Source: Cymodocea nodosa (Eukaryota > Streptophyta > Magnoliopsida > Alismatales > Cymodoceaceae). Taken from it: 64,000 nucleotides of DNA. The position numbers and the translations under genes were made by a program. The notes beneath the pieces were generated by a model. It did not search any database. It was not told the DNA's origin and saw only the letters and a list, made by a program, of their open reading frames with translations. The stretch spans positions 7,194,501 through 7,258,500 of the forward strand of contig CM072347.1 in assembly GCA_036874045.1 (NCBI GenBank), written 5' to 3'. Of the stretch, positions 1 through 64,000 are shown piece after piece. The first letter of the stretch is position 1. The number at the start of each line of letters is the position of its first letter.

Positions 1-1038
1 CAAATACAGTGTCTGACAACCACTATGAGGAGTGATCACGTCGCGGGAAGGGAAGCCATTTTCACCAAGCGCCGACTCATATTTCAGGAGATCGTAAAGC
101 TTCTAGCCTTGGCTTCCGGTTGATGCCTGTATGCTAAAGAGGAGATCATTTTGCAATTCTGGATTCGCGATTCTATAGGGAGAGGAGACAAAATTGTAAG
201 TGGTTTAATTTTCAATGGTGTAATTGCATTGCAAGTAGTGACAGAAGTATTTACTGTCGATTGAGATTACTTTACATTTGACATTTCGCCCATTTCCATG
301 TTCATATTAAAACAAAAATACCAAAAACAATTTATCTGTCTTTGTATTTTGTATTTGAGTGTTGTATTGTTTGTGTTGTATCGTGATTAATGTTGTCTTT
401 GTGAGTATTGTGATTATTTTATGTTTGTTTTAGTTTTACAATTTATTGAAATTGGTTCGTTCAAAAGACTTAAAGATTTTAATGGTTACTATTTGAATTA
501 ACTAAATGTTAGTATTGCTTAATGATAAATCTAGTGTTTACTAACATTAAAGAGCTTAATTGATGTTATTTACAATCTGTGGAACTGCCCAATGGTGGCC
601 GAATTCCTCTGTAAATAGCAATATTAAAAAGAAAAGACAAGCTCGTGGAGTTAACTTAAGTCCACTAGGTTAGTCCATTGAGTTAGCCATAACTCAACGA
701 ACTTTGTCCATTGAGTTAACTGCAATTCAACAGAGAGCTTATTGAATATATAAATTTGATTGTTAACAAACACACAGTTCTCAGTTCTTAAGCAATTCCT
801 TGTGGGATCGACCTGTACTTACACATTGATACAATAGACATTGTGCACTTGCAGTTAAAGTACAAATTGGAATTGATATCTAAATTGTATTAAAGGTTGT
901 TTGTTTACTTCTAGAGGAAAAAGAATAGGCATAAAGATAAATTAACTAAGTAAAAATAGAAGTTAACAAATCCTAGTTTTTCTAGTGCGTTGTTGGAGAT
1001 CCAATCAGGTTTTTTGGTGTCGTGCTGGGTAAAATCCA
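1..1038 (+). mobile_element. H-family LTR, 3' part (enters from left edge)
   Basis: This stretch aligns by eye with 37375-38395 and 54110-55142, the right-hand part of the ~2.06 kb H-family LTR. It includes the GC-richer block at 1-200 and the conserved LTR-end block at 800-860, where a 'gatcgacctgtacttac' motif is followed by a 'cacttgcagtt' motif. Many plant gypsy LTRs carry a comparable 'TCGACC' motif close to their 3' end. At 960-1035 there are two degenerate Athila-like primer-binding motifs, the better one 'ttggtgtcgtgctgggta'. The LTR then abuts a truncated copia LTR at about 1038. The 5' half lies outside the window, so I cannot say whether it is a solo LTR or part of a longer element. 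Confidence 0.75.
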
Positions 1039-1785
1039 AACAGGATTCGGATTGAATATTCAGACTTAGTTTTCGAGATTAGGATCCCTTGCTGTAATGT
1101 AGCTTGTACTCTCTATTTGTAGTCGAACTCTATTATCTTTCACGTTCAACATGTTCATCCACTTAATCCATAATCCACGTACTAATTTTCTCTTTAATCC
1201 AAATTACTTTCTATTTGAATTTCCACTTTCTCCACTAACATTTTGAATTTCCACGATCTCCACTTCGTAGATTTACCGAAACTTTATCTTCCTAGAGTCT
1301 TGTAGAATATCTTCTAAGTCTTCGATTTAGTCGAACACTTATCTTTGAAGTCCTGTAAAACTCGAACACTTATCCTTTAACTCTTCAAGTTTTTGCACCT
1401 ACAAAACATGTGACTAAACAAAGAAACTTATCTGGTCGTTAGTCCTTTTATAAAACTCGAACAGTTATCTAACTATTCGTTTTTTCATTACCGAACGCAC
1501 ATGGAAAACACGTGACAACTTAAAACATTAAAAACACACGTGCAGATAACTTAACTATACGAGTTTTTAACATAAAGTATTCAACAAAAACGAGATGTTA
1601 ACTATTCGAAAGTTTAACTATTGCAAATCTAACTCTTCAGAAATCTTTAATTTATCCGACATAAAAATGAAACTTTTCAATAATCTGTTAACTATTATAC
1701 TTAGAGAAATATACTTAGAGAATATTATGTAGACTTATTTAAAAACATTAATAAAGCATATATCATTAAAATTAAATTTCTAACA
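1039..1785 (-). repeat. C1 3' LTR, truncated (TGTTAG family)
   Basis: Matches the 5' LTR at 11150-11969 closely, including the block 'ctctatttgtagtcgaac' and the tail ending 'ctaaca' at 1785, which is the LTR start on the minus strand. About 500 bp of the LTR 3' half is absent: at about 1038 the sequence changes abruptly to the end of an H-family LTR. Confidence 0.8.
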
Positions 1786-1799
1786 ATCTCCCCCTTTTT
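1786..1799 (-). other. Polypurine tract of C1
   Basis: Read on the minus strand this is AAAAAGGGGGAGATT directly abutting the LTR start TGTTAGAA, the expected plus-strand primer site next to a 3' LTR. The same arrangement occurs at 23158 and 42211. Confidence 0.85.
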
Positions 1800-2109
1800 G
1801 ATGATGTCAAAACCTAATAAGTCACAATTTATATCTCCCCCTTTTTGGCATTATAAAAAAGTAAACAAACTATTTTCTCCCCCTTTAGGAAGTTAAGCAA
1901 GTTAAATGTAAGGAAGGAAATCTTACTAAGTATATATTAATCAAAACGACAGTTTCAAACATATATAAAATTTATGGATTAAGCATAAACTGTTTAAACA
2001 TAAACTGTAAAAAATAATCACGTAACATTAAAATAGTAAACAGTTGACATAATAGTTTTGGTTACAAATTACAAAAAATAAATCATGTAATACATAATTT
2101 GTATAATCA

Positions 2110-5100
2110 CAAGCTTCTTTGTCTTCAAAAAATATCAATCAGAGTATCTGAAATTTTCTTTGCAATTTCTGTACTAACTCTGTTTATCTGATCAAGTAAT
2201 GCTTGATCTAAATCATTTTGAGAAACTTGTGATGGTTGCTGTAAAAATTCAGTATGTATGTCTGTATCTATACTTGTATGTATTTCTGTATGTATACCTT
2301 ATTGTATATTTGTATGTATATCTTGTTGTATATCTGTATGTTGCTGTGTTTCTATAAATTGTGTGGATTGTTGCTGTTGCTGCTGTGACTGTGTTTGTCG
2401 ATCCTGTTGTTGTTGTTGTCTAAGGACAGGTGTATCTGCTTCCTAGTATTTTTGGAGTTCCTTTGCAGAGAAAGATCTTGACTTTAATCTTTTTTGTGGC
2501 CAAGGTGTAATATCTGTTTGACTTGCCACAATTCTCAAAATCGTATCACCATAAAATAATTTACTCTACAAATGTAAGATATGAGAAACAAAATATCATA
2601 CCAGTTCACCTGTATATGGTTTATTAATGCATATGTAGCATAAAGACAACATCTGCCAACTTCTGCCCCATGACCAAACCTTTGAAACATTGTAGCAAGC
2701 AATATTTTTGCAATAAAACGTGCTTAACCATTTAAGTCATTTAGTAATGTCAATGGTTTGTTGGCAGTTGGATCTTTGGCTAAACTTGTAATGTCCCATC
2801 CCAATCGATAAACCTATTTTCTTTTTGATAATTTAACTCCTTGATTTTTCAGACCAAGTACCTGATGAAGTAAATCTGGAGTTAAATATATGTCATTGTC
2901 TTGTATATTTGAAACAAAAATACCTTCTTTCACTGTTAAGTTTGAGTAAAAACAATTGATAAGTTCGGGTATAGCAAGATGGCCTGACTGTTGTGGAAGT
3001 AGAGTCAACAAGCCTTGAAATTCAAATAGTTCTCGTATGTGTGCCATCCCTTCAAACTTAACTTGTCTTGAATATAAAACTGTAAAAGTTTTATATGTTT
3101 GAAAATTGTCATAACAGGAATTATTTCTAAACCATAATAGTGTATTTTCATCTAAATTCTGTTTAGGATTAGGTATTTTCCTATCATGATGTTCTGAAAT
3201 GGGACTTATTTCAAAATTATCAGCAGCATCTAAATTTGCAGATCTTTCAGAACTGGTGCAATTGCCATCAAAACTATTATAAATGTCTGAAGTATCTAGT
3301 ATTGTTGTATCAATAATCTGTTGAAATTCTTGTATGTGTTCTTTTGGAAACATTTCAATAGCAACGGTCTCTGTAATAATCTGTATATCAGCAACATGTA
3401 TATCTATATTTGATCTATACAACTGTCTCTGTATGAAAGAATGTTCTATATCTGTTAATGGAATAGAATCATCCTGTATTTCTGAAATTTGTATATGTGA
3501 GACATTGCTAGTATCATATTCTATTTGTAACTGTGTATGTTGTTGATTATATACATTTATCAACAAGTATACTATATACTGTAACAGACATAACCATATA
3601 TATAAATGTAGTATAAGCAACTGTACCAAAATTCAAAAGTCTCTGTTCAAGATACAGTAAGAGGAAGAATATCTGTACATTCCTCTTTAGATGAAATATC
3701 TTCAAAATTCATAGACTTAGTGTCTATGTCATCAAAAATATCATCAAATTAGATATCATCTATATATGTATCATCAAAATTTCCTACGTGCTCTCTTTCC
3801 GTAAGAAAAGAATGTGTGCTTGCAGCATTGTGTAAAAAAAAATTGTCCATTGTATGAAAAGATACATTATGCACTAATGTGACACAATACCTTAGAGTAT
3901 ATGCTTGTAAGCCAATATTTGTCACATTTACTGGGATTCTTGACAAAAATGTCTGTCCAGCTTCTGCAATGGAGCATAGTTTTCCATTTTTCACTGATTC
4001 TTCTTTTTGCTGCAATATTCCTTGTACACCTGCAGTTAATCCAAAATATTCAATTGTCTTTTTCTTTTTCCGACTATATGTTTATAGTGTTTCAGGTTAT
4101 TCAGGAGGTTCTAAAATTGTCTTAATTTCTCCTGTTAAAGGCACCTAGGGTCTTGATGGTCTTTCACCATGATGCCTAGGTTGTAATAATGGAATATAGA
4201 GTTTTAAGCTCTCAACCTCTACCATTTTGAGTTGATAAACTCTTTGTCCTTCACTTCAAAGGCCCATTTTCCTAATGGCAGTTTTTTGTTCATCTATACA
4301 CTATTTAATATCATCTAAAATAGCTGGGGCAAAATAATGTTGGGAATACAAGGATTGTAATTCCCTATTTGCATTTTCAATCATTGGTCCCCACTTCTTT
4401 CCATAGTAGGTGATATATTATACCGATGTCTCTGGTACATGTCTAGAACTTACAACCACAGGGTTAGGTTGTAAATTTCTTTTCCATAAATGCAATGTAG
4501 AAAGTTCAGTCTTGTTGAGTATTTTGTTTTGATGATGTGTGCTGCATGAAAATAATCATATTTGCTCAATTACTATTGCTTGTGAAAAGAAATTAAAATC
4601 ATCAATTAATACAAAAAAAGGTTACTGATATAAATATTTGTCTGTATTAGATCTGAAGTTAATAACTAGTCGTTTCATTGCATTAATTTCTCATTTAACT
4701 AAACGTTAAGTTAACATGTGTTTTTTATTGAAAAGCATGATATATTTTAAAGTTTTATTTTCTATATCATGTACAGTGCACGTTTAGACAACTCGTTAAG
4801 TTAGAGTTTTGTTTGTATAAAGATCACGTGACAACTCGTTAAATTAGAGGCTTAAAGGTTAAAATAGGTCACGTGAGAACTCGTTAAGTTAGTGAGTAAA
4901 AGAAGAGACAAACTCATTAAGTTACTGTTATACACGTAGTGAAATTATAAATTACGAATGTTATATTGTATCACGTGAGGTGCACATGTTTAACTCGTTA
5001 AGTTAACATAACTAAACGCGTTGAGTTGCTATATTGAATACTAAGGCAACGTGTTAGGTTAGCATTATAAACTTAAGTTGTTATTTTTGCATGTGGTAAA

Positions 5101-6434
5101 AATCTTATTATAAAAATATTTGTTTATTGTTGAATCGGTGAGTTAAAGTTTTTCGGAGACTTACAGCCGTAACTATCCGAAAGGTAACTTAAGTCATGTT
5201 TTCAGGCTTGACACGTGTCTCACTAGTTTTATGGTAAAAAGAGTTTTTCGGTGACTTACAACCATAACTATCTGAAACTTAAACTGTTTTCGATGAGTTA
5301 TCGTTTAACCTTCCGAAAGAAAGGTTAAGCTGGTTTGTTGAGTTATCTACAGTACTAGTCACATGAATTGGCACATGAGGAACTCGTTAAGTTAGAAACG
5401 TTAAGTTATATATATACTTGTGTTATTCGTTTAGTCAACATTAAAGTAACGACTTCTTATTACACTAATGAAAAATTTTTGGACGAGAAAGTTTATTTTG
5501 TAGGAAATTTTTCAAAGATCCAAGACTGGTGATTAAAGAAAATTCGAAATGTAAACGTGGGACAGAATGTGTGTATTTCGATGAAGGAAAAAGAAAAGAC
5601 GTGGAGAAGTGGAAAACTGGTAGTGATTAAACGTGGAGGATATGCATGAAATAAAGATACAGTATAAAAGGCATAGAGTTCTCGTTGATCAAATCATCCT
5701 TGCACACAAAACAAAAAATCTTTTCAAGGATCAAACTATCCCTGCACACCAAAAGAAAAATCTTTTTCAGGGATCAAAAATACTCTTCGAGGAGAATCTC
5801 TCAGGTAGAAGAAAATTCAATGAAGTAGAAAAAGGTATTATTTATGTTAAAGTATCAAAAGAAAGCAAATTTGGTGAAGCAGAGAAAGAGAAGATATTCG
5901 TCACTGAAGAATTGCTGAAGAAGAAAAAGAAGAAGAAAAAAGATCTCAAACAGGGAGAAATGTTTTAAATTCCACAAATTAGTTTTCTTTATTTGTAGTT
6001 ATGAAATTGTTTAGATGATACATGGTATTGAGATATAGTTGCATCTACAATTTCTAAGGAGAATTGAATTGTATATTATAATTGAAACCTTGAATAAAAA
6101 TGATTTTATGAAAACAATATCTCGACTTGTTTTTGAATTTTAAAGTTTCAATTATATTTCAGAAAATATTGAAAAACACAATTCACCCCCCCTCTTATGT
6201 AGCCATATGATCCTACAAGTCTGTTTTAGTCTAAACTGTGTTTCAGCATAATTTCGAATAAATTTCCAATAGAAATTTTTCTCATCTTGAACAGCTTTTC
6301 TTATTTCGTGTAGTACTTCATTTGAAAAAGTGTACCTGGAGTAGATGTCGTTGATTTCACTTTGTATTTTCTGAATTTCTAGCTCTCTTTTCTACACTTT
6401 TGTCATTCTACCACATCCTCTTCCACGTCCTGAC
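2110..6434 (-). pseudogene. C1 3' ORF (ORF1-like, 'plant transposon protein' type), interrupted
   Basis: Related to the H-element ORF1 and to the 3' ORF at 42710-44994. On the minus strand it starts at 6434 with an MSGRGRG-like basic start, then a segment matching the 'LYxxxYFxxxIxDEV' region (about 4500-4270), then an acidic linker. The conserved core is the open stretch 3629-2814: 'LFEFQGLLTLLP', 'FYSNL', 'LTPDLLHQVLGLKNQG'. The Q/T-rich tail near 2450-2250 and the 'LLDQINRVSTEIAKKI' end near 2200-2160 match 42710 and 23500. It is broken by a solo LTR (4513-6217) and several stops. The family resembles the domain annotated as putative plant transposon protein, but that assignment is from memory. 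No catalytic residues are recognisable. Confidence 0.65.
4513..6217 (+). mobile_element. Solo LTR, TGTTGAG copia family
   Basis: Starts TGTTGAGTATTTTG and ends ATGATCCTACA, the same ends as the LTRs of the element at 40601-51635. It is flanked by a perfect 5-bp target duplication AGTCT (4508-4512 and 6218-6222). No internal sequence remains, so it is a solo LTR. A TATA box lies near 5406. It carries a sense open frame (5633-5968) over an internal minisatellite, which is a shared LTR feature and not a recognised gene. Confidence 0.93.
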
Positions 6435-6439
6435 ATTGT

Positions 6440-7374
6440 CAATTAATTTTCGCTTTGCATTGTAGAACTTAGTGGAAGTAAAGATTGTGAAGCTAGGGTT
6501 TTACCAAGGTAGAAACATGAAAGGTTGTTAGTAAAACATTTATAACTCTTCAAGTTTATAAATGGATAAACGGATTCAATCATTGAAATCATAAATATAA
6601 GATTCATTACCGATAAATAACTTGAGTGCTTGCAATAACTGTACAAGTTTTATAATCAACAATTGTAGAATACTTAGCGTAACTGTTCGTATAAAGAAAA
6701 TAACTTCAGGCTAAGTGAAAAGTGAGAAAACTCGAAGACTTATGATAACTGTTCGAGTTTCTCGAAGGAATAGGTGTGAAAAGTCGAAGAGTTAAACATA
6801 ACTGTTTGAGTTCCAACTGAGACATTATAAAGTAATGAAATTCAACACGTGCACAATTTGAACTTAAGGTGTTCAAAAAGTTTCGGAGACTTATAAACCT
6901 AACTATCCAATACTCAGGTGCATTTCGGAGAGTTACAGATAACCTTCCGAAAGATAACTTAAGTCAATCTTCCAGATTACGACACGTGTACTTAAGTAGT
7001 TTTATAATAAAGAGATGTTTCGGATAGTTACAAATCTAACTTTCCGATGCCCAGACGCATTTCGGAGAGTTACAGATAACTTACTGAAAATCCATTTAAG
7101 TCATGCATTATGGTTTCGACACGTGTACTTCAAGAAATAATAAAATAGTTTATTGAATGTTTTAAAACACAACTGTCCGATACTTGCAATATAACTTGCC
7201 GAAACAATAGAAAATTCGGATACTTAAGAATTAAAAAAACCTGCAAGTCACCGACAGTTCAGAAATGTACTTAATTAAAGTGTATTTCCTGAAATTATGT
7301 AGATTCTTTCATGAAAACATATAATAGTTCATAAGAGATGAATTATTATATGAGAAATTGCTCCCCCTACATAA
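6440..7374 (-). repeat. Internal LTR-like segment with PPT upstream of the C1 3' ORF
   Basis: Read on the minus strand, a purine tract 'atgtagggggag' (about 7363-7374) is followed by a segment resembling the start of the H LTR (compare 36430-36600): a 'catgaaagaatctacataat' block, a 'ttcttaagtatccgaatttt' block and a 'tatattgcaagta' block. The 3' ORF begins right after it at 6434. The same PPT, LTR-like segment and ORF order occurs at 45490-44994. It may act as an internal promoter for the 3' ORF. That is an inference. Confidence 0.55.
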
Positions 7375-8460
7375 ATGTAGTGTAAAGAATCTATGGCGTA
7401 CTTAATCTGGGTTGCCAAGCCCTAAGTAGATTTAGCTTTAAAAGGTCAAATAACTTACTTAAAGAGGATGCTAAGTCTTAAATAGATTTGAGTCTCTCCT
7501 TTTTTTTTAATTTAATTTGAATTAAAGACAGAAATAAGTAGTAGAGTTAACAATTTAGACTTTCTAGCTTTTATCTTATTCAGTTTACAAAAGATAATTC
7601 ATAAAGATATACCTTTAGAAACTTAAAAAGAATTCAATAATGAGTACACAAACTTAAGACAATAAATATTGTACATTATGTGTAAAGAGTAGATAATAAC
7701 AAAAAAAAAAACAAGGATTATATGCACAGATTATGGCAGGATTGTTATAACACCTTGAAAGATAAATTAAGCTTGAGTACATTGCCCTTTTTTTTTTATA
7801 TTCATATATATATTTTATGTATTACCTCCTACAATATCATTTTTTTACGTGATCACAATCCCTTGCTTAGGAAAAAGATAACCAGTTACTCAATAACAAG
7901 TGAGAACAAGTAATTAAATTTTTTTTTTAATTGTAATCTTAATTACATGCAAAATGAGTTTTCAGTCAACACATCCCAAACCAGTTGGTTTAAGTGACTA
8001 GGGTTTAAGATCCCCCAACGGACTTAATTACTCAAGTAATTGCAGACGAAAAAGAAATAAAACAGTAGATTTAAATTAGAGGCAACCGCAAGACTTAATT
8101 TTTCTAACAGAATGTTAATAACTTTCCTTTAATAAAAAGTACATACTTTCTATGTATTTTCCTGTTAAAATCTCTATAATAGCATATACATAAGTAACAA
8201 AAATACAGTTGGCACTCATATTGAATCAATTTAACTTTCCTTAAGTAACCTTTTTCTGAATTTTTCTTAAATAAATTGATTTCAGTAAAACTCAGAATTT
8301 TATAAATTCTTAACTACGAGAAAACCGTAATTCGAAAATAGTTTTTTTTTTTATAATAAAGAAATTAAATTCTAAAACTACCTTATAACAAACCAAAATA
8401 CAATGAACATGACAATTTAAACATCAGATAACCTATAGATATCAAGTTCTAATTGTAATT
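7375..8460 (-). other. AT-rich 3'-UTR-like stretch of C1, no gene
   Basis: No coding motif is seen on either strand. A block at about 7960-8020 ('gagttttcagtcaacac...') resembles the block 'gagctttcagtcaacaatc' found in the H-element 3' UTR (28795, 58130) and in the copia element at 45905. The rest is homopolymer-rich A/T sequence. Confidence 0.45.
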
Positions 8461-8461
8461 T

Positions 8462-10499
8462 TGATTTGTATACCTACAAAACAGTTAAAAAGAGATTTTA
8501 TCTCTTGGAAACCATTTTTGAGTGGGTCCAAGAATTTTAGAGAGAGTCATATCAAAATTCTCAATATTTTTAAACTTCAACTTATCTATTTTCTGATAAT
8601 TATTCTTACGTTTCTTTCTCTTAGTGTTATAATTATCAAAACATTTATCTTTATGTAAACCAGAGTTGAAATTTTCATTTCTGACATTATTTGATTTCTG
8701 ATTCCAATATTCGATATTCTTTAAATATGAAGAAAATTGATCAAGAATATTAAAATTCTCAAATGTCTTAGCTTGATTCTTCTAAAGATTTCTTTTGAAA
8801 TTCTTGCATCGTGTGCTATCATTTATATGTTGCATTTTATCAATTCGCACATATTTATCTCCCTTTTCAATCATGCACGAAATAGTTTTTCTTTTACTAT
8901 TCTTAGTACTGGAAATAAAGACATTATTTTTAGTAGTACCATCATGCAATATATAATTTTCAGAAGATGCATCGTGTAAACCAATACCGTGTTTTTCTAC
9001 ATTTGATATTTTACTACTAAGTTCATTTGTTATATTTTGACTATTATTCCATTTACTTAATATAGCCTTTTGATCGCAGACTTTAATCTTTAACACATTT
9101 TTGAATTTAAATCAGTAATAGTCAGTTCTAGTTTTTCAATTTCACAAATCATTTTCTTCTTATCAGCAATTAAATTTTCACAATCAGCATGCAATTTTCT
9201 TTCTATAGTAGTGAACTTTAAAATTTCCTGTGCATGCCTTTGATTTTCTTCTTTAAATTTATTCAACATAGAGTTCAGAAAATCAATCTTATTTTCAGAT
9301 TCATCTAGCATTTTCCTAGTGTCCTTTCTTTCTATTTTGACTTTCTTATATTTTCTGGCCAGTCTATTGTATTCAACAAGTAATCCATCAAAACTATCAA
9401 AATTAGCATTTTGATCAGAGGATACCTCACTGGATTTTGTCATAAAGCATACATTTGCCAGATTTTCTTCTAAATCTGATGTTGATGAGGATTCATTGTC
9501 TAATGTTCAATCCTTTGTTTATTCACTTTGTGAAGCTGAAGAGTCATCCCATGTCACTTTAAGCGCTCTTCTCTTTCTGAATTTCTTATTCCTGAAATTC
9601 CTCCTTGAATTCTTCTTATCTTTGTTGAGAGGACAATCAGTTTGAAAGTGACTCAGCCTGTTGCACTTGTAGCATATACTTTTATCTTTCATGAATGACT
9701 TCTTCTCCATATCTCCAGATGTCTTTACTGACCTAAAGTTTCTACGTTTCTTCAACAGATTTCTAAATTTTTTGGTCAACAATAGTAAATCATCGTTAGA
9801 ATCACTAGTGACTTCTGAGACTTTATTAACCTCAAAAGTTAGATCCCTTCTAGGATTTTTCCCTTTTGGATCTAAATGTTGTACTTCATAGGCTGTTAGA
9901 TTTCCTATGAGATCATCGAGAGTATATGTATTTAAGTCTTTGGACTCTTCAATAGATGTTGGCTTTTGAGCCCAAATTTTAGTTAAAGATCTAAGGATCT
10001 TTCTTACCAAGTCTTTTTCCTCAAATTTCTTACCTAAAGATTTTAATGAATTTACAATCTCAAGAAAATGGGAAAACATGTTAGAGATACATTCATTTTC
10101 ATGCATTTTAAAAAGCTCATATTTATGTACTAACATATTGATCTTAGATTCCTTGACCTAATTAGTACCTCCAGTGGCAACTTCTAATGCATGTCATATC
10201 TCATATGCAATTTGATATGCAGAAACTTTATTAAATTGATCATGAGATAAAGCACAAAACAAGATGTTTAAACCTTTAGCATTCAGTGTCATTCGCTCTT
10301 TTTCATCAAAAGTCCAAGTATCATATGGAGTCATAAGCATCACTATAGGATTGCTAATTATATGCCATAGTTTGAAATCAATTGACTAAAAGAATACTTT
10401 CATCCTATATTTCTAGTAGTCATAATTGCTACCTTCGAATATAGGAGGATGATTAGTGGTCTGTCCTTTAGTCATAACTAAGATTTCAGAATTATCCAT
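8462..10499 (-). pseudogene. C1 copia Gag, decayed
   Basis: Reads on the minus strand from an MDNSEILV-like start (about 10499) through the UBN2-type copia Gag core ('PPIFEGSNYDY', 'LNAKGLNILFCALS', 'DQFNKVSAY'), which has several stops. An open part at 10136-9519 contains 'MLVHKYELFKMHENE', 'RKILRSLTKIW' and a CCHC zinc knuckle C-Y-K-C-x4-H-x4-C near 9680-9640. It continues through a coiled-coil region (9443-9090) to an 'LGPTQKWFPR' terminus near 8500, homologous to the 'LGPQQHWVPR' end of Gag at 47640. It would form the particle shell and bind RNA. Several stops and frameshifts make it inactive as read. Confidence 0.8.
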
Positions 10500-10589
10500 T
10501 TTAAACAGATGATCTGAAGTAAATGACAGGAAAAATTGATTCCTAAATAGAGAAATGAAGGTTTTTCGAATGCTTTAAATAGTTTAAGT

Positions 10590-10728
10590 GCACTGATACT
10601 AGTTGTAGCAGAGCATAGTAAATCTGAAAAAAAAAATAAGTGAAAAACAGAAGCTCTAATACTAGTTTGTAGTAGAGCATAGTAAATCCAAAAAAAATAA
10701 GTGAAAAATAGAAGCTCTGATACTAGTT
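10590..10728 (-). repeat. Three tandem PBS/leader copies next to the C1 5' LTR
   Basis: A ~60-bp unit containing 'gctctgatactagtttgtag' (the complement of a Met-tRNA PBS plus the first LTR bases) occurs about three times before the true LTR boundary at 10729. The last copy, 10713-10725, gives TAGTATCAGAGC on the minus strand, close to the TGGTATCAGAGC expected for an initiator Met-tRNA PBS. Confidence 0.7.
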
Positions 10729-11969
10729 TGTAGGATCGTCTATATCACAAGAGGGGGGTGAATTGTGTCTTTAGTAATTAAAATACTAGTGGATAAAACA
10801 AGGGCACAAAACACTCGTAAATGAAATTCTATTCTTTATGTAAGGACAAAATTTACAATATATTTTCAGCTCAATTCCCTTCTTGATGGTTTTGATACAG
10901 AAATGTTCGATATACAATTCAAATATAACAATAAAGCTCTTATTGAAAACTAATTTCGAATTGTATAAAACCTGATCTTTCTTTGTCTTTGCTCAACTTC
11001 TATATCTCTTCTTCTCTAGTTGTCGAATTTCCAAACTTCTTACGTTTGCAGCTCCTTTTCTGAAATTACTTGGAATTTCAAACTTCTTCTGATGTTGGAG
11101 AACTTTTCAGAATATGAATATTCAAACTTAACTTTTCAGTTAGAGATCTGAATTGAATATTCAAACTTGGTTTTCGAGATTGGGATCCCCTGCTGTAATG
11201 TAACTCGTACTCTCTATTTGTAGTCGAACTTTGTTGTCTTTCACATTCAGCATGTTCATCCACTTAATCCATAATCCACGTACTAATTTTCTCTTTAATC
11301 CAAATTACTTTTTATTTGAATTTCCACTTTCTCCACTAACATTTTGAATTTCAACGATCTCCACTTCGTAGATTCACCGAAACTTTATCTTCCTAGAGTC
11401 TTGTAGAATATCTTCTAAGTCTTCAATTTAGTCGAACACTTATCTTTTAAGTCTTGTAAAACTCAAACACTTATCCTTTAACTCTTCGAGTTTTTGCACC
11501 TACAAAACACATGACTAAACAAAGAAACTTATCTGGTCGTTAGTCCTTTTATAAGACTCAAATAGTTATCTATCCATGCGTATAAAAACTCGAACAGTTA
11601 TCTATCCATGCGTATAAAAACTCGAATAGTTATCTAACTATTCGATTTTTCATTACCGAATGCACATGAAAAACACGTGACAACTTAAAACATTAAAAAC
11701 ACACGTGCAGATAACTTAACTATATGAGTTTTTAACATAAAGTATTTGACAAAAACGAGACGTTAACTATCCGAAAGTTTAACTATCCGAAACATTAACT
11801 ATCCAAAAGTTTAACTATTGCAAATCTAACTCTTCGAAAATCTTTAATTTATCCGACATAAAAATGAAACTTTCCGATAATTTGTTAACTATTATACTTA
11901 GAGAATATTATGTAGACTTATTTAAAAATGTTAATAAAGCATATATCATCAAAATTAGATACCTAACAC
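10729..11969 (-). repeat. C1 5' LTR (TGTTAG family)
   Basis: On the minus strand it starts TGTTAGGTATC at 11969 and ends GACGATCCTACA at 10729, adjoining the PBS. It has a TATA-like 'ctacaaatagagag' (about 11213-11225, minus). It also has an expanded array of a ~32-bp unit at 11566-11640 ('agttatctatccatgcgtat' plus 'aaaaactcga'), with about two full copies, versus one in the LTR at 19934 and none in the LTR at 1039. Confidence 0.88.
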
Positions 11970-12203
11970 ATGCTTTGCGATAAAAACACATGTTAACTTA
12001 ATGTTTAATTAAATGAAAAGTTAGTATAACTTAACGACTAGTTATTTAGCTTAGCATAATTTCAGATCAATTTCAGAGAAGTATATAAAATTAAACCCTT
12101 TTTGTATTAAATGATGTTCTTAATTTCCTTTCACAAATAATAGTAATTGATTAAGTATGATTACTTACATTTTGCACACATCATTAAAACATAACACTCA
12201 ACA
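11970..12203 (-). repeat. TGTTGAG-family LTR fragment (5' end)
   Basis: Matches 41985-42210, with the terminal 'actcaaca' at 12203 as the LTR start on the minus strand. It breaks exactly where the C1 5' LTR begins, so C1 appears to have inserted into it. The other side is not visible. Confidence 0.8.
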
Positions 12204-12541
12204 CTATCTTCGGTTACACTTGGAAAATCAAATCATCAGAATTGATGAAGAATTTTTATAAAGATTATTTGGATTGTCATGTACTAGGATTAATATCTCA
12301 CTCTCTACTTCAAAATTAGGATAGAAAGAGGAAGAGATAAATAAATTGATTGGCAATTCTCAAGATAAAAGTTTAAATTAGTAAGACAAGCTAATCTTCA
12401 TGGTATGGCTTGAGTGATAGTCACCATATTGTCTTGCACCATTTTTCAAATGAAAGGACATGCAGATGAATTAGAAAGAAAAGTATACCAAGCCACTTAT
12501 GTTGTGATGGTTGGTATTAAAATTAACTGGGCAAAAGTGGT
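12204..12541 (+). pseudogene. ORF1-like fragment
   Basis: Between two LTR fragments, the plus-strand reading at about 12450-12541 gives 'GHADELERKVYQATYVVMV' followed by a 'GIKINWAKVV'-like end. This aligns with the H ORF1 segment carrying GH-x-ELSxxV-x-WATYVVVNRIQVNW (around 63270-63190, minus strand). The rest of the 338 bp is not recognisable. The following LTR begins immediately after 'aaaagtggt', so it probably inserted into this gene. Confidence 0.55.
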
Positions 12542-13395
12542 TGTAGGATCGTATGGCTACACAAGAGGGGGGTAAATTGTGTATTTTTAATATTTTCTGA
12601 AATATAATTGAAACTTTAAAACTCAAAAATAAGTCGAGACATTGTTTTCATAAAATCATTTTTATTCAAGGTTTCAATTACAATATACAATTCAATTCTC
12701 CTCAGAAATTGTAGATGCAATTATATTTCGATACCACGTTTCATCTATACAATTTCATAACTGCAAACAAAGAAAACTAATTTGTGGAATTTAAAACATT
12801 TCTCCCTATTTGCGATCTTTCTTCTTCTTCTTCTTCTTTTTTTCTTCAACAATTCTTCAGTGACGAATATCTTGTCTTTTTATGCTTCACCGGATTTGCT
12901 TTCTTCTAATACTTCAAATCTTCAGTGACGAAAATCTAACCTTTTTATGCTTCACTGAATTTTCTTCCACTTGAGAGATTTTTCCCGAAGAGGTGTTTTT
13001 TATCCCTGAAAAAGATTTTTCTTTTGGTGTGCAGGGATGGTTTGATCCTTGAAAAGATTTTTTGTTTTGTGTGCAAGGATAATTTGATCAACGAGAATTC
13101 TATGCCTTTTATACTGTATCTTCATTTCATGCATATCCTTCACGTTTAACCACTACCAGTTTTCCACTTCTCCACGTATTTTCTTTTTCCTTCATCGAAA
13201 CACACACGTTCTAACCCACGTTTATAATTCAAATTTTCTTTAATCATCAGTCCTGGATCTCTGAAAAATTTTCTGCAAAATAAACTTTCTTGTCCAAAAA
13301 TTTTTCATCAATGTAATAAGAAGTCATTACTTTAATGTTAACTAAACGAGTAACACAAGTATATATATATAACTTAACGTTTCTAACTTAAGTTA
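12542..13395 (-). repeat. TGTTGAG-family LTR fragment (3' half)
   Basis: Starts with 'tgtaggatcgtatggctac', identical to the LTR edge at 50047, and runs through the internal minisatellite (two units here) and the TATA region ('tatatatataacttaacg') before homology ends near 13395. Confidence 0.85.
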
Positions 13396-14200
13396 ACTAG
13401 TGTCAACTATTTTAGAATTTTTAAAAGCAATTAAATCTACTAGGATACTATTCACCTTCTTCTAGTATGTCATTTGATCCTAACACATAGAACTCTTTTT
13501 ATATAGAATGTAAATCTTTTTATTTCCATTATTTTAAGATAATGTAAATAATGAATTTTAAATTGATGTGATTTCAGATCCTTATGTTGTTTCAAATTGA
13601 TCTTATGATCGTGGATAGGATATCCTCCAACTAATATACAAATTAAAAATAAATTAATTGAAATTTTCTTTCAAAACAGGAAATTTAAATTGATTGATAT
13701 TAAAAAAAATTCATAAAATCGTTTTCTCCACTTTTATCTTTGGAAGAACCAAATTTCAAATTTGATTCGGCAAATTCTTATATAAAAATTTGCTCACCAA
13801 TGGTGAAACATGATAGGACAAGTGGCATTCGAAGAAGGCGAGAGGAGGCTGGGAATGGAAGACAATCTTGTGTGATGTCTGGGGAAGGCACGAATGTTGA
13901 GGAAGCAGTAAATGATTAGAGAACATGCAATCTCGAGTATAGAATGCGATAAACAAGGGTGGGCGAACAAGTCAAAAGGGAGTACAAAATCTGAAATAAC
14001 GAGGCGGAGCGGTGAGAATTGGAATTCCATCAAGTATTTATACCCACATTTTTGTTAGAATTCGAGTGTATACTTAAATATCTCTATACTTAGAATTAAA
14101 TAAAATTAAATTCTTTTTTAATCAATTCCAAGTGTACAAATACTTTTTAAAGACAAAACAACCTTAAACTATGAATTCACCAAATTTCATCTCTATGAGT
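13396..14200. other. Unassigned AT-rich stretch
   Basis: No recognisable coding motif, LTR edge or repeat shared with the rest of the window. Short open frames on the minus strand (13756-14033) have no motif I recognise and overlap each other in two frames, so no gene is called. Confidence 0.4.
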
Positions 14201-14214
14201 GAATGATGAATGTG

Positions 14215-14520
14215 TCTTCTGTGATGCCTTTTTCTATGAATTATACTTGAACTATAACGAGGAAGCTCACTACAGATTACAAGGTTTGAGAAAAAGTAAG
14301 ATATCATCGACATAAGGTATTTTAAGAATGTGAGGTCTATTGTCTGAAAACAAATGCCTTCTAAGAAAGTCTATCCAGTAGGTGTGAAATTACCAAGAAA
14401 AGAACAGGAGATAAAAGTCCTCCTTGACAAAGACCATTAGAAGATTTAAGTTATTCGACTGCTATCTTATTGATTAGAACTGAATATTTGACAGATTGGA
14501 TGCATATGTTACTTCATTTG
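14215..14520 (-). pseudogene. LINE-type reverse transcriptase remnant
   Basis: Minus-strand reading near 14435-14340 gives 'GLCQGGLLSPVLFLV', matching the non-LTR RT motif GLRQGDPLSPxLFLL. A second piece near 14325-14280 gives 'ILKIPYVDDILLFLKPCN', which carries the RT active-site block normally (Y/F)(A/V)DD. The two pieces are in different frames with stops between, so it is a dead fragment. The DD pair is retained. No endonuclease domain or poly-A tail is recognised nearby. Confidence 0.7.
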
Positions 14521-14839
14521 ACAAATATGATTCTTTTTTAACTTAGAGATGGATTTCACCTAGAGGAAAATTTCTAAGAAAATAACATCTTGTAAACAAA
14601 CAAGCCTCATCTCCCTGGTACCAAGGGACTATGTGTTTGTAATTTTTTCTATAGTTTCATTTCAAATTTAATGTCATGACATGGAAGAATAATAATTTGA
14701 TTAATGACTAGCTGAAGAGAAAATAAGCCACAAAAATAAGGTTTTAAGTTTTTTTCATAAGAAATACATTGAAACGTAATAATCTAATAAACTGAAAAGC
14801 TAGCCAAAAAAGCCCTAAAAGATCTGCTCAACCTTGGAT

Positions 14840-15437
14840 CCAATTAGTTGGTGTTGGTGAGGTTTCCTTCGCGCGAAATCCCAAACGTTCCATTGCTGTA
14901 TCAGCAAGCTGCGACTTAGCAGGAAGAAAGTTTGGAGGGTACCGTCTCTTCCATGCCGTTCTCCTGACCACAGTGGAGTCTGGAACTGTTGAGCCGATTG
15001 CGCTCTCGGAGAAGGGTTCTACCGCACACTAGGCGTTCGATTAAATGCGCAAAAGAGAATAGAAAGAGTACTGCGGTAAGAATTTCCTATTCAAAATACA
15101 ACGATGTCATTGAAAATTTTCCTTAGGATGTATTCGTGTTGGTTTCGAACAAATGTTATGCTTTGAAATTACCTTTTGTTACCTTTCCATGCTTTACGTG
15201 TGCATCTTTTTGTTTGAAGTTGGTTCCTGATTGTGAATTTGTTATACCCTAGATTTTAAGGGCAGATGCTTTTTTCTTGGGAGATTTTTTGTTTGACTTA
15301 GTTTTCTTTGGGTTACATGGAATTTGTTATTCTAAGCTTTATGGGTTCCTGAAGAGTGGTGTGCGTGAGCTGTTCTTCTTTCTTATTCTACTTGGAATCT
15401 AGCTATATCCAGCTACTTCGAATTTCATTCAGAGGAC
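14840..15437 (+). promoter_or_regulatory. Probable promoter, 5' UTR exon and UTR intron of the DnaJ-type gene
   Basis: The block 14860-15075 is noticeably GC-richer than its surroundings and ends in a good donor ('ctgcg|gtaagaattt', about 15075). A pyrimidine-rich stretch and an acceptor ('tttcattcag|agg', about 15430) lie just before the ATG at 15438. This suggests a non-coding first exon followed by a ~355-bp intron in the 5' UTR. The transcription start is not determined. Confidence 0.5.
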
Positions 15438-16340
15438 ATGGCGGGAGGCGTTCCACCGATGCTTCAGTTTGCTGGTTCAGCTGCAGCCATATTAATCGGG
15501 GGCTTTCTCACAACATCACTGGTTGTGGAATCTCTCCGTGTCAGACGTGAAAAACAAAAGGCAACGCACTAATCTCGCTTGCTTCTCTTAATCATACACG
15601 TTAACTTTGATATGAGATTTCTTTTTGCTTTTATTGAAATAGCAACATTGATGTTCCAAGTTCCAACTTTTATTTGTAATGAAACAATCGTTCTTATGAT
15701 CCATTATTACAGAAAAAATCTTCTCCTCCATGCTGCGTTTGTAAAGGGAAAGGATTCTATCCTTGCAAACTTTGCAAAGGAAGCTCAACAATAGATTGGT
15801 CACCTTTATATGACCCAATTGCCATAAATCCTTGCGTCTGCCCTACATGTGATGGGAATAGGTTGCTTCTCTTGCCTCAATACTTTTCGTATCCAAACTA
15901 TTTCATCATCTTCACTTATGAATTTACATGAATGTTAAGAGTATTTCAATTTTAGATCATGTCATCATGAGTTAAAAAGGGAAAGCTAAACCAATGTTCT
16001 AGCTATTTTCAGCCATTTCTCGTTTTTTAAAATACAGATATACCTCATCACATTCTTGGATTCATTTTTGCTTAACCAAGATATATTTCACTGACTAAAT
16101 TACACGTTATAGTCAACACTAGCTTCATAATGATGTTATCCCTAAAGTATATGGTTTCAGATATTTTTATTGTAACATCTTTCATCTTTGTCAGTAAGCT
16201 AATCCATCTTATTTTTGTTTTTGACTTCACTTATGAATTTAGTTTTTGTCTTGCTACTTAATGCTTGAAACCAGTTGTGCTTTCACTAACACAGGGTGCA
16301 GCGCTGCCTGAATTGCATTGGGAGGGGCTATGCTGTATAA
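15438..16340 (+). CDS. DnaJ-type cysteine-rich zinc-finger membrane protein (spliced, 105 aa)
   Basis: Coding exons are 15438-15560, 15713-15861 and 16295-16340. The reading frame stays open across both introns and ends at TAA 16338-16340. Exon 1 starts MAGGVPPMLQFAGSAAA and encodes one hydrophobic segment (about residues 8-31) followed by a basic stretch (RVRREKQK). Exons 2-3 encode four C-x-x-C-x-G units, 'CCVCKGKG', 'CKLCKG', 'CPTCDG' and 'CLNCIGRG', the zinc-binding repeat of the DnaJ cysteine-rich domain. There is no J domain. Plants have small proteins annotated 'chaperone protein dnaJ-related' with this organisation. Function is unproven, but a membrane-anchored zinc-finger or redox-chaperone role is plausible. 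Intron 1 would use a GC donor (AAG|GCAACG) with a normal AG acceptor, and intron 2 is GT-AG. It is the only convincing host gene here, enclosed by a LINE remnant and a copia LTR. Confidence 0.85.
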
Positions 16341-16920
16341 CATGGCAAGTATTTTGTCTGATGTGAGACTATCTTTCTAAATGTCTTATTTATAGAGTTC
16401 ATTGATGTATTGTATCTCATTTGAGTTTTATTAAAGGATTTGGTATGTGTATGTTTGGTGAAAAAAGATGTCTCTTTCTTAGAAACATTATTTTGCTAAA
16501 TTGTGGTCATCAGTGTCTCAAATTGGATGCAAAAATCCGACATCAAAGCTCATTATTGCGATCCTAGATTACATTAATTGGTGATGTAAGAGCTCCAAGT
16601 TTGCATCGATTACTATTTTTTTAGCTTGAACTTATCAATTAACTTAGGAGGATTGCTGGGCCCAGGCAAATAATAATTGTATTTGACTTTTCCGTGTAAG
16701 GTCCTGCATGCATTACGGTCAGCTCTCAGTTTATGACCGGAGACCAAAGGAAGTCATAACTTGCTGTTTCCTGTTTAAATGGATTTAATAGATTTTGAAG
16801 ACTATATATGACCCTCCTTTTACACCCCATCCCCCAATCTCTGAATTTTTTTTCAATATGGATGACTAAATTCTTGCTAACAGCTTAAAACATAAAATTA
16901 ATTATAATTTTCGTAATATA
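16341..16920. other. 3' flank of the DnaJ-type gene, no further gene
   Basis: Contains the presumed 3' UTR and intergenic sequence. No clear polyadenylation signal stands out, and there are no LTR edges until 16921. Confidence 0.4.
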
Positions 16921-17109
16921 TGTTAATAGATGGTCATTGAAGATTGAATAAGAATGGAGACCGTTACTTGAAGCGGATGCGGGTGGAGAATCACTTTTCC
17001 ACTATAAATACTCAAAGGAAAGATCATCCTAAAATACTTGAATCTCCACATTTCCACGAGCTTCCATAACACCGTCGGGAAACTGTCTTTGTGAATCCGA
17101 CAGCCAACA
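16921..17109 (+). repeat. C2 5' LTR (short, ~190 bp)
   Basis: Begins TGTTAATAGATGG and ends AGCCAACA (TG...CA), directly followed by a PBS. A TATA box 'TATAAATA' lies at 17003-17010. The left edge is inferred from the TG and the short length typical of some copia lineages. With no partner LTR it cannot be verified. Confidence 0.6.
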
Positions 17110-17110
17110 G

Positions 17111-17122
17111 TGGTATTAGAGC
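17111..17122 (+). other. C2 primer-binding site (initiator Met-tRNA)
   Basis: TGGTATTAGAGC, one mismatch from the canonical plant copia PBS TGGTATCAGAGC, one base after the LTR end. Confidence 0.85.
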
Positions 17123-18056
17123 AATAGAGCTTTGGTTCGTCGTCACGTCGCCACCCTCCACCGCTACACCACTACCGTTTCGTTGCTGCCACTGCCGCAT
17201 CGTCGCCCACCGTCGCTGTCGCGTCGCCGTGCTTTCGTCGGTTCTACCTTTTGACTGTGCATATGCCTCCCTCTCCCGTCGACGTCCTTCGCTGTTGTCG
17301 CTCCCTGCCACGCATCCTAGCCGTCGCATGTGCCCCCTTCCGCGCGGAATCGTTCTCCTCGCGAACCACCTAGATTTGACATGCAAGAATCGTTGACGTG
17401 CTCCACTACCTGCGTTTCTCTTTGCGTAGGCATTGCATCTGTGTCAGGCCATCCGTGCGCACGTCTGCCTGCTCGGTCCACGCCGCTCTCTCTCCATTCA
17501 CTCGCGTAGACGTCTTCCGACTGTTCTCGTCCGCCTGTGTACCTCCTAGTGCTCCGCTCTCTCACCGTTGCTAGCACCCGCCTGACCTCTGGTTGCTTGT
17601 AGATCCTCGCTCACCTCCAACCACTCCCACTAGCGTTCTCTTCTCTGCAAATTTTTTTCTGTCGCTCGTCTTCTTTTTCGTCGTTGGAGGTTTGGGTTTC
17701 TGTCTTCTTCTTATCTCCGTCAACTTGCTATAGTTTACTTTCCAATGTGATAAAGGTTGTCATATATATATTTTTATATCCTACCAAACCTGTTATTTTT
17801 ATGTTATAATGGTAAAATTTAAATTTGAGTATTTTTTGAATTGAAAAAATTGATTATATTAGTTGTTATTAATTGCAATTTAGTGAAGTTATAAATTGCT
17901 GGAAATTTTATTGTTGCTTTAAAAATTGATTATTTGTTGGAAATATTTGTGAAATTTATTCTTTGAATTAATTTTTTGCTAGAAATTTGAATATTGATTT
18001 ATATCATTATTTTTGAAATTTGGAAGTTTAAAATTTCATTATAGATTTAAAAAAAA
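17123..18056 (+). other. C2 untranslated leader, strikingly GC-rich
   Basis: 17123-17700 is rich in CGT/CCG/CTC triplets and CpG, unlike the A+T-rich surroundings. Frames are open on both strands but show no protein motif, so I do not call a gene. From about 17750 to 18056 the sequence returns to AT-rich. The position between PBS and gag fits a retroelement leader. Confidence 0.55.
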
Positions 18057-21000
18057 TGTCCAACAAATTGTTCACAACTAAAATGACTAGAATAGAGAAA
18101 TTGAATGGGACAAATTATGAGATGCGGTATTGAAAAATAAGGTATGTATTGAAGTATGATAATATAAAACATGTTATTGAATCAAATCCTTTAGAAATAA
18201 AAATTAGTGTATCTGAAGTAGAAATTAAAAAGGTTAAAAAATAGAAAATAGAGGACAAGAGAACCAAGAACCTTATATTTATATTCATGGAGGATAGTTT
18301 AATAAAATATTTTGAAATATACACTACATCATTTACATTGTGGAATGCTTTGAAGGAGAAGTATGATAAAACAATAGAGATGACAACTCAACTTCTTTTT
18401 CAAAAGTATAATTCTTGTAAAATGCAAGAGAAACAAAATGTAGTAGAACATATCAATAATATAGTGTAATGGTCAAAGACCTTGCTACTATAGGAACTCT
18501 CATACTTGAAAAACTACAAATAATAACTATATTAATTAGTTTGCTTAAAAGTTATGATATAGTAACCACATCTCTTAGATCTACCCCAATTCAATTTTTT
18601 GAACTACTAGCTAGTTTGAACATTGAATAGGAAATCATGGCTAGTAGGAGAAAACATGAAATCAATCTAGAAGAATCAAATGCCATCTTTTAGAAGCCAA
18701 AGTATGACAAGAAGAGGAATAATGCATATAACAAAAGTAGCTACAAGCCAAATTATGCTCGTGAAAAGAAAGCACGAGGGTCTTACCATTACCATGCTTG
18801 TGGTCAATTTGGTCACTTCAAGGAAAATTGTCTTAATAAGGATAGAAACAAATGTGGACTCTTAGAATAAAAGACAAAGAACAAAAGAGTCTTTATTGGA
18901 ATTGTTAAATGTAATAATGTTGTGGTCTCAAATTCAAATGATTTGTGGGTAGATTTTGGTGTCACAAGGTACATTTCAAAAACCAAAAAGGGACTAGAAT
19001 CTTTTAAAGAATTTAGTCCTAAGGAACAATGCACCTATATGGGTAATAACACCTATCTAGATGTAAAAGGTATTGACACCTATTATTTGAATTTGGGAGA
19101 TAACATTATGATTACCAAAGATGTACTTTACGCACCAAGAATGAGGCATAATTTGATATCAATGGACATTATGATGAAACATGGCTTCGAAGTACACTTT
19201 TACAATAAATGTTAAGCAAAGAGAAAAATGTCTTTGCTATGGGAGATTATGTACTTGAGCATGATTTGTTCAAGATTGTTGTAATTGATGATGAAATAAA
19301 TGAAATTGATGTGGCTTCTGGTTATATTATGTGTTATTTAACGGAATGTGAATTATGACATTTAAGATTGGTTCATGTTAATATGTATAAAATGAAACAA
19401 ATGATAAAAATGAATTTGTTACCTCATTTTAATAACATAGAATTAAATAAATGTCAACATTGCTTAGTTGAAAAAATGACTAAGAAACTATTTGGAATAA
19501 AACATAGATCAAATGAACTATCAAGCTTAATTCATTTTAATGTATGTGGTCCACTTAGTATCAAAACATATAATCACAAGGAATATTTTGTAACCTTTAT
19601 AGATGACTTTTCTAGATATACTCATGTTTATTTAATTAGTTATAAAATTGAAGTTTTGACTTGTTTTAAGAAATACAAGTTGAAAGTAAAAAAACAACTT
19701 GGAAGAAATATTAAGGTATTAAGGTTAGATAGAGGTGAGGAATATAATTCTAAGAAATTTGAATTGTTTTATGAAATGCATGGAATCAAGAGGCATACAA
19801 TGATGTATTATACTTCACAATAAAATGGTCTAGTAGAAAGGAAAAATAGAACTCTTATGAATTCTATTAGATGCATGCTATCACATTTAAAACTCTCCAA
19901 AAGTTTTTAAGGAGAGGCTTTGTTTACAGTAAATGTAGGATTGTTGTATCACAAGAGAGGGGTGAATTATATCTTTAGTAATTAATATTACTAGCAGATA
20001 AAACAAGAGCACAAAACACTCATAAATAAAATTCTATTCTTTATAAACTTTAAAGAAAGAATTTACAATTTCTTTTCAGCTCAATTCCCTTCTTGTCAAT
20101 TTTGATACAATAAAGTCCGATATACAATTCAAAGAGAAAATGAAATCCCTAAGCTAATTTTGAATTGTATAAAACCTGATCTTTATGCATGTAGCTTATT
20201 TTTCTTCTTTTTGCTCAACTTCTGTATCTCTTCTTCTCTAGTTGTTGAATTTCCAGACTTCTTGCGTTTATAGCTCCTTTTTTTGAAATTGCTTGAAATT
20301 CCAAACTTCTTCTAATGTTAGAAAATTTTTCTGGATTTGATATGCAATTGAATATTCAGATTTGATTTTTCAGATTGTGATTGGAGATCGGGATGATCGT
20401 AATGCAGCTCGTACTCTCTATTTAGAGTAGTCGAACTATGACTTTACGTTTAGCATGTTCATCTACTTAATCCATAATCCATGTACTAATTTCAAATTCA
20501 AATTTTTCCATGATTTTCACTATCTTTTTGAATTTCCACTATGTCCACTCTCTATTTTGAATTTCCACTATCTCCACTATCTTTTTGAATTTCCATGATT
20601 TTATATTGTAGATCCACCAAAACTTTATCGTCTTGGAGATTTGTAGAATATCTTCTAAGTCATCGCTTTAGTCAAATACTTATTCTTTAAGTTCTGTAAA
20701 AACTCAAACACTTATCTATAACTCTTCGAGTTCTTGCACCTACAAAACACATGATTGAACAAGAAAACTTATTTGTTTGTTAGTCATTTTATAAAACTCG
20801 AATAGTTATCTATCCATGCATATAAAAACTCGAACAATTATCTAACTCTTCGATTTTTCATTTCCGGACGCACATGGTAAACATGTGAAAACTTAAAACA
20901 TTAAAAATACACGTGCAAATAACTTAACTATACGAGTTTTTAACATAACTCTTCGACTAAATCAAATGTTAACTATCCAAAGCTTAACTATCTGAAAAGT

Positions 21001-21900
21001 TTAACTACTCGAAAATCTTAACTATCCGAAAGTTAACTATCCGAAATTTTAAATGAAACTTTTCAATAACTTGTCAACATTTAATTACGTGTCTATTATA
21101 CTTAGAAAATATTATTTAGACTTATTTATAAACTTTAATAAAGCATTCATCATCAAAACAAAATTCCTAACAGTAAACCATGTATTGAATAGAATACCCT
21201 CCAAATCTGTGCCTAGTACACCTTATGATTTATGGATTGGGTCAAAGCGTAATTTACTTTATTTGAGGAAATGGAGTTTTGTAACTCATGTACTTATTCT
21301 TAGACAATTAAGGGATAAGTTAGATTTCAGAACGTTGAAGTGTGCATTTATAGGTTATTGTGAAAATTCTTTTGGTTACAAATTTTTCTATAAAGAAAAG
21401 TGAATCATTAAATATAGGGATGCAAGTTTTCTTAAAAATTTGAAAGAAAAGGAAGAAAATAAAAATGAAATGGAACCACTATTTGTAGTGGGTGATGATT
21501 ACTTCAATAATATCCTAGAACAACACTCTTTGATTGAAGGAGAACAAAATATGGATGTACCCATGGAATATATGGGTGAGAACCAAAATGAACCTATAAA
21601 TGGAAATGATGGAATAGTAGATCAATATGAGTAAACTCAAAATGGAATTGAACTAGTAGAACCTATTAGCAACAAAATAATGAAGACTCAACCTAATTTG
21701 ATGGATGATTATTATTTGTATTCTTATGAGCCTTCATGCTTATTAGTAGATAGAGGAAAATCAAATAGAACCCATGTGTTATATAGATGCTATTGAATCA
21801 AAAGAAAAAGATTTATGGCTTGAAGCCATGAATGATGAAATTGATTCAATGGAAAAGAATAATGTTTAGGAATTATGTGAATTACCTAATGATAGAAAGA
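18057..21900 (+). pseudogene. C2 gag-pol (Gag, protease, integrase, start of RT)
   Basis: Starts 'MSNKLFTTKMTRIEKLNGTN', a typical copia Gag start, with stops soon after. Recognisable blocks are a CCHC knuckle 'CHACGQFGHFKENC' (about 18796-18835), a protease site reading WVDFGVTR where the family has D-(S/T)-G (about 18945), and GAG-pre-integrase 'LNKCQHCLVEKM' (about 19440). The integrase core follows with 'FIDDFSRYTHVYL' and 'RLDRGEEY' (19590-19745) and 'NGLVERKNRTLMNS' (19825). After the solo LTR, integrase resumes at 21173 with 'VNHVLNRIPSKSVPSTPYD', and the start of RT appears near 21780-21900 ('LWLEAMNDEIDSMEKNNV'). Several TAG/TAA stops, the altered protease triad and two LTR insertions show it is inactive. 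Confidence 0.85.
19934..21172 (-). mobile_element. Solo LTR, TGTTAG copia family
   Basis: Edges TGTAGGATTG (19934) and CCTAACA (21172) match the LTRs at 10729-11969 and 21902-23157. A perfect 5-bp target duplication GTAAA flanks it (19929-19933, 21173-21177), and the interrupted integrase coding sequence continues on the other side. Confidence 0.95.
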
Positions 21901-21901
21901 C

Positions 21902-23689
21902 TATAGGATTGTAGTATCACAAGAGGGGGGGTGAATTGTGTCTTTAGCAATTTAAAATTACTAGCGAATAAAACAAGAGCACAAAACACTTATAAATAAA
22001 ATTCTAATCTTTATAGACTTTAAAGAAAGAATTTACAATCTTTTTTTCAACTCAATTCCCTACTTGTCAGTTCTGATACAATAAAGTTTGATATATAATT
22101 CAAAGAGAAAATAAAATCCTTATTCTAAGTTAATTTCGAATTGTATACAACCTGATCTTTATACACGTAGCTCCTTTTCCTTCTTTTTGCTCATCTTCTG
22201 TATCTCTTCTTCTCTAGTTGTCAAATTATCTAGACTTCTTGTGTTGCAGCTCCTTTTCTGAAATTACTTGTAATTCTGAACTTCTTCTAATGTTGGAGAA
22301 TTTTTCTGGATTTGAATATTCTGAATTGAATACTTAGATTTGGGATTGAATAGTTAGATTTGGTGTTTGAGATTAGGATTGAATATTCAGACTTGGTATT
22401 TGAGATTGGGATTGAATATTTAGACTTGGTAATTGAGATTGGGATGATCATAATGCAACTCATTCTCTCTATTTATAGTAGTCAAATTATGACTTTATGT
22501 TCAACATGTTCATCCACTTAATCCATAATCCCATGTACTAATTTCAAATTCAAATTATCCATGATCTTCATTATCTTTTTGAATTTCCACTTTGTCCACT
22601 TTTTATTTTGAATGTCCACCTCATATTTTGAATTTCCACTATCTCCACTATCATTTTGAATTTCCATGATTTCATATCGTAGATCCATTGAAACTTTATC
22701 TTCCTAGAGATTTGTAGAATATCTTCTAAGTCACCGCTTTAGTCGAATACTTATTCTTTAAGTCTTGTAAAAACGTGAACATTTATCTATAATTCTTCGA
22801 GTTCTTGCACCTACAAAACATGTGATTGAATAAGAAAACTTATTTATTTGTTAGTCATTTTATAAAACTCTAATAGTTATCTATCCATACGTATAAAAAC
22901 TTGAACAATTATCTAACTCTTCGATTTTCATTATTGAACGCACATGGAAAACACGTAAAAACTTAAAACATTAAAAACACATGTGTAGATAACTTAACTA
23001 TACAAGTTTTTAACATAACTTTTCAACTAAATAGAAACGTTAACTTATAACTATATGACTTTGCAAAAGTCGTTAATGCCTAATTATGTGACTATTATAC
23101 TTAGACTTATTTATAGACTTTAATAAAATATGCATCATCAAAATAAAATTCCTAACAATCTCTCCCTTTTTGATGATGTAAAAACCTAATAAGTCAAATA
23201 ATCTTTCTTCTTCCCCTTTTTGGCATTATAAAAAAGTAAATAATATGCAAGGAAGAAAAATATGCTAAGTATATATTTTTCAAATTTTTTTTTTTAAACA
23301 TGCATAACTCACTCGTGGATAATAAAAACTATTTTTTTAAAAAAAATTTTAAACAAGAATTGTTGAAAACAAGTGTATAACATTGAATTTTGTAAACAGT
23401 TTACATAATTTTTGGTAATAAATTACAATGAATGAAAAATCATGTAATACATAATTTGTTTATTTTCACAAGCCTCTTTATCTTTGAAAAGTATCCAATA
23501 GAGTATTTGAAATTTTCTATGCAATTTCTATACTTACTCTATTTATTTGATCAATTATTGCTTGATCTAAATCTAAATGTGAAGCTTGTGGTTGTTGTTG
23601 TAAGTAATCTATATGTCTATTTGTATGTTGTTTGTATGTTGTATGTGTTTGGGGTTGTTAAGTCACATCATAAACTTGTTTGATTTTTT
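21902..23689 (-). mobile_element. C3: 3' LTR plus truncated 3' internal end of a copia element
   Basis: 21902-23157 is a TGTTAG-family LTR (left edge mutated to TATAGGATTG) with a clear TATA box on the minus strand ('ctataaatagagag', about 22466-22480). It is followed by a degenerate PPT (23158-23172) and about 500 bp matching 1786-2240 of C1, including the C-terminal ORF block 'DLDQAIIDQINRVSIEIA' read on the minus strand near 23580-23525. The match stops near 23689, where the end of an H-family LTR begins. The right partner LTR is not present. Confidence 0.8.
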
Positions 23690-24524
23690 TATGCCTATAT
23701 TAATAAATTCTCTTAGAAGTAAATAAACAACCTTTCACACAAATTAGATATTAAGTCCAATTTCTATTTTAACTATAAGTGCATAGTGTATATTGTATTT
23801 GTGTGCAAGTACATGTCGATCCCACAGAGATTGAGTAAAAATTGTGTACTGTTCTGATTTTTATATTGGAGTTTATATGTATTCGGTTAAACACTCCATT
23901 GAGTTACAGTTAACACAATGGACTTAGTTCATGGAGTTATGGTTAACTCAATGGACTAACTTCATGGACTTAAGGTTAACTCCACGAGCCTATCTTTCTA
24001 GTTAAATACTGCTATTTACAAAGGAATTCGGCCAACCATTGGGTGGTTCCACAGAATATAAATAACATCAATTAAGCTCGTTAATGTTAGTTAATATTAG
24101 ATTTGTCCTTAAGCAACACTAACATTTAGATATTTCATACAGTAACCATTAAAATCTTTAAGTATCTAAGACGATTCAATTTTAGTAAACTGTAAAACTA
24201 TTTTCTATTTTTTGAATCAAATAAACATAAAACATTCACAATAATGACAATGATAACATTAATCACTATACAAAACAAATAATACAACACTTTAATACTA
24301 AATGTAAACACAAATAATTTGTTGTTTTTGGTATTTTTGTTTTGATATGTTCTTGACGATGAGCGAAAGGTGAAATGTAAAAATCTCTATCGATAGTAAA
24401 AACTTTCGTCACTACATGTGACGCGATTACACCACTAAAAACTTAATTACTTACAATCTTGCCTCCTCTCCTTATAGAATCGTGAATCAAGAGTTGTAAA
24501 ATGCTCTCCTCTTCAGCATACTGG

Positions 24525-26304
24525 TGTATAGATGATATTTGTGCACATTTTTATATGATAATTCATGCATTCTATGTCTTGAAACTCAAGTTATATGCAC
24601 TTATATAAGAAAATACATGTTAATCACATTTTTATGACATTGCATGAATATGTGCACAAATGCACCCCTTTAATGCAATTTTCACGAAACATACTATATG
24701 TTCATATGCTTGAATGTATGATTTAATAATTCTTAGGCTAAGAAAGAGATTTTAAAGGTCATCAAGGTATTGAAATAATTTGATATGGCCACATATATTT
24801 TATACACTATGGTTATGAACTTGTGGACATTAAATGCAATAATGTGACATTGGTTATGAATAATTTTAAATACATGTTACTAATTGATTCATTCATGGAT
24901 GAACTTACATTTCACATTTGTAAACATGTTAAAATGAATGTTACATACCTTAGAAATAAATATATTTCAAGTTCATAACTAGAGTTATTTTTGGCATGTA
25001 TTACTAACATTACATGCATGACTTAAATAAATTTGATTATAGGTGAATGAGGGCCCTTAGATCAAGCCTTGGGATCATCAATCCTTGATGATCAGAATCT
25101 CTATAAATAGGCCTTGTATCCCACAAGTTTTCTCCCCTCTCCCAACTCCAATTTTCGGAATTCCTCTTAGTGCTCCAAGCAAGGTGAAGGAAGAGCTCCC
25201 CTCTTGGTGTCTTCTCCTCCAAACATCTCTTGGAGGTAAGGTTCTTCTTCTTCTTGTCTTCTCCAATACTTCATCCGGTGTTCTACATCTTGAGGAGGTG
25301 AATTGATGTTGCAAATCCCCTCTTGTTGGTGCTAATCCGTGGATGAAGCTCCATTGGAGATACACTTGAAGGTGTAGAAACTTGCATCTAAGAGAGCTCT
25401 TCAATTGTTCTACACATTGTTGTATTCCCTTCGGCATTGGACCTCCAATCTGTGGAGGGAACAAGCAGCTTTGGATGTGGAGAATTGCTGGAGAAGGTAG
25501 CCATCTCAAGTGGTGTGAAGCAAGGAGGTGACGTCCCTTGTGCTCAATCCATTAGAGGTATGATCTTAAGGTAATAGGAGTAGGCATTTGAGTGGAGATG
25601 GAGTTGTAATTTCAATTTCAGTATTATATGTTTGTTAATTGTTGTTGTTTGTGTTGTCCACGTGATTTCCCCTTATTATAATGTTGAATTCTTGTTGTTA
25701 TTTCAATGTTTTTGAATTCTAAGTTTAGTTTGAGTTGTTTCCCTTTATGTGTTTAATTTTATATGTCTTTGTATGGATTCTTCTCAAATGTTTGTTCCTC
25801 TAACTCTAACATAGTTTAGACATTTTCTACTTAACTCTAACCTCCTGATTTAGTTGGTTTTGATTGTATATAGCCTGTACTTAATAGATTAGAGCATACA
25901 TGGAGTTAGATGTATGGTTATAAGTCCATATATGCTAGTTTTGTAGTAGAATTAGTAGTTTGATGTAGTGTAATTTTCTTTTCTATTTTTGTAGTGTAAT
26001 AATTATTGTGTGTTGCTTTCTCTTAAGTGATGGATAGAGGGGGACATGAATGAGGTTTCTCATTATTGATTCAACTCTATATGAAGTCATTTCTAACATA
26101 CACATGATTGTTAAGGCAAACATGTGATGAGAGTGCATTTACACAAGGCATATCTATAAGCTCTAGTGAATTTTATGTTTAATTGCTGGTTCTTGTGGAT
26201 TCGACCCGTTCTTGCATGCTTTTTATAATTGACTTCGTGTGCTTGCAGTTATAAATATTAAAACTTGATTGTGTGTTAATTTCATAATATATAAACCTCG
26301 AACA
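24525..26304 (+). mobile_element. Solo LTR of a different gypsy-like family
   Basis: Begins TGTATAGATGATATTTG and ends CTCGAACA. It is flanked by ACTGG (24520-24524) and ACTAG (26305-26309), a 5-bp target duplication with one substitution. Homology to the H LTR stops and resumes exactly at these points. It carries a TATA box, a GC-richer R/U5-like zone with an overlapping-frame open stretch (25078-25509), and the gypsy LTR-end block 'tgtggattcgacccgttctt' near 26205. No relative is present elsewhere in the window. Confidence 0.9.
25102..25110 (+). promoter_or_regulatory. TATA box of the solo LTR
   Basis: TATAAATAG in a 'ctctataaataggcc' context, ~580 bp into the LTR and followed by a pyrimidine-rich stretch. 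It would drive plus-strand transcription. Confidence 0.6.
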
Positions 26305-26354
26305 ACTAGCATCAACCTGAAATCAAGGCTAGAAACTTTACGATCTCCTGAGAT

Positions 26355-26543
26355 ATGAGTCGGTGCTTGGTGAAAATGGCTTCCCTTCCTACGACACGAT
26401 CACTCCTCACAGTAGTTGTCAGTCATCGTGTTTGGCTCAAAATTGACTTGACATCTGGAAAGTATCCTCACAGACCTCCGATAGTTGGTGATTTTGGTGG
26501 TGGTGTGGAGCTTCAAGGAACTTCCGATGCTTCTTGTAGTTAG
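26355..26543 (+). other. Antisense open frame inside the H LTR
   Basis: 62 codons starting MSRCLVKMASLPTTRSLL, on the strand opposite to the LTR. Homologous frames exist at 37455-37261 (open, minus) and near 54204-54000 (broken), and at 99-1 it is broken. The block is GC-richer than the rest of the LTR. Differences between the open copies change many residues, which argues against selection. I do not recognise the protein. It could be a captured exon or chance. Confidence 0.25.
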
Positions 26544-27056
26544 TGCGGTTCTCCACCTACACACACGCTTCTTCATCTTTCTCTTCTTTTATATTTCTTT
26601 CAATAATAACTGCTTCTACTTAAATGATTGGTTGGATTTCCTTCATTCAAATCAATGATGGTGATTTCCTCTTCATTCCACGAGTGAATTCCTACATGAT
26701 ACGTGCAATCGTGGTTTTCTTTCGAATTTCCTATTTCTGCAATTGCTATAGTGGCATATTAGAAAATAAATGGTCCATAGAGTTAGTGTAACACTAACAC
26801 ATATCGTCCGTTGAAATAAAGAAATAACTTATAAGCTTATAACACTAACATAACATATTACCTTAGTGTATATTCAAGTAACTCAACGTGTATAGTTATA
26901 CTAACTTAATGAGTTATACATGTGTAGCTCACGTGACATAATAAAGCATTTAAATTCAACATGTGCATAAATCTAACTTAACGAGTTCAAATATACAATT
27001 TACAGTTTTTACTCACTAACTTAACGAGTTCTCATGTGATAGTTTTACACCTTTAA

Positions 27057-28636
27057 ACTTGTAACTTAACGAGTTGACATGTGATCTTTCAACAAAAAGA
27101 ACACTAACTCAATAAGTTGTTACTGTGCACCTGAATATTCTTTTAGCGTTTAAAACATAACTATCTAGTACATTAAATGTAACTCTCTGAAATAATAGAG
27201 AATTCAGAGACTTAGGAATTAAAAAACCTGTAATTCACCAATAGTTCAGAAATGTACTTAATTCACGCTAATTTCTTGAAATTATGTAGATTCTTTCATT
27301 AAAGCATATAATAGTGCAATTATAACATAATGGCGTAATTCTCATATGATAAGCTAAATATTATGCAATTAACCATCATTTAACCATTAATATTATGCAC
27401 TTTTTCATTCTGAACACTTCCCCATACTTAAATTTTTGCTTGTCCCTTAGCAAACTACTAAGATCTAACTAGTTGGTCTTTCTAAAGTGCTAGAACTAAT
27501 TCTTCATTTTGTATCTTTAGAATTCATAGATTAGATTAATGTAAAGATATTCTATATTAATTAAGTAATCTATTTTAACATTATTTTCTCCTCTTCAACA
27601 TGCAAATATATTTAAAACATATGTAAATTACATACAAAATATATTAGCATCACATAGGTGGTAATTATATTATCATTTTTTTCTTAAACATTTGTTATTC
27701 TAAATTTTCCAATATGATTTCCAAAATAAATTTCAACTACATATAAATCAAAACACAATCCAACTCAATATGATTAAAACAAGAAGAATAATGAATTGTA
27801 TCTTAGATAAACAACTTCAAAAGTCTAATCTAGATCCCTTAGCAAACTTGTAACTTAACGAGTTGACATGTGATCTTTCAACAAAAAGAACACTAACTCA
27901 ACGAGTTGTTACTATGCACCTGAATATTCTTTTAGCGTTTAAAACATAACTATCCGGTACATTAAATGTAACTCTCTGAAATAATAGAGAATTCAAAGAC
28001 TTAGGAATTAAAAAGCTTGTAATTCACCGACAATTCAGAAATGTATTTAATTCATGCTAATTTCTTGAAATTATGTAGATTCTTTCATTAAAGCATATAA
28101 CAGTGCAATTATAATATAATGGTGTAATTCTCATATGATAAGCTGAATATTATGCAATTAACCATCATTTAACCATTAATATTATGCACTTTTTCATTCT
28201 GAATACTTCCCCCATACTTAAATTTTTGCTAGTCCCTTAGCAAACTACTAAGATCTAACTAGTTGGTCTTTCTAAAGTGCTAGAACTAATTCTTCATTTT
28301 GTATCTTTAGAATTCATAGATTAGATTAATGTAAAGATATTCTGTATTAATTAAGTAATCTATTTTAACATTATTTTCTCCTCTTCAACCTGTAAATATA
28401 TTTAAAACATATGTAAATTACATATAAAATATATTAGCATCACATAGGTAGTAATTATATTATCATTTTTTTCTTAAACATTTGTTATCCTAAATTTTCC
28501 AATATGATTTCCAAAATAAATTTCAACTACATATAAATCAAAACACAATCCAACTCAATATGATTAAAACAAGAAGAATAATGAATTGTATCTCAGATAA
28601 ACAACTTCAAATGTTTAATCTAGATTCATACTTTAG
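27057..28636 (-). repeat. ~790-bp tandem duplication (LTR start + PPT + 3' UTR)
   Basis: 27057-27836 and 27846-28636 are near-identical by eye, starting 'aaacttgtaacttaacgag' and ending in 'aatctagat'. Each includes the first ~360 bp of the H LTR, the PPT ('cttccccatactt') and ~420 bp of 3' UTR. At the junction about 13 bp ('cccttagcaaact') resemble sequence copied from 27462 or 28238. Confidence 0.85.
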
Positions 28637-30019
28637 TAATCTTAGATAATAGAAAATATACTCGATTTAAAAGATATCTATATTTTACAAAACACTTGTA
28701 TCTTTTCAGAATAGTATATGCATATTTGTACTTTAAAAGTTAATTTGAAAAGTTTGAATCATACAAGAGCTTTCTAGTGAACCCATGTATCGAGCTTTCA
28801 GTCAACAATCCTAGATCTGATTAGGATCTTAGGTTGCCAAATTTAAAGAGTCATTTTTCAGGTCAACAATCCTTACATACCTATCTGCTCAAGTACAAAA
28901 GGCTCATGATCAAACAAGTCAATAAACTCTCAAAGTTTTTCTCTTTTTTTTTTTTTTTTTCTTTTCAACACAATATATATACGTACTTCATTAATACAGA
29001 TGCAATAAAACACAAATCTCATATAATTCTGCTTTTATAATTTATTGAAAACATGAATCCATATCAATAAGCTCATACTTTTCTGTAGTTTAATAAGATT
29101 TACACATAAATCATTCTACAACTTTAATTAATCAAATTAAATGTATCCTTGATCATATGTATTTCATTTAATCCAAAAATCAACATTTCAGCTCTTTCAA
29201 GATTTCAGATCTTTTACTGAATTTCAATTAAGCATTCTAATTTCTTTTAAAATCGTGAAACTGTTAAACTCATAAAATTCAGCAAAAACATAAGATACTA
29301 TATCTAGATTTGTATAATAGTAACATTTTGTAGCATCTTATATAAGATTCTAAATATAACATTCAAGCAGTTATAATGTTGTTTTTTTTACAATTTCAAT
29401 TATCGGATAGTTATAGGAAATTTTAGTTAGTTACAGCAAATTCATAAAAAAAATTTCAATTTCCATAGAATTTTGCAGCACCATCCTAGTTCCTTAATTA
29501 ACAAGATTACTTGGATTTAATCTAATTACCTCTGCCCCATACCTACATTTTGCATTATCCTTAATGTAAAAGATTTTACAGTAAATATAGTAAATGTTAG
29601 CAGGTATGAATATTGTTTCGTTGACTTAGCACCTAACTCAACGAACTTAATTCGTTGAGTTAATGAATAACTCCATGAATTGAACTCCACGAATTGAATT
29701 TAAATGTAAATTCAGGCTAAGTAATTAATTGCATACCTTGTTCTTTTGTATCTCTTTCAACATCTTTCGACTTTTGATTCTGAAAAACTTTTCATTCACA
29801 AATAAAAGTAGAATATATAATAAAATAACAACTTAACAACAAAACATAAATTGTTAAATTAGTGTCTTGTGTAGAACCCAGACTCCTATGCCTTTGGTGG
29901 CTCACAAGCAAGCCAATTGGTTTCCTAGAATAGATACCAAAAAACTGGATTGATATTTTGTTTTTTTCTTTTTTTTCTAAAAATAAATGTAGAATACACA
30001 CAACATTAAAAGCGCAAAA
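28637..30019 (-). other. 3' UTR of H element 1
   Basis: AT-rich with no coding motif. It aligns along its length with 57980-59341 of H element 2, including the 'gagctttcagtcaacaatc' block and the segment next to the F-box stop. A small cluster of Athila-like 'aactcaacgaacttaattcg' motifs lies at 29630-29700. Confidence 0.55.
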
Positions 30020-31158
30020 TCATAGTTTAAGAACATGATTGAAAAGTAGTGACAAATGGAATAAACGTGTCAGTCCAAGCAAACTTTTAGGCACAATTCT
30101 TCTTGCTATTAATTCTGTTTTAATGTAGTCCGCTCTCTTTTTTAACTTATAAACTTGTAGTATGTTATCAATACTAAATATAAGTGTATTACCATTAATA
30201 AATTGAAATGCAAAAAGGGATCCTTTTCTGTTCCAAGATAATGTAGTTGTTTCTATTTCTACAGATATTTCAATATATTCCTCTTCCCACTTCCATTCAT
30301 TTAGGTCTTTCATAATCCAAATTTCATCAATTCATCCCACCATCTTATCAGATATAAAGTAGGATCATCATATTCATTATACCACATTCCTAATTGAATT
30401 TTATCATGTTCCGTAGATGGTGGTTCAGCTATATCACTAGGTATAGTTAATATTTCTATAAAGTCATCATTATAACTATCTATGCTTACTATGTATAAAT
30501 CAGATCTAAATGCAATTGATATATCTGTGACTAGATATATATATCCATCAAGTATGACATGTATGTTGTTAATTAACATTTTCTGTCCTAGATATATCAT
30601 AGTATTTTCAGTCCAAGATCTATTTAGAAAATTATACACACTTAAACATAAATCTTCATCCCAATTTCCAGTAGGTCTCCAATAATACAATTTTTCAGGA
30701 ATGGTCGATTTTTTATCAGAAAATGTTAACGCTGACCCACAATTTTCAATTGGTACTTCAAATCCATTAGGCTTTTCTATATTCCATTCTTCTCCAGTGA
30801 TAGGATTTCTAATCAAAATATCGGGTAACAGAATTGCATACCTTGGTTTGGTTCTGTAAATAATTAATCCTTCATCTATCCCCATAATATGATCTATTCC
30901 TTCTAATGTATTAGGTGGAATTCTAGCAATTTCTTCCATATTCAGATATTCATAGCTGATTGAACTACAATTAAATGACTTCCATAAAAATCTACCTCTA
31001 GTATTAGTCATTTTTGCAGCTTGTAGTCTATGAAAATATTTTTCTCTAACACACTCTTTAGTTTCCTTTGACACACAACACAATCTACATAGATCTTTAG
31101 CTAATAAGTTACTCAGAACTTCCCTTAGTGCATCTAGTGGTAATTTCATCAATTCCAT
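30020..31158 (-). pseudogene. F-box protein gene carried by H element 1
   Basis: The minus-strand frame starts at the Met before ELMKLPLDALREVLSNLL (31158). Residues ~1-45 match the F-box (LPxDxLxEVLSxLxxKDLCRLCCVSKE, then CVREKYF), the motif that binds Skp1/ASK1 in SCF ubiquitin ligases. The remaining ~320 residues resemble the C-terminal part of plant F-box-associated proteins ('LPDILIRNPITGEEW', 'YYWRPTGNWDEDLCLSVYNF', 'WYNEYDDPTLYLIRWWDEL'). Compared with the copy at 59342-60430, a 7-nt deletion near 30318 and a 1-nt loss near 30085 shift the frame. The remaining 298-aa reading would lack the end. It lies directly downstream of gag and upstream of the H 3' UTR, on the same strand. If expressed it could target a substrate for ubiquitination; the substrate is unknown. 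Confidence 0.8.
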
Positions 31159-31299
31159 CTGTTGTGATTCTGTATAAACAAAATTTAGTAGAGATAAAAT
31201 TAACATAGCTACTTACCTATCCTTGTGGAGTTAGGTCATAACTCAACAGATTAAGTTCATTGAGTTAAGTAATAACTCTATGATATTACTAACTATAAT

Positions 31300-32717
31300 T
31301 AAACTTATAATTTTTTTTAATATATTTCTACTTACTATATTATACATAGTTACTTCAATTATATTTCTTTATTTAGTTTCCCTCCCAAAGGAGGTATCAA
31401 TTTTATTAATAGTTCTATTGACAAGGTTAGGCACTGCTTGCATTGACAATCCTCTAGTAGGTTTAACTTCTATTGATTCCTTTTGTCTAGGAGGTATATT
31501 TCTATTCATATTATGATTCTGAATGGCAACACTTCCAAATACATGATCTAGATGATTGTTTAATTGCTGAATTATCTTTTCTAACTTCTCTATTCTAGAT
31601 CCTTGTTCAATTAATGCTTCATAACTTATATTTTTGTTATTTATATTTTCTCTTCCCTGAAAATTGTTATTTCTCCAAGATAGGTTCGGGTGATTTCTCC
31701 AATTAAGGTTATAAGAATTTCCAAAGTTGTCTTTTTGGTTTCTAGCATAAATAATATCTAACTCGTTAATATTTTCATTCTTTTCTGCTAGTTTTTGATT
31801 ACCTCAAACTCTTCAATTTTCTTTGTTAATTTAGTTAATTTAACTTCAAGCATAATGCTTGAATCTATTTCATGCATTCCCCTTGGCAATATTCTTTTAT
31901 CTGTAATAGCTTTAGCCAAGTTTTCCCATTGTGTAGTTCTTTTTGCAAACTTTTCTAAGTATGCCCATACTTCTTCACTACACAGTTTAAAAAATCCATT
32001 ATGACAAGTAGATTGTAATAAAGATTTAGTTGAAACATCTATACCTTCATAAATTATACCTATTAATTGTGCTTTACTCATTGCATGATGTGGACATTGA
32101 GTTAGCAAATCTTTAAATTTTTCAAAATATTTCTAGAATGATTCTCCCTATTCTTGGCTACACATTAATATTTCCTTTTTCTTTTTAATCATTTGATGTG
32201 TTGGATAATATTTTTCCAGAAAAACAGAGCAAAATTCAGTCCATGCAGAAATTGAATCAGGTGACAAAGTATATAACCATCTCTTACCTATGTCTTTTAA
32301 AGCAAAAGGCATATATCTAAGTTTAATAGCATCAATACTCATGTTTGGCATTTTCATCATTTGACAAACTTCGTTAAATTCTCTAAGGAAATAATAGGCA
32401 TATTCTCTTTCTAATCCATGAAAGTGTGGCAATTGACTAATATAATTAGATTTCAATTCAAACCTACCTCCCTCAAAGTTTGACAATTGAATACATGAAG
32501 GTTCATCAACTAATTCAGGAAACAGAATTTCCCCTAATGGTTTTTCTACTGGAGTAGCCATATCTTCATTCTCTTTTAAAGAAAGGTTAGCTACACCCTT
32601 AAGGATTTCGTTGAACTCCAATTCAGAAAATATTTCAATACGCTTCTGTGTTGAGTAATCCTGTGTAGGTGTTCTTACTAATTGTTTATTGCTAGGAGAA
32701 TAAATCCATGTGCTCAT
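31300..32717 (-). pseudogene. Athila-type Ty3/gypsy Gag of H element 1
   Basis: Starts MSTWIYSPSNKQLVR (32717). The open part to 32148 contains the retrotransposon Gag core: 'YISQLPHFHGLEREYAYYFL', 'LRYMPFALKDIGKRWLYTL', 'WTEFCSVFLEKYYP'. Two TAG stops follow (around 32140). The frame then resumes with 'FEKFKDLLTQCPHHAMSK', 'IIYEGIDVSTKSLLQS' and 'EEVWAYLEKFAKRTTQWE', the CPHH-containing segment typical of Athila Gag. The C-terminus is more eroded but keeps a 'PPLGGKLN'-like end near 31380. No CCHC knuckle, protease, RT or integrase follows. The next gene in sense order is the F-box gene. Confidence 0.85.
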
Positions 32718-33064
32718 AAACTCTTAACATAAAGTAAAATAGTAGAAGATTAATTACATACTAGTCTGATGCTTTGTTCTTAGTAAATAGTTGTTGACGA
32801 ATGAAGTTGAAGCAGCTACTTCTCCTTCCAATTCCCCAATGAATTTTCTTTTCTTTCCTTAAGTGCTGGTAACTCGTAAATAACATTTTGTTCTATATTT
32901 TTAATGCACGTCCATAAGGCAAATGAATCTCGCTGGAAGAACGTATCTTGTAACATGTAGTATGGTTCCTAATTTTATGGATACGTATTCCACTTTCTAA
33001 TTTCAAATTTCAGTAACCGCTAAACCCACGAAGTTTCATTCGTGGCTAAAAGAATAACCATTTA
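32718..33064. other. Spacer upstream of gag, H element 1
   Basis: No coding motif. It aligns with 61960-62280 of H element 2 and is probably the gag 5' leader. Confidence 0.45.
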
Positions 33065-33253
33065 GCTTAATCCACGAACTAACCTCATTGAGTTACAGTT
33101 AACTCAACGGACTAGCCTCGGTTACTGTTTCTAACTCAACAAACTAATCTCGTTGAGTTACAGCTACCTCAACGGACTAGCTTCGTTGCCTATTTGCTAA
33201 CTCCACGGACTAACCTCGTTGAGTTACAAATAACTCAATGGAGTGACCTTATA
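33065..33253. repeat. Palindrome-rich array of 'gttgagtta/taactcaac' units
   Basis: About eight alternating direct and inverted copies of a ~10-bp core (taactcaacg / cgttgagtta) spaced ~20-30 bp, able to form hairpins. It is repeated at 40431-40600 and, shorter, at 62280-62410. The copia insertion site TTATA is at its right edge and one breakpoint of the tandem duplication is at its left edge. Confidence 0.75.
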
Positions 33254-34877
33254 TATAGGATCGTATGGCTACACAAGAGGGGGGTGAATTGTGTATTTTT
33301 AATATTTTCTGAAATATAATTGAAACTTTAAAACTCAAAAACAAGTCGAGACATTGTTTTCATAAAATCATTTTTATTCAAGGTTTCAATTACAATATAA
33401 AATTCAGTTCTCCTCAGAAATTGTAGATGCAATTATATTTCAATATCATGTATCATCTAAACAATTTCATAACTACAAACAAAGAAAACTAATTTACGAA
33501 ATTTAAAACTTTTCTCCCTATTTGAGATCTTTCTTCTTCTTCTTTTTCTTCTTCAGCAATTCTTCAGTGACGAATATCTTGTCTTTTCATGCTTCACCGA
33601 ATTTGCTTTCTTCTGATACTTCAAATCTTCAGCGACATAAATCTGACCTTTTCTGCTTCACTGAATTTTCTTCCACTTGAGAGATTTTTCCCGAAGAGGT
33701 GTTTTTGATCCCTGAAAAAGATTTTTCTTTTGGTGTGTAGGGATGGTTTGATCCTTGAAAAGATTTTTCTTTTTGGTGTGCAAGGATGGTTTGATCCTTG
33801 AAAAGATTTTTTGTTTTGTGTGCAAGGGTAAATTGATCAACGAGAATTCTATGCCTTTTATACTGTATCTTCATTTCATGCATATCCTTCACGTTTAACC
33901 ACTACCAGTTTTCTAATTCTCCACGTCTTTTCTTTTTCCTTCATCGAAACACACACATTCTAACCCACGTTTATATTTTGAATTTTCTTTAATCATCAGT
34001 CTTGGATCTCTGAAAAATTTCCTGAAAATAAACTTTCTCGTCCAAAATTTTTTCATTAGTGTAATAAGAAGTCGTTACTTTAATGTTAACTAAACGAGTA
34101 ACACAAGTATATATATATAACTTAACGTTTCTAACTTAACGAGTTCACCATGTGCTATTTCACGTGACAAGTAATGTAGCTAACTCAACGAACTAAGTCC
34201 GTGGTGTTATGCTATCTTAACGAACCATCTCCGTTGTGTTATGATAACTCAACGAACCAGTAATAAACAAATGTTTTTATAATAAGAATTTTACCACGTG
34301 CAAAAATAACAACTTAAGTTTATAACGCTAACCTAACGCGTTGCCTTAGTGTTCAATATAGCAACTCAACGTGTTTAGTTATGTTAACTTAACGAGTTAA
34401 ACATGTGCACCTCACGTGATACAATACAACATTTGTAACTTATAATTTCACCACGTGTATAACACTAACTTAACGAGTTCGTCTCTTCTTTTACTCACTA
34501 ACTTAACGAGTTTTCACGTGACCTATTTTAACCTTTAAGCCTCTAACTTAACGAGTTCTCACGTGACTTCTATACAAATAAAACTCTAACTTAACGAGTT
34601 GTCTAAATGTGCATTGTTCATGATACAGAAGATATAACATTAAAACATATCATGCTTTTCAATAAAAACACACGTTAACTTAACATTTAGCTAAATGAGA
34701 AATTAATGCAACGAAACGACTAGTTATTAACTTCAAATCCAATACAGACAAGTATTTATATTAGTAAGCTTTTTTTGTATTAATTGATGATTTTAATTTC
34801 TTTTCACAAGCAATAGTAATTGAGCAAATATGATTATTTTCATTTAGCACACATCATCAAAACAAAAATACTCAACA
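33254..34877 (-). mobile_element. Solo LTR, TGTTGAG copia family
   Basis: Edges TATAGGATCG (mutated TGTAGG) and ACTCAACA, with a perfect TTATA target duplication (33249-33253, 34878-34882). It occupies exactly the same site, in a duplicated copy of the host sequence, as the full element 40601-51635. It retains a 32-bp segment that the 5' LTR of that element has lost. Confidence 0.94.
34120..34620 (-). promoter_or_regulatory. G-box / AACTTAACGAGTT array in the LTR
   Basis: Six CACGTG palindromes (34161, 34294, 34412, 34452, 34515, 34560) interspersed with about six copies of AACTTAACGAGTT, spaced 50-120 bp, upstream (in LTR sense) of the TATA region at 34105-34125. CACGTG is the core bound by plant bZIP and bHLH factors. 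The same array is present in the LTRs at 4513, 40601 and 50047. Confidence 0.6.
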
Positions 34878-34882
34878 TTATA

Positions 34883-35397
34883 TTTTATTATTGACCTCGT
34901 GGAGTTAAGGTTAACTCAACGAAGTAAGTTCATTGAGTTAACACTTAGCAAATTGTTTTAAAACTTACTCCTCGTATTAACTTCTACATATTTTTTCTTC
35001 TTTTTTTGCCAACTTAAGAAAAGTTAAATATATGTCATTAATGTAGTGTTCTAATTTAAACACATTTAAATCTAAACATTATATGCATATTTATCTTACA
35101 GTTCATTTCCTATTATGTAGAATTTACATTTTACTATTCATTATGCAGATATTTTTAGGCATTTACAAGCATTGTGCATTTAACCATGTCATTAATAAAA
35201 TTGTAAAACTTTTAAATAGTCTGCAAATCTTTAAACAGTCATATAACATTCAATTCAACTTTATATCATTCGTTCACAATTACACAAATTCAGAAACATC
35301 TGAAATTCAAACATTCATTTATATAAATAGTTTACATTTACATATAGTCAGATATTTATTTATTTTTTCTTTCAATACAAGTAGATGAACAATACAT
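34883..35397. other. Spacer between the copia site and ORF1, H element 1 copy A
   Basis: AT-rich and without coding motif. Nearly identical to 51641-52155 and recognisably related to 62430-62921. Presumably the untranslated stretch between ORF1 and gag. Confidence 0.5.
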
Positions 35398-38300
35398 TCA
35401 ATCCTTCTTCCTAAGTTCATTTACTTCCTTCTAGAGCTTTTCTAATTGTTGTTCTAATTGATTTATACGTTCAACATCTCCTATAATGTCTCTAGAAGGT
35501 CCAACTATCTCTACAACTATAGCATTATAATTTTTATACTCCTTCACTGAAATGGCTCTAGATCTTATCCTCTTGAATGTCTATTTCGTGAAGTCAATAT
35601 TGTCCACCATCAGTAGTGGAATTAGATCTCCATAAAATAATTTTTTCTGTGCTGCTCTCAACTTGGAGATAAAAACTGAAGACCAGTTTACTCTAATCTT
35701 GTTCACAACTACATATGTTGCCCATTTAACAAATTGACTTAATTCTATATCATGGCCTTGTCATTGGTAGACATTTTTAATCAAAATGTTAGCTACCATG
35801 TGTGTTTTACTATTTAAGTACTTCAATCTGTTTAATAGTGGCACACCAGGATTGATAGCTAAACAGTCTTTAATTTCTTGTTCTATCCACTTGACTACAG
35901 TTGTATTTTTCAAGATTTCTATTCCTTCATTTTTCAATCCAAAAATGTTGTGGAGAAGCTCTGGTGTTATCTATACATTAGCTTGCTCCACGCTAGAAAT
36001 TAAACTTCCTTCTTCCTCTCTCAAATTGGCATAAAAGTAAGGCACTAAATTTTCATATATTGCATGCCCTCTTTGCTGAGAAATAAATTACAGTAGACCT
36101 TGGAACTCAAATAATTCTTTAATGTCATTCATGCCGTCCTAGTTTACTGGTCTACTATATATAATATCATAACCCCTAATCTCTTGATATTTATTATATA
36201 CTTCCTGACTCCAAAAGTATACCTCATTTAGAACTATTGCTTTAGCCAGATCAGGAATTTGGATTTGTTGCTCCAAAGGGGTTTGTTCTTGAATTTCTTC
36301 TTTAGTTTGCTGAACTTAAATTTGTTGGAAATTGTTTAGAACGAAAAAGTGCATAATATTAACGGTTAAATGATGGCTAATTGCATAATATTTAGCTTAT
36401 CATATGAGAATTAAGCCATTATGTTATAATTGCACTGTTATATGCTTTAATGAAAGAATTTGCATAATTTCAGGGAATTAATGTTAATTTAGTACATTTC
36501 TAAATTGTTGGTAAGTTGCTCGTTTTTAATTCTTTAGTATCCGAATTTTCTGTTATTTCGGAGAGTTATATTGCATGTACTAGACAGTTATATTTTAAAT
36601 GCTAAAAGAATATTTAAGTGAACAGTATCAACTAGTTGAGTTAGTGTTCTTTTTGTTAAAAGATCACATGCCAAATCGTTGAGTTACAGGTTTAAAGGTA
36701 TAAAAAGATCATGTGAGAACTCATTGAGTTAGTGAGTGAAAACTGTAAGATATATATTTGAACTTGTTAAGTTAGAATGATGCATGTGTTGAATTTAAAA
36801 TACTTTATTATGTCATGTGAGATGCACATGTTTAACTCGTTAAGTTAGCATAACTAAACGCGTTGAGTTAGATGAATACACACTAAGGTAACGCATTATG
36901 TTAGCAGCTTATTTCTTTATTACATGTGTTTTATAGTTAAATCAACGAAGTAAGTTCGTTGAGTTATCTGTAACTCCATGGACCATTTATTTTCTAATAT
37001 GCCATTGTAACGGTTACAGAAACAAGACATTTGAAGGAAAGCCACGATTGTAGATATCACACAGGAATTCACTCGTGGAAGGGAGAAGAAATCACCATCG
37101 TTGATCTAAATGAAGGAAATTCAACTGATCATTTAAAGCAGAAGCAGTTACTACTGAAGAAATATAAAAGAAGAGGAGAAAAAATGAAGGTGTGGTTGGC
37201 GGTGTGTGGCAGTGTGTGTAAAGGTGGAGGACCGCGCTAACTATAGGCAACGTCGGAAGTTCACTGAATCATCCACACCATCACCAACAATTCACCAACA
37301 TCACCAACATTACCATAATCACCAACCATCGGAGGTTTGTAAGGATACTTTCCTGATGTCGGGTCAATTTCGAGCCAAACACGGTGCTTGATAACCACTG
37401 TGAGGAGTGATCGCGTCGCGGGAAGGGAAGCCATTTTCACCAAGCATTGACTCATATCTTAGGAGATCGTAAAGCTTCTAGCCTTGGTTTCAGGTTGATG
37501 CCAATATGTTGAAGAGGAGATCATCTTGCAATTCTGGACTCGCGATTCTATAGGGAGAGGAGGTAGAATTGTAAGTGATTAAGTTTTTAGTAGTGTAATC
37601 GCATAGCATGTAGTGACGGAAGTATTTACTATCGATAGAGATTTTTACATGTCACCTTTCGCCTATTTTCATGAACATCTTAAAACAAAAATACCAAAAA
37701 CAACTTATCTAAGTTTATATTTAGTATTTAAGTATTGTATTGCTTGTTTTGTATTGCGATTAAAGTTATTATTGTGAATGTTTTGTATTTGTTTGATTCA
37801 GAAAATAGAAAATAGTATTACAGTTTACTGAAATCGATTGTTCTAGATACTTAAAGATTTTAATAGTTACTATTTGAAATATTTGAATGTTAGTGTTGCT
37901 TAATGATAAATCTAATATTCATTAGCATTAAAGAGCTCAATTGATGTTATTTACAATTTGTGGAATCGCCCAATGGTTGGCCAAATTCCTTTGTAAATAG
38001 CTGTATTAAACTGAAAAGATAGGCTCTGGGAGTTAACTTAAATCTACAAGATTAGTCTGTTGTGTTAACTGTAACTCAACGGAGGGATTACTGAACACAT
38101 TAAGTATATTATAAAAAATGGAACAATACACAATTCTTACTCAATTTCTCTGTGAGATCGACCTGTACTTGCACACAAATACAATATACATTGTGCACTT
38201 GCAGTTAAAATACAAATTGGAATTAATATCTAATTTATGTGAAAGGTTGTTTGTTTACTTCTAAGAAGGAATTACTGATAAGCATAAAGACAAATTAACT

Positions 38301-39681
38301 AAGTTAAAAATAGAAGTTAACAAATACAAGTTATTTAGTGCTGTTGCTTGGGAACCAATACAAGTTCTCTAGTGCCACCTAAAGCAACCTGAACAGAAAT
38401 GATTCGAAGATTCTTGCATTTTAGCTCCTCTTTCTATTTGTGGTGGAGAGCTGGCAGAACTCTCCACTCTTCTTTCTTGAATTCTTTCAATTAATTGTTG
38501 AAGAGTCTCTCCCTCTTTAGTGGAATCTGTTGAGTCATTTCTTTCTTGTTCAGTATGTATTTGTTCAGTTTCTTCTCTTTCTTCTTCCTCCTAATTACCA
38601 ATCTGCATTGTCATTATTCTTTCTGATTCTGTGGTAGATTGGGATGGAGTCACGGGCAAATTAGCTTCTACCCTAACTTCAGTTTCTTCTATTTGTACAG
38701 GCTGTAGACTAATTTCAGCCTATTTTCCTTCTCCTCTTTGCTCTTGCTACTGCTGCTCCTGCTCCTCCTTAGATTCAGATAGCAGGTCTACAAAAATGGG
38801 CTCTTGAGGCCCTACTGATATTTTAAACTCAGATTTAATCTTTGCTTGAGCTTCAAGTACTATCTCTTTCCCTTTCCTTCTTCTAAATAGCTGTGCCTGG
38901 TCTTCCTCTTCCTCCTCTGAAATTAAATCTACAAAACTAGGCTCTGTAGGTCCTCGAGCCACAAGTACTAGCTCTTCCTATTTTACTTTTCCTAAATTAC
39001 CAGTCTTGAAGGACCAACTTCAGTTTTTCTTAAAGCCATTGATCTAGCTACTTCTTGATGTTGTTTTACTTTGATTTTGTATTAGGCCCTCAACTTTTCT
39101 TCAACCCACTTTTTCTTTATAACATCATACAAAATATGTGTCTTGGCCATAGCCATTTCTTCATTATCTCCTTGGTCTTTTGCTACATTGACCAAGCTAG
39201 CAAACTCCTTGTCTTCTTCTTCAGTTCTCGACCAAGCAAAAGTTACACGTGGTAATGGTTTTGTTGGTGGAACTGAAGGCCCTGCTTGTTCTACTACTGC
39301 AGTCGGCATTTCTGCTACAGGTTCTTCTACTGCTTTCCTCTATTGCTCCCAGATTTCCCATTGAGCATGTCCAGCAATATATCTTACAAACCAGAGTCGT
39401 GACTTGCGTTAGATCAATTCTAAGGTAACCTCATTGTTTGGTCTAATTTTTCATTCTCTATTCACAGCAACTTCTGTTGCTACTTTAATCCTCGTTTCCA
39501 CAATTTGAGGTATTTTAATATCTAAATCTACTAAAACTTTTCTCTAGTAGAAGATGTCATATTCTACCTTTTCTAGTTCTTTCTCTTGAGTTGTGTTCCT
39601 GATCTTTTGTCTTGTATGCCATTCTTCTGATTCTCTGAGAAATCTCGTGGTGTCAACTTCCTCCTAGAATTCTAGTGTCAT
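35398..39681 (-). pseudogene. H ORF1, duplicated copy A, split by a solo LTR
   Basis: The minus frame starts MTLEF at 39681 and ends at TGA 35398-35400. The N-terminal half (39681-38396) reads 'FLRESEEWHTRQKIRN', 'WFVRYIAGHAQWEIWEQ' and 'VTFAWSRTEEEDKEF', then an acidic linker with two repeats of (E)P(S/I)FVDL(I/L)SE. A 2.06-kb solo LTR (36333-38395) follows. The C-terminal half (36327-35398) matches the copia 3' ORF core: 'LFEFQGLL', a GLKNEG-like block, a 'NRIQVNW'-like block, and ends in a coiled coil 'RINQLEQQLEKL'. Several TAG stops disrupt it. In sense order it lies after the 5' LTR and before gag, the position of the extra ORF1 known in Ogre/Tat elements, but equivalence is not shown. 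The protein family resembles 'putative plant transposon protein'. Confidence 0.65.
36333..38395 (+). mobile_element. Solo H-family LTR inside ORF1 (copy A)
   Basis: Starts TGTTTAGAACG and ends CCTGAACA, with 7-bp imperfect terminal inverted repeats TGTTTAG/CTGAACA. It is flanked by GAAAT target duplications (36328-36332, 38396-38400). ORF1 sequence resumes on each side in alignment with 63840-63890. A TATA box TATAAAAG is at 37163-37170. Near the 3' end (38336-38380) it contains Athila-like PBS motifs that would normally lie outside an LTR, so the exact LTR end is open to question. Confidence 0.85.
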
Positions 39682-40430
39682 CTTGACTTCGTGGTGTGAT
39701 AGAACGGAATGGAATCACTGTGATCTTTACTGTTCTAAGTTCTAAATGATTCTGTGGATAATGCCCCTAAATCCTAAGTTTTAGTATAAATAAACTCTAA
39801 GTTTTTGGCAAGTAATCAAGTCATTTTCCTGTGTAAACTCTCGCTATCTCACTCACCTCTTCGTAGAATTACGGTTAACTCCACGGACTAAGTCCGTGGA
39901 CTTAACTACAATACTCCATTGAGTTACAGTTAACTCAACGGAGTAAGTTCGTTAACTTATCCTAGACTCAACGAAGTAAGTTTGTTGAGTTAAGTGTAAC
40001 TTAGTGAACCTCTCGTAAAGTTATAACTAATAAAAATATTTATAATAATAATTTTTAATTCAGTCTAGACTGAAGAATTTCTGGTCTAATTAACTCTTAA
40101 TTGTTCACCCTTTTAAAATTTTGGTCAAACTGTTATATTTCTTAGTTGAACCGAAATTAAATACTTTTTTATTACTAGTTGAATTGATACCATATTTCGG
40201 TAAAATCGACATTTTTACTTAATATAATATATATATATATATTATGTTTCAGTCAGACTAATGGATCCTTTCGGTGTGACCGTAACAATATTTTCCTTTT
40301 AATATATGTTTCGGTAAAATTGATAATTTCTTTTGGTTGAACCATGACTAAATTTAGAATAAGTTTTTTTTTAATTAATAAAGCTCTAGTAGTCCTCTAC
40401 TCGTATTTCTTCTATAATTCACGAACTAAC
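39682..40430 (-). other. Leader upstream of ORF1, copy A
   Basis: No gene. Contains 'gttaactcaacgga' motifs (39860-39980), a TATA-like 'agtataaataaactc' at 39782-39796 (plus strand), and a TA microsatellite at about 40222-40242. Related to 56430-57165. Confidence 0.5.
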
Positions 40431-40600
40431 CTCATTGAGTTACAGTTAACTCAACGGACTAGCCTCAATTACTGTTTCTAACTCAACGAACTAATCTTGT
40501 TGAGTTACAGCTAACTCAACGGACTAGCTTCATTGCTTATTTGCTAACTCCACGGACTAACCTCGTTGAGTTACAAATAACTCAATGGAGTGACCTTATA

Positions 40601-42210
40601 TATAGGATCATATGGCTACACAAGAGGGGGGTGAATTATGTATTTTTAATATTTTCTGAAATATAATTGAAACTTTAAAACTCAAAAACAAGTCGAGACA
40701 TTGTTTTCATAAAATCATTTTTATTCAAGGTTTCAATTACAATATACAATTCAGTTCTCCTCAGAAATTGTAGATGCAATTATATTTCAATACCATGTAT
40801 CATCTAAACAATTTCATAACTACAAACAGAGAAAACTAATTTGCGGAATTTAAAACTTTTCTCCCTGTTTGAGATCTTTCTTCTTCTTCTTTTTCTTCTA
40901 CAGCAATTCCTCAGTGACGAATATCTTGTCTTTTCATGCTTCACCGAATTTGCTTTCTTCTAATACTTCAAATCTTCAGCGACATAAATCTGACCTTTTC
41001 TGCTTCATTGAATTTTCTTCCACTTGAGAGATTTTTCCCAAAAAGGTGTTTTTGATCCTTGAAAAAGATTTTTCTTTTGGTGTGCAGGGATGGTTTGATC
41101 CTTGAAAAGATTTTTCTTTTTGGTGTGCAAGGATGGTTTGATCCTTGAAAAGATTTTTTGTTTTGTGTGCAAGGATAAATTGATCAATGAGAATTCTATG
41201 CCTTTTATACTATATCTTCATTTCATGCATATCCTTCACGTTTAACCATTACCAGTTTTCCACTTCTCCATGTCTTTTCCTTTTCCTTCATCGAAACACA
41301 CATTCTAACCCACGTTTATATTTTGAATTTTCTTTAATCATCAATCCTGGATCTCTGAAAAATTTCCTGAAAATAAACTTTCTCGTCCAAAAATTTTTCA
41401 TTAGTGTAATAAGAAGTCGTTACTTTAATGTTAACTAAACGAGTAACACAAGTATATATATATAACTTAACGAGTTCACCATGTGTTATTTCACATGACA
41501 AGTATTGTAGCTAACTCAACGAACTAAGTCTGTGGTGTTATGCTATCTCAACGAACCATCACCGTTGTGTTATGATAACTCAACGAACCAGTAATAAACA
41601 AATGTTTTTATAATAAGAATTTTACCACGTGCAAAAATAACAACTTAAGTTTATAACGCTAACCTAACACATTGCCTTAGTGTTCAATATAGCAATTCAA
41701 CGCATTTAGTTATGTTAACTTAACGAGTTAAACATGTGCACCTCACGTGATACAATACAACATTCGTAACTTATAATTTCACCACGTGTATAACACTAAC
41801 TTAACGAGTTTGTCTCTTCTTTTACTCACTAACTTAACGAGTTATCACGTGACCTATTTTAACCTTTAAGCCTCTAACTTAACGAGTTCTCACGTGACGT
41901 CTATACAAACAAAACTCTAACTTAACGAGTTGTCTAAACGTGCACTGTTCATGATACAGAAGATATAACATTAAAACATATCATGCTTTTCAATAAAAAC
42001 ACACGTTGACTTAACGTTTAGCTAAATGAGAAATTAATGCAACGAAACGACTAGTTATTAACTTCAGATCCAATACAGACAAGTATTTATTTTAGTAAGC
42101 TTTTTCTGTATTAATTGATGATTTTAATTTCTTTTCACAAGCAATAGTAATTGAGCAAATATGATTATTTTCATTTAGCACACATCATCAAAACAAAAAT
42201 ACTCAACAAT
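40601..42210 (-). repeat. 3' LTR of the 40601-51635 element
   Basis: 1610 bp. Compared with the 5' LTR it lacks 14 bp between two 'aacttaacg' direct repeats in the region of 41462, and keeps a 32-bp segment (about 41952-41983) missing from the 5' LTR. Three ~43-bp minisatellite units at about 41045-41175. Confidence 0.93.
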
Positions 42211-42224
42211 CTCCCCCTTTTTGA
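42211..42224 (-). other. Polypurine tract
   Basis: AAAAAGGGGGAGAT on the minus strand, directly followed by the LTR start TGTTGAG. Confidence 0.9.
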
Positions 42225-42709
42225 TGTTGACAAAACCATATTAAATCAATTATGAAATATGTTGAACTCAACAAAGCACCTTCGTTGGGTTAACTTTTAA
42301 TTCAACAAACTTATTTGTTGACTTAAGTTCACTTAAGCTTATTTCTATTGTTTGTGTAAATTTTACCTCTCAGAACTAAAACTCTCAGATGTCAATAATT
42401 ATATAAGTATCAGTTTTCTAATTATCATCTGTCAGATTACAATAACCATTTAAATAGCATCTCCTTTTATAATATATATATGCAATTAAGATCATAATCA
42501 TCTTTTTATAATATTTCTCCCCCTTTTTGTCATTAATCAAAAAGATAATTACAGAGAATATATATATATATATAAGAGATATAATTACAACAACTCTTTC
42601 TGTAAACAAGAATAATAATTGAAGACATTTACAGAAAAATGTATTGTTCAATCAAATCAAACAAGTAATACAAACATTACATTTTGTATTCAGAAATAGA
42701 CAAAAACAG

Positions 42710-44994
42710 TTATCGACCCCACCTAAGTATATCACTTATAGCATTACATATTTTATCTCCTAGATGCCTAATATCATTTCTGATGTCATTAAGCACTACA
42801 TCTAAGTCAGGAGGTAGCTGGGTTTGCTGTTCTGCTTGAACTGAATAACTATGTTGTTGTTGTTGTATATGGTCTATATCAGGTTGTTGTTGTCGTTGAG
42901 GTTTATGCATGGCCTGGAATTTTTGCAAATCTTTGACACTAAATACTCTCATGCCTTTAGTTTCAGAGGGCCAGTCAGATAAAGTCAATTGGCTTGCAAG
43001 GATTCTACATACAGCATCACCATAAAATAACTTTGAACTCATATGCTGTAGTTGAGACATAAAAACATCAAACCAATTTATTTGAATTCTATTCAGCAGG
43101 CCATAAGTTGCATATAAATAGCTTCTGCTGACTTCCAAATTGTGTCCAACTCTTTGAAATAAATTTGCATGCAATATATTTGTAATAAATCTTGCCTCTG
43201 CATTCAGATTTTCCATTAATCTCATTTCAGAATATACATCTGGAATTTTTGATAAAGACTGAATGCTCCATTCCAGTTGTCTTATTATGTCAAATCTGTT
43301 GGTAACAACAATACCTTCATTCTTTAATCCTAAAACTTCAAAAATTAACTCAGGAGACAATATAAACTCATGTTCATTTATTTGAGTTTTCAGAAAATTT
43401 CCATTCTTGTCTAGATTGCTATAAAAAGCTGCAATAAGCTTTGTGTATGCTTCCATTTCGTTCCTACTGGCAAGAATTTAATGAGGCCTTGAAACTCAAA
43501 CAGATCTCTTATTTCCATCAAATTTCTAAATTTTATTGGATGAGCATGTAGAATTTGACATGTAATCAGATTATTGTATTTCTGCAATGCTTCTTCAGAT
43601 CTAAAATGAATTGCATTACCTTGAATTTTTAATATTATACACAAAGAAGGTGATACCTGAAGCCATGATTCAGAGTTTAATTCATCTTCAGGAACCTCTT
43701 CTTCAAAATGAATGTCATGTTGTTCCTCTTCCAAAATATTATCTTGAAGCTGCTCAAGTAAGCTTGATTCTTCAGCTTCAACAGTGTTAGGAACATTGTC
43801 AATATGCTCAACATTCATCTATTCAGTCTCTATAGAATGTTTAGAGTACAATTTTTCCACAAATTCTACAACCGGCGTATCTGTCTGTAATTGTTCATTT
43901 TGTTCAACAGATAATTCCATTGATTCATACTGTGAATTCTCAAACTCTACTTCTATAGATTCCGTAGAAGGCTGGTTAACTTTTAGCTCTTTTGGAGTCT
44001 TAACAATTTCAATATCTGCTACTCCAGACAATTCAGCCTTTGAACTAGTTACTGCTTCAATATTGTCAATTATATTTGCAATAACTTGTTCAATGTCAAG
44101 TGCCTGATGCTTTGATTTGTCAATTTCTGCATCATCAAGACTTGTACTAATAGAAAAACTTGAGCTCATATTTGACTTGGATTTCTTCTCAAGTTTTCTA
44201 GCAAGGGAAAATAAAGTCTCATTATCTTCATCAGTTTCAGTGTGTTCAAAACTGATGAGTTTATCAAATGCACAATAAGGTACAATGTCTAGACATACAT
44301 TGTCCTTTGGAAATAAATTTTCATCTGATTTTCCTTTTTCAATAGACTTTGTTTCATTAGACATAATTTTTCTAACTTTCCTTCTTCTAAAACATTTTTG
44401 TTTCTCCTTTTCAAGTATTGCTATTTTCTTTTCAAATTGCTCCATAAAAGTTTTCTGCTTTAATTCTTCTAAGGCACTTTCTATTGCAATGGCCTTTCGA
44501 AGACTGTCAACTTTTATTTTGTCTACAGCAATATCTGATTCTACTTGTTTTGAATATAAAGGAGTAGGGATAGCTGATTCATGCTCTTCCTCAAATGCAT
44601 GTAATCTTGTACTGTTTATAGGAGTTTGAGGAGTTCTATTTGATGAACCTACACCTTTTTCCAAATATTTTGCATACTGTTCCAAAAATGCAATCTCAGC
44701 ACATTTCATTCTGTATTCTCTATCAAATTTACTACGAATACCCATGTATGTAATATTTGCATCAGTATGTTGAAGTTCTTGTCTAACTTCATCTATTATT
44801 CCCTGAGGAAAGAAGTAATCTCTATAAAGTTCTGCTAACCTTTTGTCCACTCGAAATATTTTCTTGAACCAAGTACGTGGAACTTCATCATTCTCTATTT
44901 CTTTTCCTTTTGCATCTCTTCTGCTTTTGCCTTTTCCTCTGCCACGACCTTTGTAGAACTTGGAGACCATCATCGCAGGTTGTAACAGCAACAA
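42710..44994 (-). pseudogene. 3' ORF of the copia element (ORF1-like), near-intact
   Basis: The minus strand starts in a basic stretch (KGRGRGKGKSRRDAKGKE), then 'VPRTWFKKIFRVDKRLAELY' and 'IIDEVRQELQ', then a long charged linker with predicted coiled coil (codons ~170-220) and acidic segments. The conserved core begins near codon 480: 'LFEFQGLIKFLPVGTK', 'AAFYSNLD', 'LSPELIFEVLGLKNEG', 'EARFITNILHANLFQRVGHN', 'LYATYGLLNRIQINWFDVF', 'KLFYGDAVCRIL'. A Q-rich tail and a 'LNDIRNDIRHLGDKI' end follow. It is broken only by one TAG (43819-43821) and one frameshift near 43460. It sits where SIRE-type elements carry an env-like ORF, but no signal peptide or membrane segment is evident. Function unknown. 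Confidence 0.75.
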
Positions 44995-44999
44995 GCGGG

Positions 45000-45490
45000 A
45001 AAGATTTTCTTGACAAAGTTTACAAATAACCTAAGTCCCCGTGTAATAAGTGTTTAAATAGGGTTTTTAGGCGTATAACTCAACGTGAAGAGAAGTCGGG
45101 TTTAGAAATTAAATAAATATTGAATAAAGTTTATTCAATCAAGGTACTCGAAATATTCGAGTATAACTCGTTGAGTTAACCAACCTAATGAGTAAAACGC
45201 TGTCTAGAGGCAGTTTTACATGTTACCTTATCTAACATAACGTCTAGTTAGTACACCAATTTTCAGATGCTTCCAACTGAAACGTTCCGAAAACAACACA
45301 CATGCTAAACTTAACATTATCTTGAGAACATTGTAAACTATTTGAACATCTTGTCCTTCGAATCTAAAATAGTTTATTTTTATTTTTAAATTATTTCATC
45401 AAGATTTTAAGAGGACATTAATTCAGATTTACTAAGATTTGTATTCTAAATTATATTAATCTGTTTTCGACATTGTTAATCCTCCCCCTA
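45000..45490 (-). repeat. Internal PPT plus LTR-like segment before the 3' ORF
   Basis: On the minus strand 'ttgtagggggaggatt' (about 45480-45495) precedes a ~490-bp stretch with 'cgttgagtta'-type motifs and a TATA-like 'gtttaaatagggttt' (about 45055), ending at the ORF start. The order PPT, LTR-like, ORF repeats that of C1 (7374-6434). It may be a relic LTR and promoter. Confidence 0.5.
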
Positions 45491-46550
45491 CAAATATACT
45501 TCAAATATATTCAATCAAAATACAAAATATACTTGTAGTGACAATAGATGTTAAGTATAACTATACTTTTACATTTTCTTTTCAAAGACTTCTGTTATCC
45601 TGACATCATCAAAAATGATTTCCAGAATCAATTCCTACTGTATATGAATCAAAACACAACTTTGAACTCAATTCGATTAATTCAAGGAGAATAAAAGAAT
45701 GTATCTCAAATAAACGTTTTCAAAAGTACTAATGTTGATTCAATAAATCAGTAGTCATATTGGTATAAACTATATGCAATTCAAAGATATCTATAATTAA
45801 TGAAACAACTTTTTCTTTTCAAAAACAGTAAATATTGATAATTTTCTTTAAAAGTTAGTTTGAAAAGCTTGAATCATACAAGAGCTTTCTAATGTACCCG
45901 TGTAATGAGCTTTCAATCAACAATCCCAAATCTGATCAGGACCTTAGGTTGCCATATTTAAAGAATCCTTTTTCAGGACAACAATCCTTACATACCTATC
46001 TGCTCAAGTATAAAAGGCTCGTGATCAAACTCATCAATAAACTCTCAAAGATTTTTACTTTGTAAGCACTTTTCATTTTAAGCACAGTATATATGTATTC
46101 CATTAATACAGATGCAATAAAACACAAATCTCATACAATTTTTACTTCTATGATTGTACTGAGAATATGAATCAGTTTCAATAAGCTTATACTTTTGATT
46201 AACAGTTTAAGATGAGTTACATATAACTTATTATACAAGTTTAATCAATTAAGTCAAATTTATGCATGATCATATGCATTTTCCTTGATTCAAAGAAAAC
46301 ATTTAATCAAAATTTCAGAATGTCAGAAGTATTTAATGTTTTTCATTTACACTTCCACTTAAAATCATAAAAACTATTAAAATTGATAAACTACTTAAAA
46401 TCAATAAGATACTACTATGATTTTACAATAAATACATAGTATCTTAAGCAGCAGTTTAGATATTACTTTAGATATTTATAATAAGTATATAATATCTATG
46501 AGGTGAACAACATCATCAATAATATTTATCTTTTTATGTGGAGTTTAAGC
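45491..46550 (-). repeat. H-type 3' UTR sequence inside the copia element
   Basis: Aligns with 57700-58640 and 28380-29290 of the H elements. Blocks include 'cttgaatcatacaagagctt', 'gagctttcaatcaacaatcc', 'ccttacatacctatctgctc' and 'ttaatacagatgcaataaaa'. In the H elements this is the 3' UTR just before the PPT and LTR. Confidence 0.7.
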
Positions 46551-46554
46551 ATTT

Positions 46555-47372
46555 TACACATCACATAGCCTACAAATATCTAAATTTAATCTAATGTTAC
46601 ATAATGTATTTTCGTCTAGAGGTTTTGTAAATATATCAGCTAATTGATTTTTACTAGTCACAAATTCTAATTTAATTTTTCCTTTAATTACGTTATCTCT
46701 TAGAAAATGATGTCTAACCTCTATATGCTTTGCTCTTGAATGTAATACAGGATTTTTGGAAAGATTTATTGTAGAACTACTATCACAATAAATCTCAGTT
46801 GTATCATAAGATAATCCAAAATCTTCTAAAGTTTGCCTTATCCACAGAATCTAAGTGCAACACAGTGCAGCAGCAACATATTCAGCTTCTGTAGTAGAAA
46901 GTGCTACACAGTTTTGCTTTTTACTAAACCATGACACTAAATTATTTCCCAATAATTGACATGAGCCACTGGTACTCTTTCTATCAGATTTAGATCCTGC
47001 ATAATCAGCATCAGTATATCCTATAAGATCTATTGAACTATCCTTAGAATAATACAGTCCAAAATTTTTAGTTCCTTGTATATATCTAAATATTCTTTTA
47101 ACTGCAATTAAGTGTGATTCTTTAGGATTAGATTGAAATCTAGCGCAAACACACACAGCAAACATAATATCAGGTCTACTAGCAGTCAAATAAAGTAAAG
47201 AACCAATCATACTTTTGCATTTTCTTTGATCTATAGATTTTCCTATGTCATCAATATCTATCTTTAAAGTAGTACTCATAGGAGTTCCTCGAATCCTTGT
47301 ATCATTAAAATTAAATTTCTTAAGCATTTCATCTGCATATTTTTCCTGATTTAAAAATATACCTTTATCCAT
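46555..47372 (-). pseudogene. Copia pol tail: end of RT and RNase H
   Basis: The minus strand opens 'MDKGIFLNQEKYADEMLKKF', the last part of copia RT, then 'YLTASRPDIMFAV', 'DADYAGSKSDRKSTSG' and 'VALSTTEAEYVAAALCCT' (RNase H active-site region D...E...D). A single TAG at 46851-46853 interrupts it, after which 'ILWIRQTLEDFGLSYDTTEI', 'CDSSSTINLSKNP' and 'LADIFTKPLDENTL' complete RNase H. The RT catalytic YVDD block is not present because the region upstream is deleted. Confidence 0.88.
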
Positions 47373-47610
47373 TTATGACACTCAGCAAATTAAAACCTAG
47401 GTTTTCTACAAATAGTACATTCGAAATAACAAAAGTAGGAGTTATTTGAACATTGCCCATACCTATGATTTTATCTTTGCTTTTGTTTCCAAATGTTACA
47501 CTTCCTTTCACGGTATTTGTAAAATTTTGTAATAGACTTTTTTGTCCGGTCATGTGACTTGACGCTCCACTGTCCAAGATCCATTTTGATGTTGTTTCCT
47601 CCTGCAACAC
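47365..47610 (-). pseudogene. Copia aspartic protease, truncated by a pol deletion
   Basis: 'SKWILDSGASSHMTGQ' contains the D-S-G catalytic triad of copia proteases with the usual ASSHMTG follow-on. It ends with 'NVLFVENLGFNLLSV', the normal lead-in to GAG-pre-integrase. There the sequence jumps, in another frame, to the end of RT. Confidence 0.85.
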
Positions 47611-47613
47611 AAA

Positions 47614-49846
47614 TTAAGAAAAACTTTTTCTTGGTACCCAATGTTGTTGAGGACCAAGTTCATTAAACGCATATTTCTTCTTTTTATTTAAAAATAGATT
47701 AACATTATCATTTATATTCTTATTAGTTGTAAGTACTATTGATTTATCATTAGCTTCATACTCACATATAGCATTATTGCTTTTGCAATCATTCTTTTTG
47801 TTTTCAGATGTAGTATAATCAAGACCAAACATATTTTTATCAAATGTTAATTTATTTTGGTCATGCTTATACATTTCTGTAAGTTCATACCAAGATTTTC
47901 TACTTGTATTAACACTTTCCGTACGTACAAAATCTTTTTCTGCACAAGAATTTTTTGTTTTATCACATGTAGAATGAGTAATTGGTCTAATACCAATGTA
48001 TTGAATTACATGCTCAGGTTTTTGAATTTTTAGTTTACTACAATTGTCTGAAATTTTAGAAACATTAGAAACTGAATTTCCAGAACAAGAAACAAGATTT
48101 TTAGAAACATTTATAGTCATGTTAGAAGTACAATTTGACAAATCACATTGATTTATATTATTACTACATGATTCATCCCTTGAAGTACCTACTTCTACAT
48201 ATTTATTACCTTGTTTCAATAAAAGGAATTTTAGTCTTAGATTTACTTGAACTACAACTAATAAATCCTTTATTGGCTTGAGATTCAGGATATTCAGGAT
48301 AATCAAATCCTAAGCCAAATTTATAAGACACCGCAGGGGTACTAGTTAGTTTGTCTAACTTAGTTTGACTTAAATTCTATTTCTCAAAGGTAGAATTTAA
48401 ATCTTTCTCTCTAAGTTTTAATTTATCTATCTCTAATTCAAGTTCATTTATATTGTTTCTCAACATTTCATTTTCAGATTCTATCTTTAATTTTTCAGCA
48501 TTTATATTCTGTATTTGTTCATGCAAGATACATTCATTAAATCTAAATTTTTGCAAATCTCTAGCATGATTTTCATTATCACATTTAAACTTTTCTAAAG
48601 TAGTAGACAGGAAATAATTTTCTTCTTCCATAATGGATGAAGATTCTCTAATATTATTATTTTCCAGTTTACCTACTTTATGTTTTTGTAATAATGCATG
48701 ATAAGCACATAATAATTCCTCAAAGTTGAAATCTGAATGACTTTCAGGATCAGATATTACCTTAGACTCATCTGCCATGAAGCACACATGAGCAACGTCT
48801 TCTAACTCTTGTTCTCCTTCTGAATGTGAAGATTTTGATGCTGATTCCTCAGATTCAGACTCTTCAGACGTGTCATCCCAAGTGACCTTCAAAGCCTTTT
48901 TCTTGTAAAACTTTTTCTGAGTTTTTTGAGCCGTCTTCTTCTGATTTGTCCTACTTTGCTTTTCATTTTTCCTCATAGGACAATCTAGAGAAAGATGTCT
49001 AGGTTTCTTACAATTGTAACATACATACTTTCTGGATGAAGAATTCTTGTCATTCAATGATTTTGACGTTGAGGGTTTATCATTTTTGTTCCTTTGTTGT
49101 TTCCTAGCTTTCCATGCTTTCTTGAATTTCCTAGTCAGCAAAATCAAATCCTCATCAGAATTAATTTCGAAGGCTATTTCTTTCTTCATTTTTAGTTTGT
49201 TGTGACTTAGTGATTCATTTAATTGAACTTCATAAGTTGTTAAATTTCCTATAAGTTCATTCATAGTATAAACATTTAAATCTCGTGATTCCTCAATTGA
49301 TGTTACTTTCTAAGACCATTTAGAACTTAGGGATCTAAGAATTTTCCTCACCAAATCCTTCTGTTCAAAATTCTTTCCTAAACATTTTAAAGAGTTTATG
49401 ATATCAAGAAATCTGGAAAACATCTCAGAAATATTTTCGTCTTCATGCATCTTAAAGAGTTCATACTTATGAATCAACATGTTTATTTTTGTCTCTTTAA
49501 CTTGAGAAGTACCTTCATGTGAAACTTCTAATGCATGCCACACCTCATAAGCAGATTTATATGCCGACACTTTATTGAACTGTTCATAACTCAATGCACA
49601 AAATAAAATATTTAAGCCCTTAGCATTTAGTGTTTCATTTTCTTTTTCAATAATTGTCCAAGTATTATAAGGAGTAGTTAACAGAGTATATAATTTAGAA
49701 ATCATGAACCATAACTTATGATCTATTCTTTGAAGAAAAATAGTCATCCTATATTTCCAATATTCAAAATGTATTCCATCAAATAAAGGAGGACGATTAA
49801 GATTTTGGCCTTCATATAAAGAAAAATTACCATTTCCAGTAGCCAT
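47614..49846 (-). pseudogene. Copia Gag of the 40601-51635 element
   Basis: Starts MATGNGNFSLYEGQNLNRPP (49846). The UBN2-type core follows: 'FDGIHFEYWKYRMTIFLQRI', 'LNAKGLNILFCALSYEQFNK', 'EVWHALEVSHEGT', 'DLVRKILRSLSSKWS'. After a TAG (about 49310) the frame continues with 'YTMNELIGNLTTYEVQ', a CCHC knuckle C-Y-N-C-x4-H-x4-C (about 49025-48985), an acidic linker (EESESEES) and a long coiled coil to about 48377. A second TAG and one frameshift (about 48210) precede the 'LGPQQHWVPRKSF' end. Closely related to the C1 Gag. The lesions are few. Confidence 0.88.
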
Positions 49847-50033
49847 TTTACCTTAGATTTTTCAACCTATTTGATTTTAAACAGTCTAAAAACTTTAAAA
49901 CAACTTGAGCCTTAAATCAAGAAAGTTAAACGTATGCTCAGATATTAATTTCTGTTTAAAAACAAGGAAGGTAGAATAAGCAATGATATTAAATAAGTTA
50001 GTATCGATTTTATATCAAAGATTATTAACCAAT

Positions 50034-50044
50034 CTCTGATACCA
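50034..50044 (-). other. Primer-binding site (initiator Met-tRNA)
   Basis: TGGTATCAGAG on the minus strand, two bases after the 5' LTR end. Confidence 0.92.
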
Positions 50045-50046
50045 CT

Positions 50047-51635
50047 TGTAGGATCGTATGGCTACACAAGAGGGGGGTGAATTGTGTATTTTTAATATTT
50101 TCTGAAATATAATTGAAACTTTAAAACTCAAAAACAAGTCGAGACATTGTTTTCATAAAATCATTTTTATTCAAGGTTTCAATTACAATATACAATTCAA
50201 TTCTCCTCAGAAATTGTAGATGCAATTATATTTCAATACCATGTATCATCTAAACAATTTCATAACTACAAACAGAGAAAACTAATTTGCGGAATTTAAA
50301 ACTTTTCTCCCTGTTTGAGATCTTTCTTCTTCTTTTTCTTCTTCAGCAATTCTTCAGTGAAGAATATCTTGTCTTTTCATGCTTCACTGAATTTGCTTTC
50401 TTCTGATACTTCAAATCTTCAGCGACATAAATCTAACCTTTTCTGCTTCACTGAATTTTCTTCCACTTGTGAGATTTTTCCCGAAGAGGTGTTTTTGATC
50501 CCTGAAAAAGATTTTTCTTTTGGTGTGCAGGGATGGTTTGATCCTTGAAAATATTTTTCTTTTTGGTGTGCAAGGATGGTTTGATCCTTGAAAAGATTTT
50601 TTGTTTTGTGTGCAAGGATAAATTGATCAACGAGAATTCTATGCCTTTTATAATGTATCTTCATTTCATGCATATCCTTCACGTTTAACCACTACCAGAT
50701 TTCCACTTCTCCACGTCTTTTCTTTTTTCTTCATCGAAACACACACGTTCTAACCCATGTTTATATTTTGAATTTTCTTTAATCATTAGTCTTGGATCTC
50801 TAAAAAATTTCCTGAAAATAAACTTTCTTGTCCAAAAATTTTTCATCAGTGTAATAAGAAGTCGTTACTTTAATGTTAACTAAATGAGTAACACAAGTAT
50901 ATATATATAACTTAACATTTCTAACTTAACGAGTTCACCATGTACTATTTCACGTGACAAGTACTGTAGCTAACTCAACGAATTAAGTCCGTGGTGTTAT
51001 GCTATCTCAACGAACTATCTCCGTTGTGTTATGATAACTCAACAAACCAGTAATAAACAAATGTTTTTATAATAAGAATTTTACCACGTGCAAAAATAAC
51101 AACTTAAGTTTATAACGCTAACCTAACGCGTTGCCTTAGTGTTCAATATAGCAACTCAACGTGTTTAGTTATGTTAACTTAACGAGTTAAACATGTGCAC
51201 CTCATGTGATACAATACAACATTCGTGACTTATAATTTCATCACGTGTATAACACTAACTTAACGAGTTCGTCTCTTCTTTTACTCACTAACTTAACGAG
51301 TTATCACGTGACCTATTTTAACCTTTAAGCCTCTAACTTAACGAGTTCTCACGTGACGTCTATACAAACAAAACTCTAACTTAACGAGTTGTCTAAACGT
51401 GCACTGTTCATGCTTTTCAATAAAAACACACGTTAACTTAACGTTTAGCTAAATGAGAAATTAATGCAACAAAATGACTAGTTATTAACTTCAGATCCAA
51501 TACAGACAAGTATTTATATTAGTAAGCTTTTTCTGTATTAATTGATGATTTTAATTTCTTTTCACAAGCAATAGTAATTGAGCAAATATGATTATTTTCA
51601 TTTAGCACACATCATCAAAACAAAAATACTCAACA
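50047..51635 (-). repeat. 5' LTR of the 40601-51635 element
   Basis: 1589 bp, ends TGTAGGATCG (50047) and ACTCAACA (51635). It lacks 32 bp present in the other family members at about 51413, a loss bounded by TCATG repeats. TATA region 'tatatatatac' (about 50897-50910, minus). Three minisatellite units at 50500-50620. Confidence 0.93.
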
Positions 51636-51640
51636 TTATA

Positions 51641-52155
51641 TTTTATTATTGACCTCGTGGAGTTAAGGTTAACTCAACGAACTTACTTCGTTGAGTTAAC
51701 ACTTAGCAAATTTTTTTAAAACTTACTCCTCGTATTAACTTCTACATATTTTTTCTTCTTTTTTTGCCAACTTAAGAAAAGTTAAATATATGTCATTAAT
51801 GCAGTGTTCTAATTTAAACTCATTTAAATCTAAACATTATATGCATATTTAACTTACAGTTCATTTCCTATTATGTAGAATTTACATTTTACTATTCATT
51901 ATGCAGATATTTTTAGGCATTTACAAGCATTGTGCATTTAACCATGTCATTAATAAAATTGTAAAACTTTTAAATAGTCTGCAAATCTTTAAACAGTCAT
52001 ATAATATTCAATTCAACTTTAAATCATTCATTCACAATTACACAAATTCAGAAACATCTGAAATTCAAACATTCATTTATATAAATAGTTTACATTTACA
52101 TATAGTCAGGTATTTATTTATTTTTTCTTTCAATACAAGTAGATGAACAATACAT
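51641..52155. other. Spacer between the copia site and ORF1, copy B
   Basis: Near-identical to 34883-35397. No gene. Confidence 0.5.
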
Positions 52156-55100
52156 TCAATCCTTCTTCCTAAGTTCATTTACTTCCTTCTAGAGCTTTTC
52201 TAATTGTTGTTCTAATTGATTTATACGTTCAACAACTCCTATAATGTCTCTAGAAGGTCCAACTATCTCTACAACTATAGCATTATAATTTTTATACTCC
52301 TTCACTGAAATGGCTCTAGATCTTATCCTCTTGAATGTCTATTTCGTGAAGTCAATATTGTCCACCATTAGTAGTGGAATTAGATCTCCATAAAATAATT
52401 TTTTTTGTGCTGCTCTCAACTTGGAGATAAAAACTGAAGACCAGTTGACTCTAATCTTGTTCACAACTGCATATGTTGCCCATTTAACAAATTGACTTAA
52501 TTCTATATCATGGCCTTGTCATTGCTAGACATTTTTAATCAAAATGTTAGCTACCATGTGTGTTTTACCATTTAAGTACTTCAATCTGTTTAATAGTGGC
52601 ACACTAGGATTGATAGCTAAACAGTCTTTAATTTCTTGTTCTATCCACTTGACAATAGTTGTATTTTTCAGGATTTCTATTCCTTCATTTTTCAATCCAA
52701 AAATGTTGTGGAGAAGCTCTGGTGTTATCTATACATTAGCTTGCTCCACACTAGAAATTGAACTTCCTTCTTCCTCTCTCAAATTGGCATAAAAGCAAGA
52801 CACTAAATTTTCATATATTGCATGCCCTCTTTGTTGAGAAATAAATTACAGTAGACCTTGGAACTCAAATAATTCTTTAATGTCATTCATGTCGTCCTAG
52901 TTTATTGGTCTACTATATATAATATCATAACCCCTAATCTCTTGATATTTATTATATACTTCCTAACTCCAAAAGTATACCTCATTTAGAATTGTTGCTT
53001 TAGCCAGATCAGGAATTTGGATTTGTTGCTCCAATGGGGTTTGTTCTTGAATTTCTTCTTTAGTTTGCTGAACTTAAATTTGTTGGAAATTGTTTAGAAC
53101 GAAAAAGTGCATAATATTAACGGTTAAATGATGGTTAATTGCATAATATTTAGCTTATCATATGAGAATTAAGCCATTATGTTATAATTGCACTGTTATA
53201 TGCTTTAATGAAAGAATCTGCATAATTTCAGGGAATTAATGTTAATTTAGTACATTTCTAAATTGTTGGTAAGTTGCTGGTTTTTAATTCTTTAGTATCC
53301 GAATTTTCTGTTATTTCAAAGAGTTATATTGCATGTACTAGACAGTTATATTTTAAATGCTAAAAGAATATTTAAGTGAATAGTATCAACTAGTTGAGTT
53401 AGTGTTCTTTTTGTTAAAAGATCATGTGCCAAATCGTTGAGTTACAGGTTTAAAGGTATAAAAAGATCATGTGAGAACTCGTTGAGTTAGTGAGTGAAAA
53501 TTGTAAGATATATATTTGAACTTGTTAAGTTAGAATGATGCATGTGTTGAATTTAAAATACTTTATTATGTCATGTGAGATGCACATGTTTAACTCGTTA
53601 AGTTAGCATAACTAAACATGTTGAGTTACATGAATACACACTAAGGTAACGCGTTATGTTAGCAACTTATTTCTTTATTGCACGTGTTTTATAGTTAAAT
53701 CAACGAAGTAAGTCTGTTGAGTTATCTGTAACTCCATGGACCATTTATTTTCTAATATGACATTGTAACGGTTACAGAAACAAGACATTGAAGGAAAGCC
53801 ACGATTGCAGATATCACGCTGGAATTCACTCGTGGAAGGGAGAAGAAATCACCATCGTTGATTTGAATGAAGGAAATTCAACTGATCATTTAAAGCAGAA
53901 GCAGTTACTACTGAAGAAATATAAAAGAAGAGGAGAAAAAATGAAGGAGAGGTTGGCGATGTGTGGCAGTGTGTGTAAAGGTGGAGGACCGCGCTAACTA
54001 CAGGCAGCGTCGGAAGTTCACTGAATCATCCACACCATCACCAACATTACCATAATCACCAACCATCGGAGGTTTGTAAGGATACTTTCCTGATGTCGGG
54101 TCAATTTCAAGTCAAACATGGTGCTTGACAACCATTGTGAGGAGTGATCGCGTCGCGGGAAGGGAAGCCATTTTCACCAAGCATCGACTCATATCTTAGG
54201 AGATCGTAAAGCTTCTAGCCTTGGTTTCAGGTTGATGCCAGTATGTTGAAGAGGAGATCATCTTGCAATTCTGGACTCGCAATTCTATAGGGAGAGGAGA
54301 TAGAATTGTAAGTGATTAAGTTTTTAGTAGTGTAATCACGTAGCATGTAGTGACGGAAGTATTTACTATCGATAGAGATTTTTACATGTCACCTTTCGCC
54401 CATTTTCATGAACATCTTAAAACAAAAAATACCAAAAACAACTTATCTAAGTTTATATTTAGTATTTAAGTATTGTATTGCTTGTTTTATATTGTGATTA
54501 AAGTTATTATTGTTAGTATTGTGAATGTTTTGTATTTATTTGATTCAGAAAATAGAAAATAGTATTACAGTTTACTGAAATCGATTGTTCTAGATACTTA
54601 AAGATTTTAATAGTTACTATTTGAAATATTTGAATGTTAGTGTTGCTTAATGATAAATCTAATATTCACTAGCATTAAAGAGCTCAATTGATGTTATTTA
54701 CAATTTGTGGAATCACCCAATGGTTGGCCAAATTCCTCTGTAAATAGCTGTATTAAACTGAAAAGATAGGCTCGGGGAGTTAACTTAAATCTACGAGATT
54801 AGTTTGTTGTGTTAACTGTAACTCAACGGAGGGATTACTAAACACATTAAGTATATTATAAAAAATGGAACAATATACAATTCTTACTCAATTTCTCTGT
54901 GGGATCGACCTGTACTTGCACACAAATACAATATACATTGTGCACTTGCAGTTAAAATACAAATTGGAATTAATATCTAATTTATGTGAAAGGTTGTTTG
55001 TTTACTTCTAAAAAGGAATTACTAATAAGCATAAAGACAAATTAACTAAGTTAAAAATAGAAGTTAACAAATACAAGTTATTTAGTGTTGTTGCTTGGGA

Positions 55101-56429
55101 ACCAATACAAGTTCTCTAGTGCCACCTAAAGCAACTTGAACAGAAATGATCCGAAGATTCTTGCATTTCAGCTCCTCTTTCTATTTATGGTGGAGAGTTG
55201 GCAGAACTCTCCACTCATCTTTCTTGAATTCTTTCAATTAATTGTTGAAGAGTCTCTCCCTCTTCAATGGAATCTGTTGAGTCATTTCTTTCTTGTTCAG
55301 TATGTATTTGTTCAGTTTCTTCTCTTTCTTCTTCCTCCTAACTACCAATCTGCATTGTCATTATTCTTTCTGATTCTGTGGTAGATTGGGATGGAGTCAC
55401 GGGCAAATCAACTTCTACCCTAACTTCAGTTTCTTCTATTTGTACAGGCTGTAGACTAATTTCAGCCTATTTTCCTTCTCCTCTTTGCTCTTGCTGCTGT
55501 TGCTCCTGCTCCTCCTTAGATTCAGATAGCAGGTCTACAAAAATGGGCTCTTGAGGCCCTACTGATATTTTAAACTCAGATTTAATCTTTGCTTGAGCTT
55601 CAAGTACTATCTCTTTTCCTTTCCTTCTTCTAAATAACTGTGACTGGTCTTCCTCTTCCTCCTCTGAAATTAAATCTACAAACCTAGGCTCTGTAGGCCC
55701 TCGAGCCACAAGTACTAGCTCTTCCTATTTTACTTTTTCTAAAATTACCAGTCTCGAAGGACCAGCTTTAGTTTTTCTTAGAGCCATTGATCTGGCTACT
55801 TCTTGATGTTGTTTTACTTTGATTTTGTATTAGACCCTCAACTTTTCTTCAGCCCACTTTTTCTTTATAACATCATACAAAATATGTGTCTTGGCCATAG
55901 CCATTTCTTCATTATCTCCTTGGTCTTTTGCTACTTTGACCAAGCTAGCAAACTCCTTGTCTTCTTCTTCAGTTCTCGACCAAGCAAAAGTTACACGTGG
56001 TAATGGTTTTGTTGGTGGAACTGAAGGACCTACTTGTTCTACTACTGCAGTTAGCATTTATGCTACAGGTTCTTCTATTGCTTTCCTCTATTACTCCCAG
56101 ATTTCCCATTGAGCATGTCCAGCAATATATCTTACAAACTAGAGTCGTGACTTGCGCTAGATCAATTCTAAGGTAACCTCATTGTTTGGTCTAATTTTTC
56201 TTTCTCTATTCACAACAACTTCTGTTGCTACTTTAATCCTCATTTCCACAATTTGAGGTATTTTAATATCTAAATCTACTAAAACTTTTCTCCAGTAGAA
56301 GATGTCAGATTCTACCTTTTCTAGTTCTTTCTCTTGAGTTGTGTTCCTGATCTTTTGTCTTGTATGCCATTCTTCTAATTCTCTGAGAAATCTCGTGGTG
56401 TCAACTTCCTCCTAGAATTCTAGTGTCAT
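52156..56429 (-). pseudogene. H ORF1, duplicated copy B, split by a solo LTR
   Basis: Same structure as 35398-39681 and near-identical to it. It has an MTLEF start at 56429, then 'VTFAWSRTEEEDKEF' and the doubled FVDL(I/L)SE acidic linker ending at 55143. The solo LTR 53091-55142 follows, then the conserved C-terminal half to the TGA at 52156-52158. Shared stops with copy A show that decay mostly preceded the duplication. This copy continues upstream to the LTR at 57269-57543, so it is the complete parental arrangement. Confidence 0.65.
53091..55142 (+). mobile_element. Solo H-family LTR inside ORF1 (copy B)
   Basis: TGTTTAGAACG...TTGAACA with GAAAT target duplications at 53086-53090 and 55143-55147. 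Near-identical to 36333-38395. A 12-bp 'aattcaccaaca'-type unit present at 37291-37302 is absent here (about 54040). TATA box TATAAAAG at 53920-53927. Confidence 0.87.
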
Positions 56430-57135
56430 CTTGACTTCGTGGTGTGATAGAATGGAATAGAATTACTGTGATCTTTACTGTTCTAAGTTCTAAATGATTC
56501 TGTGGATAATGCCCCTAAATCCTAAGTTTTAGTATAAATAAACCCTAAGTTTTTGGCAAGTAATCAAGTCATTTTCCTGTGTAAACTCTCGCTATCTCAC
56601 TCACCTCTTCGTAGAATTACGGTTAACTCCACAGACTAAGTCCGTGGACTTAACTACAATACTCCATTGAGTTACAGTTAACTCAACGGAGTAAGTTTGT
56701 TAACTTATCCTAGACTCAACGAAGTAAGTTTGTTGAGTTAAGCGTAACTTAGTGAACCTCTTGTAAAGTTATAACTAATAAAAATATTTATAATAATAAT
56801 TTTTAATTCGGTCTAGACTAAAGAATTTCTGGTCTAATTAACTCTTAATTGTTCACCCTTTTAAAATTTTGGTCAAACTGTTATATTTCTCAGTTGAACC
56901 GAAATTAAATACTTTTTTATTACTAGTTGAATCGATACCATATTTCGGTAAAATCGACATTTTTACTTAATATAATATATATATATATATATTATGTTTC
57001 AGTCAGACTAATGGATCCTTTCGGTGTGACCATAACAATATTTTCCTTTTAATATATGTTTCGGTAAAATTGATAATTTCTTTTGGTTGAACCGTGACTA
57101 AATTTAGAATAAGTTTTTTTTTAATTAATAAAGCT
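56430..57135 (-). other. Leader upstream of ORF1, copy B
   Basis: No gene. Contains taactcaacg-type motifs (56620-56760) and a TA microsatellite (about 56968-56992, a few units longer than in copy A). Confidence 0.5.
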
Positions 57136-57268
57136 CTAATAGTCCTCTACTCGTATTTCTTCTATAATTCCAAATGACTTTTTTGGAATTTTCAGAATAG
57201 GTCTAAGTCTTTGTTCATTTACTTTAAATATATTCTGATTTTTAGGATTTTCAATTTTAATAGCTCCA
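57136..57268 (-). pseudogene. Ty3/gypsy integrase C-terminal tail
   Basis: The minus-strand reading 'HGAIKIENPKNQNIFKVNEQ' followed by RLRPIL matches the last residues of Athila/Tat-type integrases (HGAVEIENPKNG-x-FKVNGQRLKP). It lies directly between the LTR (57269-57543) and the ORF1 leader. The rest of pol is not in the window, so this is either a relic of a pol deletion or flanking sequence into which the LTR element inserted. Confidence 0.7.
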
Positions 57269-57543
57269 TGTTTGGATCTCCAGCACGACACTAGAAAACT
57301 TGATTGGTTACCCAACAACATGCTAGAAAAAACTTGGATTTGTTAACTTCAATTTTTACTTAGTTAATTTATCTTTATGCCTATATTATTGAATTCCGTT
57401 TCAGAAGTAAACAAACAACCTTTCATACAAGCATATAACAATGCACTTATAACAAAATAGCTTAATTCTCATATGATAAGCTAAATATTATACAATTAAC
57501 CATCATTTAACCGTTAATATTATGCACTTTTTCATTCTAAACA
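57269..57543 (-). repeat. H LTR with a large internal deletion, shared by H elements 1 and 2
   Basis: On the minus strand the first ~115 bp (TGTTTAGAATG...) of the H LTR are joined directly to its last ~150 bp ('gttgtttgtttacttctgaa' to the PBS-like motifs and CCAAACA). About 1.75 kb is missing between two TGAAAG repeats (about 57425). It follows the PPT of H element 2 and precedes the integrase tail and ORF1 of H element 1. Confidence 0.75.
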
Positions 57544-57556
57544 CTCCCCCCATACC
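57544..57556 (-). other. Polypurine tract of H element 2
   Basis: GGTATGGGGGGAG on the minus strand directly before the LTR start TGTTTAG. The equivalents at 27417 and 28207 are shorter. Confidence 0.75.
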
Positions 57557-59341
57557 TAAATTTTGCTAGTCCCTTAGCAAACTAAGATCTAATTAATTAG
57601 TCTTTCTAAAAGTGCTAGAATTAATTCTTCCTTTTTTCTTCTGTTCAGCATAAGAACTTGTATTATTATATAGATATTCTGTATGTTTCAGTAATCTGTC
57701 TTAACATCGTTTTCTCCTCTTCAATCTGCAAATATACTTAGAACATATGCAAATTACATACAAAGTATATCATCATCACATAGGTATTTAATTATATTAT
57801 CGTTTGTTCTTCTTTTCATCATCTGTCATCCTGAATTTTCCAATAAGATTTCTAGAAGAAATTTCAACAACATACGAATCAAAGTACAATCCAATTCAAT
57901 ATGATTAAGACAAGTAGAATAAAGAATTGTATCTCCATACAAACTTCAAAGGTCAATTCTAGATTCATATTTTAGCAATTTTAGATAATAGAAAATATAC
58001 TCGATTCATAAGATATTTGTATTTCACAAAACACTTGTATCTTTTCAGAACAGTATATGTATTTTTGTACTTTAAAAGTTAATTTGACAAGCTTGAATCA
58101 TACAAGAGCTTTCTAATGTACCCATGTAATGAGCTTTCAGTCAACAATCCCAGATCTGATCAGGATCTTAGGTTGCCAGATTTCAAGAGTTCTTTTTCAG
58201 GTCAACAATCCTTACATACCTATATGCTCAAGTACAAAAGGCTCGTGATCAAACAAGTCAATAAACTCTCAAAGTTTTTTTTTTTAAACAATCACACTAT
58301 ATATGTACGTATTTCATTAATACAGATGCAATACAACACCAATCTCATATATTCCTGCTTCTATTATTTACTGAAAATATGAATCAATATCAATAAGCTC
58401 ATACTTTTTCTGTAGTTTAATAAGATCTACACATAAATCATTCTACAAGTTTAATTAGTCAAATTAAATGTATCTTTGATCATATGCGTTTCATTTAATC
58501 TAGAATTCACATCTCAACTCTTTCAGGACTTCAGATAATTTACTGATTTTTCATTAAACACTCTGATTTCATTTTAAAATAGTGAAACTATTAAACTCAT
58601 GAAATTCAGAAAAAAACATAAGATACTATATCTAGATTTGCATAAATAGTAAATTCTATATCATCTTATATAGCCTTCTAAATATAACATTCAAGCAGTT
58701 ACAGTTCGTAAAAATTTTACAGTCTCAATTATCAAATAGTTATAGCAAATTCATAAAAAAAATTTTCAATTTCCACAAAACTTTGCAGTACCATTCTAAT
58801 TCCTTTACTTAACAAACTTACATGGTTGTTACTTTAATTACCTCCCCCCATACTTACATTTTGTATTGTCCTCAATGTAAAAGATTTGACAATAAATACA
58901 ATAATTGTAGCAGGCATGAATATTGTTTCGTTGACTTAGCACCTAACTCAACGAATGAATTTAAATCTAAATTCAGCATAAGTAATCGATTACATACCTT
59001 GTTTCATTTGTATCTCCTTCTGCATATTCTGAAAAACTTTTCATGCACAGATAAAAGTAGAATATATAACAAAATAACATTTAATAGATATTGATAAATC
59101 AGTGTCTTGTGTGGAACCTAGGCTCCTATGCCTTTGGTGGCTCACAAGCAAGCCAGTTGGTTTCCTAGCACAGATACCAACAAATTAGATTGATATTTTG
59201 TTTTTTTTTGTTTTTTATAAAATAAACTAAAACTAAAATTTTTCTAAAAGTAAATGTAGAAAACACACAATATTACAAGCACAAAATCACAGCTTAAGAA
59301 CATGATTGAAAAGTAGAAACAAATGGAATAAATGTGTTAGT
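57557..59341 (-). other. 3' UTR of H element 2
   Basis: AT-rich with no gene. Aligns with 27430-27844 and 28640-30019, and part of it (57700-58640) with 45550-46400 inside the copia element. A single open frame at 58116-58382 is not a recognised protein. Confidence 0.55.
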
Positions 59342-60430
59342 CTAAGCAAACTTTTTAGGCATAATTCTTCTTGCTATTAATTCTGTTTTAATGTAGTTCG
59401 TGTTCCTTCTTAATTTGTAAACTTGCAATATATTATCAATGCTAAATACAAGTGTACTACCATTAATGAAATGAAATGTAGAGAGGGATCCTCTTCGGTT
59501 CCAAGATAATGTAGCTGTTTCTATTTCTACATCTATTTCAATATATTCCTCTTCCCACTTCCATTCATTTATGTCTTTCATGATCCATATTTGAAATTTC
59601 ATCAATTCATCCCACCATCTTATTAAACATAAAGTAGGATCATCATATTCATTATACCACATCCCTATTTGAATTTTATCAAATTCTGTAGATGGTGGTT
59701 TAGCTATTTCTCTCGGTGTAGGCAAAATTTCTATATATTCATCATAATTATCTATGCTTACTATGTATAAATCAGATCTAAATGCAACTGATATATTTGT
59801 GACTAGATATATATATCCATCAAGTATGACATGTATGCTGTTAATTAATGATTTCTGTCCTAGATATATCATAGTGTTTTCAGTCCAAGATCTATTCAAA
59901 AAATTATACACACTCAAGCATAAATCTTCATCCCAATTTCCTGTAGGTCTCCAATAATATAATTTTTCAGGAATGGTCGAATTTTTATCAAAAAATATTA
60001 ACGTTGACCCACAATTTTCAGTTGGTACTTCATATCTATTAGGTCTTCCTATATTCCATTCTTCTCTTGTGATAGGATTTCTAATCAAAATATCAGGTAA
60101 TAGAATTGCATGCCTTGGTTTGGTCTTGTATATAATTAATCCTTCATCCATCCCCATAATATGATCTATTCCTTCTAATGTATTGGGTGGAATTCCAGTA
60201 GTTTCTTCCATATTCAGATATTCATGGCTAATTGAACTATGATTAAATGACTTCCATAAAAATCCATCTCTAATTTTAGTCATTTTTGCAACTTGTAGTC
60301 CCTAAAAATATTTTTCTTTGACACAGTCTTTTATTTCCTTTGATACACAACATAGCCAGCATAGATCTCTAGCTGACAAGTTACTCAGTACTTCCCTTAG
60401 TGCATCCAGCGGTAATTGCATCAATTCCAT
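59342..60430 (-). pseudogene. F-box protein gene carried by H element 2
   Basis: Starts at the Met before ELMQLPLDALREVLSNLS (60430) and ends at 59342, 362 codons before the stop. F-box at residues ~1-45 ('LPLDALREVLSNLSARDL', CCVSKEIKDCVKEKYF). The C-terminal F-box-associated-like region includes 'LPDILIRNPITREEW', 'YYWRPTGNWDEDLCLSVYNF' and 'RWWDELMKFQIWIMKD', and ends 'ARRIMPKKFA'. A single in-frame TAG (60302-60304) where copy 1 has His is the only obvious lesion. Roughly 85-90% of residues match the copy at 30020-31158 by eye. It lies just downstream of gag on the same strand, within the element. Confidence 0.82.
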
Positions 60431-60599
60431 TTGTTGATTCTGTATAACATAAACAAAAATTTTAGTAGAGACAAAAATTAACATAACTACTTCACACCCT
60501 TGTGGAGTTAGGTCATAACTCAACGGACTAAGTTCGTTGAGTTAAGTACTAACTCTACGATACTATTAACTATAAATAAACTTATATATATATATAGTT

Positions 60600-61955
60600 A
60601 CTTCAGTTATACTACTTCATTCAGCTATCCTCCCAGAAGAGGTATCAATTTCATTAACAGTTCTATTGATAGGGTTAGGTATTGCTTGTATTGGCAATCC
60701 TCCAGTAGGTTTAACTTCCATTGATTCCTATCTAAATGATATGTTTCTATTTTGATTTTGAATTGCAGCATTTCCAAATACAAGATCCAGACGATTGTTT
60801 AATTGTTGGATTATCTTTTCTAATTTCTCTATTCTAGATCCTTGTTCCAGTAATGCTTCATAACTTATATTCTTCTCATTTATATTTTCTCCACCCTAGA
60901 AATTGTTGTTTCTCCAAGATAAATTTGGGTGATTTCTCCAATTAGGATTATAAGAATTTCCCAAGTTATCTCTCTCGTTTCTAGCATAAATAATATCTAA
61001 ATCATTTATGTTTGCATTTTTTCTGCTAGCTTTTGATTTAATGATAACTCTTCTATTTTCTTTGTTAATTCATTTAATTTTACCTCAAGCATAGTACTTG
61101 AATCTATTTCATGCATTCCTCTTGGCAATATTTTTTTATATGCAATAGCTTAAGCCGAATTTTCCCACTGTGTAGTTCTTTTTGCAAAGTTTTCTAAATA
61201 TGCCCATGCTTCTTCACTACATAACTTTAAAAATCCATTTTGACAAGTAGATTCTAATAAAGATTTTGTTGAAACATCTATGCCTTCATAAATTATACCT
61301 ATTAATTGTGCTTTACTCATTGCATGATGTGGACATTGATTCAGTAAATCTTTAAATCTTTCAAAATATTTCCAAAATGATTCACCCTATTTTTGGCTAC
61401 ACATTAATATTTCTTTTTTCTTTTTAATCATTTAATGTGTTGAATAATATTTTTTCAGAAAAATAGAGCAAAATTCAGTCCATGTAGAAATTGAATCAGG
61501 TGACAGAGTATATAACTATCTCTTAGCTATGTCTTTTAAAGTAAAAGGGATATATCTAAGTTTAATAGCATCTATACTCATGTTCGACATTTTCATCATT
61601 TGACAAACTTTGTTAAAGTCTCTAAGGAAATAGTAGACATCCTCTCTTTCTAATACATGAAAATGTGGCAATTGACTAATATAATTAGCTTTTAGTTCAA
61701 ACCTATCTCCCTCAAAGTTTGGCAATCGAATACATGAAGGTTCATCAACTAATTCAGGATATAGAATTTTTCCTAATGGTTTTTCTACTGGAGTAGCCAT
61801 CTCTACGTTCTCTTTTAAAGAAAGGTTAGCTACACCCCAAAGGATTTCGTTAAAGTCTAATTCAGAAAATGTTTCAGTACGCGTCTGTGTTGAATATTCT
61901 TAGGGAGGTGTTCTTACTAATCGTTTAGTACTAGGAGAATGAGTCCATGTGCTCA
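60600..61955 (-). pseudogene. Athila-type Gag of H element 2
   Basis: Starts MSTWTHSPSTKRLVR (61955), followed by several stops. The longest open part is 61800-61516, with 'RFELKANYISQLPHF' and 'IKLRYIPFTLKDIAKR'. After that come 'WTEFCSIFLKKYY', 'YFERFKDLLNQCPHHAMSK', 'GIDVSTKSLLESTCQNGF' and 'NFAKRTTQWE'. More damaged than the copy at 31300-32717. Again no protease or pol follows, only the F-box gene. Confidence 0.8.
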
Positions 61956-62921
61956 TAAATAAAATAGCAGAAGATTAATTATATACTAGTCTGAAGCTTT
62001 TCATTCAGTAAATATTTGTTGACGGATGAAGTTGAATCAGCTGCTTCTCCTTCCAGTTCCCCCAACGCATTCTCCTTTCTTTTAAAAGTGCTGGTAACTC
62101 ATAAATAACATTCTATTCTATATATATAATGCACATCCATAAAGTAAATAAATCTCGTTGCAAGAACGTGTCTTGTAACGTGCAGCGTGGTTCCTATTTT
62201 TATGGGTACGTGTACCACTACTAATTTAAAATTTTGGTAACCGCTAAGCCGACAAAGTTTCGTTCGTGGTTAAAAGAATAACCGTTCTACTTAATCCACA
62301 AACTAACCTCGTTGATTTACAGATAACTCAACGGAACAACGTCGGTTATTGTTGCTAACTCCACGAACTAACTTCATTATGTTACAGATAACTCAACAGA
62401 GTGACCTTATATTATTGACCTCATGGAGTTAAGTTTAACTCAACGAACTTACTTCATTGAGTTAACACTTAGCAACCTCTAAGTTTACTCCTCATAAGTA
62501 CCTCTATTTTTTTTTTTTCTTTCTCTCCTACACTCTACTAACTGAAATAAAGTTAAATACATGTCATTAATGCAGTATTCTAATCAAAATTCGTTTAAAT
62601 CTGAACATTATATAAATATTTAACTTGTAGTTCATTTCATGTTATGTAGAATTTACATTTTACCTTGCAGCATGCAGATATTTTCAAGAATATATTATTT
62701 AATCCTGTCATTCAGCAAATTGTAAATCTTTTTAAACATTCATGCATAATGTTCCACAAATTATATAACATTCAATATAGTTCATCCATTTCATCATACT
62801 AAACACGCATGAAAAATATATCTAAAAAACATATATTCATTCATATGAATAAATTATAGTACAATCTAATCAGATATTTTTCATACAAATATATACAAGT
62901 ACAAGTAGACGAACTATACAA
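61956..62921. other. Spacer of H element 2 with the uninterrupted copia site
   Basis: No gene. 62280-62410 is a shortened palindrome array. At 62404-62420 the sequence runs 'gaccttatattattgacc' without interruption, where the other copies contain a copia LTR flanked by TTATA. 62430-62900 aligns with 34900-35390. Confidence 0.65.
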
Positions 62922-64000
62922 TTAGCCTCTATTCCTAAGTTCATCTACTTCCTCTTGGAGTTTTTCTATTTGTTGCTCTAATTGTTCTATCCTCTCTACA
63001 TCTCCAATAATGCCTCCAGAAGGTACAGATACTTCAGCTGCAGCATAATTTCTGTATTCTTTCACTGAAATGGTTCTTGATCTTATCCTTTGGACGTCCA
63101 TTTTGTGAATCAATACAGTCTACTATCAATATAGGTATCAAATCTCCATAAAATAATTTCTTCTTTGCAGACTTCATCTTGGATAGGAGGACTTGACACC
63201 AATTAACTTGAATTCTGTTCACAACTACATAAGTGGCCCACTTGACAAATTGACTCAGTTCAATGTCATGGCCCTATCATTGGTAGACATTTTTAATCAA
63301 AATATTAGCTATCATGTGTGTTGTACCATTTAAATGCTTCAGTCTATTTAATAATGGCACACTAGGATTGATAGCTAAACTATCCTTGATTTCCTGCTCT
63401 ATCCATTCAACGGCAGTTGTGCTTTCCAAAATTTCTTTTCCTTCATTCTTCAATCCAAGAATGTTGTGGAGAAGCTCTGGTGTTATCTGTACATTAGCTT
63501 CCTCCACGTTGGAAATTAATTGTCCTTCTTCTTCTCTTAAATTAGCATAAAAGCAGGGTACTAGATTTTCATATATTGCATGCCCTTTCTATTGAGAAAT
63601 AAATTGTAGTAGACCCTGGAACTCAAATAATTCCTTAATTTCTTGCATTTCGTCCCAATTTACTGGTTTACTATATATGATATCATAACCCCTAATCTCT
63701 TGGTATTTATTATAAGCTTCTTGACTCCAAAAGTGTACTTCATTCAGAACTATTGCTTTAGTTGGGTCAGGAATGTGACTTTGTTGTTCTAGAGGGGTTT
63801 GTTCTTGATTTTCCTCTTCCATAAGCTGAACTTGAACTTGCTGAAAATGTTCTACAGATTCCTGAACATTTGCTTCTGCTTTTGTCTGTGGTGGTGAGCC
63901 GACAGAACTCTCCACTCTGTCTTGAAGTGTTTCATTAAATTTAGTCGAATCTACAAAGTCATTTTTGTCCATATGGACTTGTTCAGCTTCTCATTCAGTT
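62922..64000 (-). pseudogene. H ORF1 of element 2, C-terminal part (runs off the right edge)
   Basis: Minus-strand blocks in order: an acidic/Q-rich linker (63972 down to about 63780), 'FWSQEAYNKYQEIRGYDI', 'EIKELFEFQGLLQFISQ', 'ITPELLHNILGLKNEGKE', 'GTTHMIANILIKN', 'NRIQVNWCQVLLSKM', 'KLFYGDLIPILI', 'RSRTISVKEYRNYAAAEVSV'. It ends with a coiled coil 'IEQLEQQIEKLQEEVDEL' and a stop at 62922. Frameshifts or stops separate the pieces near 63590, 63280 and 63110. No solo LTR is inserted here, so it shows the original continuity across the site where 36333-38395 is inserted in the other copies. Confidence 0.7.

Follow-up and report, generated by a model that had tools for sequence, protein, structure and literature searches.

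LTR elements usually make Gag first and in excess, and an F-box protein normally links its target to SKP1 and cullin. In TR-GAG elements a gag gene lies between the LTRs and pol is not adjacent. For plant Ty3/gypsy elements the gene order is described as GAG-PROT-RT-RH-INT (PMC6317226), and accessory ORFs behind pol are described as frequent (PMC7264820). Diaspora is reported to hold Gag core, zinc finger, protease, reverse transcriptase (RT) and integrase in a single ORF, and its tRNA-Asp PBS begins 5 bp beyond the LTR (PMC1142308). Gypsy elements of orchids carry an AlkB m6A demethylase (2-ODD, activity tested), described together with a screen of 121 angiosperms (PMC9289625). In Thlaspi arvense, TaChr6G576 is presented as an F-box-family LTR-gene that was later tandemly duplicated (PMC8764390). 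Outside the retrotransposons, reports on the polerovirus protein P0 describe an interaction with SKP1 and AGO1 as its target, a target shared by the host F-box protein FBW2 (PMC6593998, PMC3588083), and VANDAL elements are reported to encode VANC anti-silencing proteins (PMC5735166, PMC10398659, PMC13317346). Among titles, abstract beginnings and selected main texts, supplements aside, no report was found of a multi-copy accessory F-box gene in an LTR element; what these sources describe is one F-box gene inside such an element (PMC8764390). The word 'F-box' is absent from the main texts, as distinct from the supplements, of PMC7264820, PMC6317226, PMC9289625, PMC11963269, PMC3726574, PMC13317346, PMC6431247 and PMC4093653, and F-box genes and LTR elements are treated apart in what was seen of PMC6135824.

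The window, the 64-kb stretch of DNA analysed here (G000:C21:7194501-7258500, in a genome of 374.6 Mb and 28 contigs), has 31% GC, is plant-like and is made of nested repeats. It holds two related copies, copy A (28082-33176) and copy B (57420-62400), which are 84% identical across 5.1 kb and have their genes on the minus strand (Table 1). The initial annotation took them for gypsy-like elements with an F-box gene instead of pol. We consider it probable that they belong to a large Ty3/gypsy (Athila-like) family with a split Gag, in which a capsid-type gag at the 3' end directly precedes a host-type F-box gene. At the sequence level this draws on the gene order in the copies read, the high copy number, the LTR, the PPT, the target duplication, some open F-box frames and, in comparisons between subfamilies, a moderate constraint on the F-box. 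Compared with the first reading, the position of the capsid gene behind pol makes the structure stranger, whereas the accessory ORF behind pol makes it more ordinary. With Athila, Calypso and Diaspora (Ty3/gypsy, OTA) the element shares a large LTR, a PBS-like site just past the LTR, the order PROT-RT-RH-INT, a G-rich PPT and an extra ORF behind pol. It differs from them in that the capsid gag lies behind pol, apart from the zinc knuckle, and is followed by the F-box gene. The label 'Athila' is presumptive, being taken from features of gag and pol and from the structure. Athila is separated from Ogre and Retand by having no second RNase H between RNase H and integrase, and Pfam found none there in the 649-aa RNase H-integrase ORF of L030.

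Table 1. Features in the window, with positions counted from its first base
Feature	Position	Strand	Remarks
F-box gene, copy B	59342-60430	-	362 codons + stop, start ATGGAATTGATG; in-frame TAG 60302-60304
gag/F-box spacer, copy B	60431-60628	-	palindrome 60516-60544, then 3' splice-site-like TTTTTGTTTATGTTATACAG abutting the F-box start
capsid-type gag, copy B	60629-61959	-	no zinc knuckle; in-frame stops and a frame break
palindromic repeats 5' of gag, copy B	62295-62464	.	
PF20167-like (Transposase_32) ORF remains, copy B	62922-63990	-	reaches window end; E=8.1e-4, 19.8 bits, below the Pfam cut-off of 45
3' non-coding region, copy B	57557-59341	-	
polypurine tract (PPT) GGTATGGGGGGAG, copy B	57544-57556	-	
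3' LTR remnant, copy B	57269-57543	-	275 bp, middle missing, joined to next element
integrase C-terminus, copy neighbouring copy B	57130-57270	-	85% identity to L030 integrase; adjoins that copy's post-pol region
post-pol region, copy neighbouring copy B	55144-57129	-	
F-box gene, copy A	30020-31158	-	single frame break near 30310-30331, end shifted
gag, copy A	31369-32723	-	three open pieces
copia LTR insertion, copy A	33256-34877	.	between PF20167-like region and gag
PF20167-like region, copy A	34883-36332	-	by similarity to copy B and copia ORFs
solo LTR of F-box element family	36333-38395	+	2,063 bp, TG...CA; 5-bp target duplication GAAAT at 36328-36332 and 38396-38400
post-pol region, copy A	38401-40420	-	last ~47 nt = integrase C-terminus
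palindrome ACTCAACGRACTNARYCYGTTGAGTTA sites	690-718, 29634-29662, 31239-31265, 33132-33226, 36938-36966, 39876-39992, 60516-60544, 62436-62464, others		

Both genes of the pair are recognisable by their domains. In copy A, Pfam detects the F-box (PF00646, E=4.2e-9) in 30310-31206(-) and Retrotrans_gag (PF03732, E=3.9e-6) in 32148-32717(-), and better preserved copies elsewhere in the genome give a 363-aa ORF with PF00646 at E=2.2e-10 (L036; 40.4 bits, above the cut-off of 20.5) and a 423-aa open gag ORF with PF03732 at E=7.2e-20 (L010). The open piece of copy B at 59342-60283 has no Pfam match by itself, because the F-box is located ahead of the TAG. These data bear out several points of the initial annotation: the F-box gene lies 3' of gag on the same strand in both window copies, the gap being about 200 bases; no match to protease, RT or integrase was found between the two genes in either copy; and the F-box precedes PPT and LTR, as seen in copy B, where GGTATGGGGGGAG is directly followed by TGTTTAGAATG at the junction (57556-57533). 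The near-open frame was also described correctly, in that the TAG of copy B and the frame break of copy A are both real. Capture of the F-box before copies A and B split, likewise proposed there, is supported, as is its position inside an LTR element. The C-terminal 300 residues of the F-box protein matched no Pfam family. A search of a 5.8-billion protein set (with one protein and with an alignment of 7) gave no homologues; this set seems poor in plants and is uninformative on origin. No match was found among PDB sequences or plasmid records, and no host parent gene appeared in a genome search that scored the best candidates, a list filled by element copies. The AlphaFold model from seven F-box sequences was unusable (pLDDT 36).

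In the window both copies lack pol apart from integrase ends because copy A is truncated, ending within the last integrase codons at 40420, where a copia element lies, and copy B is cut by the window end inside its PF20167-like ORF. The LTR has TG...CA ends and a 5-bp target duplication, and the PPT lies directly before the 3' LTR, as in LTR retrotransposons. The segment 36333-38395 and its inverted copies had been considered as a TIR DNA transposon; this was dropped in view of the TG..CA ends, the 5-bp duplication and the direct flanking copies, which identify an LTR. The stretches 33256-40420 and 50049-57170 form a 7.2-kb duplicated block, 96% identical. Both carry the identical nested solo LTR with its target duplication, and the block therefore reflects a segment duplication and not two insertions. 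In copy A a head-to-tail duplication (27055-27835 and 27844-28625, 96%) spans the junction of 3' region and LTR.

For the complete element, 20 loci of 10 kb each around the gag/F-box unit were examined. None of them holds a full LTR pair (one, L011, has a pair of 150 bases) and most are alike nearly to their ends, so the element must exceed 10 kb. A PPT-like tract adjoins the LTR start in 17 of the 20. The copy on C1 was resolved from 30 kb (L029, L013, L030), and in gene direction it consists of LTR, a zinc-knuckle leader of about 0.56 kb, protease, RT, RNase H, integrase, a spacer of about 2 kb, a PF20167-like ORF, capsid-type gag, F-box, 3' region, PPT and LTR. In L030 the Pfam matches follow the order PROT-RT-RH-INT (RVT_1 9e-13, RT_RNaseH 4e-33, rve 4e-16), with the protease (Asp_protease_2) at 22.4 bits, slightly under the cut-off of 24.3. 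By arithmetic estimate the C1 element measures about 13 kb internally and 17 kb in total. It is flanked by two direct LTR copies, the 5' one shortened by rearrangement, which are 93.2% alike across the 1.1 kb compared; the insertion is therefore not recent.

The pair of gag and F-box belongs to a high-copy family. With 59342-61955 as query, all 40 scored places (the best 40 of 5,878 candidates, window included) match at 93-100%; the match covers practically all 2,614 bases in 39 of them and 2,540 in the remaining one. This joint query favours places carrying both genes. The F-box protein of copy A matches at 132 of 132 scored places (of 6,286 candidates) with 82-100% identity. The arrangement is thus found genome-wide, and the possibility raised in the initial annotation that it is limited to these duplicated copies does not hold. 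The matched part is free of stops at 14 of the 132 F-box places, copy A included, and contains stops at the other 118. In each of the six that were read out of these 14, the F-box frame is open from MELM; it ends at a stop after 363 aa in L036 and after 354 in L038, and in the other four it is still open at the end of the stretch. Among 22 copies screened, an ORF of more than 319 aa in the F-box region occurs only in L027 (348 aa) and a gag ORF of more than 400 aa only in L010. The gags beside open F-boxes have stops in both cases read. Four copies on one chromosome (L015, L017, L018 and L022; G000:C18, 3.87-5.18 Mb) are 98-99% alike, far closer than others, and may have arisen by large-scale duplication.

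The initial annotation named dN/dS between element copies as a check. The result is divided: values lie below neutral in the six between-subfamily pairs that were simulated, and there is no signal among close copies. Neutral simulations (200 each, transition bias allowed) were run for these six of the 28 copy pairs, in whose labels WA and WB stand for copies A and B. For WA-WB, L033-WB, L033-L034 and L033-L038 the w of 0.43-0.53 was reached by 0/200 simulations each (median 1.13-1.14), and for L035-L037 and WA-L038 w was 0.62 (P 0.005) and 0.68 (P 0.02); the neutral median across the six pairs is 1.10-1.14. Copy A against 18 others gives an F-box dN/dS of 0.60 in the right frame versus 0.97 and 1.00 in the wrong frames. 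Over all 28 pairs the right-frame mean is 0.59 (0.32-1.09) versus 0.73 and 0.92, and with one wrong frame at merely 0.73 the separation is modest. It is little in a simpler first estimate for the F-box body (0.41 versus 0.44 and 0.51). The gag has an in-frame mean of 0.67, with one wrong frame at 0.68, and the 3' region gives 0.81-1.20. Among the close copies (19; three near-duplicates dropped) the right-frame non/syn ratio is no different from that of the wrong frames or the 3' region. A count of shared gag stops among them was left out because the frame break in copy B makes the frame unreliable. The substitution patterns argue moderately for purifying selection on the F-box between subfamilies, and together they may be read as constraint during spread and free decay afterwards.

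The missing signal among close copies would also fit a different explanation, in which F-box and 3' gag are passive cargo of a chimeric element that arose when two elements and a host gene recombined and that is spread by an intact relative supplying proteins in trans. It would agree with the predominance of F-box places with stops, with the common nested and rearranged copies, and with the very large number of pol relatives (14,060 first-look candidates, of which 68 integrase places were scored). However, cargo should not show an F-box dN/dS under neutral simulation in the six pairs, nor would one expect the stop-free fraction of the F-box places, that of the integrase places (15 of the 68) or the retention of PPT, PBS-like site and spacer signals. 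We therefore regard passive carriage as unlikely, and prefer a gene retained by the element.

A gag-only, TR-GAG-like family in which the F-box replaces pol, as the initial annotation proposed, would be in line with the two window copies, which lack pol apart from integrase ends. It would also be in line with the outcome of probing next to three open F-box copies from other subfamilies (L033, L034, L036): at the offset where integrase was predicted, none of the three probes contained it, two being without match to the references used and one showing an inverted LTR. The window copies are accounted for by the truncation and the window end, however, and longer copies have protease, RT, RNase H and integrase upstream of the pair, the complete order being present in C1. 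Integrase coding sequence lies upstream of gag/F-box in nine of the nine loci, out of the 20, for which upstream DNA was examined (C1, C15, C13, C11, C7, C5, C19, C2 and C3, in the last as a rearranged piece). A query of 6.3 kb taken from L025 and reaching from F-box to integrase had 24 scored places; 16 of them, including the query locus itself and the four C18 copies that are 98-99% alike, have integrase-coding DNA on the expected side, and in the other eight it was unmatched. At five places (C1, C2 and three on C18) leader and F-box matches lie on one strand with 11.29-11.31 kb from the F-box end to just inside the LTR, so the order with pol first and gag/F-box last has multiplied. Judged from this coding order, the pair of gag and F-box occupies the 3' part of the element, after pol, the F-box elements differ from TR-GAG elements by their upstream pol, and the TR-GAG-like reading is refuted for the loci examined; for the family it is highly improbable. 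That an ordinary host F-box gene stands by chance beside unrelated gag debris, as might be imagined since F-box genes are numerous in plants, can practically be dismissed given the genome-wide copies, with both genes together in 40/40 scored places (a count that the joint query favours) and, in most of the 20 loci, the unit flanked by the post-pol region on one side and PPT/LTR on the other.

The preferred reading, a family with a split Gag, depends on what precedes pol. In C1 the leader after the PBS-like site encodes MTYAYAQRFLKPVVSICEFCNSEGHDISDCLKLRR, a CX2CX4HX4C knuckle, and the leader of L029 has the same motif in a reading frame with stops, so that the CCHC motif is present in 2/2 leaders read. 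It occurs in 0/24 downstream gags (20 loci, both window copies, L039 and L041). The Pfam score of the C1 knuckle is weak (zf-CCHC_2, E=0.23), and the zinc-knuckle call therefore rests on the motif. A 1.8-kb query consisting of protease edge, leader and LTR end was compared with the genome, and the best 40 of 6,066 candidates were inspected. This ranking favours query-like places, and 5' capsid copies could exist lower among the candidates. In 34 places there is a single colinear match into the LTR, five more reach the LTR edge, and the remaining one ends 107 bases short of it. Since colinearity extends across the leader, from the protease side as far as the LTR edge, in 39/40 places, a capsid gene of 1.3 kb does not fit ahead of pol there. 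The Ty3/gypsy arrangement with GAG ahead of PROT is not what was found: the capsid-type gag lies behind INT and the CCHC-motif leader stands alone in front. It looks as if Gag is split, with a zinc-knuckle leader ahead of pol and the capsid gene relocated behind it. A capsid gene behind pol would, if true, be a departure from the usual early and abundant production of Gag in LTR elements.

Several signals may serve expression of the 3' genes. A U-rich run ending in AG lies ahead of the F-box ATG, the AG being kept in 23 of 27 copies in which the site was located (in one further copy it was not located). A 27-base palindrome lies about 100 bases upstream and, allowing up to four mismatches, is found before the F-box in 20/20 loci, before gag in 17/20 and after integrase in 17/20, and also in the LTR. 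The RNA of the gag/F-box spacer folds better than shuffles (z -2.4). Splicing is said to occur in env-class plant elements and internal initiation in Grande, and separate expression of gag and F-box by either route is possible in view of these sequence features. The dispersed palindrome ACTCAACGRACTNARYCYGTTGAGTTA gives 34 matches at 21 sites of the window versus 0 in 100 shuffles; it occurs in non-coding parts and LTRs of the F-box element family, and an unrelated copia element has it in its LTR as well. At the other end of the element, TAGCGCTGTTGCTGGGGA after the C1 LTR differs at 3/18 places from the tRNA-Asp PBS. Inspection by eye shows the PBS-like unit caagttttctagcgcNgttgctgggga in two or three repeats at the end of the LTR in L030 (4800-4950) and L029 (1540-1640).

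For the F-box gene in its multi-copy setting we suggest the following scheme. Gag and F-box would be produced from a sub-genomic RNA that arises by splicing or by internal initiation; the AG-ended, U-rich acceptor-like site and the conserved palindrome point to such an RNA. The F-box protein would bind host SKP1, its C-terminal part would redirect a host protein to the proteasome, and the redirected degradation would help element RNA or particles to persist. The F-box protein is likely, as predicted from its domain, an SCF adaptor retained as accessory gene. By analogy, the protein that it would remove may be a silencing factor or one concerned with particles or RNA decay; the role against silencing factors mentioned in the initial annotation is speculative. 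Polerovirus P0 and other viral F-box proteins would be comparable, as plant parasites with an F-box or F-box-like motif, the likeness being one of supposed function. The orchid AlkB elements, as described, are likewise multi-copy gypsy elements with a host-type regulatory domain fixed in an additional ORF, a 2-ODD demethylase there and an F-box here. VANDAL elements, as described with VANC, also combine an element-coded accessory gene with a short motif repeated in non-coding parts, but are DNA transposons, unlike the F-box LTR element. TaChr6G576 differs as a single gene, not described in its source as the accessory gene of a multi-copy element. It is conceivable, with low probability, that the lineage combines a split Gag (a nucleocapsid-type knuckle before pol and the capsid behind) with a fixed host-derived SCF adaptor acting as anti-silencing or particle-regulating factor, a counterpart of P0, in a module expressed apart from pol under a palindromic cis-motif. 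The element may steer the protein-disposal system of the plant while spreading. Accessory genes kept by plant retrotransposons reveal host controls that need to be overcome; where a high-copy gypsy family has fixed an F-box gene, the ubiquitin system is indicated, and the gene offers a testable candidate for element-made protein degradation.

The copia element of the window (40603-51640, LTRs 50049-51635 and 40603-42208) has behind its pol a 403-aa ORF (43819-45030) and a PF20167-like ORF (42710-43818, under the Pfam cut-off). Its segment 45440-46414 shares 74% identity with the F-box element's 3' region, as if the copia and gypsy superfamilies had exchanged 3' modules. At 17024-17610 of the window, Arg/Ser-rich ORFs overlap on both strands, unlike the AT-rich surroundings.
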